Below, piece by piece: positions 1-64,000 of a DNA stretch of 64,000 nt. The notes under the pieces were generated by a model. It saw nothing but the letters and a program-made list of their open reading frames with translations, had not been told where the DNA came from and did not search any database. Source of the stretch: Agarophyton chilense (Eukaryota > Rhodophyta > Florideophyceae > Gracilariales > Gracilariaceae); contig JARGXX010000095.1 of the NCBI GenBank assembly GCA_030374765.1, positions 2,852,001 through 2,916,000 of the forward strand, read 5' to 3'. Each line of letters begins with the position of its first letter. Positions within the stretch are counted from its first letter, which is position 1. The position numbers were made by a program, and so were the translations under genes.

Positions 1-322
1 TTTGACTTGCCCTCTTTACTTTATAAGTGGTCAATGATCGTAACAAGACTATTCAAGAGTTCAGCGCCTGTAAAGGGATATTTTATTGGAGCTGATGGTT
101 GTCTTTGCTTTATCTACAGACCTAGTTCTGCTTGCTGCACGGTTTCGTAGCTCGCTTTGGCTGTTTTTCCCTGGAACTTCTCCCGTGTTACGGTCCCTTT
201 ACTTCCCCTAATTACCTTTTTCTCCCCAGTTTTCGAGAATTTACTCACCCCCTTTAAACCACATCCCCTATTTCGCTTCACCCATTCAGTTTGAGCCAGT
301 TACCGTCTCCGGTCTTCCCATC
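1..322. other. Unassigned sequence left of solo LTR
   Basis: No open frame, RNA gene or repeat was recognised here. The stretch ends at the TG terminus of an inverted solo LTR. It does not carry the primer-binding motif that follows the related LTR at 43288, so it is not the inside of an element that begins at that LTR. Confidence 0.4.
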
Positions 323-767
323 TGTAACGCAATGACTCGTGGGTCAGCGGACGGGTCTCGACCGGTGGTAGCGTGGTAGAGCAGGTCCTAAGGTTGAATC
401 CTTAACGGCGGCACTCCCAGAGTACTTGGTGTAATGAGCTGGAGTTTACTGCGTAGTCCTACAGTTTGGAGCTACGGAAACGATGGCTTAAAGACCAAAG
501 GGTGGAACTAATACACCAAATGGGGTTATTTAGTATCCTAACGGTGCCTACCTTTCTCTAAATGAGAAGCATCACTCGAGTCAAGTAAATAGTACTGGCG
601 AGGCGCTGAGGTCTCCCTGTCACGATAATGCTAATCTATTTCACTAATTAAAATAAATTAATACTCTACATGAGTCCACCTGAGGTCGACCCGTCCACGT
701 GTCATTTGCAAGATCCTTCAGGGCCCAACGGCTTATAGGGCTCAACCGCTATCACCGCTCCCTCACA
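323..767 (-). repeat. Solo LTR of the E2 gypsy family, minus orientation
   Basis: The 445-bp segment is the reverse complement of a sequence that recurs at 3316-3761, 42843-43288 and 52567-53007. The two last copies flank gypsy element E2, which identifies the repeat as an LTR. It begins TGTAACGCAATGACT and ends CCCTCACA on the plus strand, matching the family termini TGTGA...GTTACA in reverse. Neither a primer-binding site nor a polypurine tract of the family is seen next to it, so it is read as a solo LTR left by recombination. The five bases on either side (CCATC and ACTGC) do not match, so no target duplication survives. Confidence 0.85.
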
Positions 768-2498
768 ACTGCATCTGATCGACAGCTCTTTTTGCGAGGA
801 TATACTTTGCGGTTGAGCGCTTTCCCGCTTTTTTCAGACTGTGTAGTATGTGTTATTTATTTATGTTGTTGATATTCTTTTTGTTTGCACATCGTCATGG
901 GGCTGTTCTCTTGTGTTATTATACAGCTGTAGTTGGCCTACAGTCTCTTGATTAGACCTATCATTCAATCCAAAATGAATCTCCGGTCATCTTCTCTCAC
1001 ACACTCCTTCTTCCAAGAACAGCCGCTCCAAAGGCGGTAACCGCTCTCTACCATGCTATCTGTGGACATTATCCTCTCTATCGGCCGCTGTATTCAGTAG
1101 TAAAAAGCTAAACTTGAAGAATTGTAGTATAGGGACTACAAAGCGTACCAGAGGGTGTATGCATTGAGTTGAGGACGTTATTAAATAGAATGTGGACAAT
1201 ACCGTCCACCAATTAGCTGGGAAGGAGCAGCGACTGTAGATGCGGAAGCCGTAAAAGTGGTAAGGCCAATTTGGCACGATATACGTGGGCGTGCCAAGGG
1301 GGGCCCACTGCAGAGCAATATTTTTTGTTTGTTTCTTTTCTTAAAAGAAATAGACAGAACAGTAGTGACATAGTTTTGGTGCACCTCAGAAGTTGGGCCT
1401 GCCCGCCACCCGTGTCAGTAAAATTGCACGCACCCCTAGCCCTTGACCTTCGTTTTCTGCGCCTATCAGCAACTACCATGATCGGATTCTCTTCTTATTT
1501 TTCAGCTGTCTCTACCAATTGCCCGCTTCTGACCATGGCTGGAGAAAGGAGACCTCCCTTTCTTCCGAAAGACATTCGATGCTTTCGTTTGTAAGGTTGG
1601 TACACTTGCCCATAAGTGTTCCCAGCCGCTCGTACTATTCTGATTGTAAGAACTATCTTCCATTCGTCTCCAAACTTGGAAGTAGGATTCAATTTTGAAC
1701 GGTTTTGAAGAAGTTAGGAGTAAAACAAGAGACTCAAAACTGATCATACTTTCAAAAATATATCGTGTTTCGTACAGCTTTAAGGGCACGGCGGACTGTG
1801 ATCCACCCCGTCTTCTTTGGCTACCCTATATGGAGTTCTTGATTCCGCCTCGTCTGACTATCGGAGCCCTAAAGGGTTTGCGCATTCCTTCCTCGATTCG
1901 CTGGAAATCTGTAAAGACTTACTGCGTACAGGTTCTTGTTTATACCCTGAAGCACCGTTCAAAAAGAATTTAACGGCCACTACGAGCGCTAAGGGTCGTC
2001 CCCCTGCAGACTATCCTTTTTCGCAGCAAATAATGTTCGGAACGTTTTCCGCCCGAGCGCTGTGGAACGAGCTTGAGCCCTACGTGCTCACTCACCTCCG
2101 CAGATATATTTGTATCCTTTTACTACCTCCGCAATAAGTAGGTTATACCATCAGATTGGAGTTTAAAAAACAGTGCACGGAAGAACGACAAACGTACGAA
2201 GAGACGCAACTGTTCCGATTTGGATTCCGACATTTTCCGGACGCTTTCATTCGACGGAAATTCCAAAACAGGGGGCGACGCCGACTCGCTAAGTTCTGCA
2301 CGCGCCAAATCCGACAGGTATAGTTTCCACTTGGGTTACTCTGGGCACACACGTATTGAACCGTAACACGAGCTCCTAGCCAAAGTTGTGGACTACCGTA
2401 TGAACTGTTTGTTCAGCGGTTCGGACATATAAACCTCCTTCACTGGTAGTACGATTTAACGATACTAGAAGAATAGGAATGTCCAAATGAAGGTACAT
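768..2498. other. Decayed sequence, no supported gene
   Basis: Only short overlapping frames occur and none has a recognisable domain. The stretch precedes the E0 gag remnant, so part of it may be a decayed 5' leader or gag N-terminus of that element, but nothing in the translation proves this. Confidence 0.35.
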
Positions 2499-3315
2499 TC
2501 AGCGGCTTAAATCCAATTTCTGTTTTGAGTTTCTACAGCGGTTCAAAACTGCATACAAGCTGAACGAATTCACCGCGGAGGCAGAGATTTTGTGTTTCCA
2601 ATTATTTCGTACCGGTCCGGCTCATGCACGCCTTCATTCCTATAACCTGGAAGCGTCTGACGTTGTATAGGTGAATTGTGGCCATTTTCTCAACCTCTAT
2701 TCGGAATTAGTCAACTTTTGTTTACTACTCATGCAACAGAAGAGACCATCGCCCATGAATTCGCGACAATCACCCTTTACCTGCAGTTTCCAGTTATAAA
2801 TAAAACGCACTATTTCCAGAAGTCGTGGAGAATGGCAATTCTCTGCAGCATTTTTTTCTCGATTACCATTCAAGATTCATGTTTCCGGAGCGGCTTTATC
2901 CCACTATCCAGTCGAATGTGTACTCTCCTTACAACGCATCCCGCTTTCAGGTACATCACGCTACCACGGTATGCAGATTCGTACATAACACGCACCGTGC
3001 AGAAAGACTACATTTAATTCAGGTCAACTCAATGCCAACAACAGCTCGTTCTTCCATCCTGAGTTTAGATTTGAGAGTTGGAACCGTTTCCAACGCAAAC
3101 TAGACGGATTAGTGTAACGACGAGCACATGCACGCTAATTTCCAAGACGGCTCGTTTCTGTCTATCTCTATGGCCTCTACAGCGTCCAAATCATCTGTCA
3201 ATACAGTTTCTGTTCCTATGTACCAACCCGCTCTTCCCGCATACTCATGTTGAACGTTGCAAAAGGCTGGAAAACTTCCGGCCCCACCTTTTGGGGGGTT
3301 TCTTCCGCTCAAACC
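2499..3315 (+). pseudogene. Gypsy gag remnant (element E0)
   Basis: Translation near 2521-2670 gives FEFLQRF, then KLNEFTAEAE and LFRTGPA. This follows the pattern of the E1 gag (IEFLQNF, then GFPEGAAMWLFEF and LKGQA). Shortly downstream LYSELVNFCLL matches the E1 gag SYPEVVNFLLKTY. Stops and frame changes follow. A Ser/Pro-rich stretch before 3315 resembles the linker that precedes the zinc knuckle in the E2 gag. Gag would form the cytoplasmic virus-like particle. The fragment runs up to a solo LTR at 3316; protease and RT remnants of the same type resume beyond it, so both probably belong to one old element split by that LTR. Confidence 0.5.
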
Positions 3316-3761
3316 TGTGAAGTAGCGACGATTACGGTTGATTCCTGTGAGCCGCGAGGGCCTGAGTTGTCTTACAGACGCCACGTGAGCTGGCAGAACT
3401 CAGCTGGACTTATTTAGATAATTATTTATTCTTATTTAGTGTGATAGAATAGCTTCACAGGGCAAGGGAGATCTCATCGCCTCGCCATTGATGTTTACTT
3501 GGCTCGAATGAAGATTCTTCCTTAGAATCAGGTAGGCACAGTTAGGATACTAAATTACCCTCTTTGGTACACTAGTTCCACAAGTTGGTCTTCAAGCCAT
3601 CGCTTCCGTAGCTCCGACATGTTTGACTACGCCGTAAACGCCCGCCCAATGCACCAATCACTCTGGGAGTGCCGAAGTCATGGAAACGGACATTAGGATC
3701 CGCTCTACCACGCAACAATAGGTTGAGACCAGTACGCTGACCTCCCAGTCATTGCGTTACA
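3316..3761 (+). repeat. Solo LTR of the E2 gypsy family, plus orientation
   Basis: This 446-bp copy begins TGTGAAGTAGCGACG and ends ATTGCGTTACA, the same ends and length as the E2 5' LTR at 42843-43288. The flanking pentamers AAACC (3311-3315) and AAACT (3762-3766) differ at one base and fit a slightly decayed 5-bp target duplication. It lies between gag-like and protease-like remnants of E0, which suggests insertion into that older element followed by LTR-LTR recombination. Confidence 0.85.
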
Positions 3762-3766
3762 AAACT

Positions 3767-4430
3767 AAATCCCCGACAGATGCTGACTCCTGTAGTTCAT
3801 TCTGCTTTACGAGCTATGAGCGAGCCTGACTAAATGCAGTGTGGTCATAAAAGTTATAACCGTTCTTTGCCACCTCTCCTGAATGATCATACGTTGAACT
3901 GTGGCCAGAAAAATACAGAACGAAAAAAAACCGTTCAATCCGCAACATGGAGCAAAAGGCACTAAGCCTGTAATTTTGATTGAAGAACACCAACCATATT
4001 CGGAAAGTGAACGATAAGGTTCGTAAATGGGCGCAGTCATTCGTTGAAGGAGCGTCTCGTACCTTCGGACGGCGAAGATCCGAAATTAGATCCAAAATGA
4101 ACCGAACACGGCTTATACAGTAGATGAACATCGTTCAGATGATCTGGTCAGGCTTTCAAGCACTGCGAATTATGACTTGTTTTTGTGTGGGTCTGCGTTG
4201 CACTATCATGAGCCCTCTGACCAGAAATCCCAACACCGTGATGGGACCGAATCGCATCCATGGAGAACATCTCCCACCGCTCTGAAGGTATAAACTGAAT
4301 TCTTGTTGGATTAGAAACAGTATACACGCCTCCCAGAATCGCTTGATAACAATTAGTATTATAACATTCCTGGACCTATTTGGTGACTTCTGTACTGACC
4401 TATAAGTCCTAGCAGCTATCATTTTGGCTC
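3767..4430. other. Decayed interior of E0
   Basis: This stretch sits between the solo LTR and the first recognisable protease sequence. Translation in all frames gives many stops and no secure motif. By position it should hold the gag end and the start of the protease of E0. Confidence 0.3.
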
Positions 4431-5800
4431 CAGGTTGCATACTTGACACTTTCTTTCTAGACCGCTACGTTTCGAGAATTCTCTCCCAGAAACCGACGGT
4501 TTTCTTGTGCCATTTCCGACCGACAGCCTTTCTTCTATCTAAAAATAGTTCATACGTACGAGTTGATCAACTCTCAGAGCAACCTGACGGCTCTCGGAAA
4601 ACTCTCTGTGAAAAGTTGTGAGTCGCTCCTCAAATAATAATTCCATAGATGTCGGAAGTGCGCATTCTAGTCAATATCATGGCCTACTACCTTTCTTTCA
4701 TCCAGTCCCATCACAGCACGGGTAGGAAATAGCGAACTCCGGTTGCCAACGGTGTCCTATAACCCGGATCAGGTGTCTCTTTTAATGTTCAGGTTGCTAG
4801 TTTCTCTGACCGCGCTATGAACATTTTGAAGCACTACACTACCAATTTAAGCTTTCCTTACCCTACCGCGCTCATTTAAACGAGAATTGGCCGTCATCGT
4901 GGGCCGATGAGAACGAGGAAGTCCCCAATCCTCCAAATGTCGATTCGGAAAATTCTACCAAGCAACCAGACGCAGACGAAGCCAACAAGGAAGAATGGTC
5001 TACCAAAGATTGGATGTCTGCGGATTATGACACCAATTGCGAAACGGTCCCCGAGCCGCTCCGACCATTTCGATACGTGTGAGTTTTACAGCTAGATCCG
5101 GTTGGGGCTGTGAAACACTGCATTGATCTCGACACAGGCTCCATGCATATTCATTACATGCGTTATAGCACGGAACACTCGCGCCGCGAAAAAGAACAAA
5201 CTAAAGTGGAAACACAGCTCTAATCGAGCAACATAGAATCATCTACAGGAAAGCGGACCTGTCCTGTTTTATTCGTGCAGAAGAAAGAAGGCATTCGACG
5301 CTTTCAGGTAGACTGCCCTCGCCTTAATTATGTGGCCATACCGAACACATATCCATTTTCGGAGATGAATAATTGCATAGACTCACTACAATATGCGTCG
5401 GGTCTCAGTACGTTAGATACCAATAGGGGTCACTGGTAAATCAAGATCGACAACGCTGATCGGGTTAAGAAGACGTATACGTCGCTAGTGAACTTATTAA
5501 GGTAAAAAATAATGCCGTTTGGTTTTAAGAATTCCCCAGCGACAATCGGGGGGTTTTTGGACCTTGTCACTTCACGCGATGTGTGGAACTACGCACTGGT
5601 GTGCCGGGAGGACGTCAAAATATTTATTAATGTAGTTAAAGCGCGTTTAAAGCATGTGCAGACTGTTATGGTTCTGTTACAATTCACCGAAATAACTCTC
5701 TGTTTAAACAAGAGTACCTTTTCCCGAAATTCTGTTGAGGGTGCGCGTCAACACCGGGTCGGAAATTTTCGGATGGATTTTCGTGACAAAAACGGCGGGT
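4424..5800 (+). pseudogene. Gypsy protease-reverse transcriptase remnant (element E0)
   Basis: At 4440-4560 the frame reads FFLDRYVSRILSQKPTV, which aligns with the protease end of E1 (NFIDRHVKAIL) and E2 (SFIDRYLKTIY). IIIP.MSEVRILV at 4640-4680 matches the E1 motif VIIPPMHQILVPV. The RT follows: PVLFVQKKEG and RFQVDCPRLNY at 5255-5330, YPFSEMNNCIDSL, STLDTNRGHW near 5410-5440, then MPFGFKNSPAT at 5512. The usual Y(V/I/L)DD box is degraded to CREDV near 5605-5620, and several stops interrupt the frame. RNase H and integrase are absent. The RT would copy element RNA into DNA; this copy cannot be functional. Confidence 0.8.
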
Positions 5801-5864
5801 AGTAACCCGCGATTACCCGAATAAATCAGAAACGTATCCGTTGGGGAGGGGTTCTTACAGATCC

Positions 5865-5925
5865 TCGTGCATACTTTGTATGCTTTCTGACCCACTGGAC
5901 CCGGAAGCATACAAATTATGCACGA
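5865..5925. repeat. Near-perfect 21-bp hairpin
   Basis: The arms 5865-5885 (TCGTGCATACTTTGTATGCTT) and 5905-5925 are inverted repeats with one mismatch in 21 pairs, separated by a 19-nt loop. Partial pairing extends four or five bases further out. The hairpin sits between the E0 RT remnant and the Harbinger transposase remnant. It could be a foldback element, or a small-RNA-like hairpin if transcribed; no coding function is claimed. Confidence 0.7.
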
Positions 5926-6160
5926 AAATCTCCAGATTGATGAAACCGTCCAACAAAGCACATGTCGCCAGCTGCTGGCAGTTGCATTTCTGGACATTTC
6001 GAGCTGCTGTGCCCGTCGGCGGCGGCTCTGCGCCGGAACGGCTCATAGCAGCTTTATTTTTGGCTTGAAACCGGGGCTACAGCGTGCGGTCTTCACCTCT
6101 GGTAGATGGGGTGGAAGGTCTTCTGCGAGATAGAGAAGATCTTTTACTCCTTTTTTTATC

Positions 6161-7371
6161 ATGTACGACGAGGTACCTGATGTAGTCCTTGAGATAAGCG
6201 CTTCAGATTCGGAGTCTGAGCCAGACTCTCTCGTTAATTTCAGGAAACAATGGATCGCAACAAATAATGTGTTTCGCACAGGAACGGCAACTGATTTTCA
6301 CGCTTATTTGACTGCTATTGTACTAACATTTTCGGAGCTGGTGGAGCGACAAACACCGAAGCCCTCTCTATTCCCTGCTATTAAGCCGCGATTTGAAGAT
6401 GTCACCGCGATACAATCTGACAATGATTTTTCAAGGGCATTTCGAATGTCTCGAACCGCTTTGAACGCACTACGAGAAATAATTGAGAGAAGTAATCATT
6501 TGAAGCCCGACACATTTGGAGACAGAATAAGAATACGTATTCCCGTCAAACTTGCAATTGGAATAAGAATTATGTCAGGTGCTAGTTTTCACGATCTCAT
6601 GGTACTATATGTTGTAAGTGAGACTAGTGTCCGCAGGTGCTTCAAGCAGTTTATAACTGCAGTTATAGATTTAATGTTGCTCCCGGGTCTACCAAAGAAT
6701 GAAGAGGGTCTGCGTCAATTGGAATTTGGGTTTAAGACCTCGCGAAGAATTCTGAATCCTCTCTCTGGCTGTATTGGTGCTTTTGATGGGCTTTGTGTGA
6801 AAATCAGAAAGCCACCAAATGATGAGATTCCAAGTTCTTTTTACTGCAGGAAAGGATACTACTCGATTCCTGTGCAGGCTTTGGTCTACTCTGACTACCG
6901 CTTTCTTGACTTTTCTGCTCTTGCAGTGGGGTCTACTAACGATGCGTTAGCTTTTTCTGTATCCCCTTTAGCGCGACACCTCGATGAGGGAAACATTCTT
7001 TTGGGCTACTAAGCGGTGTGTGATGCGGCGTATACGTTATCTAACTTTTGTATAACCCCGTACCCAGGTAAAGATATTGACGCTTTCAAAGACGCTCTCA
7101 ACTTTTTTACTTCATCCATGCGCATTCATGTGAAACAAGCGTTTGTCATTCTTACAGGTCGTTGGAAGATATTTCGCAATGGTGAAATCAATCACAGCGT
7201 GAAGGACTGTCTCACGAAATTAACGCTCTACAAACTGAATTAGACGATTGGCACTCAACTATTCAGTCCATTGCGCCCCCAGATCTAGAAACAGACAGGG
7301 AGGTAACTCGGGAGAAACTACGTGAAATACTAGTGGAAAGAGGTTTGCTGCGTCCGACGAGTTACCTTTAG
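6161..7371 (+). pseudogene. PIF/Harbinger (DDE_Tnp_4) transposase, broken
   Basis: The frame from ATG 6161 encodes an acidic N-terminus (SASDSESEPDS), a helical region, then CIGAFDGLCVKI (first catalytic Asp in FDG, about residue 208), FYCRKGYYSIPVQALV, and FLDFSALAVGSTNDALAF, typical of the HARBI1-like nuclease. A single TAA at 7010-7012 interrupts the frame. The same frame resumes with CDAAYTLSNF (the GDxAY-type motif carrying the second Asp) and AFVILTGRW. In that motif the usual Glu (E.AFG) is Lys, so the third catalytic residue is missing. Near 7210 a frame change leads into a 49-residue C-terminal tail ending TAG 7369-7371. The enzyme would cut and paste its own element. Terminal inverted repeats were not found. 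Confidence 0.85.
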
Positions 7372-8229
7372 GTTTGATAGGTGAGTTAAATCGGATCAAC
7401 CTTGACATATGATGCAGCGTTATTACCATCTTTCTATATGTTTGGCAGGTTTTTTTTCCTACTAACGTTTCCTGCTGTCTGGGCTTGTTTTCGGTACTAC
7501 ACTTGTCGAGCTGGGGCGATGCGGCAGCAGACTGTTGTGTAGATGGCAGATATTGTTGAGCGATCTTCATCCGCGCACAAGCCAAAGCGTCGAGCTAAGA
7601 GCAAACAAGTTCGAAAAATTTTTACAGTATTCCATACAACTACTCACAGCACTTTCGATCCTTGGTGATAGACCCTTGGTGATGGTGGTGGTGGCGTGTT
7701 TATGGGTGCAATTAGAGGTTTCCCAGATCCGGACGCTGTTTCGTAATCAGGAGTCGGCCAAAAGCCTGCACATTCTCCGAAAAGAACAATGAGACGCGCC
7801 TGAGGAATCATTCGAATGCAAACAATCAGAAATTGAACCAAACAGAGAGCCAACCGAGAGTAGACAATATGTGGTTAGAACTGGAAGATATACAAAACCA
7901 AATCCATACCCCTCTGTTGAGGGTGTGTTAACTAAGGATACGGGTTTAAGCTACATTGCCTTAGCCATTTGTACAATGGCAATTCTCATTAGAGCACAAG
8001 AAGCGTTCTGAAGAACGACATCACCGGAGGACAAGGTAACAAAATCGCGCACGAGTCTGTACGCAGTAAAAGTAGATGCCGAAAGCCTCGCAGCAAGGTC
8101 AAGGCGAATAGAATGCGAAACAGAGATGAAATGACTGTAGTCTATGACAGAGGCTCGATGCCAAGTTTCCAGGCGAATGGAATGCGGAACGGGGATGATA
8201 GCACTCTAGTCAATGACGAAAAATTGATA
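7372..8229. other. Non-coding stretch with a 48-bp direct repeat
   Basis: No gene is recognised. Positions 8101-8148 and 8171-8217 are direct repeats of about 48 bp (both contain GGCGAAT.GAATGCG and end CTA/CTAGTC.ATGAC) with roughly 80 percent identity by eye. Their origin is unknown. Confidence 0.4.
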
Positions 8230-8943
8230 TCCAGTTCCCAACGAAGTCTTTCGTGAAACGCAGAGGGTCAGGAAGCTGAAAAAACTCCGAAACGGCGCTA
8301 GCAAAGCGATTTGAACGCATGTCGCACCTTGATTGGGATGAAGAGGTCCCCCTGCGCCACGTCGATAACGCCTGGGCCTGCAGACGTAACGTGCGCAACT
8401 TCCTCGGTGCGGGCAATGGCAGGGAATATATTTGGGGCGAAGGCGGATGCAGAGTGGGTGCCGCAGATGGCGGCCAGATCGACGGGATCGACGCCGGTGT
8501 AGTCGAGCCGCATACGGTTGTATGAGCTCGTAAAATCTGACGTCTGTTGCCAGCGCACCTTGTGACATATCCTGTTTGCCAATGCATACATTCGCAGCTG
8601 CTGCTGCTGCCACGAGATATCGATCAAGTTGTAGATGGAACTGCTCTCTACAAAGTTTCCTTTGCTCAGAAACGCCTTGCGTCTGTACATGGAGCATAGT
8701 TTGGGTGGGATGAACACGTCGGTGCGACTTACGCTGCGCCCAGTGCCGCCTCAACCGCCGTGACAACGGTTTTTCCGTCTTGCCTACGCGCACGGAAACG
8801 GTGCTGCTTCCAGTTGCAGAACGATGAGAGAAAGGGTTTGGGTAACCATTTCGGAGGCACGTTGGAAGGATTGGACGTTGCAGTGCTTCTGCAGGGAAGG
8901 CATGAGTATTCAGATTGGTTTCATAATAAAGGCAGTGGATCAA
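8230..8943 (-). pseudogene. Diverged TATA-binding-protein-like sequence
   Basis: On the minus strand the frame starting at 8717 contains ANRICHKVRW, then VDLAAICGTHSASAFAPNIF followed by PAIART, GPGVIDVAQG and VRHAF. These follow the order and spacing of the TBP core: ARVVQKLGF, RLEGL..THQQFSSYEPELF, PGLIYRM, SGK..LTGAK, and the helix after it. Upstream pieces in other frames (YPNPF, then DGKTVVTAVEA) resemble the end of the first TBP repeat. TBP binds the TATA box in the nucleus as part of TFIID/SL1/TFIIIB. Here the pieces lie in different frames and the DNA-contacting residues are poorly kept, so this is a decayed copy or a very divergent relative, possibly with an intron (GTAAGT on the minus strand near 8731). 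The call rests on alignment by eye. Confidence 0.4.
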
Positions 8944-9553
8944 GTTGCTTGCACCGAGCCAGAGTCATGAAAGGGACAGAGCAAGCCACTCAAGACCGAT
9001 ATCGCTGTCGGACGGCTTAGCATCGGGCAGCTGCTGGAACGAAAGCACGGAAGACGGCGCGCGCGTGGAGGTGAAGGTGTATACGGTGGAAAACGAGCGC
9101 GCAAAAAGAGCGTGACGCGCAAGCGCCGGGAAGCGGTGCATTGCGGCAGGCGCGCGGCGGAGATGATGACACTACACATGTTTGCGTTTCGCGTTGCACA
9201 ATTCTTTTTCTTGGTGAAGCGAAACGAGGCAATGCAATATGGATGCGTTAAATGCAAATCGAAAGCTGCCTAGATACCTCTCTTTTTGGTTAGAATCGGA
9301 AGCGGTGGGACCAGGGGGCTACCCAACGGCGCTTGATGAAGCCAAGGCGAGGAGGCGTTAACGTCGTCTCCCAACAGCAATACAGCGCCGTGTGTATTTA
9401 AACCGAAGTTTCTTCGCTGGTGGTGGCGCTTGTCGGCGTCGTCGCGCGCGATTGGGCGCCGGTGGTGCGCGTCGACCTACGCATCATAATTTGGCGCCCC
9501 GTCAGCACCCTTAAAACATTACCACGCCCCTCTCCCCCCCCCAACCCCAAGCA
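8944..9553. other. GC-rich intergenic stretch
   Basis: No convincing gene is seen. A TTTAAA box lies at about 9397-9402, roughly 150 bp before a small ATG frame, and could be core promoter sequence. Minus-strand frames here are Arg/Pro-rich by-products of GC-rich DNA. Confidence 0.3.
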
Positions 9554-9709
9554 ATGCCCTCCTCGCGCGCTGACGACGACAATGGCAACTCGGACCTCGA
9601 TAATCAGCCCTACGACCCCTACAAGCCTTTCTCATTGGCCGCCACCCCGCTGGTGGCAACTTCTCGCAGCACTCTCTCATCAGAGTCCTCACGCGAAACC
9701 GTGGGATAG
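9554..9709 (+). CDS. Short 51-aa ORF, possible orphaned N-terminus
   Basis: The ATG at 9554 opens a frame encoding MPSSRADDDNGNSD, then QPYDPYKPFSLAATP and a Ser/Thr-rich tail ending TAG 9707-9709. The composition (acidic, Ser-rich, balanced) looks like a genuine protein N-terminus rather than random translation, and a TTTAAA box lies upstream. It does not match the start of glucose-6-phosphate isomerase, whose remnant begins a few bases later in another frame. It may be the first part of a host gene cut off by rearrangement. No function can be given. Confidence 0.3.
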   Translation: MPSSRADDDNGNSDLDNQPYDPYKPFSLAATPLVATSRSTLSSESSRETVG

Positions 9710-9713
9710 TATG

Positions 9714-10505
9714 GGCACAGATTCAAATATTGTACGTCAGCATATGGTTGCCTGAAGTACTAACTTGGTGAAGACAGAAAAGTTTGGTATTGCTCCGGAA
9801 AATGTATTTCTGTTTCGGGATTAGATTGGTGGAAGATATTTCGTCTGCTCCGCAGTTGGGGCACTATAATTGAGTCTTTTCTAGGGATACAATGTGATCG
9901 AAAAGGTCCTTAGTGGTGCGTGTAGCATCGATAAGCATTTTGCCAACGTCCCGTTGGAAAGGAACATTACAGTACTAATGGGGTTAATGGGGGTGTGGAA
10001 AATGACCTTCATGGGGTACAAGTCAAGGGCTATGCAGCCATACACCGAGGCTTCGAACAAATTCCCGGCCCACATTCAACAGGTTGATATGGAGAGCAAT
10101 GGCAAACATGTTTCACGACATGGTGTTGAACTTGACTTTGCAGTTGGTGAAGTCGATTTTGGAGAGCCTGGAACCCTAGGTCAACACAGCCTCTTCCAGT
10201 TGTTACACATGGGTCAGGTTGTTCCCTATGCGTTTATTGGCTTCATGGAGTCTCAGGCCTCAACTTGTCAAGATGGGGAGCCCGTGAATAAGCATGATGA
10301 ACTCATGTGGAACTTTTTCGCACAGCCAGATACTTTGGCGAGAGGAAGAACGGCTGACGAATGTCCTGCCGATGGACGTCCCAAGTGGCTTATTCCTCAA
10401 CCCCTGGGACCATTATCCTTACCATCAGCATTTCTTCACCGCACGCCCCACTCTCTTTCGTCATACACACTGGCTCTCTACATACTGCTCAAACAAAGCT
10501 TGTAA
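9714..10505 (+). pseudogene. Glucose-6-phosphate isomerase fragment, broken
   Basis: One reading frame encodes about the middle to C-terminal half of GPI: VRQHMVA.STN, EKFGIAPENV, GGRYFVCSAVGAL, SIDKHFANVPLERNITVLMG, HIQQVDMESNGK, DFAVGEVDFGEPGT, GQHSLFQLLH, NKHDELMWNFFAQPD. The catalytic Glu of MESNGK, the GGR arginine and the HDE histidine are present; the N-terminal third and the C-terminal lysine region are missing. Four in-frame stops cluster in 132 bp (TGA 9753, TAG 9822, TAA 9867, TAG 9882), one of them replacing the Trp of the DWxGGR motif. Downstream of 9894 the frame is open to 10505, but homology fades after about 10390, followed by apparent frame changes. GPI interconverts glucose-6-phosphate and fructose-6-phosphate in glycolysis. 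This copy is dead; a functional gene must exist elsewhere. Confidence 0.88.
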
Positions 10506-11185
10506 ATATCTCTAGTCTTCTCTCAAACTGATGCACCTTCGTACAGTACACGTAGGATTTCCTCCCAATTGTTCTCCACGTTCATCACCCAAAACAAAAA
10601 AAGCGGCAGCAAGAGCAGTTTTCCTGGTGAAAAAGAGATATTGTGGCCATGAAGCACCGACCAGATCAGAGAATCCCGCAATTCAAAAGCCACCCAAGGC
10701 ATCCTTGTTTGCTAAACAATCCCAAAATGCTTTCCTGAGAATGGGCAAGTCAAATCATCAGAGCATGACATTCACTTCTTTTATCCATTCAAGAGTACCA
10801 AAAGGGGGTCCTGCGTCGGGTAAAAAGGTGAGAATCTCAAGCACACCCGACTTTTTTCCCCTTCCCACTTTCATTACAAAGTAGCATTATCAGCTGTTTC
10901 CACGTATGAGTGGGCGCACAATGTGACCTTTGCGCATTGTGTGAGCTCCAACGTTCTGAGAGTGTTTTGAATCGGAGGCTACAAGTTGCAAGCGACCTCT
11001 TTGACAGTAACTGCATCCCTGATCCATCGTTGCAAACGGAAACCATCAAATTTCAAAGCTCTTGTTTGTTAGAATCGCGAATAGGTTGAAACATGAGGTA
11101 AAGGCTTGGCACAGAAGTCTCCAACGTTCGTACTATAAAATTTTTACTGCAAAGTGGTCCAAAGATATCGCCCTATTCCTTGATC
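10506..11185. other. No recognised gene
   Basis: A 117-codon plus-strand frame (10531-10884) is Lys/Ser/Pro-rich and matches nothing I recognise. The rest is AT-rich and lies downstream of the BET pseudogene on the other strand. Confidence 0.3.
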
Positions 11186-12475
11186 TCATCGCGAGCCTTG
11201 CATGAACCAACCTTTTTGATATCGTATTTCCACGAGTCTGGTCTCAATGTCTATGATTTTCCCTTCACTATGTCTCAACGCTTCTTTCGCGGTATGAGCT
11301 GCAGAGTTCCTTAAATGGAATTGAGTATCTCCCAAAACCTTGTTATCTAGTTCATTGATATCCATTTCGAGGGACACTTCGTTGAGCAGGTCCATTCTAT
11401 TCAATCCTCAGGCGATGATGTCCACAACGGCTTTCATGCGTTCTAAATCTAGTCTGCCAACCTGTTCGCATACAGCTTTCTTTTCCTCAAAAGATAGTTC
11501 AATCTGCTTCATCTTATTCAGTTATACAGACATTTCAAGCACTGCCTTTCTCCTTTTCGTCAGATCGTCGTGTTTTACTTCAAGTTCCATGACGACCGCG
11601 CTCTTCCGGCCGCGTTTCTTCTCCATCTCCTCTATGGATACGGATGTAATGTTCCCTTCCCCGATTCCAGTGTCGTGTTCGTCACTACTCACACTGCTGG
11701 TACTTACAAATGTGCCTCTTCTTTCTTTTCGTTGCTTCGCTAGCAGATCATTGAGTGCTTCTTTCATTGCTCGAGCTTTTTCTTGTTTAAGACGTGCAGC
11801 CCACTCAGCTTCATTCTTTCGCAACTCTTCTTTTCGCCTTCATTCAGCTTCTTTCGCCACCCTCCTCACCTTTTCAAACGCCGCCACCGCTTTTTTCGCT
11901 TGGGAAGCTGCGAGTGCGGCTTCCTCTTCCGCTGCCTTGCGTCGTTTCCTTTCATTCTCACGCTTTTGGTCAATCTCGCGACTTTTTTTCTCCTTCTCAC
12001 GTGCGATATGTGCTTCTTTTTCAATGATTTCTGAGCTTGTATCATCCAATAATCTGTTTCCTGTATCTTCCAACCCGCTACGTGGCTCGTTGTACTCCCT
12101 GCAGTTCTGAAATATCAAACGCAAGTCTTTCGCCATAGCTTTTCATTCGAATGCATAGGTATCGTTTTTCTTATCATGGAGAATATACTTGTCGCCTTGC
12201 ATGTTTCTCTTGACGGTTCCCAGGTCCATTGGATGCTTGATTTTATCCAGATAGCCGGGAATATCCTTGAGGCTCAAAAGCGTGAGAACGGGCTCGGGAA
12301 AGTCCTGAAATTCAGGCTTTCCCAAGAGTTCGAGTAACATACCCTCATAGAAAGGCCATTGTGCAGTGCTGCGCACAGCGCGTGACAACGTTTCCGTCTT
12401 TACCCCTCCTTCCTGGCCTACTTTCAAGCTCCTAGTGGTTTTATAGTTGTATTTGGAAAAGCCGGAAATTTTCAA
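11186..12475 (-). pseudogene. BET-type bromodomain-NET protein, interrupted by five stops
   Basis: A single minus-strand frame runs for about 430 codons. Residues 35-135 form a bromodomain: WPFYEGMLLEL, IPGYLDKIKHPMDLGTVKRN and LRLIFQNCREYNEP (the Asn after Tyr is the acetyl-lysine contact). A Lys/Glu/Ala coiled region follows, then an NET domain: LSFEEKKAVCEQVGRL, MKAVVDII, and LEMDINELDNKVL. Bromodomain plus NET is the signature of BET proteins, which read acetylated histones in the nucleus. In-frame stops occur at 12143 (TGA), 11840 (TGA), 11522 (TAA), 11408 (TGA) and 11186 (TGA, possible true end). There is no frameshift over 1.29 kb. The TGA sites sit where Arg is plausible, fitting CGA to TGA change. 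Classed as a pseudogene, though recoding or RNA editing is not excluded from sequence alone. Confidence 0.85.
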
Positions 12476-13610
12476 AACCTCTATGTTCTTTAGAATTTTT
12501 TCGGATAAAATCTCGGACTGTCCAATTTAAGAGCCGATGCCATTTGATGAGAAGGGGTAATCTTATAAATTCAAGCGTGCGTGTTTGTCATAAAATATTG
12601 GTTTGAGTACTGAGAAAAGTGATGCTTTTTTGGGTATAAGCTTTTTCATATAGCGACTCTCAGGATGCCCAGTAAACATATTTAAAAGTTCAGAAAAAGT
12701 GTGGCCCTAGAGAATTCATTGGATTTGCCTAACTTCCTAACGCTTCCTGTGCAGTCGATAGAGTACTATTGGAACAATCTATATTTTAAAACATTCAAAT
12801 GACTTATATTGATATATTGATGGTATGTCTGGCATCACTTGACGAAGACTGGTACGCTCCTGACAATAAAGTTGTTAAGCTCTTTTAGCTTTATATTTTT
12901 GTAACAGGTTCTTCTACTGCATTTGTATTCCTCGTCAGAACAAAAAAGTGTATTTGGGTACTTCAAAATAACAATGTTGGAAACATACTTTTCTTTACGA
13001 AACCTCTGTCTTAAAGTTGAAATTTCAATTTTCCAGTAGAGAATTTTAAAAAAGCACAAAAAATTTACGGGTAACTATTTCGAAATAACCTCATTCTTGT
13101 AGAGAATAGAAGGAAAAGATTCATGCGGGATCATTCAAAATATCTATTTTAAATGCGCCAAAGAAAAAGGCTAGAGATTTTTTTCATATGGCTTTATGAA
13201 TCGACCTAACTGCTCTTTGGTAAGAGTTATTAAGAAATTTTACTTGGAATCAAATCGTGAAGGGTTTAGAAAATTTAGAACTTTCATTATGGTCATCAAT
13301 CATTTGACGGAGCTTCCTGCAGAAAAAGAAAGCTGGAAATAAATCTGAATGTGACAAAAAAATAACTGGCGTTTTTACGTGCTGTTATTGTCCACACATT
13401 AAAGCGACAAAATTTTTTAATCCGACTATGCCAAAAGTGCATCAAATACCCAGCTTTTTGCCTCAGCACGAATACCAATACCCATCTAGGAAGATACATC
13501 TCCTTTCACTATATAAAACTTAAGTGTTCCATTCGCATGATGTCGACTTCAAAAAGCGCGCGCAATCTACCATAAACGAATTCCCTACTCCTTAATAGCA
13601 TGTTCTAGTC
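12476..13610. other. AT-rich intergenic stretch
   Basis: Only short low-complexity frames occur on both strands. No promoter, RNA or repeat could be supported. Confidence 0.4.
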
Positions 13611-13679
13611 CGCGTCTGAACTAAGATGACGAGCTGTGCTCGGGCACAACATGAACTGCAATCATGAGACTCGTAGAGT

Positions 13680-14426
13680 AACCATATTCGAACGATTTGA
13701 GCACGATGTCTCTTGGCAGGCCCTCGCCACGAAATGATTTGTCTCAATTGGTGTTTTGCGTCGGGCGTTCGCCCCATGGTCTCGTACCTATCCCGAAGCG
13801 CAACCGCATCAGCCTGGAGACAAACAATTCCATCTGCTATCCCAGGGTTGGCCGACAAATTTGACCCAAAGCGATGAACTTATTCTAACGCAATCCGTCC
13901 TTTACTTCGCAGAGTATAATGATCCCTTCTCAAAACAGGAAGTAAGAGATCTAATACAAAAGTACGTTTCTCTACAGTCAGCCTGTCGCCAAAAGGAAAT
14001 CACCTTTAAAGAAAATCGTCCGTCTGACGGGTGGGTAACTTTGTTCATGGAACTAAATTTTCTGAAGCTGCACCACGTCCAAATGATCGAAGGTAAACGA
14101 GTTAACGCTGCGCCACCACGCATTCTGACAGACATATGGCAAGGGTAAGGACCGCAGTTCAGCGTTATAGAATCAAGAGCGCAAGGCAGATATTCAACAC
14201 AGATCAAGCGGAAGCTTCTTTTGAGAAGATGAAGGGCGGAAGAATCCGGAAAGGAATTGGAGCGAAAGAAGCCAGACTGGTGCAGAATTCTCTGAAGACG
14301 AAGGGCAACCTAGAGCGCGTAACCGTTTTGCCCGTCGTCTCAGCGGACGGAAGTTCGTACAAACCTGTAATATTATTTCCAGGTAAGTTGCTCATTATCG
14401 GAGGGTACAAGGACATGTTCAGTCGC
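13680..14426 (+). pseudogene. Pogo/Tigger-type transposase fragment (CENP-B HTH plus DDE start)
   Basis: The order of motifs is that of pogo-type transposases. A possible psq-like helix lies at 13690-13780. A CENP-B-type HTH follows at 13860-14140: LTQSDELILTQSVLYFAEYN, PFSKQEVRDLI, FKENRPSDGWVTLFMELN and QMIEGKRVNA. After a frame change near 14140-14160 the DDE domain starts: ARQIFNTDQAEASF (first catalytic Asp in NTD), then NLERVTVLPVVSADGSSYKP and VILFPGK. The protein stops abruptly at the terminus of a gypsy solo LTR at 14427. No convincing continuation is seen right of the LTR, so the 3' half is lost or unrecognisable. Pogo transposases cut at TA targets. Confidence 0.8.
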
Positions 14427-15060
14427 TGTCGTATAGTGGCAGAAGGTCTGACCTTTGAGGTTGTCAATATACTGCACTAACCCTGTAGGTGATGGGTGCA
14501 AGGAATCATCGGCCATGCAGCATCGGGCGAGCTACCATCTAGGTGTTGTCAGCCACATGTAGTGTTGACATGTACCTTCTGGTTGAGTAATTGTTAGTAA
14601 TAGTAATTGTAATTATATGTATTTTAGTACAGTAGTTGAGTGGCCAGCTTGCACCGTAGCCAGTGTTTGCCAGGTCTCTGACACTAGGTCAGAGACCGTG
14701 CCTTGCTGGCACCTTCCGGGTGATCTGGAGAGTGCAGTCCACTGCATATAGGGAACTGTACCTCCCTCATCCTAATCTAATAAAGACAGGCACCACTTGG
14801 GTCACGACTATACCTTTTGGTTCGTCGTTTCTGAGCTACTACACAGACTTTCCCGCGCGTCGATGCCTATCGTCGTTCACCTACACGGTATATGGTAGTT
14901 GCTTCGCCGTTTGCACCTGCGGGTTTTCACGGTGCCCTGATACCATCTAGGTTTACTACGTCTACCTTCTAAGGTTGAGCGTCACCACGCTCCCTACGGT
15001 TGAGCGTCACTACGCTCCCACGACAAGACAGTAGCATACCCCAAAGGTGATTGTACGACA
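14427..15060 (+). repeat. Solo LTR of the E1 gypsy family
   Basis: The 634-bp segment is the reverse complement of the E1 LTRs (21805-22439 and 32399-33032). It starts TGTCGTATAG and ends TGTACGACA, the inverted ends of the family. In this sense orientation it holds a CTAATAAAG poly(A)-type signal near 14776-14784 and the duplicated motif GTTGAGCGTCAC.ACGCTCCC near its 3' end. It truncates the pogo transposase. Flanking bases (GTCGC before, TCGTT after) give no clean target duplication. Confidence 0.92.
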
Positions 15061-16225
15061 TCGTTCAATAGTACTAACCACTGTAATTGGCTAGTAGGTC
15101 CTTACAACCTTCATTCTAGCTCGCTAGTGTTGTGCTCTACCACATCTTCCCATTAGCCGCAAGCACCCATTTGGCAGTCCCAAAAACTGTCGCAAGTGTC
15201 TGCTCTCTTTTCAGAGGGGTTACTACAGATGTTTGTTTGATTTGTCGCGCGAAGGCAGCACAAACTTGAGCTGCTGGATTGATTTCTTTATGCGTCGGAG
15301 CGAGAGGCCAAAAGAGCTACCATTTCTTGAAGGAGTTTGAAATGGAAGGTTAACTGATTCCTTGATGTTTCGAGGCGCGGTTCCGTGAACGCAGCTTGGC
15401 TTCAAACGTTGGCAGCCGCCTTCGAACGTTGACGCCCACCAAGATGCACAGGACGTAGAGTAGTACGCATCTTTTCCAAAATTGCAATCCTCTCAGAAGT
15501 TGCTTTAAATTGGTGCGTTTCTGACAGTTTTTTGCAATTTAGTAGGATTAAAATCCTACAAAAAGTAATATACGGAAAAGCCTCAAAAATCGTGAACTTG
15601 GCACACCTGTTTAGTTTTGCATGGAAATTATACGAAATTTGGAGTTTCATAAACTGTCTAATACCATTTCATTGGCAACCCGCGTAGCCCATGTACCGAA
15701 TTGCTCCAGCGTATCAAATTGCGCACTTTGCGCAAACCTCAAAACGGGAATAAATTAGCGTACCGGGAAAAAAGGCTCACTGATATTCAGGTATTTAGTG
15801 CGCACTAAACGTCAGCATCGTCTTTTGACTGGCTTAAACTAGTTTAAAATGGACACAATTAGCATAATCTTCTGCTTGTTAATTTTTAAGCAGTTTCCGC
15901 GTCGAATTTTTCTCCGTGAACTCCTGAGCAAAAAAATAAAACGCCGTTGATACAGACGGATAACAAAAAAGCCACTTCAACGTCTATCTTCTAACTCGTT
16001 TATATTTCTCTTTCTATTTATGTCATATCATTATATAATAAAGCTAGCTGAAGTTGACCATAGTACCTTATTCTTTCTTCTTCGATTTTTTGAACCGTTG
16101 TAAAATCAATACACTCCGTACAACTCAAACGGTCATACAAAAAAAGAGCATAATTCAGGTGTATCCCGCGCTCTATGAATGCTTCAAAATGACTAGGTCT
16201 TGTTCGTAGTCGCCATAGAACAAAA
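15061..16225. other. AT-rich intergenic stretch
   Basis: No gene is recognised. Short minus-strand frames at 15223-15650 lack any motif. Confidence 0.35.
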
Positions 16226-16740
16226 GTGCAATGTGAAACTTACGTTTTCTTTTCGGTGTTTCAAACACTGTGTGTAATTTTTCTGCATTTTGGTATGCGG
16301 AAGCTGCTGTGTTTTTTAGCGACAGATACCGATGCACAGGTGCGAATGCAGGGCGAAGAGGAACTCAAAGATTTTAAAGAGGCGTTTTGTACTAATTATC
16401 ACACAATAAAGGACATTTGGGCAGTAGAAAATGGTCTTCAGTTTCTTCTGCAGCAATGGAAAATTTTTGAAATACAGATGATTTTCTACAATACAGTAGG
16501 TTAAAACACTATTATTTTGTTAGCAATGTGCGCTTGTTTGTGCCAAATGGTACCATTACAGCGTGCGCGATGAACGAATCTGGTAATATGTACGCTTTAC
16601 AGGTATCCGAGTGAGAAAACGTGTACAAGAACCTTGAAAGGCAGAATGGAAAAATGGTGGTACATGCATCGTGAATTAGCCGTTTTGCCGTGCATCGTAT
16701 CCATTCCTAATAGAGTCAGGGCAGGATGAGGCAAACACAA
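16226..16740 (+). pseudogene. Second Harbinger-type (DDE_Tnp_4) transposase fragment
   Basis: The frame at 16226-16504 encodes EEELKDFKEAF, TIKDIWAVENGLQFLLQQ and IQMIFYN. Following a +1 frame change at about 16500 come HYYFVSNVRLFVPNGTITAC and MNESGNMYALQVSE, then NVYKNLE. This matches the DDE_4 transposases of fungi and oomycetes, which read roughly D.W.T.DGLK...Q......FYNGW...HYV.NVF.F.PDG...A..N.PG..HDS..A.WG. The first catalytic Asp (DG) is Asn-Gly here and the HDS motif is degraded, so it is inactive. It is a different lineage from the Harbinger copy at 6161-7371. Confidence 0.7.
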
Positions 16741-17247
16741 AAGGCCTTGAAACTCTCATTCGAATCAGGCAAGCCACGTTCGTGCGGCAAGCATCGAGAA
16801 GCCAAGCAACTTTAGGTGGGAGATGCGGCGTTCTGATCGCTCAGATAGGGGTTTCGGTCGCTGCGTTGGCGCCAATTGCGACGTTTGCGTCCCGGATCAA
16901 ATGCTCTGGCGGGACCGAGCCATAACGGCTTTGCGCAAATTGAGTGAACTCAAATGTTCTGAATCACTGAATTATAGTGTACTCATTTTGCGATTTGGAA
17001 TTTCAGGAGCGACCACTGTTTTGCCACAGAAATATTCTAACAACGTCTCTATTTCTATAATTCAGCGATAAATTTTAGCACACTGGTATTCTTTTACCGT
17101 CGTAGATCAACCGTTCATCTGTCTTGCCCGGCCTGAAACGTTCAAAGCAATTGGTAGGGTCGCTCCCTATGTCTCATTTCCGTTCTCAACAGCTCCTGAG
17201 CGCAACGAGACGGGCATCTTGTGCCGAGCTCCCACGCTTTTCCCACC
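16741..17247. promoter_or_regulatory. Upstream region of the acyl-CoA synthetase gene
   Basis: There is no gene in this stretch. It should contain the promoter and 5' UTR of the gene starting at 17248. No clear TATA box or repeated motif was seen. Confidence 0.3.
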
Positions 17248-19131
17248 ATGACCCACACGACCTGGGCTACTGATGTCACCGAGAAGCGCCCCATCATCGG
17301 CCACGACGCCGACATTCCTCGCCGAACGCTCCCCCAGGCTGTTGTGGACGCCGTTCGCGAACGTGGCCACATCAAACAGTATTTCACGTCGGACGGAACT
17401 CCGTACACCATGTCCGAGTTTTATCAAATCTCACGCCGCGTTGCTAAAGCGCTGCTTCACCTCAGACTGCAGCCCTTTGAAGGAGTCGCCATTCTGGGGT
17501 TTAACTCGCTAAATTGGTTTGCTGCCGATATCGGCGCCACGCTGGCCGGCTGTTTACCAGCCGGCATTTATACCACCAATAAAGCAGAGATTGTTGCTTA
17601 CATTATCAATCACAGTCGCAGTCGCGTCGTTTTTGTGGATGATCAGCCCGCCTTGGACAAAGTACTCTCCGTCGCCGACCAGTGCCCGCAGCTCGCCTCT
17701 ATCGTTGTCTGGGGTAATGTGGACGTGAGCTCATACATGTCGCATGCTGAGTTAGTGCGCTCGTGGGATCAGTTTCTGGCGCTCGCTAACGACGTGTCTG
17801 ATGCTGACCTTGATGCGAGGGCGAGTGCGCAAGCCCCGGAGAATGTTTGCAAACTCATCTACACCAGCGGAACAACTGGGCCGCCGAAAGCCGTCATGAT
17901 CTCTCACGACAACGTCGTGTTCACTGCCACTGTCACCGGAATATTGGTGGGCGCCAGCATAGATGACCATCTCGTATCATTTCTACCGTGTTCTCATATC
18001 GCTGCCAACATGGTTGACATTACGGGCTCCATTGTGACGGGCCTCAAGGTTACATTTGCCGAACCAGATGCTCTAAAAGGCTCCCTGGTGAAGACTTTGA
18101 AAAAGGTGCGACCCACTTTGTTCCTGGCCGTTCCTCGCGTGTTCGAGAAGATTCAGGAGAAACTCTTGCAGATCGGTGCGCAGAACGGACCCATAAAACG
18201 TGCCATATCCTCGTGGGCAAAGTCTATCGGAACCGCTGCGTCTCTCGCTCGTGATACAGGCGACGAGCTTATGCCATGGGGGTACAAACTGGCACGAATG
18301 CTTGTGTTTGACAATGTAAAGAAGGCGCTTGGTCTTGATCGTTGTAGACTTATCTTTAACTCTGCAGCGCCTTTGCAAAGGACTACCGAAGCTTACTTTA
18401 AGAGTCTTGACATTCGAATCATTGACATTTATGGAATGAGCGAGGGTACCGGCCCGCTGACTGCCAATGTTGGCGGCTATAAGGCCGGGACATCCGGGAA
18501 GGTCATACCCGGGGGCGAAGTTAAGGCCATCAATCCGGATCAAACTGGTGAGGGTGAGCTTTGTTTTCGAGGGCGCAATATATTTGTTGGTTACCTGGAC
18601 AACCCGGAGGAAACGTCAAAAACAATTGATCAAAATGGCTTCATACATTCTGGCGATCTTGGGCGGGTGGATGAGGATGGCTATGTGTCTATCACTGGTC
18701 GAGTGAAGGAACTTCTCGTGACAGCCGGTGGCGAAAATGTTGCACCTGCCCTGGCTGAATGCACAATTAGAGATGAACTGGACGGCATAGCTCGTGCTTT
18801 TGCTGTGGGTGATAAGAAGAATTTCATCTCTTGTTTGCTCGTTCCATACATGGACGAGGAGGGTAATTTGATTGGACCCGCTGCCAACGTAAACCCCGAC
18901 TTGAAGACTGCGGCTGATGCTGTCAATGATCCCGTCTGGTTGAACTATATCAACGAGGGCCTTGAGCGGGCCAACAAACATGCCATCAGTAATGCTGCGA
19001 AGGTGCGAAAGTTCAGACTGCTTTACAAAGACTTCACCGTTGAGGGTGGCGAACTTACTCCTACCATGAAGGTTAAGAGGAAAGTCGTGGTGGAAAAATA
19101 TGCAAGCCTTATTGAAGAGATGTACGCTTAG
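17248..19131 (+). CDS. Long-chain acyl-CoA synthetase, ACSBG (bubblegum) type
   Basis: The 627-residue protein is a complete AMP-forming acyl-CoA ligase. It activates long-chain fatty acids to acyl-adenylate and then acyl-CoA, feeding lipid synthesis and beta-oxidation, usually at ER or peroxisomal membranes. Visible motifs are the P-loop YTSGTTGPPK (residues 205-214), YGMSEGTG (395-402), HSGDLGRVDEDG (467-478), the hinge GRVKELLVTAGGENV (484-498), and the C-terminal LTPTMKVKRK (603-612) with the catalytic Lys. Length and the SGTTGPPK/ENVAP signatures fit the ACSBG group rather than the ACSL group. ATG 17248 is chosen because it sits in CCCACCATGA and begins the conserved region well; nine further codons lie in frame upstream without an ATG. 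No intron is visible. The stop is TAG. It converges with the membrane-protein gene 170 bp away. Confidence 0.95.
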   Translation: MTHTTWATDVTEKRPIIGHDADIPRRTLPQAVVDAVRERGHIKQYFTSDGTPYTMSEFYQISRRVAKALLHLRLQPFEGVAILGFNSLNWFAADIGATLAGCLPAGIYTTNKAEIVAYIINHSRSRVVFVDDQPALDKVLSVADQCPQLASIVVWGNVDVSSYMSHAELVRSWDQFLALANDVSDADLDARASAQAPENVCKLIYTSGTTGPPKAVMISHDNVVFTATVTGILVGASIDDHLVSFLPCSHIAANMVDITGSIVTGLKVTFAEPDALKGSLVKTLKKVRPTLFLAVPRVFEKIQEKLLQIGAQNGPIKRAISSWAKSIGTAASLARDTGDELMPWGYKLARMLVFDNVKKALGLDRCRLIFNSAAPLQRTTEAYFKSLDIRIIDIYGMSEGTGPLTANVGGYKAGTSGKVIPGGEVKAINPDQTGEGELCFRGRNIFVGYLDNPEETSKTIDQNGFIHSGDLGRVDEDGYVSITGRVKELLVTAGGENVAPALAECTIRDELDGIARAFAVGDKKNFISCLLVPYMDEEGNLIGPAANVNPDLKTAADAVNDPVWLNYINEGLERANKHAISNAAKVRKFRLLYKDFTVEGGELTPTMKVKRKVVVEKYASLIEEMYA

Positions 19132-19300
19132 TTCTTTCTTGCAACAGGACGTCGCTGGAGTCAAAAACGCTTCCGGCGGCAATTGAGCTGAAACTGTGTC
19201 TGTTTCGTCATGAGAATAAACAAACGCGATGCATGTGTCAAAATCTACAGAAGTAATTATGTGAAGCTTTCAACGGGCCTCTGTGAAAAAGACACTGAAA
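19132..19300. terminator. Shared 3' region of two convergent genes
   Basis: This 169-bp gap separates the stop codons of the acyl-CoA synthetase (+) and the membrane protein (-). An AATAAA poly(A)-type signal for the plus-strand gene lies at 19215-19220. Confidence 0.5.
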
Positions 19301-20017
19301 TTAATCTTCTTTTACGGCCTCGGGGGTTGATTGCTCGTTCTTCTCGCGTCTGATTACTACTTGTGGGTTTCGGAGGATTGCCGGAAGACAGTAGAGCAAG
19401 AGGAAGCATAAAAGTGCAAATAACCAGTACACGATGTTGAGGATTGCGGCTGCCTGCGTCAGGGGAAGAATTGTAGGTGGGAGCATAGCTGCGTCTTCTG
19501 AATGTGCATATTGCTCAGCCCGGCGGTACCATTCGAAAGCGACGGGAATGCGGTATACTACGAATGCAACGGTGGAACCGAAACGCACGTAGAGCGTGAA
19601 TGAGCTAGAAAAGATGAAGCCTACTGTCTCAATCAGGATTTGACAGATCATTAGAAAGAGATGTGGGGCGAGAATCGGATGAAGTTGTGTCTGTGTGCCA
19701 TCGATTGGGGAGTTACCGGCTGTGATGAGTAGTATTGTTGGTACGCCTAGAGAAAATACAAATGTAAAGGGGAAAAGTAATCTTACTGAATTACGCATGG
19801 GAGTGAGAGAACTTGCGGTGGGCGGTGCGAACTGTAGGAAATTGTATGTACGTCGTACGTACAAATTTGCGATTGAAGCATACGAGGAGGTGAGCATAAC
19901 GAAGACAACATGCTCTACTGGCACTGCTTTGCAGGCGAACACGAGGTACAGAGCTGCTGACATCAATGCAATACAGAACACAAGGGAACCGAAACGCGCT
20001 CTTGACTTACGGTCCAT
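19301..20017 (-). CDS. Multi-pass membrane protein, resembles plant DUF7733-type family
   Basis: The 238-residue protein starts at ATG 20015-20017 and has about six hydrophobic segments: around residues 10-29, 35-52, 80-102, 117-140, 143-160 and 195-218. The C-terminus is charged (RREKNEQSTPEAVKED) and probably cytosolic. The central stretch HPILAPHLFLMICQILIET followed by FTLYVRFGSTVAF resembles the HPHLF...Q...E....F..PVR.F.P pattern I associate with plant DUF7733 proteins; this is from memory and uncertain. The function is unknown. The frame is uninterrupted, codon use is balanced, and hydrophobic segments alternate regularly, all of which support a real gene. Repeated YVRRTYNF (residues 53-60) precedes a Pro/Ser linker. 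Confidence 0.8.
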   Translation of the reverse strand: MDRKSRARFGSLVFCIALMSAALYLVFACKAVPVEHVVFVMLTSSYASIANLYVRRTYNFLQFAPPTASSLTPMRNSVRLLFPFTFVFSLGVPTILLITAGNSPIDGTQTQLHPILAPHLFLMICQILIETVGFIFSSSFTLYVRFGSTVAFVVYRIPVAFEWYRRAEQYAHSEDAAMLPPTILPLTQAAAILNIVYWLFALLCFLLLYCLPAILRNPQVVIRREKNEQSTPEAVKED

Positions 20018-21799
20018 ACCTGGTTGGCGATACGGAAAGGATTGTGTAGAGGCGGCGATTCAAGAGCGAGTACGGTGCTATGACAGCAGCCCCTAAGTCC
20101 TTCAGTCTTTCGTTACTCACTCTGGAACAATGGCCTCGGTCCTTTTACCTGGAGAAACGGTGTGAAGATGAGAGCAGAGCAGCGACGAAGCATCGAACGT
20201 AGGAGTCTATTCGGTCGTAGACAGTTTGGAAGCCTGGCAGGTGTCCGGAACAACAGAGGGTGCCTGTTTGCTCACACTACCTTCGTCTCGATTCGGGAGT
20301 GAGAGTCAAAACGAAGGACAATCCCAGCGAGTAGGCGTGAACGCTACCTTGAACGCCACCGTGAACGCCACCGTGATCAAACGTGTGGTGTTTTGAGTGG
20401 TTAGCTTCAAGAGACCCCGTTGTGATCCCGTTCCTTTTTTAAGTGCCCCTTCTGGGGCTCTCAATGTAAAGAACGAATGGCTGAACGCGTCCTGGTCTTA
20501 CAGTTGATAGCCCCGTTCCGCTGGGGTGACGAATTTTGGTCACCTTTTCGTTGGGTGAACCAAGTGTCTACACGCCCGGAGGATTAGCTTTACATGAGGC
20601 CGGCGGGGCCTCATATGAGGCCAGTTCTATTTTCCAAAATTAGTGAAAAACGCTTGTTTCCACACTGCAGTGGCGTATTCTATTTTCTAATAAAAAACTA
20701 ACTTTCTAATCATGTTCCACGCGCTTCCAAGAACATTTTTTAGACAGTTGTCTTCAGTAACACCGGCTCAGTGGTTTTACGACCACTCGGAGACTGTTAA
20801 ACACAGGTTTTAAACTTCGTTGAGTAAAATTTTCAGGGACCGTATATATCGATCGAGTCAAATAATGCGGATTAAATTAGTGAAAAGCTTAAGGTTGTTT
20901 GCACTTTCATTATATATTCTGAAGAAAAGCCTCAAAAAGCCTAAAAACGGATGTTAACAGATGAAAATCAATATTTTTGACTAAATATTGTTCAAAATAT
21001 GATGAAAGTCACACGGATGATCTATAATACCATCTCGACCGGTTTTAATGTGACATATATAAACATCGATATCATTTCTATTTTTGCATTCTGAACAAAC
21101 AAATTCTGATAAGTAGTTTTTCATACTTTTATCGCTACTGATATGTTTGAGACGTAAAAAATTCATCTAACTAAATTCGTTATCGATTGGTTCACATGAA
21201 ATTAATGCCGGTACCAGCCATAAATAGGTTTTTATTTCACCTTTTTCCTTGCAATTTCTTTTCATAGGTTGAATAGCATCCCAGTTGTTATCTATTATTT
21301 CTTTTGCGAGACTAAAATATAAATTATGCATTGTAAGCTTCACTTTGTTTCCATATGCACCTTTGTAGAGATTCAAAGCAGAAAACACGCACATTGCCGG
21401 AAAAGAAGTATTCACACAAAAAACAATTCTTTCGTTTTGAACTTTTTTTCCATATTCTGATCATCTTGTAACGATCTATAATTCCTAACACTTCTAGATC
21501 AACAAGAATAGTACTCCTTGCAAACACCTAATATAGCGATAAAAAGCGGAATTTTCTTTGTTATTCCATTAGCTTTTATCCCTTTTTCACGAGAAATGGG
21601 AGTTCTTAATTCGATACTGCTACAAATGCTGATGAAATATCTCCTTACATGGTGCAAATAGAGCACATATATCATCTTCAGGTACAAGTCTGGAAATTTT
21701 GCAACCATTAACACGTTCTGGCCCCGTGTCGTCATGGTAAGCTCGGCAAGAGGTTTCATAAGAAAACCTTGTAGTGGCTGTAGAGCAACGCGTGCACGT
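20018..21799. other. Intergenic; AT-rich minus-strand frames of unknown origin at 20981-21799
   Basis: The first part holds upstream sequence of the membrane-protein gene, a 12-bp tandem triplet (20338-20373, TGAACGCCACCG) and a short palindrome (20594-20614). From 20981 to 21799 several minus-strand frames follow one another with Cys-rich (CSECKNR, TRCSTATTRFSYETSC) and hydrophilic stretches. They look like the decayed remains of one protein, perhaps from an old mobile element, but I do not recognise it. E1 inserted at its right edge. Confidence 0.35.
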
Positions 21800-21804
21800 A
21801 TAGC
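21800..21804. repeat. Target-site duplication of E1, left copy (ATAGC)
   Basis: ATAGC directly precedes the TGTCGTACAATCA terminus and recurs at 33033-33037 right after the other LTR. Confidence 0.9.
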
Positions 21805-22439
21805 TGTCGTACAATCACCTCTGGTGTATGCTATTGTCTTGCCTCGGGAGTGTAGTGACGCTCAACCGTAGGGAGCGTGGTGACGCTCAACCTTAGAAGG
21901 TAGACGTAATAAACCTCGATGGTAACAGGGCACCGTGAAAACCCGCAGGGGCAAACGGCGGGGCAACTAGCCTATACCGTGTAGGTGAACGATGGTAGGC
22001 GTCGACGCGCGGGAAAGCCTGTGTGGTAGTTGAGAAACGATAAACCAAAAGGTATAGTCGTTACCCAAGTGGTGTCTGTCTTTATCAGATTAGGATGGGG
22101 GAGGTGCAGTTCCCTATATGCAGTGGACTGCGCTCTTCAGATCACCCGGGAGGTGCCAGCAAGGCACGGTCTCTCACCTAGTGTCAGGGACCTGGCCAAC
22201 ACTGGCTACAGTGCCAGGTGGCCACTCCACTACTGTACTAAAAATAAAAATAATTACAATTACAAGTACTAACAATTACTCAACCAGAAGGTACATTTCA
22301 ACACTACACGTGGCTGACAACACCTAGATGGTAGCTCGCCCGGAGCTGCATGGACCATGATCCCTCGCATCCATCACCTACAAGGTCAGTGTAGTATATC
22401 GACAAACTCAAAGGTCAGCCCTTCCGTCACTATACGACA
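21805..22439 (-). repeat. 3' LTR of E1
   Basis: This LTR begins TGTCGTACAATCA and ends CACTATACGACA on the plus strand. It matches 32399-33032 along its full length and the solo LTR at 14427-15060 in reverse. Confidence 0.95.
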
Positions 22440-22453
22440 GACCCCCTTCCTAC
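22440..22453 (-). promoter_or_regulatory. Polypurine tract of E1
   Basis: On the minus strand GTAGGAAGGGGGTC abuts the 3' LTR. Element E3 has the nearly identical tract AGGAAGGGGATC next to its 3' LTR. The tract primes plus-strand DNA synthesis. Confidence 0.8.
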
Positions 22454-23131
22454 CCGTGAGGCACGCCCCGTGTCTCCTTCCATCAAACCGTAGAGTTGTA
22501 GCGAGCGACAGCGGCGCGGGCATCGGAGTGGTGTCTGTGCGCGACGCGCGATCCCTTGAGGTTCAGAACTCGGCGCCAGTATCGGTTTGGGAGGGCGCGC
22601 GACGACGTCGGCGCACGAATCGAGCGACAACCATTCAGGTAGGGAATTTCATGAGGGCGATGCAGTGTAACTAGCGCGCTCGCTGACACCTTTTCGCTAG
22701 TGGCCCTGCTTGCTTGCGATTCTACTTCCGCATAGCCCACTGTCTAATCAAGTTTGTATCTCACGGTTCCCGGCTTCTCAAAATTCAGTTTTCTCCTAGG
22801 TCCCTGTGCGCGCCGTCCAGCCTGGTCGTTCCCACGGCTTGACAACCCTTCAGGTATTGCTGCCCTTAATTGGCGGCGTCGCGACCGTAACCGTGCTGTC
22901 CGGCTTTCCCTGAAGGTTTCCTGGCTTCTCGACCTTTCAGGTTTCGTCTACCTTGTAAGGATTGACTCGTGGCGCCGGTGGGGCCTGAGCCTGCGTCGAT
23001 ACAACCATTAAGGTGTTGGTCTAGGTCCGTGATGGAAGCTTCCGGTTGTGAGACCTTATTGGTGTTGAGCGGCCCCGTCGGTAGTTACGCGACCTTTTTC
23101 CGGTTTTGCATTTCGGTTTCCTTTCAAGGCA

Positions 23132-25597
23132 ATGACAGGATCGCGCCGCCTCCGCGCACGCGTTCGAACCCATTCGGTACCACGTCGGTGCACCTCGCGC
23201 CGCATCGTGGATTCGTCACCGATACCTCGAAGGGGTGGGTCGTCCCCACAAGCAGCACCAGCGCTCCAGAGACGTGAGATGCCGGTTGCCATTGAAGTTG
23301 AAGAAGTCGGCGATTCTGAGGGGATTGATACCCCTGCAGTTATGCCTTTAAGGTCGGATTGGTCCCGTTCCACAATACCTCAAAGGTCTGGACCCGATGG
23401 CGACCGCCCCTCGGCCACTATTGTACCCGAAAGGTCAGTGTCGGTACTACCGGAAAGGTTGGATCCGTTGGCCGTCTCCTCAGAACGGACCGAGGAGGCT
23501 CTACTTCAGAAGGATGAATACCCGCTTGTGTTCACCGCGGCGGTGGAGGTCGAGTCATCACCTCGTTCGTCGGGTCGAGCTACGGCCTTCCCAACCATGT
23601 CAGGTAGCGGCCCATCTCGTGTCCGTGGACGCGGTGGTATTACCAAAAGAATGACTCGCTCGACTTCGCGAACGCCTACCAACATTGGGTTTCGCAGCAT
23701 GCCTGTCCCTGCGGCTCAGTTCTCCCCTGGGACTCCGGCTGACCCGTACCAACGCAGTGGTGGACTTCCTTCGACGATTCAAACCAATTGGGCTCACAAT
23801 CTCGCGTTCGGTGCGTCGACCCGGACGACGAGTCAGAATGGACCTTTTAGTATTACCTTCGACCAGGTGACGAACAATGACCTGTTGAAGCACGATTGGT
23901 CTGTGGCGGTGGGGAATTCGTCACTGCCGGCAGCTCTTACCAGACCACAATTGGATACCTACTTGGGTTTATCCCGTTGGGACTGCGAGTGCCTTCGCTC
24001 TGTTCCATTGCTTTTGAAGAAACGGGACCAAGAGTCTCAACCTCGTCAGGGTCGACTGGAATGTTACCAGAGTCGGCACCGTCATACACCTTTGAGGTAT
24101 TTCATCTCGCCGATATATCCGAGCTACTTGCCGTATGTGCGCATCGAACCGGAGCTTGATTATTACCGTCGATTGGTGGTGCAAGTGTCCCAGTACCCGT
24201 CTATTCCGGAGACTTACCTTCCGGTGTCACCTGACTTGGTTTCCCTGAATCGGCCTTTCACCACTATCAATTGGGCTGACCGTAGTAGGTGGGGCGAGGA
24301 TGCAGCGACGGAGAGTCGCGTTCGCACTCGCAACTCTTACACTCGCGTCATGCATATGTTTCATAACGTCGAGAACTTCTCACAACCTACGAAGGGTAGA
24401 CGCGATTGGTACGAGCTTCGACCAGAGTGGTGGGAGTCCTATGAGGTTCCGTTATCGCTGCGCGTGCCCACTCCACCGGTTTTGGCGTACTTCGGGAGTC
24501 CGATTTCCCGGAACATAGAGCGGTATTACCTCATTTGGTCGTTTGCCCTCTCGGAGTGGACCGTATTGGTTGCCATCCTGGCTCTGGCGGCCGCCCGTTA
24601 CGGTATCGATTGGGGTTGTCGCAATCCCGACTCTGACACATACCGAGATGGTGTTCAACCTGTAGGTCGCATCTTCTTCATACCTCCGAGGGTTGCCTAG
24701 GATATTTCCCGATTTGGTTACGAGAACATCGTGGAGGGGACCGATTATACCGTGAAGGATTTGGACTCGTATCTCGAGCAGAGCAAGAATTACCATTGGG
24801 AATCCGATCAAGGTTGGGTGGCTTTCGATCCGGCAACTTGGGAGATAGTGCCTCGCCACGCCCAATACTATCCCGGGGAGCCTCCTGTTTATGGAGCTCC
24901 CGCGAGCCCCGAACCTTATCACGGTACTGTGGAGACACCAGTTGGTCGTTATGCTGGTCCCTTCCCGTCCGAGCCGTTACGTCAGGGTCGTAAGTCGCCT
25001 ATCCCTACGGGTGTGACTCCTACTCAACCGAACTCCTCGCGGGTTGCTGGTCCGGTTCGACCTCTGTGGGCGGGTATTGCTCGTCCTCCGCCTCAACCTA
25101 TGATGGTTTCTCCGGCCGCGGTCGGTTTGCTGGCTCAGATTCGCCAGTCTTGGGTCACCAACTTTCAGAGGGCTGGGCCTACCTACATGGTTGCTGCATT
25201 AAGGCTCCTTGAAGGTTTGCTGCCGCGCCATGCGCAATACATGAAGGCGCTGAACCAACTTGGTGAGTTCCGGAATCAGTTCCAGTTGGACATGTACCAA
25301 CTGGCCACCCGTCAGGTTGCCAATCTGGCAAGCGTCTCTGCTGCTGCGCCATCTGATCCTTTGACGGATCCCCTTCTAGGTGCTAACTTGATCCCTGTGG
25401 TTTTGCAACCCTCTCCCGCGGTTCCTTTCGTTCATCCTCTTTTGGTTTCGACTCCTCTCCCCAGTGGCGGGGCTACCGCTCCTTCCCTATCTCCTAGGTC
25501 GATGGCCCCTAGCATTTCTGCAAGTTTTTCTCCGTGGGTGGTCAATAACACGGGTCCTCCTGATTTCATTGCTCCTAAACCGACAGGTCCTTCTTAA
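23132..25597 (+). CDS. Antisense accessory ORF of E1 (opposite strand to gag-pol)
   Basis: A plus-strand frame of 822 codons runs from ATG 23132 to TAA 25595-25597, broken only by one TAG (24698-24700) with the frame continuing unchanged. The first 200 residues are Arg/Ser/Pro-rich. Residues 260-520 are Trp/Tyr-rich and include RYFISPIYP, INWADRSRWGEDAATESR, WWESYEVPLSLRVPTPPVLA and a hydrophobic segment WTVLVAILALAAARYG. After the stop NIVEGTDYTV and a Pro-rich tail with a helical segment (LAQIRQSWVTNF onward) follow. The 260-620 region is homologous to the minus-strand ORFs of E2 and E3 at the same place in those elements. It matches no family I know. Homology between diverged elements argues that the frame is or was translated. 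The single TAG suggests recent loss in this copy. The role is unknown; an envelope-like, movement or silencing-related role would be guesswork. Confidence 0.75.
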
Positions 25598-25757
25598 AGA
25601 AAATTGTTGTCTCTTCTTGTCTCCTCTACTTTTACATTTGGTTGTTCTTTCTTGTCCTCCCTTGTACGTAATCTGACACGCATATGCGTCCACCTTCTGC
25701 GGAAAACGACTTCTTTTCTCCCCCTTCCTTAGGCCTGAGTACCACGAAGGTCTAAGG

Positions 25758-26318
25758 CTAGCCGTCTGCAGGCATCGGCTCCTTGGGAAGGGGCCAATAC
25801 CTGATACGGAAGCGTGGGGGTATTATGGCTGGGGGTTCGAGGGTGTCCCCTTCTGGTCCCCAGCCGTACCACCTGACGGTGTACTTCAGACCATTGTAGG
25901 TTCGCGTGTGGCCCACCAGACGGTCAACAGGAAATTCCTCTGCGGTTTGGTCCTGATCTTTCGGGGGAACGCTACCTCGAGGGTTCATATGTTCCGAGTT
26001 GGGAGCTTCTTGTGTGGGAGCCAGGTCGGGAGCTCCCGCTGTTACCGTTTGGGGTTCAATTTTCGTCCCTGTTAGAGGGTTGTAATCCGGATCATCACGT
26101 TGACGGTCATCGTTCATCTCAATTGGGGTGGGGTCCTCCGAGGGTCGAGTGCGCAGAGCTTCAGCTCTGGGCTCTCGGGCTGAGGTGACTGCCTCAATGT
26201 GATGTTGAACCGTTTCAGGTGCTACTGTAATACGGTCCAGTGATATCATGTTCGGTATTCCATCCTGTTCAACCGTAACGGTGTGGTCTGATGCGTTCAA
26301 TACCTTATAAAGTCCCAC
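25758..26318 (-). pseudogene. E1 integrase C-terminus with chromodomain
   Basis: The frame holds the end of the integrase (HTVTVEQDGIPNMISLDRIT), an acidic linker, and a chromodomain: VDRLVGHTRTYNGLKYTVRW, then YGWGPEGDTLEPP. It ends ADG-stop. Chromodomains at the integrase end define chromoviruses and steer integration to modified histones. It lies in a different frame from the upstream integrase core, so pol is frameshifted. The plus-strand accessory ORF ends only 160 bp away, tail to tail. Confidence 0.85.
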
Positions 26319-26390
26319 TGATTTCGGTAGAAGCTTCGAATTGATATCTCTGTCAATGGCTTCATCGTCTGCTTCATCCCCCGGTCTTGG

Positions 26391-27226
26391 TCATTTACCT
26401 GAAGGTGGGTTGTCTATATAGACATATTGTCCCGAAGATACAGAGACCACTTTGGTTACCCTACGGTCGTAGTCGGCCTTGTACCGCTTCTGGGCTGCAG
26501 TGAGGCGGCTCTCTGCATGTTTGAGAGCCCTCCTCAACCTCACAAGGGTATTCCGCTTGACCTGGGCAGGGGTCAGTGCGCCAGCTGCAGTGCTGGTGGT
26601 ATGATCTCCATGGACTACAATGCCTGGGGGGTGTCGCGAAAGAACCAAATCAAAGGGAGTGGTCTGCGTTTACCGGTGTACCTGAAGGGCATAGGAGTAG
26701 GTGAGCGGTTGCACCAGCTCATCCCACCCAGTTTGGTGCTCTTCCATATAGTGTCGTAGCCTTGATACCAGTTAAAGCGCTGGACCTGTCCGTTCGTCTG
26801 CGGGTGGTAGGCAGTAGTGAAATAGTGCTTGATACCCAAGAGGTTAAAGACTGCTTCGAAGAATTTGGATGCCATGTTTGAACCATTATCGGTAAGTAGG
26901 TACAGTGGTGCACCATACGGGTAGACCCAATTGTTGATGAACGCGATCGCCAGCGTTGTTGACTTCGTATCCTTTAAAGGTATCGCTCTCGTGAGCTTCG
27001 AGAACCTGTCGGTGATCACTACAATGTGCTGATACCCGTTCTTGGTCTTGGTAAGTGGTCCTAGAAGGTCTATCGCAACAAACTGCAGCGGACCCGCTGC
27101 TGGAAACAGCTCGAGGCACTTTCGATTCTTTCGAATACCACCGCGGGTACGAACACAGGATTCGCATTGACCTACAAAGTTATAGACATCATGGGCCATA
27201 TGAGGCCAATAGAACTGTTGCCCCAA
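26391..27226 (-). pseudogene. E1 integrase core, frameshifted
   Basis: The zinc-binding HHCC region (HYPRLSGHAGATRM, then WPHMAHDVYNFVGQCESC) spans a stop near 27233. The catalytic core has AIDLLGPL (Asp), YLLTDNGSN (Asp) and NGQVQRFN, where the expected Glu is Gln, so the active site is incomplete. Near 26650-26760 the reading frame changes to a segment ending GQYVYIDNPP, the usual GPF/Y-like integrase C-terminal region. Integrase would join the cDNA to the chromosome. Confidence 0.85.
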
Positions 27227-27232
27227 GGTGTA

Positions 27233-28984
27233 TTACATTCTGGTGGCACCGGCGTGTCCCGATAGTCGCGGGTAGTGGGCGAGATACAAGACTCTCGGGC
27301 GCAGCGCCTTCGGAACCAACTTTTGAAGGCTACCATCCAAGGTTGACCTTCTCACGATGTACCCGTTGTGTTCCACATCGAATGGTGATCCTTGGAAACC
27401 AATTTGGTCAGCCAGGGTTCTGCAGTACGCATCCTGGGCCTGTTTTCGTAGAAATTCCTCTCGGGTTACGGGCATGACGTTCGTTTCCTCTAGGGTCAGT
27501 ATCTGCGTTGCCATGTCGGAGTTTCGCAAGGCACCTTCTTCAGGGACGTCCCAACATCCGTCTAGGTGTTCGCCGGTACCATTTTGGTTTGATGACACCA
27601 GAAAGCAAGGGATATCATCGTCCACCGGTTCTGTCTGTAACCCTGAGGTTTTTAAGCCTGACATAGCGTCAGCTATGTTGTGCTTGATACATGGACGGTA
27701 CTGTACGTCGTATTCAAACTCCGACAGTCTCAACCTCCAACGGACAAGTCTACCAGACGCGTCTGCGAGTCCGAGGATCCACCTTAAGGCGTCGTGGTCC
27801 GTGCTCAACGTAAAGCGCTCACCATAAAGGTATGGACGGAGCATCAACATGCTCCACACTACAGCTATACATTCCTTCTCGGTTACCGTGTAGTTCTGCT
27901 CCGCCGCATTCATAGCGCGGCTCCAGTATTCTATAGGTAATTTGTCTCCGTTGTGCTGCTCCTGCATGAGACAACACCCAATTTGGGCATAGGATGCATC
28001 TGTATCCAGCGTGTATGGTAGACCTGTTTTCGGTAACGCTAAGATTGGCGGCAACAACAGCGCTCGTTTCAATTCCTCAAAGGTGTCCATTTCTTCGTTC
28101 TATAGATTCTCAAACCGTTCAGGTTCACCTTTCTGGAGCTTCTTGTTGAGGGGAGCCGCTATTTTCGCGAATCCCTTCACGAAGCGAGGATAGACGTTAC
28201 ATAAACCTATAAAGGATCGTACGTCTTTCTGGGATCGTGGCAACTTGACCTCCTGTACGCCTCTAATGTTGCTCGGCGCAACCTCTAGGGTACCAGGGCC
28301 TATGATGTGGCCCAGGTATTCAACCGTTCTGGTAAAGAAGACGCATTTGCGTAGCTTCAGCGTCACTCCCGCCTCAGCTAGGAAGGTTAGTACGGTGCGT
28401 ACGTGTGCAAAATGCTCTTCTACCGATCTGGAATAGATGATTACATCATCGATGTATACCAAGGCGGTTGTCCATTTAACCTTCGAAAGGATGATGTCCT
28501 GCGCTCTTTGAAAGGTGGCTGGAGCATTGCGCAACCCGAAAGGCATCCGCGTGAAGCGAAAAAGACCTGCATGGCACGTGAAGGTGGTTTTGTCTCGATC
28601 TTCCTCACCTACGGGTACCTGCCAATAACCACACTTGGCATCCAACGTGGTAAATATCTGCGCATCTCCCAAGGAGTCGATGCACTCATCCATTCTAGGT
28701 ATCGGGTACGAATCCCTGACGGTCACACTATTGAGCCTCCTGTAGTCCACACAGAACCTCATACGGTTATCTCCTTTCTTCTGAACCAGAACCACGGGAC
28801 TAGCCCAATCTGAGTTGGCTGGTTCAATTACCCCTTCTTGGAGCATTCGCTCCACTTCTTTGAGTTCTATTTCTCTCGCCTTCGGACCTGCACGGTATGG
28901 TTGCTGGTAAATCGGCTTCGAGTCAGGGAGGAGCTCGATGCGATGCTGTGTGGCCTTAATTTGGCCCAGATGGCCTGACCACAT
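27233..28984 (-). pseudogene. E1 reverse transcriptase-RNase H
   Basis: The RT has DWASPVVLVQKKGDNRMRFC, FTTLDAKCGYWQVP (first Asp), MPFGLRNAPATFQ and the intact YIDDVIIYS box, then GLCNVYPRFVKGFAKIAAPL. An in-frame stop at about 28100 separates it from the RNase H, which keeps LDTDASYAQIGCC, TEKECIAVVWS and STDHDALRW. All RT catalytic Asp residues and the RNase H acidic residues are present. These enzymes make cDNA in the particle. Confidence 0.92.
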
Positions 28985-29062
28985 GGTTTAGAACTCCTAC
29001 AGAAGGTCGATAATACGGCCCCACCGTTGGCCGTTTTCTTCACCAATCTGGACTATATGTTG

Positions 29063-29914
29063 CTATTGCCTCTCAAAATCCGGTTCCTCTTGTTTGTCTA
29101 CCGATGCCTTATCGGTTAGCTTTGCTTCCAAGTTGGTATTTATCGATACCTTTGTGGTTGTGGAAGCATTTGCGCACCCCCCTTCCTTACCGAAGGCGAC
29201 TTCGCCGAGATCAGTGTGAGCTACGGTGAAGAGCCCTTGTGGTGCCGGTAGTGCGATACCAACATTGGTATTTTTCGGCAACTTCACGTCATGACTGCTG
29301 AACTTGCTGAGACACACCTTAAAGGGTTGATTTGGGACGTTGCCGACAATCCCGTTGGCCATCAAGGTGAGGTGTCGATTTGCTAACCTCGGATGGGTTT
29401 GTAGTATGGCCAGCCCGGGGGTCGCACACGACACCGGTACCAATATTTGGTGCATTGGCGGGATAATAACCTGTTTGGTAATGCGCACTTTGGTAGAGAC
29501 CGATTCGGTGGATATCGTCTTCTTCGGTTTGACGAATCATCCCCGTTTGGTTTCCGTATTACCTAAAATGGCAATTCGTCTCCCGTAACGTAGGACCACG
29601 GTATGAGAACACGGAAGGATTGCTTTGACATGTCTGTCAATGAAGTTCGTACCTAGTAGGCAGTCTATCGGTAAACGGTCGACAACAAAGAATTGCAGTC
29701 TTATCTTGAGGTGCCCGAGCTGCACCATAGTAGTGAGCAAACCTCCAAGGATTAATGGGCGCTCATTTGCAGCCACCAGCGGGTTGTTGTCGAGAGGTCG
29801 GCTTAAGTTCGGAAGTACCGCCTCAGTTATAACGCGGGAGTTCAGGAAGTTTTGGCCGGCCCCCGTATCCAACATGCAGGTGACCGGAACCGCAAGGGGA
29901 TCCGAGAAACACAT
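29063..29914 (-). pseudogene. E1 aspartic protease
   Basis: The active site CMLDTGAGQNFL is intact, followed by ERPLILGGLL and PIDCLLGTNFIDRHVKAIL. A stop at about 29537 interrupts the linker to RT, where ITKQVIIPPMHQILVPV is conserved in E2 and E0. The protease would cut the Gag-Pol polyprotein. It lies in a different frame from gag. Confidence 0.88.
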
Positions 29915-30228
29915 TGAAGCCCGTACTTTATAGTTCTTCTACTTCATATGACAAACCGGAACTGGTTGTGACGTGTTCTCTTCCACCTTCAAGGTTCTGG
30001 GTATCGATTGGCTTTCCAATTGCAGGTTGGGTTCGGCCATTACGCCAACCATTCGGTGTTTTTCTCTTGTACGGGAGGGGTGGAGTCCAAGTTTGGTGTT
30101 TCCTCGATGGTATGGACCTGTGCCGGTGTACGAGGTTGGAACCTATTTGGTGCTTGCGTTGAAGACCAATAGAGGCGTTGGTGATTCTGCTTGCGAGCCT
30201 GAATCAACTGGTCTCTCATCCCTGGGGG

Positions 30229-31938
30229 TTAATTAGCGCAGTTGTTTGCCAAATGGTCTGTCGTGAGACAGAACCAGCAAACGAAGATTCCAGTGTGGGG
30301 GTCTCGCGTTACCATTGAGGGGGTCTTCGAAACTTGGTTGGTGAGAGTAATGGCGTAGGATGTGGGTGGCGAGTTATGGGAGCTTGCTCCCGGCATCCTA
30401 TGCAAGCTCACCGAACTTGGCGGCGATTGTACCGAGTTTGATGTACGCGTTGGCGACCAATTTTCTAGCGTCGAAGGTTTCGAGAATTGCCCCTGCGTCG
30501 ATACCAAGTTGATAGCGGTTCCTGTAGGTATTTCGATGTGCAAGCTACCCTCTGAGGTTGTGGTGTCTTCAATTTCCAAGACAGACCTTTTCGATTTATC
30601 CTTCGAGGCTGGAGGCACGGCTGGTCTCTTTCCCAGCCGAAGGGTATCTCCAAGGCCCTGGGAGTATCGAGCCAGCCCATTGTAGTCTACCTTTCGGTTG
30701 GTGGCCAGGTAGTTGCGTATATGGGAATGGATTGCTTTTTCGACATTGTCGGCAAATAGCGACTTTAACCTAGAGGTAGTGAACACATTACCACAACGGG
30801 TTGCCAGATTCCAAAGCGCGAGCGATAACTCCGGTTCGGTTTGCCCAGACCTTTGATGGTAAGCGAGGACTTACGAGTAAGCCTCTTGGATAACGTCATC
30901 GGTGGCGTATGTTTTCAAAAGGAAATTGACCACTTCTGGGTATGATTCCAACATCTCTGTGCCCTCCTCATCCATCGCTAAGGTATTGCCGCGGAGCCTA
31001 CCCTGCAGCAAGTAGTATGCTTGTCCTTTAAGGCAAAACTCAAATAGCCACATAGCAGCGCCCTCGGGAAAACCATTTTGGGCACATGCAAGCTTGAAAT
31101 TCTGTAGAAACTCAATCACCGCAATAGGATCCATACCTGTGAAGGTTGTGTCACCCATTTGGAATCTGAGCTTCTTGTGGTTCTTAGTAATCTTCTGAAC
31201 CATATCTTGAGTGTATACAGACGACTTGTTGATCAACCGATAGTTCCTGTAATCAACCGCTTTGGTGAACATATCGTTCGACGGTTGGTGCACCTCCAGG
31301 TCCATTTCGGTGTCCGACTCAGAGTCGGGCGACTCATTGTATCGCTTTTTACCCTTTCGGTTCTTTTCTGAGGACTTCTTCGTCGACCTGTTCTGTTTCT
31401 TCTTCTTCTTACCTTTACGGTCATCATCCGACGATGAACTCGTATCGGAACTGGAGTCCGACGAGTCGGGGCCTGAATCATTCTCTCGATTCTTTCCCCT
31501 CTTCATCCTCTTCTTCTTACCTTTTCGGTTTCTTCGTCGCTCATCCAACGAGTCAGACGAATCGTTTTTGGGACCACCTCCATGGGTATCCTTTTGAACG
31601 AAACCAGTAATTGGTGGCAGATAAATTTCTTGAGGATCTGCCTTCCCCTGGACGTCTTGACTCTGCGGTGAACCTTGTAGGTACTCACTATCAGTAGGTA
31701 AGTGTTTGGAATGGGTGGAATGACCCATTTGGAACCCTTGTGGTCTGCGCTTTGCGATGTTCACCTGTGTAGGTCGGGTTTCTGCGAATCACTCGGAAAC
31801 CCAAAGGTCTTGCACCTCGCGGTAAACAAGCTCCCTAGCATCTGTAAAGAGATACTGTTTCACCATTTCAGGTATCCTGTCCAATAGCTCTTGAGCTGCT
31901 CGGTCAACCACAATACGGGTAAATGCATCGACGTCCAT
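30229..31938 (-). pseudogene. E1 gag with zinc knuckle
   Basis: The frame from about 31938 encodes the capsid-type region VDAFTRIVVDRAAQELLDRI, a highly basic and Ser/Asp-rich linker (GKKKRMKRGK, SSDTSSSSDDD), the core FTGMDPIAVIEFLQNFKLAC, then AAMWLFEF and SYPEVVNFLLKTYAT. It ends in a CCHC knuckle CWFCLTTDHLANNC near 30240. In-frame stops lie near 31787 (TGA) and at 30871-30873 (TAA). Gag packages the element RNA. Confidence 0.85.
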
Positions 31939-32377
31939 TGAGGGCGGAACCATCCGGGTATCCGACCTCTCCTTTAAGTTTAATGCATCCTCGACCGCAA
32001 GGATGACGAGCGCTTTCGCTCGCTCTTAGAGCCGAGACCATAGCTCCTCCGCTGCAACCTCAATTGGTAATTACCTTGGAGGTTCCGTTGCCATAGGTGG
32101 CGGACCTTGTACCTTTACGGTTTTGTCCCAAGGGTGCCGGAGCAGCTCCTCGGGGTTCTCCAGAATCTTTTGATCCGATGGGGCTCCTTTAAAACGTTTA
32201 TGGCTTTGCGGGGCGCTTGCACCACGCGTATTCCTCTTAGGCCGTTCCATTTGTGACTAATCGTGGTATCCTGTATTGCTTTGCGGGATTTCCTGAAATA
32301 AAATAGGTGTACGAGCGTCCAATTCTTCTCGGAATCTCGTGTGAACCGTGAAGGTACGACGAAACCTAAAAAAAACT

Positions 32378-32395
32378 TTCTAAGTCGGGAGACCA
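32378..32395 (-). promoter_or_regulatory. Primer-binding site of E1
   Basis: On the minus strand TGGTCTCCCGACTTAGAA begins three bases inside the 5' LTR. It would pair with the 3' end of a tRNA ending ...GTCGGGAGACCA. E2 has the same site with one difference. The tRNA could not be named. Confidence 0.8.
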
Positions 32396-32398
32396 ACA

Positions 32399-33032
32399 TG
32401 TCGTACAATCAACTCTGGGGTATGCTACTGTCTGGTTTCGGGAGCGTGGTGACGCTCAACCGTAGGGAGCGTGGTGACGCTCAACCTTAGAAGGTAGACG
32501 TAATAAACCTCGATGGTAACAGGGCACCGTGAAAACCCGCAGGGGCAAACGGCGGGGCGACTAGCCTATACCGTGTAGGTGAACGATGGTAGGCGTCGAC
32601 GCGCGGGAAAGCCTGTGTGGTAGTTGAGAAACGATGAACCAAAAGGTATAGTCGTTACCCAAGTGGTGTCTGTCTTTATCAGATTAGGATGGGGGAGGTG
32701 CAGTTCCCTATATGCAGTGGACTGCACTCTTCAGATCACCCGGGAGGTGCCAGCAAGGCACGGTCTCTCACCTAGTGTCAGGGACCTGGCCAACACTGGC
32801 TACAGTGCCAGGTGGTCACGCCACTACTGTACTAAAATAAAAATAATTACAATTACAAGTACTAACAATTACTCAACCAGAAGGTACATTTCAACACTAC
32901 ACGTGGCTGACAACACGAAGATGGTAGCTCGCCCGGAGCTGCATGGCCCATGATCCCTCGCATCCATCACCTACAAGGTCAGTGTAGTATATTGACAATC
33001 TCAAAGGTCAGCCCTTCCGCCACTATACGAAA
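32399..33032 (-). repeat. 5' LTR of E1
   Basis: This copy matches the left LTR from TGTCGTACAATCA onward. Its outer end reads TATACGAAA where the family has TATACGACA, a one-base change. ATAGC follows directly. Confidence 0.95.
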
Positions 33033-33037
33033 ATAGC
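33033..33037. repeat. Target-site duplication of E1, right copy (ATAGC)
   Basis: This is identical to 21800-21804. Confidence 0.9.
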
Positions 33038-34184
33038 CGGTCGAAGCACCATTCGTATGGCATCCGATATTTCGGTGACCACGTCAACGATTTTATGAGT
33101 AGTATTAGTTTTTAGTATTTTAGACACCTTAGAAGGTATGTTAGTTAAGTCTCTACAGTATTACTGTAGTGAACGGATGGACGTGCAAGGCTGGGGTTAC
33201 ACACATGATAAGTGTATGGACCAGGATTGGTTTGCACTACTATAGTATACACGTGTGGTTGGCTGTCTAGAATAGACTTAAGCGATGGCTTCACCGCCAT
33301 CGCTACTACCAAGTAAATGGAAACCGATTGCCTGGCTCTAGACTCTAGATTATGTCGTCTACGCGAGTCTTCATCTGTTAACGGAAGGAACCGCGACAGG
33401 TTTGGCTAATCTATCCCGTCGGGAAGCTCAAACGTCACTGTACCATTGTTATTGGTGTGTTTCTTTCTTTTGTTGGTTTGCCTGTATTTAGGACAGTACA
33501 CCGCCCCTATATAGGGTTGTTTCTTTCCGTCTTGGTTTCGCTTATCCAGTGTGGATACCCCTTCCATGGATCTGTACGCTTGTCTGTGCGTCCTATTTCG
33601 CCCTACACTTTCGCCCTACATTTTGCTTTTGTCTACGGAATATCCTTGTCCTTGGATCCCCCTTGGATTCTTCCCCTTTTCCTGGGTTCATCACCTTCGT
33701 AGGTATAGCCTGAACCACTGTGGCCTTACACCCACGCATCGGTGGCACGAAGGCTCGATCCCTGAGTTACACCTCTTCGCGAGAGCGGGACTCGAACACC
33801 CGAGAGGTATTTCCCCATCTGGCATTACTCTACATCTGGTCTCCCGGCCCAGAAGGGAAGAACCTAACAAGTATTGAAGATTTGAAGATCGAATCCCGTT
33901 TGCTACGAATACTCATTGCTACTTTGCTATTCCTCTTTGAGGCTTTCGATTTGGTTTAATTGGTATTCCTAAGTGATGGGTTCACTGTTTACAGTATGTA
34001 ACAGCCTGCTCCCACGTCAAGGAAGGGCTCCGCACGAGCGGCAGAGGGTACAACACGTGCTGAACCGCGCTCGCGGATGTCCGCCCCGGAGGAATAAATT
34101 GCTGATCAAACTGATATTGAAGCTCGTGCAGCGCCCTCAGTCGCTTCTGAACCCCAATTGGTCGCCCTTGCGATGCCATAACCA
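33038..34184. other. Probable 5' LTR/leader of gypsy element E4
   Basis: A TATA-type box (TATATAG, 33508-33514) is followed by pyrimidine-rich sequence. A segment ends CCTGAGTTACA at 33771, like the GTTACA terminus of E2 LTRs, and a tRNA-complementary stretch follows. No second copy was found to prove LTR borders. Frames in this stretch are low-complexity and not supported as genes. Confidence 0.4.
33774..33806 (+). promoter_or_regulatory. Long tRNA-complementary stretch, candidate E4 primer-binding site
   Basis: GCGAGAGCGGGACTCGAAC is the complement of a tRNA T-arm and acceptor (TTCGAGTCCCGCTCTCGC). It begins a few bases after a GTTACA LTR-like end. The expected TGG start is replaced by TCT, so either the site is mutated or this is a tRNA fragment. 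Confidence 0.4.
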
Positions 34185-35379
34185 ATGGTTGCAACACCGC
34201 CAGCTGTAAATCGAACTAGTGAATCGACTGAGTACCAAAACTTGGACTCGCGTTTGCACATTGCAAATATCGCTCATATTTCTCTGTTAAAAGAGGTTAC
34301 CGAACTCCGTCGTATCGTGGATGACGCCCATGTTCGGGATATTTCAGGAGAAATTCAAGTCCTTCGAAGAGATGTTATCTCCATCTTGGAATGTCTGGGT
34401 GTTCGAGGAACTTTTAAAAAGGAATACGCAGACCACGTTGATAACGTCCGCACCAACACACAACGACTCCAAGGCCGTTTGGACACGCTTGATGCGACAA
34501 TCCGATTGGATCAAGAAGTTGCCGCCAAGGCGGATGAAATTTCCATGTCAGTTCATTCAATTGGATTCGAGAAGAAACGAAGTCGTCATCATTCCAAAAT
34601 GGAGGTACATTACAGTTCGGGTAAATCTAGTTCAGATTCTAACCGCAACTCTGCGGAGTCATCTTCTGACTCTTCAGAAGAAGATAATCACCACCTAAAT
34701 TCTCGTATGACCCTTTCGAAGTCTACTCGCACTACTCAAGGAGTTATTCGCTCCTGCGAGCGAGAAGGGTCGCCGTCACCTTGGATTGAAGGAGCTGAAG
34801 TCGACGAATCTGTTATACCGGAAGCTACTTTAGTACGGCTACTATCGGCTGGATAATTCCTCGTCGAGTTGCACACCCCAGGGCACTGGAAAAGTCAAGG
34901 ACTGTATCCAAAGAATGGGTCTTACAATGCGTTCGCAGGAATTCAATGGTGAAGAGTCTATTCTAATACTTGACTTTCTTGCAAGATTCGTTCAGGGAGT
35001 TGACATACTCCAAATAAACGAGGCAAAAGCTTACATTTCCCTGCCGTTTTTCTTTAAAGGAATGGCGGAAGGTCATTAAAACTCAGTTCGAGGATCCTCG
35101 AGAGCCTCGGAAGGAGGAGTTACCTGTTGGCCCGAATCCGTTCAATACCTTTTGAGGTCATACGCCATTGGTACTGCAATTCAGGATGCAATCCTCGCTC
35201 TCCACGATACGAAACAGAAGCCTGGTGAAACCGAAACGGTCTATTCAACTCGTTTGAATAAGGCGTTTCACCGATGTGGTAACGTGTATACCGCCTTCGA
35301 GCTTTGTACAATGTTTGTTGATGGGCTTGATCCTGCCATACGTCCATATAATCCGACCCGGACGGCTGTCAATCGATGA
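34185..35379 (+). pseudogene. E4 gag remnant
   Basis: The frame 34185-34856 encodes a helical N-terminus (LLKEVTELRRIV onward) and the same basic then Ser/Asp-rich linker as other gags of the family (KKRSRHHSK, SSSDSSEEDN). After a stop and frame change, MRSQEFNGEESILILDFLAR, FVQGVDILQINEAKAYISLP and ETVYSTRLNKAF give the capsid core. It ends in GLDPAIRPYNPTRTAV, directly fused to RT-thumb sequence in another frame. Confidence 0.75.
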
Positions 35380-37390
35380 GGTTCGAGTCAAGTCCTTGAA
35401 GGAAGCAAAATATCCAACGAATAAAACGAAACTACGATCATTTCTTGGCTTGTGTAGTTTGTATCACAGGTTTGTTCCGAACTTCGCTGATGTTGCGACT
35501 TCTCTAAATGAGCACCTTCGGAAAGTAAGACCAGTTGAATTGGAACCATTCGGAAACACAGAAGCGTCTGCTTTCAATCCCCTTGTGGAAGCTGTGACGT
35601 CTCCGCCAATATTAGCGCTTCCAACCCTTGTGCTTCCGTTTAAATTTGATACGGATGCGAGGAAAGACCAAGTTGGTAGTGCACTATTTCAGACCTCTAC
35701 AGAAGGGGAAAGACATCCAATAGGATACTGGTCCAGCAGTCTGAACGTTCATGAACGTAATTACCCGGTCTCATAGAAAGAGTGCCGCGCGGTCGTTTGG
35801 GCACTAGTGATGCTCCGAACATATCTTATGGGTAACCATTTCAAGGTACACACTGAACATTCGGCACTCCGTTGGCTTATGGAAATAACCGAACCATCGA
35901 GACGCCTCATGTGTTGGCGCCTCCGATTGGTGGAGTTTGACTTCGATATTCTTTACAAGAAAGGTACTCCGAACACGTAAGCAAATTCGTTATCCCGTTT
36001 GGGAACCTCGGTGGACACAGAATCTATCGACGATTTCGAGATTCCCTGCTTTGCACTAGGAGAAGCTGATTTCGGCGCCGAAATAACATGGGACGACTTG
36101 TGTCACGATATACTGGATGGCTAACCTTCGGAGTCCCTGACAGGTTCATTCGTACCAACAACTCCTGAGGAGATGATCCGAGAACAACAAATGGATCCTT
36201 TCTGTACACAGATCCGTTCTCGCCTCAATGGAGAAGCAATAATTCCCTTTGGGATAGATGACCAGGGATATCGGGCTCGAAATGTCGAATCTAACCCCCC
36301 AACTTGTGGTTCCCCATTCCTTTCGTCAAAGGGTATTCCATCGTTTACACTACTCGAGGTTGAGTTCCCATCCTGGAGGAAGAAAATTGTACTTGACCCA
36401 TAAAAGGGATTTCTATTAGCCTGCCATGGCTTTTGACTGTTATACAGTACGCTGTTCTTGTACTAAGTGCGCGAAAAATGACCTGAAATTACATAAACAC
36501 TCGAAGAAGTTGAAGCTATTTCCCGCACGGGCACCCTTGGAATTCGTGCCTCTCAACCTTCTAGGTGAACTAATCAGGATCTCTCGGCGAAATCGATATC
36601 TGTTGTTGATGAGAGACCGCTTTTTGGAGCTCTTCAGGACAGTACCGCTTAAACGGATTACAGCTTATACTGTGGAACAGGCCTTTGTAACTCTCCAGAT
36701 CTTCGTCTACGGTCCACCCGTACATCTGATCTCAGATGATGGCTCACAGTTCACGTCAAAGATTTTTCAAGGCGTGTGTCGAATTAGCGAAACTAGTAAC
36801 CTGTTTACTAGAATTTACCATCCTCAAATGATTGGTCAGGTAGATCGGTTTGACCGTACATTCCTGAACGCGTTACGATCCCATGTCGCAGACCACCCCC
36901 AAACAATTGGATTTGTACACCGACGCGGTAACGTACGCGTATAACACCCAGGTGCATCGGGTTACTTCACTGTCACAATTTGAGTTGGTATTATCACGCA
37001 CCGTACCACCAGTGGCTATTCAGAGTGGCTATTCAGGCTCAACCGACGCTCTCCGCGTTCTCCTCATTAAATTTATTTCCAGAATCTTGGAAGGAATGAT
37101 TGAAAGCAATGGTGCCAATTGCCAAGAACGCAGTGGACAAGGCCCAAGCCGCTTATAAGCGTAATTTTGATGATCAAATTCGCAAGCCTTTACCTCAGAT
37201 AGCGGTTCACAATTTCGTATTCGTACGTAAGGAATACAACAATCTTAAAAAGGAAAAACGGCACAAGCTGTCGCCGATTGCTGACGGACCTTACCGAGTC
37301 ATCTCAATCGATGGAACCACAGTGGTGTTGGAAGTTGACAACAGCACGAACGGTTTTCTCTTGATAGAGTCACCAGAATCGCACCGTTAG
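35350..37390 (+). pseudogene. E4 pol remnant: RT thumb, RNase H, integrase
   Basis: The region starts inside the RT connection (PGRLSIDEVRVKSLKEAKYP, KTKLRSFLGLCSLYHRFVPN). RNase H follows (KFDTDARKDQVGSALF; KECRAVVWALVML after a TAG at 35774). The integrase has LKLFPARAPLEFVPLNLLGE (the usual Asp is Asn), LISDDGSQFTSK (Asp present) and GQVDRFDRT (Glu replaced by Asp). The catalytic RT palm and the protease are deleted, the junction lying at about 35350-35380 next to gag. Stops occur throughout. Confidence 0.85.
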
Positions 37391-37883
37391 CAACGGAAAT
37401 TGTACTAAAATCTACTACCTTCCATGGTAATGGGCAATCCTTAAAGGTCAGTTCGCCTTCGCGACCAGGGAGTCTCCCGCACATAAACCGCGGCTTGTCT
37501 GACCTACCAAAGAGTTCGGAAACTGCCATTACAGGCTCTTCTACTTCAACGAAAGGATCTAAAATAACCCCGACATTTGTCACTAGGCTGACCCCACCTA
37601 CTCAGGTAATCACGACTCCCGTGAACCCGTCGGAGGAGGAGGAGGCTACAGAATAAGATGTTACAAATAATTTTCCGGCGATTCCCGGGAGTCCCACTGA
37701 TGGAGATAAAATTACTGGCAAGTTGGGGATGACTGTCCACTCCATAGATGGAAAACCCGCGGACCTATTCTGGACTTACTCGAATTTACGAAAGCTTCAC
37801 GAAGAACCAGGATGTGATCGACTTCGTCGTTTATAGCGAAAGTTACAATTACTCCGTCACCACAGTTCTCGACGAAGTCGCGA

Positions 37884-38217
37884 GTGATCTTAACACGTCC
37901 CGAAGTTGGAATCCCTCACTTGAGGCTTGCTCCTCAGGTCTTACAAAGGATCTCTAGACCGGAATACGTCATGAGGACGGAAATACCCAAGGTATACTCA
38001 CAGGAGTTTATGGTGGATCACGTTGTTCGTCACGAAAGCACTCCAACTGGAGACTACCGTTTTCAAATCCGATTGTATGAATACAATACTGCCGAGGATA
38101 CTTAAGAACCTGTTGCAAACTTACCGAGGTCCAAAATTATATCCTATCACCGAAGAACTGGTACACCGTTACCGCTTAACTTGGGTTGTGCCCAAGTTGG
38201 GTAAACCGAAACGGTAA
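37884..38217 (+). pseudogene. E4 chromodomain
   Basis: QEFMVDHVVRHESTPTGDYR followed by FQIRLYEYNTAEDT, a TAA (38103-38105) where chromodomains have Trp, then EPVANLPRSKIISYHRR. The order matches E1 and E2. Its end overlaps the minus-strand ORF at 38169. Confidence 0.8.
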
Positions 38218-38972
38218 TGAAGTAATGAAGTCGAAGAAGTCGAGAAGCACAAAAGTTCGTATGAAAAGATGATTTTTACAACTACTCGAGTTATATATAA
38301 ACTAGATGTAGGCGAGTCTATCTTCCTTTGGGACAACCACGCCCCAGTCGAAAAACCAGCCCCACCACTTTGGGTGGCACTAGCACTTGATTGATAGCTC
38401 TGCGCCGCGAGGGCTAGGAGCTCTCCAATATCAACTATGTTGAGAGGTAAATCCACACCAATGGATTGGAGATGAAGGGGCATCGCCGCAACTTGCGGAT
38501 CAACCGGACTCATTGCGAGCGTCGTAAATCGCCAACCCGCTGGGGCATCCTTATCGCCTCTTGGACCGGCTACTTCCAAAGCAACTGTCCCTCCAGAGGC
38601 GAAGACATCCTCGTTATTCACCTTTGGATCATCGATATCGATGGCAACTGGAGCGGTGTCAGAGTATACAAATCCAGTTTGATGTTCTCCTAAGATGCTC
38701 CGAGTCAGTTGGCGCAATGCTTCCGCATGGGCAGCGGTCGTAACCACACCCTCCCAGGGTTCGTAGTACACAAAATCACCCGCACCTGGATGCCGGCGTC
38801 CCGGAGACGGATCATACGGAGAGGCTTGTCCGCGAGCGCAGTTCCAAGGAGGGACAGTATTCCAATCGACACTGTCGATGATACTCAGTAAGTAATAAGT
38901 TTCACGAGAATTCTCGTCAGAGCCCGACGCTGGGTAGAGAGTAAGTGCTCGAATCGTTGACCGAAGAGCCAT
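38169..38972 (-). CDS. Antisense ORF of E4, candidate member of the accessory family
   Basis: This 267-codon uninterrupted minus-strand frame follows E4 pol tail to tail, exactly where E1-E3 carry their antisense genes, and overlaps the chromodomain end by about 49 bp. Its first half (VDWNTVPPWNCARG, FVYYEPWEGVVTTAAHAEAL, GFVYSDTAPVAID) can be laid beside the E1 stretch EGTDYTVKDLDSYLE, GWVAFDPATWEIV, but similarity is weak. The second half is Ala/Ser/Gly-rich. More distant parts of the gene probably decayed upstream (39000-39440). It is better preserved than the pol gene of the same element, which is notable. Function unknown. Confidence 0.5.
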   Translation of the reverse strand: MALRSTIRALTLYPASGSDENSRETYYLLSIIDSVDWNTVPPWNCARGQASPYDPSPGRRHPGAGDFVYYEPWEGVVTTAAHAEALRQLTRSILGEHQTGFVYSDTAPVAIDIDDPKVNNEDVFASGGTVALEVAGPRGDKDAPAGWRFTTLAMSPVDPQVAAMPLHLQSIGVDLPLNIVDIGELLALAAQSYQSSASATQSGGAGFSTGAWLSQRKIDSPTSSLYITRVVVKIIFSYELLCFSTSSTSLLHYRFGLPNLGTTQVKR

Positions 38973-39470
38973 CGGAAGATACTACAATCGGTTCTGATCA
39001 TAGGCTTCCCAAAGGATGAATGGCGCAACGCGGATTGCCCATTTGGCCAGGACCAAGTTCCAGCATCCCGGGTGCTAATCGGCTGACAATCTTGAACCTA
39101 TGTAGGTAAGACACGGAGGAAGTTCTGCGCATCACCCATGGGATACTTCGACCTGATTCCAACATCTGGGAAATCGTACGTACTTCCCTCGAAGAAAACG
39201 CGGATTGAGGCGTTCAAACTCAACGTTCGGAAACGGTACGAAATAGCCGAATCGAGAAAGAGCTTTTCGCTCGAAAAAGATCATCTGACAAGAGGATCTC
39301 TGAGAGTGTCTCGATACATATAGAAATTCCGCTCGGAGAATCGGTTTGCTCCAACACGTTATGTGTGGAGAAAGCTTGTGAACATCGGGACCATGATACT
39401 GCGTTTCTGGATAGCCAGCTAGGATATCCCTATAGGATATTTCACCGCGAGTTCGGTAGAAAGGCAGATC
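38973..39470. other. Decayed 3' part of E4
   Basis: No intact frame. By position it should hold the upstream part of the antisense gene; short pieces in different minus frames are compatible with that. No LTR was recognised before E5 sequence begins near 39475. Confidence 0.35.
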
Positions 39471-39494
39471 AAAGTTGTACTCCAGTGGGGCTGT

Positions 39495-41258
39495 TCACGA
39501 CATTCCAACCTTAGCTAGTGAGGAAGAGGATGGGACGGATTCTTTGATATCTGCAAGAATGTTGTTTGCGTTGGTGAGAAGGGAGCCTCGGATGGATTTG
39601 AAGGATTTAGAGGAAGTGTTGAAGAACGCGACATTGGTGAAAAGGTTGTCGGACTTTAAGCGTTTGATGGTTGTCAGTTTGACGAGTTTGGAGATACCAA
39701 GATGGAAGTTGTGAAGGAGTTCGAAGGAGAAGATAGAGTACGGGGTGAGGAGTGGGGACATGTTAAGAAGTGGGTATGTTTTGACGAAGGAGTGGTACGC
39801 GGAGAGGAAGTTTGGGAGAAGGAGATATGCTGCTTGGTCTCTGAGAGTTCTTGCTACGCGCGGTCTGCGAAGTTGTTCGGCGTCGATGGAATCCTTAAGA
39901 AGAGCGTCGTATGTGGATCTGTTGTGGCGGGTGTGGGAAGCGGTTCGAGGGGATGGGGAAGTGAGGTGGAGGTTGAGGCCGGAGCGAGGTGTGAGGCATC
40001 TGTGGCAGGGCTGAAATGGTTTTGTGCCGTGTAGGATGGCGAGGATGTCTTTTGCTACTGTGATGTCTGCAGCATAGTTTGCAATGACTTGGTTGCAATG
40101 TCTGATGACCCGGTCTTCATCACGGAAAGGGAATCCCTTGAAGGCAATTGCAGCGAGAGGTTCGAGGATGGTTTGTAGAAATTCTTGGATGAATTACATT
40201 CCAGTGGTGCGGCTGATGGCTGAAGAAAGGGGGTGGCCTTCGATGTTGTCCTCATCGGATGGGGAGGAAGGAACGTCGACGAAGGTGGGGAAGTAGCAGA
40301 GGAGGGTGTAAATGCGGGAGATGCAATGGCGGCGGAAGGAGTCTGAAAAGTTGAGGAGGGTGATGTGAAGGGGGTAGGAGGTCATAAAGGGGATTTTGAG
40401 GGAGGTGGAAGACTGGTCTGAGTAGAGCTGGATGAACCCGATGAAAGAATCCATGCCAGTGATATGTGCTTTGTGCCAATTAACATCTGGGTCTTGAGGG
40501 TGGAGGATATTGTGTTTGACGTCCGGATAGACACACGTGCCTAGTTTTGAAGCCATGGGATGAGCATAAGCAGGAGAAGAATCTGAAGAAAACTGTCTGA
40601 CGGGGTGGAAGAAGGTGTTAGCGCGAGTGGCGTAGGGAAGTTGCTGGAGAAGGACATCGACGGGGATTTTGAGCTAGAGAATTGCAGTGATGTTTGAGGG
40701 ATTGTGACAAACGGTTGTGGATATGAAGCCGATGGAGCTGACAATGTCCTCAAATAGTTTGGAATGAACTTGAAGGCAGTAGGAGACGGAGGTTACCTGT
40801 TGGATGAGGCTTTGGGAGTAGTCGGGGTCCTTGAGGAGGGTGATGAGATCGTCGGCTTTGCGTTTGACGAGCTTGGTGGCGATGAATGAGATGTTCCAGA
40901 CGATGGGATGAAGCTTCACGGGTGGGCGAGGGCTGACAGAAGGGGAGCTAAGAGAAGCGCGGAGAATGTGGGCGTCGTCTGCGGAGCGTAGGGCTAGACC
41001 GCGCTGGCTGGAATGGTAGTCGTCCTCTTCTACAAGCGGAAAGTTGTTAGAAAGGCGGTTTAAGATGGGGACGGAGCGGATGCCTGCGGTCTGGATGCGT
41101 GGGCACTTCGTGCGCAGTGGAAATTGAGTGCAATCCTTTGGGGTGGTGGCAATGAAGGGGTTGCGGGTGGTGCGATAGCCACACAGGCCCTGGTGTTGGA
41201 TGAGGGAGGTGTGGCTGTTTGTCTGGAAGGTGCACCTTGAGAACCGACAAGGCCGCAT
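39495..41258 (-). pseudogene. Plavaka/KDZ-like (CACTA-related) transposase copy E5
   Basis: One minus-strand frame of 588 codons from ATG 41258 is broken only by TAG 40674-40676 and TAA 40194-40196. It is homologous along its length to the copy at 54288-56994. The N-terminus is a C-x4-C-x12-H-x3-C finger (CRFSRCTFQTNSHTSLIQHQ, then GLC). Later come GMDSFIGFIQLYSDQSSTS (the Plavaka-type YxDKxxxS motif with its acidic residue), YPLHITLLNFSDSFRR, GFPFRDEDRVIRHC, FQPCHRCLTPRS and FELLHNFHLGISKLVK. These match the order in fungal Plavaka transposases (YADKTKLS..., CHRC..., F..LH..H.G). The C-terminal third is cut off near 39480, where E4 sequence begins. Confidence 0.7.
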
Positions 41259-42659
41259 GGTGTGAAGGGTGCCTGCGCGCGATCTCGGAATGTAAATCGG
41301 GGAGGTGTAAAAGACGTAGGACGAGGTGAGAGGAAGAGAATATGTGTAGGCTGAAGGTGGAGAGAGTTTAAGATTATCACGCGTACTCATCAAGGTCAAG
41401 TGATGCGCCAGAGATGCACCAGAGACGCCCACAAAGCGTGCGGCACGACAGACACGGGACGTATTTAACTCAGAAAGTGGATTTGAATGAAAGTATTCAA
41501 AGTTGTATAATTTTTGGGCGGCGGCGTGAGGGTAGTGGGGTCTTTGGATCATGTGATATGATGACTTCAGGACGTTGTGGACCTTCCGCCTTTTCCAAGT
41601 GCATGAGAAGCGGTATTGAGTACGGTTCCGCTTGCGTTTCACAAGTGTTGACTTAGCTTATGTTTATGTGGGAACGGGCGGAGCGTAAGTGGAGGGTTAT
41701 GTGATGGTGTGCGGTGTGGGGGGGGGGACGGGTTGACCAGCTTGCGATTGGGATGTACGTGCTCTAGGTTGATCTGGGTCCTTGAAACTTTGTGGTCATG
41801 CGCAAGCGGCAGGAGCGCGAGGGGAGCGATAGGTGATGCGGCGTGGGGTGGAGGGTTAGCGGGTGAGTGGGTTGCGCAAGATTGGGCAAGATTGGACGAG
41901 AGTTGATATAAGTAGTCGATATAGTGGTGAGTGGTGAGTGTCGTGTTGATGTGGTTTGGGTTCGTTTTGTGACGGAGATATGACTTTTATCTGTTTATTG
42001 ATGCGAATGCAGAAAGTGGGGTCAAGAGAAGAAGTATATGGTTCGCAGAGGTAAGTTTGTTTGTGTGGAATGTGCTTGCATGAAGCGAGGAATCGAGTTC
42101 TAACTTGTATGATGTTTTGATGCCTATCTAGTTATATAGGAATCTGTGATTGACAAAGATGAAGGGTAAATTGGTGGTACCACTTGGACGGTTTTCGGAG
42201 AATGGAGAGTTGTTCGCGTCGCGAGAAGCGCGACGCGAAGTGAAGCGCAACGATCGGAGGACGTGATGCGAAGCAGGTCACGACATATGAAATGGAAAGA
42301 TCTCATTTCACGTGCAACGGGAACCCGTTTCGGGTCTCAGTTGCAAGATCCAAGTGTTATACACTGACCATTTGGGTCATTAGAGGGCATTAAAGAGAAT
42401 GTGTATGGTATTTGAACGGTTCATAATAGCTAAAATACCTGCGCGAAATGAATAATCATGTGCTAGATAGCATTCAATATTACTTTCATTATCGGTAGAT
42501 TCATGGTCTAAAATGAATGAGCATCGAAAAGTATATCGCAATTTCTCTTCCATTCTTCCTAGTGAACCGGTTATAGTATGGACGTTTACTAGTTTTCTAC
42601 ATTTTCCCCAAAATTCACTTGAGCTGGTATTTTTGAGCTAGATATTCTGGCATCAAAAA
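41259..42659. other. Upstream region of E5 and AT-rich sequence, no gene
   Basis: A G9 run lies near 41719. Gene-free GC-rich then AT-rich sequence follows. It may contain the promoter of the E5 transposase but no specific element could be supported. Confidence 0.35.
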
Positions 42660-42748
42660 TCTGTGTTTTCTAGAATGCTAACCATAGACAATCTAGCACA
42701 ACCAAATTAAAAATACAGCACCCCATACTAGCTTTCCGAAAACACAGA
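42660..42748. mobile_element. MITE-like 89-bp element
   Basis: The ends TCTGTGTTTTCTAGAATGCTA (first 20 visible at 42660-42679) and TAGCTTTCCGAAAACACAGA are imperfect inverted repeats of about 20 bp around an AT-rich interior. A matching right end (TAGCATTCCGAGAACACAGA) occurs at 58485-58504. It lies just upstream of the copia gag fragment. Possible non-autonomous DNA transposon; no clear target duplication. Confidence 0.4.
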
Positions 42749-42758
42749 CGTAGCAGAA

Positions 42759-42842
42759 GTGAAATTGAAGCTCAGTAGTGTCGGTCATTCTGTCCCCGAC
42801 AAATATAAGCTGCGTGAACTCCTTCGAGGTTTATCACAGTAT
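42759..42842 (+). pseudogene. Ty1/copia gag, left fragment split by E2
   Basis: LKLSSVGHSVPDKYKLRELL followed by RGLSQY matches the UBN2-type copia gag pattern L..LG..V.D......LL.GLP..Y. It stops at the E2 5' LTR. The remaining gag and protease of the same element resume after the E2 3' LTR at 53011, in an order and position consistent with one interrupted gene. Confidence 0.65.
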
Positions 42843-43288
42843 TGTGAAGGAGCAGCGATAACGGTTGAGCATCGTGAGCCGCCAGGTCCCGGGGTATCTT
42901 ACAGATGCCACATGGACTGGTTGACCTCAGCTGGACTCATTTAGATAATTATTTTATTTTAATTAGTGTAATACATTAGCATTACCATGCTAGAGATATC
43001 CCAGTGCCTCACCATTGCTACTTGATTGGCTCGAGTGACGCTTTTTCTTAAGAATAAGGTAGGCACCGTTAGGATACTAAATTACCCCCTTCGGTATATT
43101 AGTTGCAACAATTGGTCTTCAAGCCATCGTTTCCGTAGCTCTGACCTGCACGACTACGCAGTAAACGCCAGCCCACTGCCTCAAGTACTCTGGGAACGCC
43201 GCCGTCAAGTACTCAAACCTTTGGACCCGCTCTACCACGCTACTACCGGTCGAGACCCGCACGCTGACCCACTAGTCATTGCGTTACA
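42843..43288 (+). repeat. 5' LTR of E2
   Basis: It starts TGTGAAGGAGCAGCG and ends TTGCGTTACA. It is related to the copies at 323-767, 3316-3761 and 52567-53007. GTTAGGATACTAAATTACC near 43071 is shared by the family. Confidence 0.9.
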
Positions 43289-43291
43289 TTT

Positions 43292-43309
43292 TGGTTTCCC
43301 GACTTAGAA
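43292..43309 (+). promoter_or_regulatory. Primer-binding site of E2
   Basis: TGGTTTCCCGACTTAGAA starts three bases after the LTR and differs at one base from the E1 site. It pairs with a tRNA 3' end and primes minus-strand DNA synthesis. Confidence 0.8.
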
Positions 43310-43619
43310 TCCTCTAGGAATAATTGAACGGACCACCGGAAGGAAAAATTAACCGGATTCTAACCTTTTGTTTAATTCCCCAAAGGACCAGAAGTACAGA
43401 AGCAACCGCCATTATAGACGCAGGAAACACATCTAACTGAGCAGACCATAGGAGCACGAGAAGCCAGCCGCAAGGAGTACTGACTCCCCTGGACGACCCT
43501 GAAAGGATTCGCCGAGAACCCACGGTAGCAGCGCGTTTATGAGAACGCCCCACCAGGGCCACCTATAGGCCCGGAACATCCCAGGGACAACCCCGTAAAA
43601 CCAAAGGAATCAGAGAAAA

Positions 43620-45280
43620 TATTCCCGCAGGGCTTGCAGACCTTCTCTGGTCCCGTCTCCGTGAGCTCTGCTCAGCCCATGTGGATTATATTATGGACAT
43701 GCGACTCACCACGGTGATCACTGACCATACACATTACCTCGTTACCCTACTCGTCCCCAAGGTCTTGAAGTCTGAGCTATTCATAGACTCCCTCATTCAG
43801 GCCGTTACAGGAGCAGGGACTAGCCAGTCAGGCAATACGGTCCCTAGAACCACTCCACAAGTCACCCATCCTGCTTCCATATGACACCCCCTACCAAATC
43901 CCCAAAAGTGGCGGTATCACCGGCCCGTCGCCTGGAAGACCATCAAAACAATCCAATTGAAATGCCATCTAGGAGCAGAGTGGCTCTGCGTCTAGAAGAG
44001 AGACAGATTGCCCTTCCCAAAGGACAATATGAGGTACAGCTATCTCAGGGCTCCATCGAATCTGAGAGAGAGATCGATCCTTTAGGTCCCTATTCCACTG
44101 GAAAGAAAAGAAGTAACCGCAGGAGAAAGAAGAACAGAAGGAGGAAAAGAATAGACCATTCAGACACGAGTGATTCCGAATCGGCTTCGACCGAAACAAC
44201 AGACTCGGAAGGGTATGAGGCTGCCGTTTGAGGCCTCAACTCACTGACAAAGAGAAAAAAAGTTTTCCTCAAGGCTTTAAACTACCGGAATTACCGGCTG
44301 CCCGACATGTCCCCGAAACATTCTGGTCCGGTGGCTCAAAAAGTCGCCATATGGGCCAAACGGATGCAACTAACCATTACGAACAAGTTATCAGGTTCCG
44401 ATTCCATTGCTGTCCTTAGATATCTAAGTTTTCTCCGTACAGTTTGTGATCAGAACGGTGTCCACGAGGGCGCCGCGCTGTACCTTTTCCAATTATTCCT
44501 CACACGACAGGCGCGTGACCGAGTTGTTTCGAAGATATCTGGCACAACTGATTTCGTGGGTGCTCAAGACCGTGAGCTCCTCAGGTCATACCCTCAGGTT
44601 GTTCATTACCTCTTGGAAACTTTCGCCAAGGATGGCGTTATAATGGATGCCCACCAGGAAGTAATTATTTTCTAGGCAGAGCTCCAACATGACCGAATCG
44701 GCTTTCGCAGACGACCTATGGCAGAAGTTTTACCGATATGTAAACGTATTCTCCTAAGGACGGCTGAAACGTCACTTCATCACGGGATTACTCCCTGCCA
44801 TTCGGAAACATATCTGCAACTACCACACGGAAAACCCACAATAATCCTTCCGAGGGCTCGTTACTTGTGCCGAAGGATATGGAAAACCCTAAAGAACTTC
44901 CAGGCGCAATTCTGATGTATCCAAAGAACACGCAACTCAATTGCGTAAACCCAACAAACTCCATTTGGTTAGCTCCACGGAGTCGGACATGGATGCATCA
45001 CTCCATTACGCAGATTTGGGAGATGTCCTCCCTGTCAATTTCAGTGCTGCTTCATCTGGGCCCCCATCATATACCTCCCAGGGAACTATAGCCTCCATTG
45101 CCCTACCTAAACCCAAGTATTCCCCCAATCTGCCCGGCAAGGACATTTTTATTCGCTCCCCAAGGGCTTGCTTCCTCTGCCTTTCAATGGTCCAAACTTG
45201 TAACTGCACGAGGTATCTGCCTGAGGACGCACTTAAAAACCTCCTAGCCTCAAGGGAAGAGAACTACAGGGTGCAGTGAT
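43620..45280 (+). pseudogene. E2 gag, broken
   Basis: An N-terminal piece (MDMRLTTVITDHTHYLV, near 43690) matches the E1 gag start. The frame from 43881 carries the basic linker KKRSNRRRKKNRRRKR and the acidic DTSDSESASTETTDSE, TGA at 44229, then the core SGSDSIAVLRYLSFLR, EGAALYLFQLFL, SYPQVVHYLLETFAKDGVI, and TAG at 44673. A later frame has CFLCLSMVQTC, a zinc knuckle that lost its His. The order is the same as in E1. Confidence 0.8.
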
Positions 45281-45515
45281 CCGAAGGAATGTTTAACAGG
45301 GCACAAAAAAGAGCCACAGGGACCCCTGGAAGCTCACGCTATGCCACGCATCCGGATACTCCGATCAAAGCCCTACATGTACACGCCATTGTAGACCCTA
45401 CGGACGACCCCGAAGAGGAATCTTATGTTGAGGAAGAAAAGGAAACCCCATCCGAAAACTCTTAGAGGATCGACGCGAGGCACATCCTCCCTCTTTAAGC
45501 CCCTGCCTCAATCAA

Positions 45516-46139
45516 TTGGACGGTCATGAGCGAAAGAACTCCTCACCTCCCAATACGAACCACCCAGAATGGACAACTAAGGTAGAACCAGATTTGGAAC
45601 ACAGTAACGACCCTTTCTATATCCTCAGAAAAGAGAATTATAGAATTCGAGTAACCGTGGGACTTCGTTCCAACAACTCTCGAGTGACCACAGCCGTATT
45701 GGACAAAAACTCTGGGGCCCATTATATCCATCCTAAGATACTCTCGTTTAGCTGGCACAAGTTCGTTCAGGCAAGTAAGACCCACAGGATTATCGATAAC
45801 TCACGTGGACCAATGTACATTAAAGGGGTAGTACCACTTTACATACACTTAGGGCATTTCAAAGTCTGCACGTGGTTCCTTGTATGTCCTAACTTGGGTG
45901 CTGAGGCAATCCCGCGGACATCATTTATCGATCGATACCTTAAGACTATTTATCCAGGCCTTAAAAAAGTCGCATTCTATCACGCACCTTCCATCTCCAT
46001 AACTGGTTCCGCCCTAAGGCCAGAAGCTAACCGCAAACGAGCGATTATCTCCGAAAACACGAAGTCCAATAAGGTTCGCCTGTCGAAGGCCATAACGATA
46101 CCCCCGATGACCCAAATCACCGTATCGGTCCATTCCTAG
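45516..46139 (+). pseudogene. E2 protease region
   Basis: TAVLDKNSGAHYIHPKIL corresponds to E1 CMLDTGAGQNFLNSRVI, so the active-site DTG is altered to DKN. WFLVCPNLG, IPRTSFIDRYLKTIYPG and KAITIPPMTQITVSVHS follow as in E1. A TAG replaces a sense codon at 46137-46139. The enzyme would be inactive. Confidence 0.78.
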
Positions 46140-46213
46140 TTCTCAGGTCTCATGGCGCTTCAGAACCACCCGAAAACAGTTCTGAAGCACCTTACCTTAA
46201 TGTACAATGGGAA

Positions 46214-47913
46214 ATGGACATCCACCCCAACAGGCCGTTCTTGGTCACAATCAGCCACTTCAGAGATACACCCGTACTGTTACCAAAAGGTACAGTGATT
46301 GGCATCACTCTAAATGCGCCAGTGGCCATTATGGAGGCCCGAATATATAACTTTGCAACGCCAACTCCCAACGAGCACGTCGAATCTTGGGGGGGGGGAC
46401 AGTCGCTATCGGCGCAGAACTCGAATCCTACAGACCCCAGGGAGTTGATCTCCTCAGGGACTACCAGGCCATGTGGTGCGGTAGATTGGGCAAAATTAGA
46501 GCCATTGCACACGGAATTGACATTCAAAAGGATGGCAGACCACAGTTCCAGCACCCATACCGCCGATCAGATGGACAAGATGCGCAAAGCTCAACTCATG
46601 AAAACCGGCGCCTCCAAACCAATCCGAATGGGCAAGTCCCCTTGTCCTCGTGGCGAAGAAAGACGGCTCCGTCAGGTTCTGTGTCGACTACAGGAAGCTT
46701 AACGAAGTAACCAAGAGGAACTAATACCCGATATACCGTATGGATAACTGTTTAGATTCCTTAGGTGAAGCTGCCGTATTTCCTACACTGGACGCTAACT
46801 CCGGATATTGGCAAATCTATTTGGCCGAAGATGCGAGAACGCTGACAACCTTCACCTCCCATGAAGGTCTGTTCATATTTACTCGTATGCCCATTGGTTT
46901 AAAGAATGGACCAGCACCCTTCCAACAGATAATGGACATCATACTGTCCAGAGTCAAATGGAAGTTCGCCCTGGTCTATTTGGATGACGTAATAATCTTC
47001 TCACGGACCGTAAAGGGACACCTTCGCCACGTGACGACGGTACTAACAATGCTACAGGACGCTGGGGTAACATTGAAACTCCGCAAATGCGCCTTCTTCC
47101 AGGCCTCGGTGGACTATCACAGTCACGTCGTGCTCCCAGGAAAGCTAAAATTAGCCATACGGACACCGAATGCGATCTTCCAGGCTAGAACTCCCAGAAC
47201 CCACACGGAACTACGGTCCTTCGTGGGATTGTGATATGTTTACCGACGTTTCTTCCAAGGGTTTGCTAAAATCTCGGCCCCCCTCAACGCAATTCTGAAG
47301 AAAAGAACGCCTTTGGAGTTCGAGGCCCTTACCGACGACCAGTACGAGGCATTACAGACCCTAAAGGACCAACTACTGAACCCATCTATACTGGCTTTAC
47401 CAAAACCCAATAGGCCCTTTCTCCTGGACAAATATGTCTCTGATGTCCAAGTGGGATGTGCACTGCTACAGGAACAGGGGTCACCGAAGAACTCTCGATT
47501 TATTGCATATTGGAGCAGAACGCTCACCAGCGCGAAGCGCAACTAAAGTACCACCGACAATAAACGTGTAGCCATCGTATGCTCCGTATTGACATTTTGT
47601 CCATACATCGAGGGAACTAGGTTTACCACTAGGACAGACAACGATTCACTCCGCTGATTACTCAATATAACCGATTCATCAAGTCGCCTTGCTCGTTGGC
47701 GCCGTAGGCTGTCAGAGTATGACTACGATATATCCTATAATCCAGTCATCAAGCATCAGGCAGCAGATGCCCTCTCGCGAATCATTACCGACGGAACTGA
47801 TGACACGCCATTGGACGACCTCCTCCCTACCTCCTTCACAGATGATGGAACTCAGGGTTGTACGGAAACGGATTTTCTTATGGGTAAGGTCAAAGCGGAT
47901 GATCCGGAGGTAA
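46214..47913 (+). pseudogene. E2 reverse transcriptase-RNase H
   Basis: MWCGRLGKIRAIAHGIDI and HPYRRS open the RT in one frame; after frame changes come [14 protein letters not shown] in a neighbouring frame, then PTLDANSGYWQIYLAED, MPIGLKNGPAPFQQIM, YLDDVIIFSRTVKG (intact box near 46979) and TELRSFVGL. TGA 47232, TAA 47544 and others interrupt. RNase H keeps LDKYVSDVQVGCALLQ, a stop, then RVAIVCSVLTFCPY and TRTDNDSLR. Catalytic RT residues are present but the frame is not. Confidence 0.88.
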
Positions 47914-48077
47914 AGGAGAACGAAGTCTACCTATTGGACTGAGAGACAGTACCGCCCAATTTTACACCACCTCAAGTTAACGCAATAGCCCCAGAAGAAA
48001 AATAGCTCCTTCCTATAACTATTGAGCAACTCTTACAGGGGCAAGTCGAAGACGAGTACTGCAAGGAAACAGCCCAA

Positions 48078-49240
48078 TTGGTAGGAACCCCAGGATGCCT
48101 GTTCGACTATGACCGATTTGGACTACTGTGTCGCCACTCACCACTGGATGGCGCACTCCAACGTGTAGTACGAAGGTCATTAAGGGCGCAATTCCTTTAC
48201 CTCGTCCATTTCCCTCGCTTTTCTGGTCACCTGGAGGCCGAAGAATGTGCCAGACCCTAAGGACGTTGTTCTACTGGCCACTAATGGCGCATGACCTATG
48301 GCAATCCGCACGGAACTGTACTTCTTGATCACAAATACGAGGGTCTCCCACCAACCATCAGGCCAAATTGGAACTCTTCCCCGCCGTAGGCCCGATGGAA
48401 TTTGTCACAATGGATATACTTGAACGTTTTGCTAAGTCTTCCCATGGTAAACGGTTTGTCTTGGTAATAACCGATAGGTTTACCCAACTTACCCGAGCCC
48501 TACCCCTAGGGAAGACAACAGCCACAAATGTTGCCACGGCCTTCTTGTCCCAATGGTTATATCCATATGGCATGCCAGTCTACCTCCTTACGGATAATGG
48601 CAGCCAGTTTATATCCAAATCCTTCTCACACGTTTGTGCTACCTTAGGTATCAAACATGTGACAACCACGGTGTACCACCCGCAAAGACATGGCCAAACC
48701 GATCGTTTCAACTGCACTCTTCTGAACCGATTGGCACACTACGTACCGGAGCACCAATTGTAATTGGACGACTACGTTGAGCCACTGGTTTATGCCTACA
48801 ACACGCAAGTGCACGCTTCTACGGGGACAACACCTTTTGATGTAACGATAAAGAGATCGCCACCGCCGAAAGATCTTGACGTTCAGGAGTCTATTATATC
48901 CCAGGACATAAACGAAGGAATGACTCCTAACCAGGCGAAGCGCTACTTGATCCGACTCACCCACCGCATTATCCAATCAGCTAGAGCTGTAATGACCAAA
49001 GCCCAACGGCGCTACAAGTTCAATTTCGACAAAGCCGTCTGGAACAAACCTAGCTTTTGGAAAGGAGAATTGGTTTACCTGGACCGGTCACCGAAAGACA
49101 GTGATGAACTCGAGGACAATACGGGGAAGCTCTTACCCCGCTCCACGGGACCATACGAAGTCCTTAAGGCCAATCAACACACCATTACGTTACTAATTGA
49201 TGGCCTACGGGACACTGTATCGATAGATCGGGTGACATGA
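48078..49240 (+). pseudogene. E2 integrase
   Basis: The HHCC region is split between frames (HFPRFSGH, then FYWPLMAHDLW and NCTSC). The core has FVTMDILERFAKS (Asp), YLLTDNGSQFISK (Asp) and HGQTDRFNCTLL, where Asp stands in place of the usual Glu. A TAA at 48761-48763 interrupts before LDDYVEPLVYAYNTQVHAST. The C-terminal GPF/Y-like region GPYEVLKANQHTITLLIDG and DTVSIDRVT end at TGA 49238-49240. Confidence 0.85.
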
Positions 49241-49372
49241 GCCCCCAGCTCTTCCGAATGACCAAATTCCAAGCCTCCTGGCCCAACGAAATCCCTACGA
49301 GCTCAGATCGACGCTCAAGTCGCCACAACCCCTAAGGCAGTTTCCGCAGACCCGACTAGCCCCAGAGACCCG

Positions 49373-49768
49373 ATGGTCAATGCCAATGACGATGAACTAT
49401 CTCTTCCAAGCAACTCCGATGCATTCGCCCCTCTGGAGCACGCTCTCCTTCCGGGGAATGAACACCAACCGGAATACCTGACTGAGCGCATCATCTCCGC
49501 CAGTCAGGGAGAAGATGGAACTATGCGCTACGGCGTCCGTTGGTTCGGCTACATACCTGAGAAAGACACTTGGCAAGAGCCTCAAGCCATAGCAGCTAGT
49601 TTTATTGCGCGCCATTGGCGCAAAATCGGCATCACGGAGCGCAGCCTTCAGGAGAGGGCAACCGTTGGCCCGAATAATACCAAAACTCCTTTCGAAACGC
49701 CTCCCGACACGACGGTCCGCCATAGCGCCCGCATGAGGGACCAGAGACAGTCCTCCGGCGCGACCTGA
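49373..49768 (+). pseudogene. E2 chromodomain tail
   Basis: An acidic linker is followed by EYLTERIISASQGEDGTMRY, GVRWFGYIPEKDTWQEPQAI and ARHWRK, a chromodomain, then a short Thr/Arg-rich end and TGA. The reading frame is uninterrupted for 131 codons. The antisense ORF ends 176 bp further, tail to tail. Confidence 0.85.
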
Positions 49769-49944
49769 GAAAGAACTGAGATGCTCTCAAGGTTCGGGCG
49801 CCGTCCAGTGTCACGCATGTTTTAGGATTACAGGAGAAACATTGAGGAAGCACAAACACTATTTTTTTTGATTAGCTAGCAGAGGTTTAACAGCCCTTAC
49901 CATGACCTCAAGGTTCGTGAAAGCACTCCGAACACCAAGAGGAC

Positions 49945-51474
49945 TCACCGGAGAGGCGCAGGAGTAACTCCATCGTTTTCATTGGAACGTAGAGGAGCGA
50001 AACCGGGACTAGGGTCACCCGAGGAGCCTACTGTACCAATGAAAGCAGCCCCAGCGAGCGGCGCACGCTTCTTCGGCGGAGATTCACCTGAGAAACTATT
50101 TTCACCCTCGGAAGCCTTCCGGTCGCTCACATTTAGACCATTACGGGCATCCAAGTCTGCAGTAACCCTCTGGGACATCATTCGTGCATTCTGGTGAAGG
50201 AGATTGGCCATAGCGGTCTCCAGATCTTGACCTTGTTTGACAATCGAGGCGTCAGGCGCTGAGCGACGCACCCATGAGCAGGCTTCCCTCAGAAATGTCG
50301 CAATTTCTATCGAGGCAGTATTACCAAGGGCACGGCAGACATGAACGAAATCCGCGGCTGGAGCCGTGATCGAATCGGAAAAATGCGGCAACGGAGAAAA
50401 TGGCGCGATATCGACGCCTACAGTGGACGTCTGAACCATCGGGTCACCTGCAGGACCAACCCGTTCGACAGTAACGTCTCCAGGAGGGATGTCCAATTGG
50501 GCCACGGGCGGCTCATATGAGAGTTCATCCTGAGGATCAGCGCCAGGAGGAGCTGGAAAAGGGGAGGCCGTCGGCAACACAACAGCGGACTCGACCGAAT
50601 GATTGACGCCCTCCACGGGTAGGACGAAGCGATCATCACCGAAGGAATCTCCATCGGACAAACCAGCAGGAACCAACGGCGTCTCTTCCAAGTCAGGCTC
50701 AAAGCACAGGGAATCGTAACCAACGGCATTTGGGTAATATTCAGGTACATGACGCCTCGAAATGTTCGATGGTTGATTCCTCAAGGGTTTGGTGGGATAG
50801 GCATGAGTTTCAACCTGACCCTGCAGATGTAGCATACTCGGCGTGAGGGAGTCGGTATCGTAGTCATACCAAAGGGAACCGGGAGTCTTGCTCCACTCCA
50901 CCTGTAGGACATAATCCAAAAGAGCCTCGGCCTCCTCGACGGCCACCTTGGTCCCACGTACGATATTCTGGATGCACAGGTTCCTTAGCAAACGGATCAT
51001 GATGTCCAGGAGCGGAATTAGACGACCTAGAGAACCGGGTATGTTCTCGTCGTGGCATACCCTCCCATTATTCGAACGGACATTACCACGCACTCCGTAC
51101 TTCGCAGTATCCAGGAAGGCCATAAGGGACATCACGCCGAATTCAACGAAGAGTACCTTCCAGGACAACCAGGACCTTCGGTCACAGTCGTCGCCCAAGA
51201 GTTGGGATGAATGATACGCCACTACGAACGGCGTGGGAACCAAAAGGAGCAGCGAGATACTCCAGTACATGGCCCATTGGTTCTCATCAACGTGGGGAAG
51301 CGAGAGATATAACGGAGGACGTTTGCCTGCGCTCAAGTCGTGAAACTCCACCTTGTGCCAACAGAAGAAGAACTCTAGAGATTCACGTAAACGACCATCG
51401 GGCTCAAGCATCTCGTTCCAATAGAGCCTATTGGACATCCAAAACAGGCGGTCATACGACGGACGGAAGCACAT
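49945..51474 (-). CDS. Antisense accessory ORF of E2
   Basis: This is a 509-codon uninterrupted minus-strand frame, ATG at 51472-51474 (in-frame codons extend upstream to a TAG near 51515). It includes YDRLFWMSNRLYWNEM, NQWAMYWSISLLLLVPTPFV followed by VAYHSS, a second hydrophobic stretch (VLFVEFGVMSLMAFL), CIQNIVRGTKVAVEEAEALL, LWYDYDTDSLTP, a Pro-rich middle and a helical C-terminal region (FLREACSWVRRSAPDA, ending KKRAPLAG). It is homologous to the plus-strand ORF of minus-strand element E1 and to the E3 minus ORF: same motif order, same spot between chromodomain and 3' LTR. That it is open while E2 gag-pol is full of stops suggests stronger constraint or chance. Family and function unknown. 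Confidence 0.75.
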   Translation of the reverse strand: MCFRPSYDRLFWMSNRLYWNEMLEPDGRLRESLEFFFCWHKVEFHDLSAGKRPPLYLSLPHVDENQWAMYWSISLLLLVPTPFVVAYHSSQLLGDDCDRRSWLSWKVLFVEFGVMSLMAFLDTAKYGVRGNVRSNNGRVCHDENIPGSLGRLIPLLDIMIRLLRNLCIQNIVRGTKVAVEEAEALLDYVLQVEWSKTPGSLWYDYDTDSLTPSMLHLQGQVETHAYPTKPLRNQPSNISRRHVPEYYPNAVGYDSLCFEPDLEETPLVPAGLSDGDSFGDDRFVLPVEGVNHSVESAVVLPTASPFPAPPGADPQDELSYEPPVAQLDIPPGDVTVERVGPAGDPMVQTSTVGVDIAPFSPLPHFSDSITAPAADFVHVCRALGNTASIEIATFLREACSWVRRSAPDASIVKQGQDLETAMANLLHQNARMMSQRVTADLDARNGLNVSDRKASEGENSFSGESPPKKRAPLAGAAFIGTVGSSGDPSPGFAPLRSNENDGVTPAPLR

Positions 51475-51483
51475 GAGCGCCAA

Positions 51484-52553
51484 GAGGTTTTGACCCGCCG
51501 GAGGAAATCTCTTCCTCTATAGAGGAAAAATAAAATTCGTCAAGAAGTCCCCTCAAAATCGTAGGACAGAAGGGTGATTCCTATAGATTAGTTATATTCC
51601 TATAGATTAGGTCTCACATGAGGCGAGATGAAGTCCGCCTATAGGTTCGAAAGGAGTTTGTTCACCCTGAACTGGTACACGGATTCCTCCTCGCAGCGAA
51701 TGTACGGCATTTCTGCTTGAATTAGGGTGCGACAGCGCGTCGTCGAACGCGGATCCACAAGACAATGAATGCAACGGTTATACCATGAGACGCTGCGAGC
51801 GTTCTTCCTGCCCCTCCGGAGATCGGGTACCTTACCGAGCCTCCGGGCGTCGAGATACATATGACAGGACCTTTTGCATTCTTCCACAGAGAACGAAAGA
51901 ATGGCATGACTCCCTGCCTGCGGATTTCGTCCGGTGGTATGGCCATAGCGGTCTTCGTGACGCTTATAAGTCACTTGGTATCCCGAGGAGCTCCTCACTT
52001 GGTTGCTCGAGCCATGGTGCCGCTGCCCACAGGCTGGTCCGCCAGGAAATGGATAGGAAAACCGACGGAAGCGACAAAGTTCGGATGGAAAATAGCGTAT
52101 TCGACGGGCTTATAAGGTGAGTTCTGCATCGCGCGCGACGAATGGAAAAGTTCCACGATGGGAAGAAGAAATGACGGAATTGACCCGAGCGGACTGACAG
52201 ACGTACACCGCGGTGGACGAAGCGCAGAGGGTTTCCAAAGGAAAAGCGGAGACTAAGGAAGGCCGCAATGATCGTCAGGGGAGAAGAAGCCAAGGAACCA
52301 TCTCACCAACGCGAAACGAGGAATATGCTGGCGATGCACCTATGGCCAGCGCTCACAGGGCACTTGAGTTTCACTCCTTAAGCAAATTAATTGCCACCCC
52401 GGCGCCAATAGTCAGCTCACACTTCCCCGTAGCCCCGCAGGTGATGAAGACGGGACGTCCCGTCGCGCTCAATGGTAATGGGAGCGATTAAGCGCTCACG
52501 TCCCGTGGATCGATCATGAGGCTATCTGGACTTCTATGTGACGATCGAATCCT
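51484..52553 (-). pseudogene. Decayed upstream part of the E2 antisense gene
   Basis: Minus-strand frames 51639-51998 and 51964-52293 lie upstream of the intact frame. By position they correspond to the first 250-300 residues of the E1 antisense protein. Pieces such as MPYIRCEEESVYQFRV are compatible with it but alignment by eye is weak. Confidence 0.35.
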
Positions 52554-52564
52554 AAGGAAGAAGA
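52554..52564 (+). promoter_or_regulatory. Polypurine tract of E2
   Basis: AAGGAAGAAGA ends two bases before the 3' LTR and is the expected plus-strand primer. Confidence 0.7.
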
Positions 52565-52566
52565 TA

Positions 52567-53007
52567 TATAAAAAAGCAACGATAACGAATGAGTTTTGTG
52601 AGCCACCGGGGCCTGAGGTATCTTACAGACGCCACGTGGACTGGCAGACCTCAGCTGGACTCATTTAGATAATTATTATTTTTTAATTAGTGTATTAGAT
52701 TAGCATCACAGTGTCAGGGAGATCCCAGCGCCTCTCCATTGCTATTTACTTGGCTCAAGTGACTCTTTTTCCTTAGAGTAAGGGAGGCACCGTTACGATA
52801 CTAAATTACCCCCTTTGGTACATTAGTTCCACCAATTGGTCTTCAAGCCATTTTCTCCGTAGCTCCGACCGCTAGGACTTCGCAGTAAACGCCAACCCAT
52901 TACACCAAGTATTCTGGGAGTGCCGCCGTCTACGAGCCTTAGGACCCGCTCTACCACGCTACCTCAAGTTGAGACCAGTACCCTGACCCACCCTTCATTG
53001 CGTTACG
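52567..53007 (+). repeat. 3' LTR of E2
   Basis: This is the same family as 42843-43288. Its first bases TATAAAAAAGCAACG show G-to-A changes against TGTGAAGGAGCAGCG, and the end reads GCGTTACG. It is followed by AGT and then AGTAT, the target duplication. Confidence 0.88.
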
Positions 53008-53010
53008 AGT

Positions 53011-53930
53011 AGTATTAAATGGCCGCAGAGATGATTCATGCCACTGACAAGAAACCACATGAAGCTACTCCCATGATGATCACGAGGGAGATTCAGGTGA
53101 ACATTGGCATATCAGGATCGGCTGGCAGCAGTAGCGGCACTGCCTTTTACTTTCGAGAGTCTACATCGCGCAAGGACAAATCTTACTCCTTCTGTAACGA
53201 GAAAGGATACTTCAAGCGCTTTTCGGGAAGAACCCGCGAAGCGAGAAATACTTCAACAAGGATGGGGTGTCTACCAAGGGCTCTGAGAAGCATAACAGGG
53301 ACCAAGGAGTGCACGAAATGACATTCAAAAATGCCTGGATGTCATTCATCGCAGCAGATGTAACATCTGGAAAGGAGGGGTAATTTAGGAAGAACACATG
53401 TGGTACTTGGAGTCTGGAACCGCAAAACATTTGATCGGCACTGCGTACATTTTTGCCAAAGATCTTTGGGCACCGAAGAAGAAGGAGATTGTGGTTGGAA
53501 ATTATCTAACCGTCGTCATTCAAGGGGGAAGTGGATGTGCATGGTAGAAACCTTTCTTTCAGAAATGAGGAACACAAATTGCTAGAAGACATTCATTATG
53601 TACCGTACCTAAAGTGAAACCTTTTTTCGGTGAGTGTCGTTCGTCGTGAGGGCTGTTCTATCGTTTTCAAATCTGATCACCCGGAAAACGGACTGTGTAT
53701 GGTAACCAATCAACAAAAGGGCGATATCATAGCTTCTGGTGTAGAAATCTGGACAAGTCTCGACGGAATGTTCGTCAGTGTTCTCGGAATGCTAGTTCAG
53801 TGGTCAAAAAAGGACGAATTGAAATGACCGAAAAACCAGTGAATTTATCCAAATTTGGAGGTGTTAATTTCCGAAAATATTTTCATTCGTTCATTAGTGC
53901 TACTTTGTATGGGAAGGAAAACTAGCACAT
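53011..53930 (+). pseudogene. Ty1/copia gag-protease, right fragment
   Basis: After E2 the copia gene resumes: MAAEMIHATDKKPHEA, the degraded zinc knuckle SYSFCNEKGYFKR, then MWYLESGTAKHLIG near 53398-53440 (copia protease W.LDSGAS.H, here LESGT) and, after frame changes, RNLSFRNEEHKLLEDIHYVP and NEEHKL..IHYVPYLK.NLFSV-type spacing with VVRREGCSIVF (pre-integrase region). RT and RNase H are absent. The AGTAT duplication joins it to the fragment at 42759-42842. Confidence 0.78.
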
Positions 53931-54287
53931 ATCTGCAGTTTTTCTAGTTTTGATGGAGGTAAAACTAGCGTGAATCCTTCTGTCGCCGCAGTTTAAAGGT
54001 AAAAGTAGAGAACTGGTGCAGGAGCAGATTCAATCTTTGTGCGCTTTAGATTGACAGATTAGTACAAACAACCGGTTCCAAAATGGACCTCAAAATAGAA
54101 ATTGAACATTTAGTACCATCCATATCAATCGCAATAGAATCGCAGCCCGACCTGGCAGACCTCACGTGCCTTGCATTCTATATTATTCTCCACCGCCCTC
54201 CCCTGTCACGTGCCCTGTGTGCGCCATACTCTCTCTCCGTCTACGCCCCCTACCAACTTCTTTCCCACCACCTCTCCTCCACCCACC
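53931..54287. other. Upstream region of the E6 transposase
   Basis: No gene is seen. It becomes pyrimidine-rich from 54180. It should contain the promoter and leader of the gene starting at 54288. Confidence 0.35.
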
Positions 54288-56996
54288 ATGCCTTCCTGCT
54301 GCTTCAGCGGTTGCTCCTTCTTCGCCCGAGAAATCCCCGCCCTCCAGCGGCACCAAAGAAGGTGCCCTCATCGCCTCTCCACCAACAAGCGCTTCCTCTC
54401 CCCTGGCGGAAATGAACCCAACTTCCCCCCCCTGCACAAAACGCCACAAGTCCACCTCACAACTCCCCCCTCATCCTCCTCCCTCACATCGCCCTTCCGA
54501 CAACGTCCCTCTCGCACACCATGACTCCTATCTCCAAGACCAGCTCTCTCTGTCCCTCCACACCCAGGACGCCATCCACGTCGCCACTGCCCCTCTCGGT
54601 TCCCCCTCCTCTCTCGCTCTCTCCCCCCTCCCTCCTTCCACTCCCCCCCTCGACAACCCCCACCTGGAGAAAATGGACCTCTACATCTTCTCCATCGCCT
54701 CCAAGCTTGGACAACGAAAGGCGGACGAACTCATCACTCTCCTTAATGATCCCCACTTCTCCGAATCAACATTCCGGAACTCAGTCTCTTCCGCAAAGCA
54801 ATGCCTCGAGCTCCAGGCAGACCTCTTCCACCAGAGAATCAGGTCCATTGGTTTCGCCCCCTCCAACATCTTCGATCCCCACAAACGCTTCTCCGCAACC
54901 CTCTTCCAGAAAGACGCAATCCATGTCCTCAAACAACAGCTCGCCCTCGCACACTTCAAGAAGACCTTTTTCCACCCCATCTCCCAAACATCTGCCTCCG
55001 GCTCCCCCGCCTTCGCACACCCCATGGCAGCCACCCTCGGCTCAAAAGTCGTCCCGGCACTCAAGACCGCCATCATGCAGTCCACAAAAGATAACATCGT
55101 CTGGCATCTCCCTCACTCTACCGGTATCGACTCCTTCATCGGCCTCGTCCAAATCTACTCCGACAAGTCCTCTACCTCTCTCAAATCTTCTTCCATCACC
55201 TCCTACCCCCTCCACATCACCCTTCTCAACTTCTCCGACTCCTTTCGCCGCAAATGCATCTCCGACAATCTCACACTCCTCGGCTATCTTCCCACCTCCT
55301 TCACCCCAATCACTCCTTCTCCAGATGCAGATATCATCACTCATTCCTCCTCCATCCCCCGCCAAACAAAAATGGAACTCATACAGCAGACCATCTCCTC
55401 CCTCCTTCAACCTCTCTTCTCTTCCGGCCTCCCCGGTTTCCCCTTCCGCGACGCAGACGGCGTTGTTCGTCAATGCCACCCCATCATCGCCAGCTACTGC
55501 GAAGACATTCCCGAGGCAAAGGATATTCTCGCCATCTCCCACGGCACCTGCCCTCAGCACCCCTGCCACAGATGCTCTGTCCCTCGCTCACAACTCCACC
55601 AACACTCTCACGCCCATCCCCCTCGATCTCTTCCCCTCACCCTTGCAGCCCGCAACAAACACTTCTCCCTCCTCAAGGACTCCGAAGCAGCTCTCCTCGC
55701 CCGCAAGCCAAGAGTCTCGCGCAACTTGAAGGAACAAGCTCTCCAAGCACTCCACTCCCTCTCCCTCGCAGAATACCCCTCCCTCTTCGAGTCTGACCCC
55801 CTTTTCAACATCACCCCCCTCCTCACCCCATACAACGTCTTCCCCTTCGAACCCCTCCACAACTTCCACCTCGGCGTTTCCAAACTCATCAAGCTCGCCG
55901 CCATCAAATGTCTCAGATCAGAACACCTCTTCACCACCATCAGCTCCACAAACTCTCGCAGTTCCCTCCACTCCGTCCGCAACTCCATCCTCAAGCATTC
56001 CAACTTCATCCTCACCGCCATCGAAAATCATTCCCCAGCTACCGGCCTCCACATCGACTTCTCTACTTCCGAAAGCGGGCAGTCCCTCAACGGCTTCTTC
56101 ACAACTGACGGCGTCCGCGGCATGCTAGAAGCAAAAGACTACCGCGCCCTCGACATTGTCTTCCCCTTCTTTGGCGCCTTCTTCGACCGCTGCTGTGACG
56201 AAGCCAATTCAGCTCCCATCACAACTGTCTTCTCCAAGTACACAGACCTCCTCCTCACCTCCATGTGCTACAACTCCGTCCCCGAATAGACCACTTCTCG
56301 TCTTGCCAAACTCGCCTCCCAAATCCATTCCTTCAAGAACAGAGCTGTCGATGTTCTCGGTCCATACCATACCTCCAACCTTGGCACCCTCCAATTCCAC
56401 CTCCTCGATCACATCGTAGACGACATTAGACGCTTTGGGGGTCTCCACTTCAACGATGCAGGCATCTTCAAACAAGCCCATACCCTCTTCAAAGCACATT
56501 ACTCCCGAACCTCCAAGCGCAGACCCATCGCGCACAACGAAACCATCCGTGCCATCAAACGCTCCGATGCCGTCAACAATTGGATTTCTCTCTCCGCTGA
56601 TCCTTCCGTACCTCATCCTCCCATGCCCCTCCTCCTCCCTTCCAAGCCCGCAAACCAGGTTTCGTCCGTGATGGCAAGCACACCTCTTTTTCCGATATCA
56701 TTACAGCTCACAAATTCCTTCGAGCAAACCCCCACTCAACAATCTCTTCCCTTCAGGACCTCTTCTCCCCAGACACTATCGCCATCATCTCACAGATTGG
56801 AACCCTCGCACTCCCCTTCTTTGTCACACTCACACTCGAAACACTAGCTCTCAACCAGGACTCCCCCACTCTCCGCCAAACCGGTCTCACATTCGTCAAT
56901 TTCGCATACGTCGTCGGCGGCTTCACCCCAACCCTAGACGACTACACCGCCGATCGAAACGGCTCCGATCCGTGCTTTGCACGGTATTGTCTGTGA
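54288..56996 (+). pseudogene. Plavaka/KDZ-like transposase copy E6
   Basis: ATG 54288 lies in CACCCACCATGCC and starts a C-x4-C-x12-H-x3-C finger (CCFSGCSFFAREIPALQRHQ, RRC). A C8 run at 54425-54432 is the likely site of a shift into the long frame that runs to TAG 56287-56289. That frame has GIDSFIGLVQIYSDKSSTS, YPLHITLLNFSDSFRR, GFPFRDADGVVRQC, HPCHRCSVPRSQL and FEPLHNFHLGVSKLIK. Beyond the TAG the same frame continues with FHLLDHIVDDIRRFG and AHYSRTSKRRP, and near 56630 another shift leads to a hydrophobic tail ending TGA 56994-56996. Motif order fits Plavaka-type CACTA-related transposases. It is one stop and two shifts from a complete protein of about 900 residues; introns could explain the shifts. 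Almost every third base is C/T, giving strong C bias. Confidence 0.72.
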
Positions 56997-57100
56997 AAAC
57001 ATGCATTTGTAGCGTTATATTCGTGTTGCACTGCACACATCTACCTCGACCGCGCGAGTCCACACGTGTCGCTTGCACGAATATTCCTCCGCCTGCGGGG

Positions 57101-57351
57101 AGTGCTACGGCATGCCATTGGCCAACTTTCCTACACGTGTCGACATCCTCCAATCACGTGCCGTGGCACTCTTGATTCCGCCGCCAGCGCGAGTGCCACG
57201 GCACGCCATTGGCGAGAGCGAGTACACGTGCCTGCGTCCTTGAATCTTGCGACGTGGCACTCCTGTTCCGCCGCCCAGCCTAGTGCCACGGCACGCTATT
57301 GGTCATCGGTTACACGTGTGTCGCCGTTGTCCAATCCCATGTCGTGGCACT
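57101..57351. repeat. Hairpin array A: three 70-bp inverted repeats, 90-bp period
   Basis: Three hairpins occupy 57101-57170, 57192-57261 and 57282-57351. Each has a left arm like AGTGCCACGGCACGCCATTG and a right arm like CAATCACGTGCCGTGGCACT. The loops contain TACACGTG. Units are separated by a Cys-codon-free GC-rich spacer like TTGTTCCGCCGCC. A partial unit precedes the first. The arms contain ATTGG/CCAAT and CACGTG-type motifs, so binding sites for CCAAT or bHLH/bZIP factors are possible. Confidence 0.85.
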
Positions 57352-57427
57352 CTTGTTCCGCGGCCAAGTGGCCCATTCGTATCACAGACAGCGACACACA
57401 CACACACAAACATGTGCTTTAGTACTC

Positions 57428-57750
57428 TGACGGCCGACAGAGGTGCGCTCTGACTTCATCGGGGGTCCCGATGAAGTCCCCGCGCACCTCTGTCGGCCGA
57501 CATAATACATATAATTTTGTAATTTTTAGGACGCCCAGGTGTGCACGGTGCATTCTGTCGGCCGACAGAGGTGCACGAGGACTTCATCAAGACCCCCGAT
57601 GAAGTCGGAGCGCACCTCTGTCGGCCGACAGTCGACTAACATCTCAGAAACGCATCATGCGTGATGTTATGCCGTACTTGTCGGCCGAAAGGGGTTCCCT
57701 GCGACTTCATCGGTCCACCGATGTGGTCGAAGCACACCCCTGTCGGCCGA
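57428..57750. repeat. Hairpin array B: three ~75-bp palindromes, ~125-bp period
   Basis: Palindromes at 57428-57502, 57555-57631 and 57679-57750 share outer arms TGTCGGCCGACAGAGGTGCG, inner arms GACTTCATCGG/CCGATGAAGTC and very short loops. Each end is itself the palindrome TCGGCCGA. Start-to-start distances are 127 and 124 bp. They follow array A and the Plavaka-like gene. Confidence 0.88.
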
Positions 57751-57820
57751 AAATTCACCAACATGTTTTAGTGACACTATTCGGGCCATTAGTGAGCCGC
57801 CAGGGGTGTGATGCGACTCG

Positions 57821-58252
57821 ATGGGGCTGGAGATGTGGAAGATGTGGAGGGCGAATGAGGAAGTAAAGAGGCGTGTCAAGGTGTTGGAAGTGCACATGGA
57901 AGGGGTGGGGGAGATTTGGGGTGCGCGGATGGTGTTGAAGAAGGTGGGAGAGGAGAGGGGGAGAGCAAAAGGGTCGCCGGTGACGCCAGGCAGACGCGGG
58001 GAGCCGGCTGGGATGAAGAAGGGGAGAGAGGAATGGAAAGGGGGAGGAGTTGGAGAGAGTCGGCTGAAGAAGAGGAGGGTTGGTAAGGATGTGAAGAAGA
58101 AGAATGGGAATGTATGTGTGGTGGGGCAGCCGGGTGTGAGGAACTTGAGCAGTTGGGAGGTGGACGAGGTTGAGAATGCGGTGGTGGACTTCTTCAACCT
58201 CAAATACCCTCCGGGTGGAACGGTGGAGCCTAGTAAGCAAAAGGGCCAGTAA
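57821..58252 (+). CDS. Small basic hypothetical protein
   Basis: The 143-codon frame starts with MGLEMWKMWRANEEVKRRVK, a coiled-coil-like helix with heptad spacing, then Gly/Lys/Arg-rich stretches (ESRLKKRRVGKDVKKKNG) and SSWEVDEVENAVVDFFNLKY. A nuclear, DNA- or RNA-binding protein is possible from composition. It lies 70 bp after hairpin array B and may belong to the same element as the Plavaka-like gene. It matches nothing I recognise, and G-rich DNA could make such a frame by chance. Confidence 0.35.
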   Translation: MGLEMWKMWRANEEVKRRVKVLEVHMEGVGEIWGARMVLKKVGEERGRAKGSPVTPGRRGEPAGMKKGREEWKGGGVGESRLKKRRVGKDVKKKNGNVCVVGQPGVRNLSSWEVDEVENAVVDFFNLKYPPGGTVEPSKQKGQ

Positions 58253-58484
58253 GGAGGTAGAAGGTACTGACGACTGCCTTGGTATGGATCTCCACCTACA
58301 GCAGTCAAAAGTGACCAGTAAACTGCAAATGCAGATTAAGCTGCATTAAATGGTCAAAACACTAAGATGCATGAAGTTGTTATTTCCAAATTTTTTTTTT
58401 CAGTTGCCGAACTAGCGCAATCTGCAAAATTCTTAGATTTTTTGGCTTTTTATTTACAAAACTAGCTATCTAGCACACTTATCT

Positions 58485-58504
58485 AGCATTCCGAGAACAC
58501 AGAC
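58485..58504. repeat. Right end of a second MITE-like copy
   Basis: TAGCATTCCGAGAACACAGA matches the right inverted repeat of 42660-42748, and the sequence before it (ATCTAGCAC) also matches. The left end is not recognisable. E3 sequence begins directly after. Confidence 0.4.
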
Positions 58505-58508
58505 GAAA

Positions 58509-59222
58509 TGGGCACACCGTCACGGTTAGAATGGATGGACTCGAAAACACCGTATCCGTAGACAAGGTCTCCATAGACCCTAGTAAAGGGCGTACTACGG
58601 CGCCCAGTGGTCCCCGGGGTGGCCCTGAGGGCATCCAAGCTGATCCTGAACCACCATCTGGATCATTGACTGGAGCAACTCGAACTGCCCTAGTTCCCTC
58701 TCTAATACTTCACCAATTACAGCAAGGTATAAGTTAAGTTACAGCGAACCCAACCGTTGGAACGACCCCCTCTGAACTGGAGTCAATTTCACGGAGTAGT
58801 ACGAGAAGCGTTCAATGGCAAGACCTGGAGGACACTCCCGACCCTACCACAACCAAAAGAGCCCAAGAGCAGGGCTCCATACCTCAATTAGGCGGGCAGT
58901 CTGAGGTCCCGGCCTTCGAATGCGCGATCAGCACCATTGTAGGTCACAAACAAATGCCAGGAGGCCTTCCTTACTCCGTACGGTCGTATGGCTATGGCCC
59001 TGGAGATGTTACATTGGAACCTCCTAACCATATACAACACAACTTCAGAATACGGTACCGGCATAGCCGCAACGAACTCCTGGCAACCGATGGATAAAGA
59101 CATAAACAGGTGCTGTCCACAAAAGAAGGGAAGGGGAGACATTGGATTCGCGATCGCTCGGTGCGAAAAACAGTGAAATGCTATAGTCAAGAAGAGATCA
59201 CAAGTCCATTGCAAGCCACATT
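58509..59222 (+). pseudogene. E3 integrase C-terminus and chromodomain remnant
   Basis: HTVTVRMDGLENTVSVDKVS aligns with E1 HTVTVEQDGIPNMISLDRIT. After a stop, a linker leads to FECAISTIVGHKQMPGGLPY and SVRSYGYGPGDVTLEPPNHI with FRIRYRHSRNELLATDG, aligned with E1 KYTVRWYGWGPEGDTLEPP and FRIRYW. Two stops interrupt. Confidence 0.8.
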
Positions 59223-59373
59223 AGGTTAGAAACCTACAAAGGCCTCTCAGGGAAGGGATACCCAACATGAATGGGAGATGGTCCTCCGGAAAGCCCGGAA
59301 CCAGTGCCAGGTACGTTCAGAGTGTAGGACTGTTAGCCTGTATTAGAGTGATTTGGAGCAGAACCCTGAGAAG

Positions 59374-61570
59374 TCAGAGGCAACGGCGGCAGAACTGAAG
59401 AGGTACCCGAGTGAAAGGAGGAGCAGGGAAAGAAGAAGAGCCAGCCATGGGCATCGGCACGCTACCCACAGGGTAATTGTAGGCGAAAGCCAACAAAGAA
59501 CAAACAGTGGTGGCCATGAGGGGATCGTTCGAAATGTTTGCTTGCTCCATAATGATGATGAGATCCGCGGCGTGATGGGTAACCGCCTGGTACATCACGG
59601 CCTGAAACAGAATATAGAAGGCAAACGCCTGGTTGTTTGCGGCTATATTGTCGGCGTGACCAGGAATGAGCTGCTCCAGGAGCGCCAGAGCTTCCTAGAG
59701 AAAATGCGGACCGGAACGGTTGAAACGAGAGACATACACGCGCTGGATCTTCATAAGCGCACTTCTGATGGCTGGACTCGTAACAGGCTCACCACAGCCA
59801 GCTGTGGTAAGATTAACCATGAGGGCTTGTCAAGGCCCAGAAGAAAGAGCAGGAACCGAACGGGGAACACAGGAAACGCGGATAGAAGAAAGACAATTGG
59901 AACCAGCAGGTGCGGGGGTCGTAGTGACGGGGGTAATACCTTCCGGAGTCTCCACCTCATGAGTAAAAGGCTGAGGGGATCCACCAGTGGGTTCCTCGCC
60001 TGGCGATAACCGATTTGGACTACTTGGGAATGATAACTTCTCGAATTCCCAAACCTCCCAACATTGGTCATCTTCCCACGGATGCGACAGCGACACCTTT
60101 AGGTAAGTCTCAAGCTGAGAAACGGTGTATTCTGTACCGAAGAGAATATCATCCATACCAATCTGGCGGATGAGATCCACTGTGGTGCGAGGAAGCCGAA
60201 AGATACGACCAGTAGGTGAGAAATCATAATTGTTGATCCGAGGGTCGGAGCGATGGCTGTCCCCGGTGATACCGTCGCGGGAAGCTTTCACGGCTAGAAG
60301 AGGAACGAAAACGGCCCTCCCTGTGAGAGCTACAGACTGAATGGTGTGATAGTACCTCTTGTTTCGGTCGCAATGGCTGCCGAAGTATGCCCTCACGAGA
60401 GGAGTCGGAACGCCCAACCATTGCGGTACCTCGTAGTCCGACCACCATGCAAGACGGGTAACATACCATTTGCGGAAATTCTTCGTTGATTGAGAAAAGA
60501 ACTCAGTGCAATGGAAACCATGCATGGTATGGCCTAGAGTAGAATATTCCGACAGCAGATCTGGACCTCGGTGGTAGCGTCCCCACCCCAACGGTCACGA
60601 TCCAACCAATGCTTGGTGTAGAATGATGAGTTGAACACCACCATTTCCGGGTCGAGCTTAAGCCACTTCGTCGATGGACCGAGACGGTGCAATAATACCA
60701 CAAAAATACGAAAGTAATAGAACTCATCGATACACCGCAGATAGAGTAGGTCGCTCGGAATGGTGTTAGGAATGAAAAACCGAAAAGATGAGTGATGCTT
60801 ACGCTTTTGAAAGCAGGTCTGTCTTCCTGGACGGAAACGATTCTCCCTTGACGGTATTGGTGGAGCTAATGGCACGGCGCCAATATGATGGCTGTCTCAA
60901 CGACTCTATGATGCATAACCCGAAAGGGTGGGATGCTTAAACTGCGAACCCAACCCAGCGGTGTTAATAGGGACAGACCAAGAGGTGGCCTCCAAGTGCA
61001 GCGCATTGAGCTTCTTCGGGAACAGACGATAAGGGTTAAGGGTTGCAGATAGGTTGCTGACCAAGTACGGATCGTAATGCCCGGAACTGGAAGGGAAATA
61101 AAACGTCCCAACAAGGATTGGTGATAAGGATGAAACCGGAGCGGTAACTGACTGGTCACGACCACGACCCCAAGAGCGGGAGCGGGTCAGAGACTTCCAG
61201 ATACGACGGCTGCGGTTCGCACCACGAGTAATCTTACCAGAAATGCTAGCCAACAGTGATGAAGAGGTAGACCAACGAGGTATTGCCTCGGAGCCATGGT
61301 CTTTATACCCATCGACGGTAGGCTCTCGCGTCTGCTGTAAACCATGACGTTCGTGTAATGTGTCCTCGGAGATGCTCGAATTCTCCGTTGATTGAGCGGG
61401 AAAGAACCGAAGGGGCACCACCGACACGGAAACCACACCGGTAATTGGGATCGACAAACGGCGAGATCCACCACTGTGCTCTGTTGAAATTTCGACAGAC
61501 AAGCGATTTCCACAAGGAGGTTTCGGGGAATTTGTGAGCGTCGCGACGAGTGAAATTCAACCGGCACTAG
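59374..61570 (-). pseudogene. Antisense accessory gene of E3, frameshifted
   Basis: Minus-strand frame 60534-60875 has KRKHHSSFRFFIPNTIPS, DPEMVVFNSSFYTKHWLDRD and RWGGDATTE, aligning with E1 SRHRHTPLRYFISPIYPS, SPDLVSLNRPFTTINWADRS and RWGEDAATE. After a shift, 59830-60591 has AWWSDYEVPQWLGVPTPLVR, AYFGS, YYHTIQSVALTGRAVFVPLL, PTGRIFRLPRTTVDLIRQIG, DILFGTEYTV and HPWEDDQCWEVWEFEKL, aligning with the E1 ORF over more than 150 residues. Upstream frames to 61570 probably hold the N-terminus. It is clearly the same gene as in E1, degraded by shifts and stops. Confidence 0.78.
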
Positions 61571-62001
61571 ACACGTAAAATAGACCAATACAGTACGTGG
61601 AGAGAAGGGAAAGGGATCTAACGGAAACGATGACACCAGAAAGGTATGACGCGACGAAGGAAGAAGAAGCAGAGAAAACACCAAAGAGGTATGAAATTCG
61701 CATGGCCCTAAACGCGCCTGAACCAAGCAACAGAGAACGCGACAAAAAAGATTGGTACAAGAGCTCCCGACCAATATTGGCAACCCACAAGGAAAGCTTA
61801 ATCGCTAAGCCGTTACGAAGTACCACGAGAGATTAACCTCAAGCACCAAGACGGTGAAAGGAACTGTTTGGCTAACAGTGCGGCATTATCAAACGGTATA
61901 GGGCGACCCGCACTGGCCATTGATGCACTGCAGTACACCGTACTGGCGCACGCTGCACTAAAGTACAGCCACGGAGCGGGGCTGTCGCTAGGAAGGGGAT
62001 C

Positions 62002-62519
62002 TGTAGTATAGTGAGCTACACCGATGAGGTATTTATGCCACGTGGTGGACCTGGATTATTTTCTGCATGCGCCATGTACTACAGTAGTTTATTTACCAAT
62101 TGGCATAGAATTTCGCTAATTTAGTATTGTTTAGATAAGAGTAAATGGATAGGGATGGGCATATAAATTGCATCTCCTGGGGGCCATGTTACGACGAGCA
62201 CCACCGCAGTCCAGTGGCTGGTAAGATATATCTTCATCAAGCATGGACACTCCTGTCATTATTGTAGAAGCAAGCCACTGCTAGACTATTTTTACCTCTT
62301 TTTGTTTCTACCGTCGACCGTAAAGGTAAGCCTAGTGTCCTGACGGACTTCCGGACAAGCAAGCGCTGTACAACAGTGTCTACGAACGTAGTCACAATGA
62401 GACCGACGTTCCTATTTAACCCCTCCATGTCCGGAGATATCACGCCTTAAAGGTATCCTGAATCTCCTCCCTCTAGGTCAAGCACACTCTGTGCTCCCTA
62501 AAAAAATTAAGGTACTACA
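62002..62519 (+). repeat. 3' LTR of E3
   Basis: The 518-bp segment starts TGTAGTATAG right after the polypurine tract and ends GGTACTACA. The inverted ends TGTAGTA/TACTACA mirror the E1 rule TGTCGTA/TACGACA. No second copy is in the window, so the right border rests on the terminal inversion only. Confidence 0.65.
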
Positions 62520-64000
62520 CCTTTTGCTACCATTTTGGTTTGTATTATAATTATTGCCCATGTGACACATTTATCTCGCCAAAGACATCTGCAAATTATT
62601 AAAATGGACTGAAAGTGCACAATTTTATCTAGAGTTGCGCGAAGCACAAAAAAGACCCGGAACTAAAAAAACCATATATAAACCTATGTGTTGTATGTAG
62701 GAAAGCGATTTTAGAACTTTACCGCCTTGTTTTCTAAAGGAATACGCTTAGGATTGAGCTTGTTTATGATATGATACTTAATTGTACTAAAAATGGCAAC
62801 ATTACTGGAAACGAATGCATGCTCTAGAATATACGGCAAAATAAAAAGTCAAATTTGGTTAAACCATACAACAATAATAAGTAGTTCTTCCCAAAACGCA
62901 TTATTAAAGTAATCGTGCGTGATGTTCCGCCATTAAAGCTCATTCAAAAAGGGTATGAAACAAAGTAATGTTTTAGACATAAAATATGAACGTAGGCAAA
63001 CCGGATTTCTACAACTTTTGTTCACAATATCTTTGCAAAAAACAATTTATTTTAAAGAGGCTCTCTGATTGAACATATGAGATGAATGTGGGTAGCATAC
63101 TTAAAAAAAATCCAACTAAACTTGTGTTTAGTAAAGTGATTATGACTGAAGACCGTTAGAAATTTGCTTAAATTTTTCTTTGTACTTTTTTTACTTAACG
63201 TATGAATTACTGTTGTGCCGCTTGGATGAACGGTCACCATATTCTGCCTACAGATCTGGTAGCTTTTACGTTTATGGCCTACATGGATATTATTATTTTC
63301 CCTTGGCATTGTTTGTCATCGCTTGGCATCCTTTCTCATTATTTGTTCTTATTTAGCTAGAGTTTACTTTTAGTATAAATACCGATCGCTCTCAATAAAT
63401 TTCTGAGGTACGCTGACGGGGGACAAAAAAGAAAGGAAAACCTATTTTTCTGAATCTACCTTATTCTATATTCCGAATTCCTCAACAATTACATTGCGGT
63501 TTATTAGCAGGATAGAGCGCTTTTGAAAAGTCACTTTTTGTGAAACAGTGATTAAGTATTTTAAACATGGCTGTTATGGATTAACAATGACGGATTTTCG
63601 ATATAGTCTTTATTGGTATCTCTTTGGCAGTGCAAAATACTATGGTTTATGCGCAAATGAGGCAATTCAGTACAGTATTTGAATTGAAAAATTGTATCAC
63701 GAATTACTGAGACAAAATTATCTATGATTCAATTCATCCTTTTAATGAATACCTGAAAAGACGCTTTATAAGTGTCATTCAGGCTAAAAAAAAGTGAAAA
63801 AAAACAACAAAACCGCACTATAGAGAATATGATTGATTAAAGGATTTGTTTTGGAAACATTATTTTGGCTTGATATTCTTGATGTGTTGTTTTTATGATG
63901 TGTACTGTAGTTGAAAAGATATGAAATTTTTGTGCTAGGGATATGTTTTTAAAACCTTTACTAGGTTTGTGGGGTGTTGTCTTACGTTTACACACCATTG
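62520..64000. other. AT-rich intergenic end of window
   Basis: The stretch is AT-rich with many short stops in all frames. A TATAAAT occurs near 63374. No gene, RNA or repeat is supported. Confidence 0.4.

What the first reader, a model, noticed from the sequence alone, without database searches (positions are those of the whole stretch)
23132..25597. Conserved antisense gene family in gypsy chromoviruses
Three very diverged gypsy elements (E1, E2, E3) each carry a long ORF on the strand opposite to gag-pol, between the chromodomain and the 3' LTR. The proteins are homologous: VPTPPVLAYFGS (E1, about 24463-24500), VPTPFVVAYHSS (E2, minus, about 51204-51239), VPTPLVRAYFGS (E3, minus, about 60378-60414); later NIVEGTDYTV, NIVRGTKVAV and DILFGTEYTV, with conserved Trp/Tyr and a hydrophobic segment between. 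Antisense ORFs between pol and the 3' LTR are known from some plant Ty3/gypsy lineages; I know of no description of this protein family. Keeping a homologous antisense protein while LTRs diverge beyond recognition implies a selected function.
Basis: partly seen in the sequence, partly recalled or inferred. Interest (0 to 1): 0.88.

Follow-up and report, generated by a model that had tools for sequence, protein, structure and literature searches.

The report
Antisense gene in red-algal retrotransposons
Three related jumping genes in a red seaweed genome each carry, on the opposite strand to their usual genes, a further protein gene of a family I could not match to any described one, and natural selection has kept it working in the lineages that spread; antisense genes of other protein types are known from plant and fungal jumping genes.

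Summary
E1, E2 and E3 carry homologous protein-coding sequence antisense to pol, just beyond its integrase/chromodomain end (BLASTP E1-E3 5e-26, E1-E2 1e-13, E2-E3 1e-8; hhalign 8e-53, 3e-12, 1e-6). The E1 window copy has one internal stop and E3 is in pieces; some other E1 copies have the whole ~840-codon frame open. The genome (79.8 Mb; probably Gracilaria chilensis) holds at least 80 E1-type, 82 E2-type and 56 E3-type places. Variants shared by three or more copies are depleted of amino-acid changes and, in E1 and E2, contain no stops: E1 p=1e-4, E2 p=5e-18; E3 is weaker. So the lineages that spread were under purifying selection in this frame. A 62%-identical protein from an unnamed transcript assembly shows the family elsewhere. 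No Pfam, NCBIfam or credible PDB relative was found. Antisense accessory ORFs at this place are known in plant Grande/Retand and in fungal Boty; this is another protein family in another phylum. Best guess: a nuclear regulatory accessory protein from the element's own antisense unit. Function, and antisense transcription in this genome, are inferred.

The parts
21805..22440 (-). E1 3' LTR (element reads on the - strand)
   Evidence: direct repeat of 32398-33030, 96.8% identical
22800..23131 (+). conserved stretch upstream of the E1 antisense start codon; candidate antisense promoter/5' leader (inferred)
   Evidence: shared-variant density falls from 0.46-0.66 (LTR and first ~360 internal bases) to 0.04-0.13 at about 22800 and stays low into the ORF
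23132..25597 (+). E1 antisense gene; one internal stop at 24698-24700 in this copy
   Evidence: some other copies hold the whole frame open
23894..24900 (+). E1 central conserved region (includes VPTPPVLAYFGS at 24464); limits approximate
   Evidence: aligned in the three families; shared variants 24 N/25 S against private 350 N/152 S, p=0.006
25598..25757 (.). 160-base gap between the antisense stop and the stop of the chromodomain-bearing pol frame (tail to tail)
   Evidence: ORF ends; sequence printed
25758..26390 (-). E1 end of pol with chromodomain-like match
   Evidence: Pfam Chromo 17.7 bits, below cut-off 25.1
26615..27232 (-). E1 integrase core
   Evidence: rve 5.1e-13
27233..28099 (-). 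E1 RNase H and start of the integrase zinc-binding part
   Evidence: RT_RNaseH 1e-33
28100..28987 (-). E1 reverse transcriptase
   Evidence: RVT_1 2.5e-34
30871..31788 (-). E1 first long ORF, gag position (no gag family hit)
   Evidence: 37% over 132 aa to E2 44262-44654
32398..33030 (-). E1 5' LTR
42843..43288 (+). E2 5' LTR
   Evidence: 82% identical to 52575-53006
46725..47234 (+). E2 reverse transcriptase piece
   Evidence: RVT_1 2.8e-25; 57-58% identical to E1
49262..49768 (+). E2 end of pol with chromodomain-like match
   Evidence: Pfam Chromo 19.7 bits, below cut-off 25.1
49945..51516 (-). E2 antisense gene, 523 codons; ends 176 bases from the stop of the chromodomain-bearing frame
51642..52109 (-). 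E2 antisense gene, N-terminal piece
   Evidence: A2 profile 4.8e-11, A4 profile 3.5e-35
52567..53006 (+). E2 3' LTR
58513..59094 (+). E3 end of pol (chromodomain region); rest of its pol not found
   Evidence: 30% over 194 aa to E1, 2.8e-15
59377..59694 (-). E3 antisense gene, C-terminal piece
   Evidence: A1 profile 6e-8
59833..60594 (-). E3 antisense gene, central piece, 254 codons
60537..60896 (-). E3 antisense gene, upstream piece
   Evidence: A1 profile 2e-22

Best explanation
A clade of chromodomain-type Ty3/gypsy elements in a gracilarialean red alga carries a third gene, antisense and tail-to-tail to pol, between pol and the 3' LTR. SHOWN: it encodes one homologous protein family; it is a standing part of two multi-copy element families and of a third, decayed one; its frame was under purifying selection in the E1 and E2 lineages that spread. 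INFERRED: it is transcribed towards pol from the element's own antisense promoter, in or next to the conserved 330 bases upstream of the start codon or in the LTR; the protein enters the nucleus (PKKR near the C-terminus of all six E2 proteins aligned, PKKRARL in four; E1 has pI 8.9) and acts in trans on the element's own expression, silencing or nuclear steps, working like the antisense accessory proteins of Grande and Retand and the antisense regulator of HTLV. Probabilities: selected antisense accessory protein about 0.95; nuclear regulator given that, about 0.5.
For: Homology of all three pairs. Copies: 80 E1-type places scored of 1256 first-look candidates, 82 E2-type rows of 1168, 56 E3-type places at 46% identity or more, window included. 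Selection: E1, 29 copies, private variants 884 N/364 S/58 stops, variants in three or more copies 87 N/71 S/0 stops, p=1.1e-4; the five other frames give odds ratios 0.89-1.36 (p>=0.10) and 7-12 stops in that class; the known sense pol end as positive control 1.97, p=0.04; leader 0.97. E2, 12 copies, private 509 N/203 S/13 stops, three or more 47 N/97 S/0 stops, codon positions 33/16/95, p=4.9e-18. Between families first and second codon positions are 42-60% identical, third 29-38%, against 25-28% expected from composition. Placement: of 16 antisense copies (8 E1, 8 E2) with a listed integrase match within 8 kb, 12 lie antisense and downstream of it at narrow distances. A 263-aa protein labelled TRINITY from EukProt is 62% identical over 262 aa; no match to it in this genome exceeds 67% (63% over its full length), so it is from another genome. 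K638-K639-R640 of L069 are invariant in the six aligned E2 proteins. The A. chilense gene model P0002 joins a first part encoded across the LTR/leader border to the antisense ORF, as a spliced antisense transcript would; whether RNA supports that model is unknown to me.
Against: No antisense RNA of this genome was examined. P0003 comes from a transcript assembly whose strand and species I do not know; genomic contamination is possible. A hydrophobic 19-mer in the central region (mean hydropathy 2.09, 2.05, 1.82 and 1.51 in E1, P0003, E2 and E3 window) would also suit a membrane protein. The basic cluster is clear only in E2. In E1, variants in exactly two copies are 232 N/109 S/14 stops, near the private pattern, and if they are added to the shared class the true frame gives 1.37 (p=0.006) but a +1 control frame 1.34 (p=0.013); the E1 contrast therefore rests on variants in three or more copies. 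In E3 the shared class holds 12 stops and two control frames also shift (p=0.003 and 0.0025); one of these shares its third codon positions with the true frame, the other does not.
Confidence: 0.5

Rival explanations
1. The antisense protein is an envelope-like or membrane protein: the conserved hydrophobic stretch is a membrane segment and the protein serves movement or membrane targeting of particles.
For: Hydrophobic 19-mers of mean hydropathy 2.09 (E1), 2.05 (P0003) and 1.82 (E2) at the same place in the central region.
Against: No strongly hydrophobic N-terminal segment: maximum -0.10 in E1, 0.49 in P0003, 0.55 in E2; the stretch holds an acidic residue in E1, E2 and P0003 (SEW, VEF, TEW) and falls to 1.51 in the E3 window copy. 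Env-like ORFs of plant elements are described as sense ORFs (PMC7264820 passages).
Confidence: 0.12
2. What matters is the antisense RNA (dsRNA/siRNA or interference with the sense RNA); the open frame is incidental.
For: Antisense non-coding transcripts of other elements, and dsRNA-based control, are discussed in PMC7264820 (passages).
Against: Selection is on the protein: variants in three or more copies are depleted of amino-acid changes and stops in the true frame, and the protein is recognisable between families whose third codon positions are at 29-38% identity. An RNA role in addition is not excluded.
Confidence: 0.05
3. A captured host gene or separate nested mobile element carried along without function.
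For: No homologue outside such copies was found, apart from P0003 of unknown setting, so the origin is open.
Against: Present in three families in the same orientation next to the pol end; purifying selection; distances from integrase nearly constant, 2.88-3.07 kb in 7 of 8 E1 cases and 2.16-2.22 kb in 5 of 8 E2 cases with a listed integrase within 8 kb. Origin by old capture remains possible.
Confidence: 0.05
4. An accessory protein of another kind: restriction of the element's own copy number, packaging or particle assembly, or integration-site choice, in cytoplasm or nucleus.
For: Not excluded by any search; E1 and E3 also share the C-terminal region (380 aligned columns).
Against: No positive evidence.
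Confidence: 0.28

Closest known systems
Antisense accessory ORFs (aORF-3R) of plant gypsy elements: Grande gene23, RIRE2, Retand (Transposase_28/TRP28)
   Same: Between pol and 3' LTR, antisense to gag-pol, kept in many copies and across elements of several species; Grande's protein is nuclear and transcribed from a promoter upstream of it; 97% of Retand clusters encode the TRP28 domain antisense (PMC7264820, PMC11963269; passages read).
   Different: Different host phylum; chromodomain-type elements, whereas Retand is a non-chromovirus lineage; no Pfam hit of any kind in four proteins, and Transposase_28 gives nothing over its cut-off in this genome.
Boty of Botrytis cinerea with antisense gene brtn
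   Same: A gag-pol element whose protein has gag, RT, IN and CHROMO domains and an added gene, brtn (PMC4227169 passage); PMC7264820 (passage) lists Boty as a non-plant case of an antisense ORF between pol and 3' LTR.
   Different: Fungus; the brtn sequence was not at hand, so homology was not tested.
Antisense retroviral genes (HBZ of HTLV-1)
   Same: Antisense gene, nuclear protein with a role in the virus life cycle (as described in PMC11963269 and PMC7264820 passages).
   Different: Analogy only; no sequence comparison was made.
Red-algal gypsy elements in general
   Same: Chromoviruses are stated to occur in red algae (PMC3605345, abstract passage).
   Different: PMC12502185 holds the words antisense, LTR and gypsy nowhere in its main text; PMC10388701 has no 'LTR' and I did not search it for 'antisense'.

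Membership tests
Antisense accessory ORF of an LTR retrotransposon (functional class) | ORF antisense to gag-pol, between pol and 3' LTR | tested here: met
   E1 and E2 inside LTR pairs; E3 antisense to its pol end, LTR pair not found
Antisense accessory ORF of an LTR retrotransposon (functional class) | present in many copies and several families, not one transduced copy | tested here: met
   at least 80, 82 and 56 places; the share of element copies that lack it was not measured
Antisense accessory ORF of an LTR retrotransposon (functional class) | coding constraint | tested here: met
   weak in E3
Antisense accessory ORF of an LTR retrotransposon (functional class) | antisense transcript | not testable with these tools
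   only indirect: P0003 from a transcript assembly and the gene model P0002
Transposase_28 / TRP28 proteins (PF04195) | match to PF04195 | tested here: not met
   no Pfam family reported for four proteins at a limit of E=10 (HMMER's filters drop most matches above 0.1); genome search gave one place, 20.2 bits against cut-off 26.2
Chromovirus clade of Ty3/gypsy | chromodomain at the C-terminus of integrase | tested here: inconclusive
   17.7 and 19.7 bits against cut-off 25.1
Chromovirus clade of Ty3/gypsy | gypsy order RT-RNaseH-integrase | tested here: met
   E1
brtn (Boty) | sequence homology to brtn | not tested
   sequence not at hand
Grande gene23-like nuclear proteins | nuclear localisation and own promoter | not testable with these tools
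   E2 basic stretch and conserved upstream region are hints only

The most novel reading that the evidence does not exclude
An undescribed protein family, perhaps with an undescribed fold, is a standing third gene of a red-algal chromovirus clade and acts in trans as the element's own transcriptional or anti-silencing regulator, expressed from a dedicated antisense promoter: an independent origin, in a further major eukaryotic group, of the antisense-regulator plan known or suspected in plant gypsy elements, Boty and HTLV.
Probability: 0.35. Interest if true: 0.7.

Novelty: new variant of a known kind. Interest (0 to 1): 0.52.

Why it matters
Antisense genes between pol and the 3' LTR have been described from flowering-plant gypsy elements, a fungal chromodomain element and some retroviruses, mostly with unknown function (PMC7264820, passages). 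A case in red algae, with copy-level evidence for protein selection, makes it more likely that the place and orientation themselves are useful to an LTR element. With more than 200 places listed in an 80 Mb genome and copies whose frame is open, expression and localisation are testable. The method used, contrasting private with shared variants among copies, separates selection from decay after insertion and could be applied to the plant and fungal cases.

Tried and rejected
A fourth antisense gene: ORF 38169-38981 (-), downstream of a fourth gypsy remnant (integrase at 36396-36854), looked like one. It belongs to a family with 144 matches, many with 640-650 aa open frames, lies on the strand of and just downstream of a Plavaka transposase remnant and has no consistent place relative to integrases (136 of 144 rows compared; 5 lay within 10 kb of a listed integrase, in mixed arrangements); rejected as part of this finding.

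A hit of the E1 profile at 22318-22671 (+) (9.4e-9) is explained: that profile includes the A. chilense gene model P0002, whose first ~75 residues correspond to this stretch; it is not a second copy of the gene.

Solved-structure matches (166 at E up to 10, best 0.064, the 60 shown mostly antibody chains; 4, best 0.31) are judged compositional or chance. The IMG/VR scan confirmed no relative (82 stretches matched a pattern, none passed tblastn). Rfam: none in the window. Structure prediction was off, so no fold search.

Relatives elsewhere: three protein searches found five Agarophyton chilense predictions and one transcript-derived protein. Each scored only the 8000 candidates sharing most words.

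Limits of the counts: genome searches score only the best candidates. The five fetched E2 copies of the first E2 test had been chosen for being stop-free (these and the window copy, p=8e-7), which biases stop counts; six more, all with stops, were then added (12 copies). Those six plus the window copy alone: 15 N/21 S shared against 348 N/199 S private, p=0.012. L032 was dropped from the E1 test as 99.8% identical to L026; only 30 of the 80 E1 places had been fetched. In one search I entered 80 E1 rows, 77 of 82 E2 rows (five similar rows on small contigs left out) and 150 integrase rows; only 8 E1 and 8 E2 copies had a listed integrase within 8 kb, and 4 of these 16 did not show the expected arrangement (perhaps neighbouring elements). 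The joint alignments A4 and A5 hold 3 E1, 5 E2 and 4 E3 sequences, a part of what was held. I could not test what share of all gypsy families carry the gene.
Full report
WHAT WAS CHECKED. The window lies in G000:C95:2852001-2916000 of a 79.76 Mb genome in 135 contigs. The only named relatives of the antisense protein are Agarophyton chilense predictions. Gracilaria chilensis was assembled with PacBio into 138 contigs and 76.07 Mb (PMC10388701, passages read), so the host is probably that species or a near relative; this is inference, and that the two names mean one species is recalled.

ANATOMY. E1 reads on the minus strand between LTRs at 32398-33030 and 21805-22440, 96.8% identical: reverse transcriptase, RNase H, integrase and a chromodomain-like end (Chromo 17.7 bits, below the 25.1 cut-off) follow each other in several broken frames. 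The antisense frame 23132-25597 (+) ends 160 bases from the stop of the chromodomain-bearing frame. E2 reads on the plus strand between LTRs at 42843-43288 and 52567-53006; its antisense frame ends at 49945, 176 bases from the stop ending at 49768. For E3 I found only the end of pol (58513-59094) and antisense pieces. In all three the antisense gene is tail-to-tail with pol. A fourth gypsy remnant (35191-37342) gives no match to the antisense profiles (open frames of 40 aa or more scanned). E1 and E2 reverse transcriptases are 58% identical over 240 aa while the antisense proteins are 24% identical over 244 aa, so the antisense protein has diverged much more than RT.

HOMOLOGY. BLASTP and profile comparisons are significant for all pairs (the profiles hold 6, 6 and 4 sequences, the E1 one including the A. 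chilense prediction P0002). The common part is a central region of about 250-320 residues, with VPTP.V.AY, a hydrophobic stretch and a later NIV.GT/DIL.GT segment; E1 and E3 align further into the C-terminal region (380 columns). Scanning the open frames of the window with five profiles hit the three antisense genes and one more frame, 22318-22671 (+) (9.4e-9, E1 profile only); one search shows that this stretch corresponds to the first ~75 residues of P0002, that is, the A. chilense gene model starts across the LTR/leader border and is joined to the antisense ORF. Between families, nucleotide identity at codon positions 1, 2 and 3 is 0.46/0.51/0.31 (E1-E2, 257 codons), 0.53/0.60/0.38 (E1-E3, 216) and 0.42/0.51/0.29 (E2-E3, 195), with 0.25-0.28 expected from composition: third positions are near saturation while the protein is kept.

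COPIES. E1-type: 81 matches at 80 places, 79-100% identity. With P0003 as query 145 rows are listed, 143 of them at 52% or more. E2-type: 82 rows, 64-71% apart from the window copy itself. E3-type: 57 listed rows at 56 places with 46% or more, window included; the same search then lists E1-type places at 36-43% with E from 3e-43, which confirms the E1-E3 link without any profile. Some copies have the whole frame open (839 to 876 codons with no stop inside the match); most rows carry one to several stops. Identical or near-identical rows on small contigs may be redundant assembly.

SELECTION. Variants among copies were split into private (one copy, mostly after insertion) and shared (three or more copies, mostly before). 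E1, 29 copies (30 fetched, one near-duplicate dropped): private N/S 2.43 with 58 stops, shared 1.23 with none, p=1.1e-4; the other five frames give odds ratios 0.89-1.36 (p>=0.10) and 7-12 shared stops; the end of pol, a known sense gene, shows the same shift (1.97, p=0.04); the leader does not (0.97). By part: N-terminal p=0.016, central p=0.006, C-terminal p=0.13. Against this: variants in exactly two copies are 232 N/109 S/14 stops, close to private ones, and when they are added the true frame gives 1.37 (p=0.006) while one control frame gives 1.34 (p=0.013). The first, simpler count by codon position gave private 359/363/391 and shared 51/47/76 (30 copies). E2, 12 copies: private 509 N/203 S/13 stops, shared 47 N/97 S/0 stops, codon positions 33/16/95, p=4.9e-18; the shift in one minus-strand frame (3.37, p=1.6e-10) is the shadow of the same third positions; three other control frames shift the opposite way and the fifth not significantly. 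Five of the twelve had been chosen as stop-free; the window copy with the other six gives p=0.012. E3, 30 copies: p=5.4e-5, but with 12 stops among shared variants and with two control frames also shifted (p=0.003, 0.0025), so weak. Median pairwise dN/dS is 0.40 in E2 (range 0.27-0.66) and 0.61 in E1.

A SHARP BORDER. In E1 the density of shared variants is 0.46-0.66 in the LTR and the first 360 internal bases, falls to 0.09 at about 22800, stays at 0.01-0.13 to the end of the antisense gene and is 0.09-0.17 over the pol end. About 330 bases upstream of the antisense start codon are thus as conserved as the gene. I read this as the gene's promoter and leader, by analogy with Grande, whose antisense gene is transcribed from a promoter upstream of it (PMC7264820, passages). 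A sense-strand signal there, or recombination among LTR types, is an alternative. Private variants are nearly as dense in the gene as upstream of it (0.41-0.52 against 0.44-0.67), as expected if they arose after insertion.

PROTEIN. No family in Pfam or NCBIfam; PDB matches are judged chance; structure prediction was off. E1 (L037, 821 aa from the first Met) has pI 8.9 and a hydrophobic 19-mer of mean 2.09; E2 (L069, 678 aa) has pI 5.7 and a basic stretch near its end: PKKR in six of six aligned E2 proteins, PKKRARL in four; the A. chilense prediction P0005 carries a like stretch. P0003, 263 aa, is the central region alone, with a Met start. That the basic stretch is a nuclear signal is my reading from general knowledge.

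MECHANISM. The simplest account is an accessory protein expressed from the element's own antisense unit and selected for a role in the element's life cycle. A nuclear regulatory role is favoured by analogy with Grande's nuclear protein and Retand's TRP28 proteins, predicted to bind DNA (PMC7264820, PMC11963269, passages), and by the basic stretch in E2; nothing here shows it.

COMPARISON WITH WHAT IS KNOWN. The kind of gene is known: antisense ORFs between pol and the 3' LTR in plants and in Boty (PMC7264820 passages); Boty's gag-pol product includes a CHROMO domain (PMC4227169 passage), so a chromodomain element with an antisense gene has a precedent. The Boty paper itself (Zhao et al. 2011) was seen only as a reference. 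TRP28 membership was tested and not met. I found no description of this family: eight answered paper searches, read as listings, with passages of seven papers. Absence in these searches does not prove absence in print.

VERDICT. A real, selected antisense gene family; new protein family in a known kind of arrangement; function open.

Noticed in passing
38169-38981 (-) and 39495-41657 (-); 54106-56847 (+): Plavaka transposase remnants; the ORF at 38169-38981 just downstream belongs to a family with 144 matches, many with 640-650 aa open frames, possibly a second Plavaka-associated gene.
   Followed up: partly
35191-37342 (+): Fourth gypsy remnant (RNase H, weak integrase), about 38% identical to E1, with no match to the antisense profiles.
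   Followed up: partly
14426-15061; 323-768; 3316-3761: Single LTR-like stretches of E1 type (90-91% identical) and E2 type (76-81%) without a recognised element of their own.
   Followed up: no
22318-22671 (+): Stretch across the E1 LTR/leader border that corresponds to the first ~75 residues of the A. chilense gene model P0002, which joins it to the antisense ORF; a hint of a spliced antisense transcript if the model rests on RNA.
   Followed up: partly
21805-22800: E1 LTR and the first 360 internal bases are far more variable among copies than the neighbouring part of the element, with a sharp border near 22800.
   Followed up: partly
57419-57639: Imperfect palindrome, arms of 91 bases 88% complementary, with further repeats around.
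   Followed up: no
6134-7012 (+) and 5089-5796 (+): DDE_Tnp_4 transposase piece next to a gypsy RT piece.
   Followed up: no
9885-10505 (+) and 17200-19131 (+): Host genes: phosphoglucose isomerase piece and an AMP-binding enzyme.
   Followed up: no
G000:C13:7956, C109:949263, C110:16030 and C110:51422: Four E1-type antisense copies with identical scores, suggesting recent segmental duplication or redundant assembly; five E2-type copies on contigs C40, C46, C47, C54, C55 look alike too.
   Followed up: no
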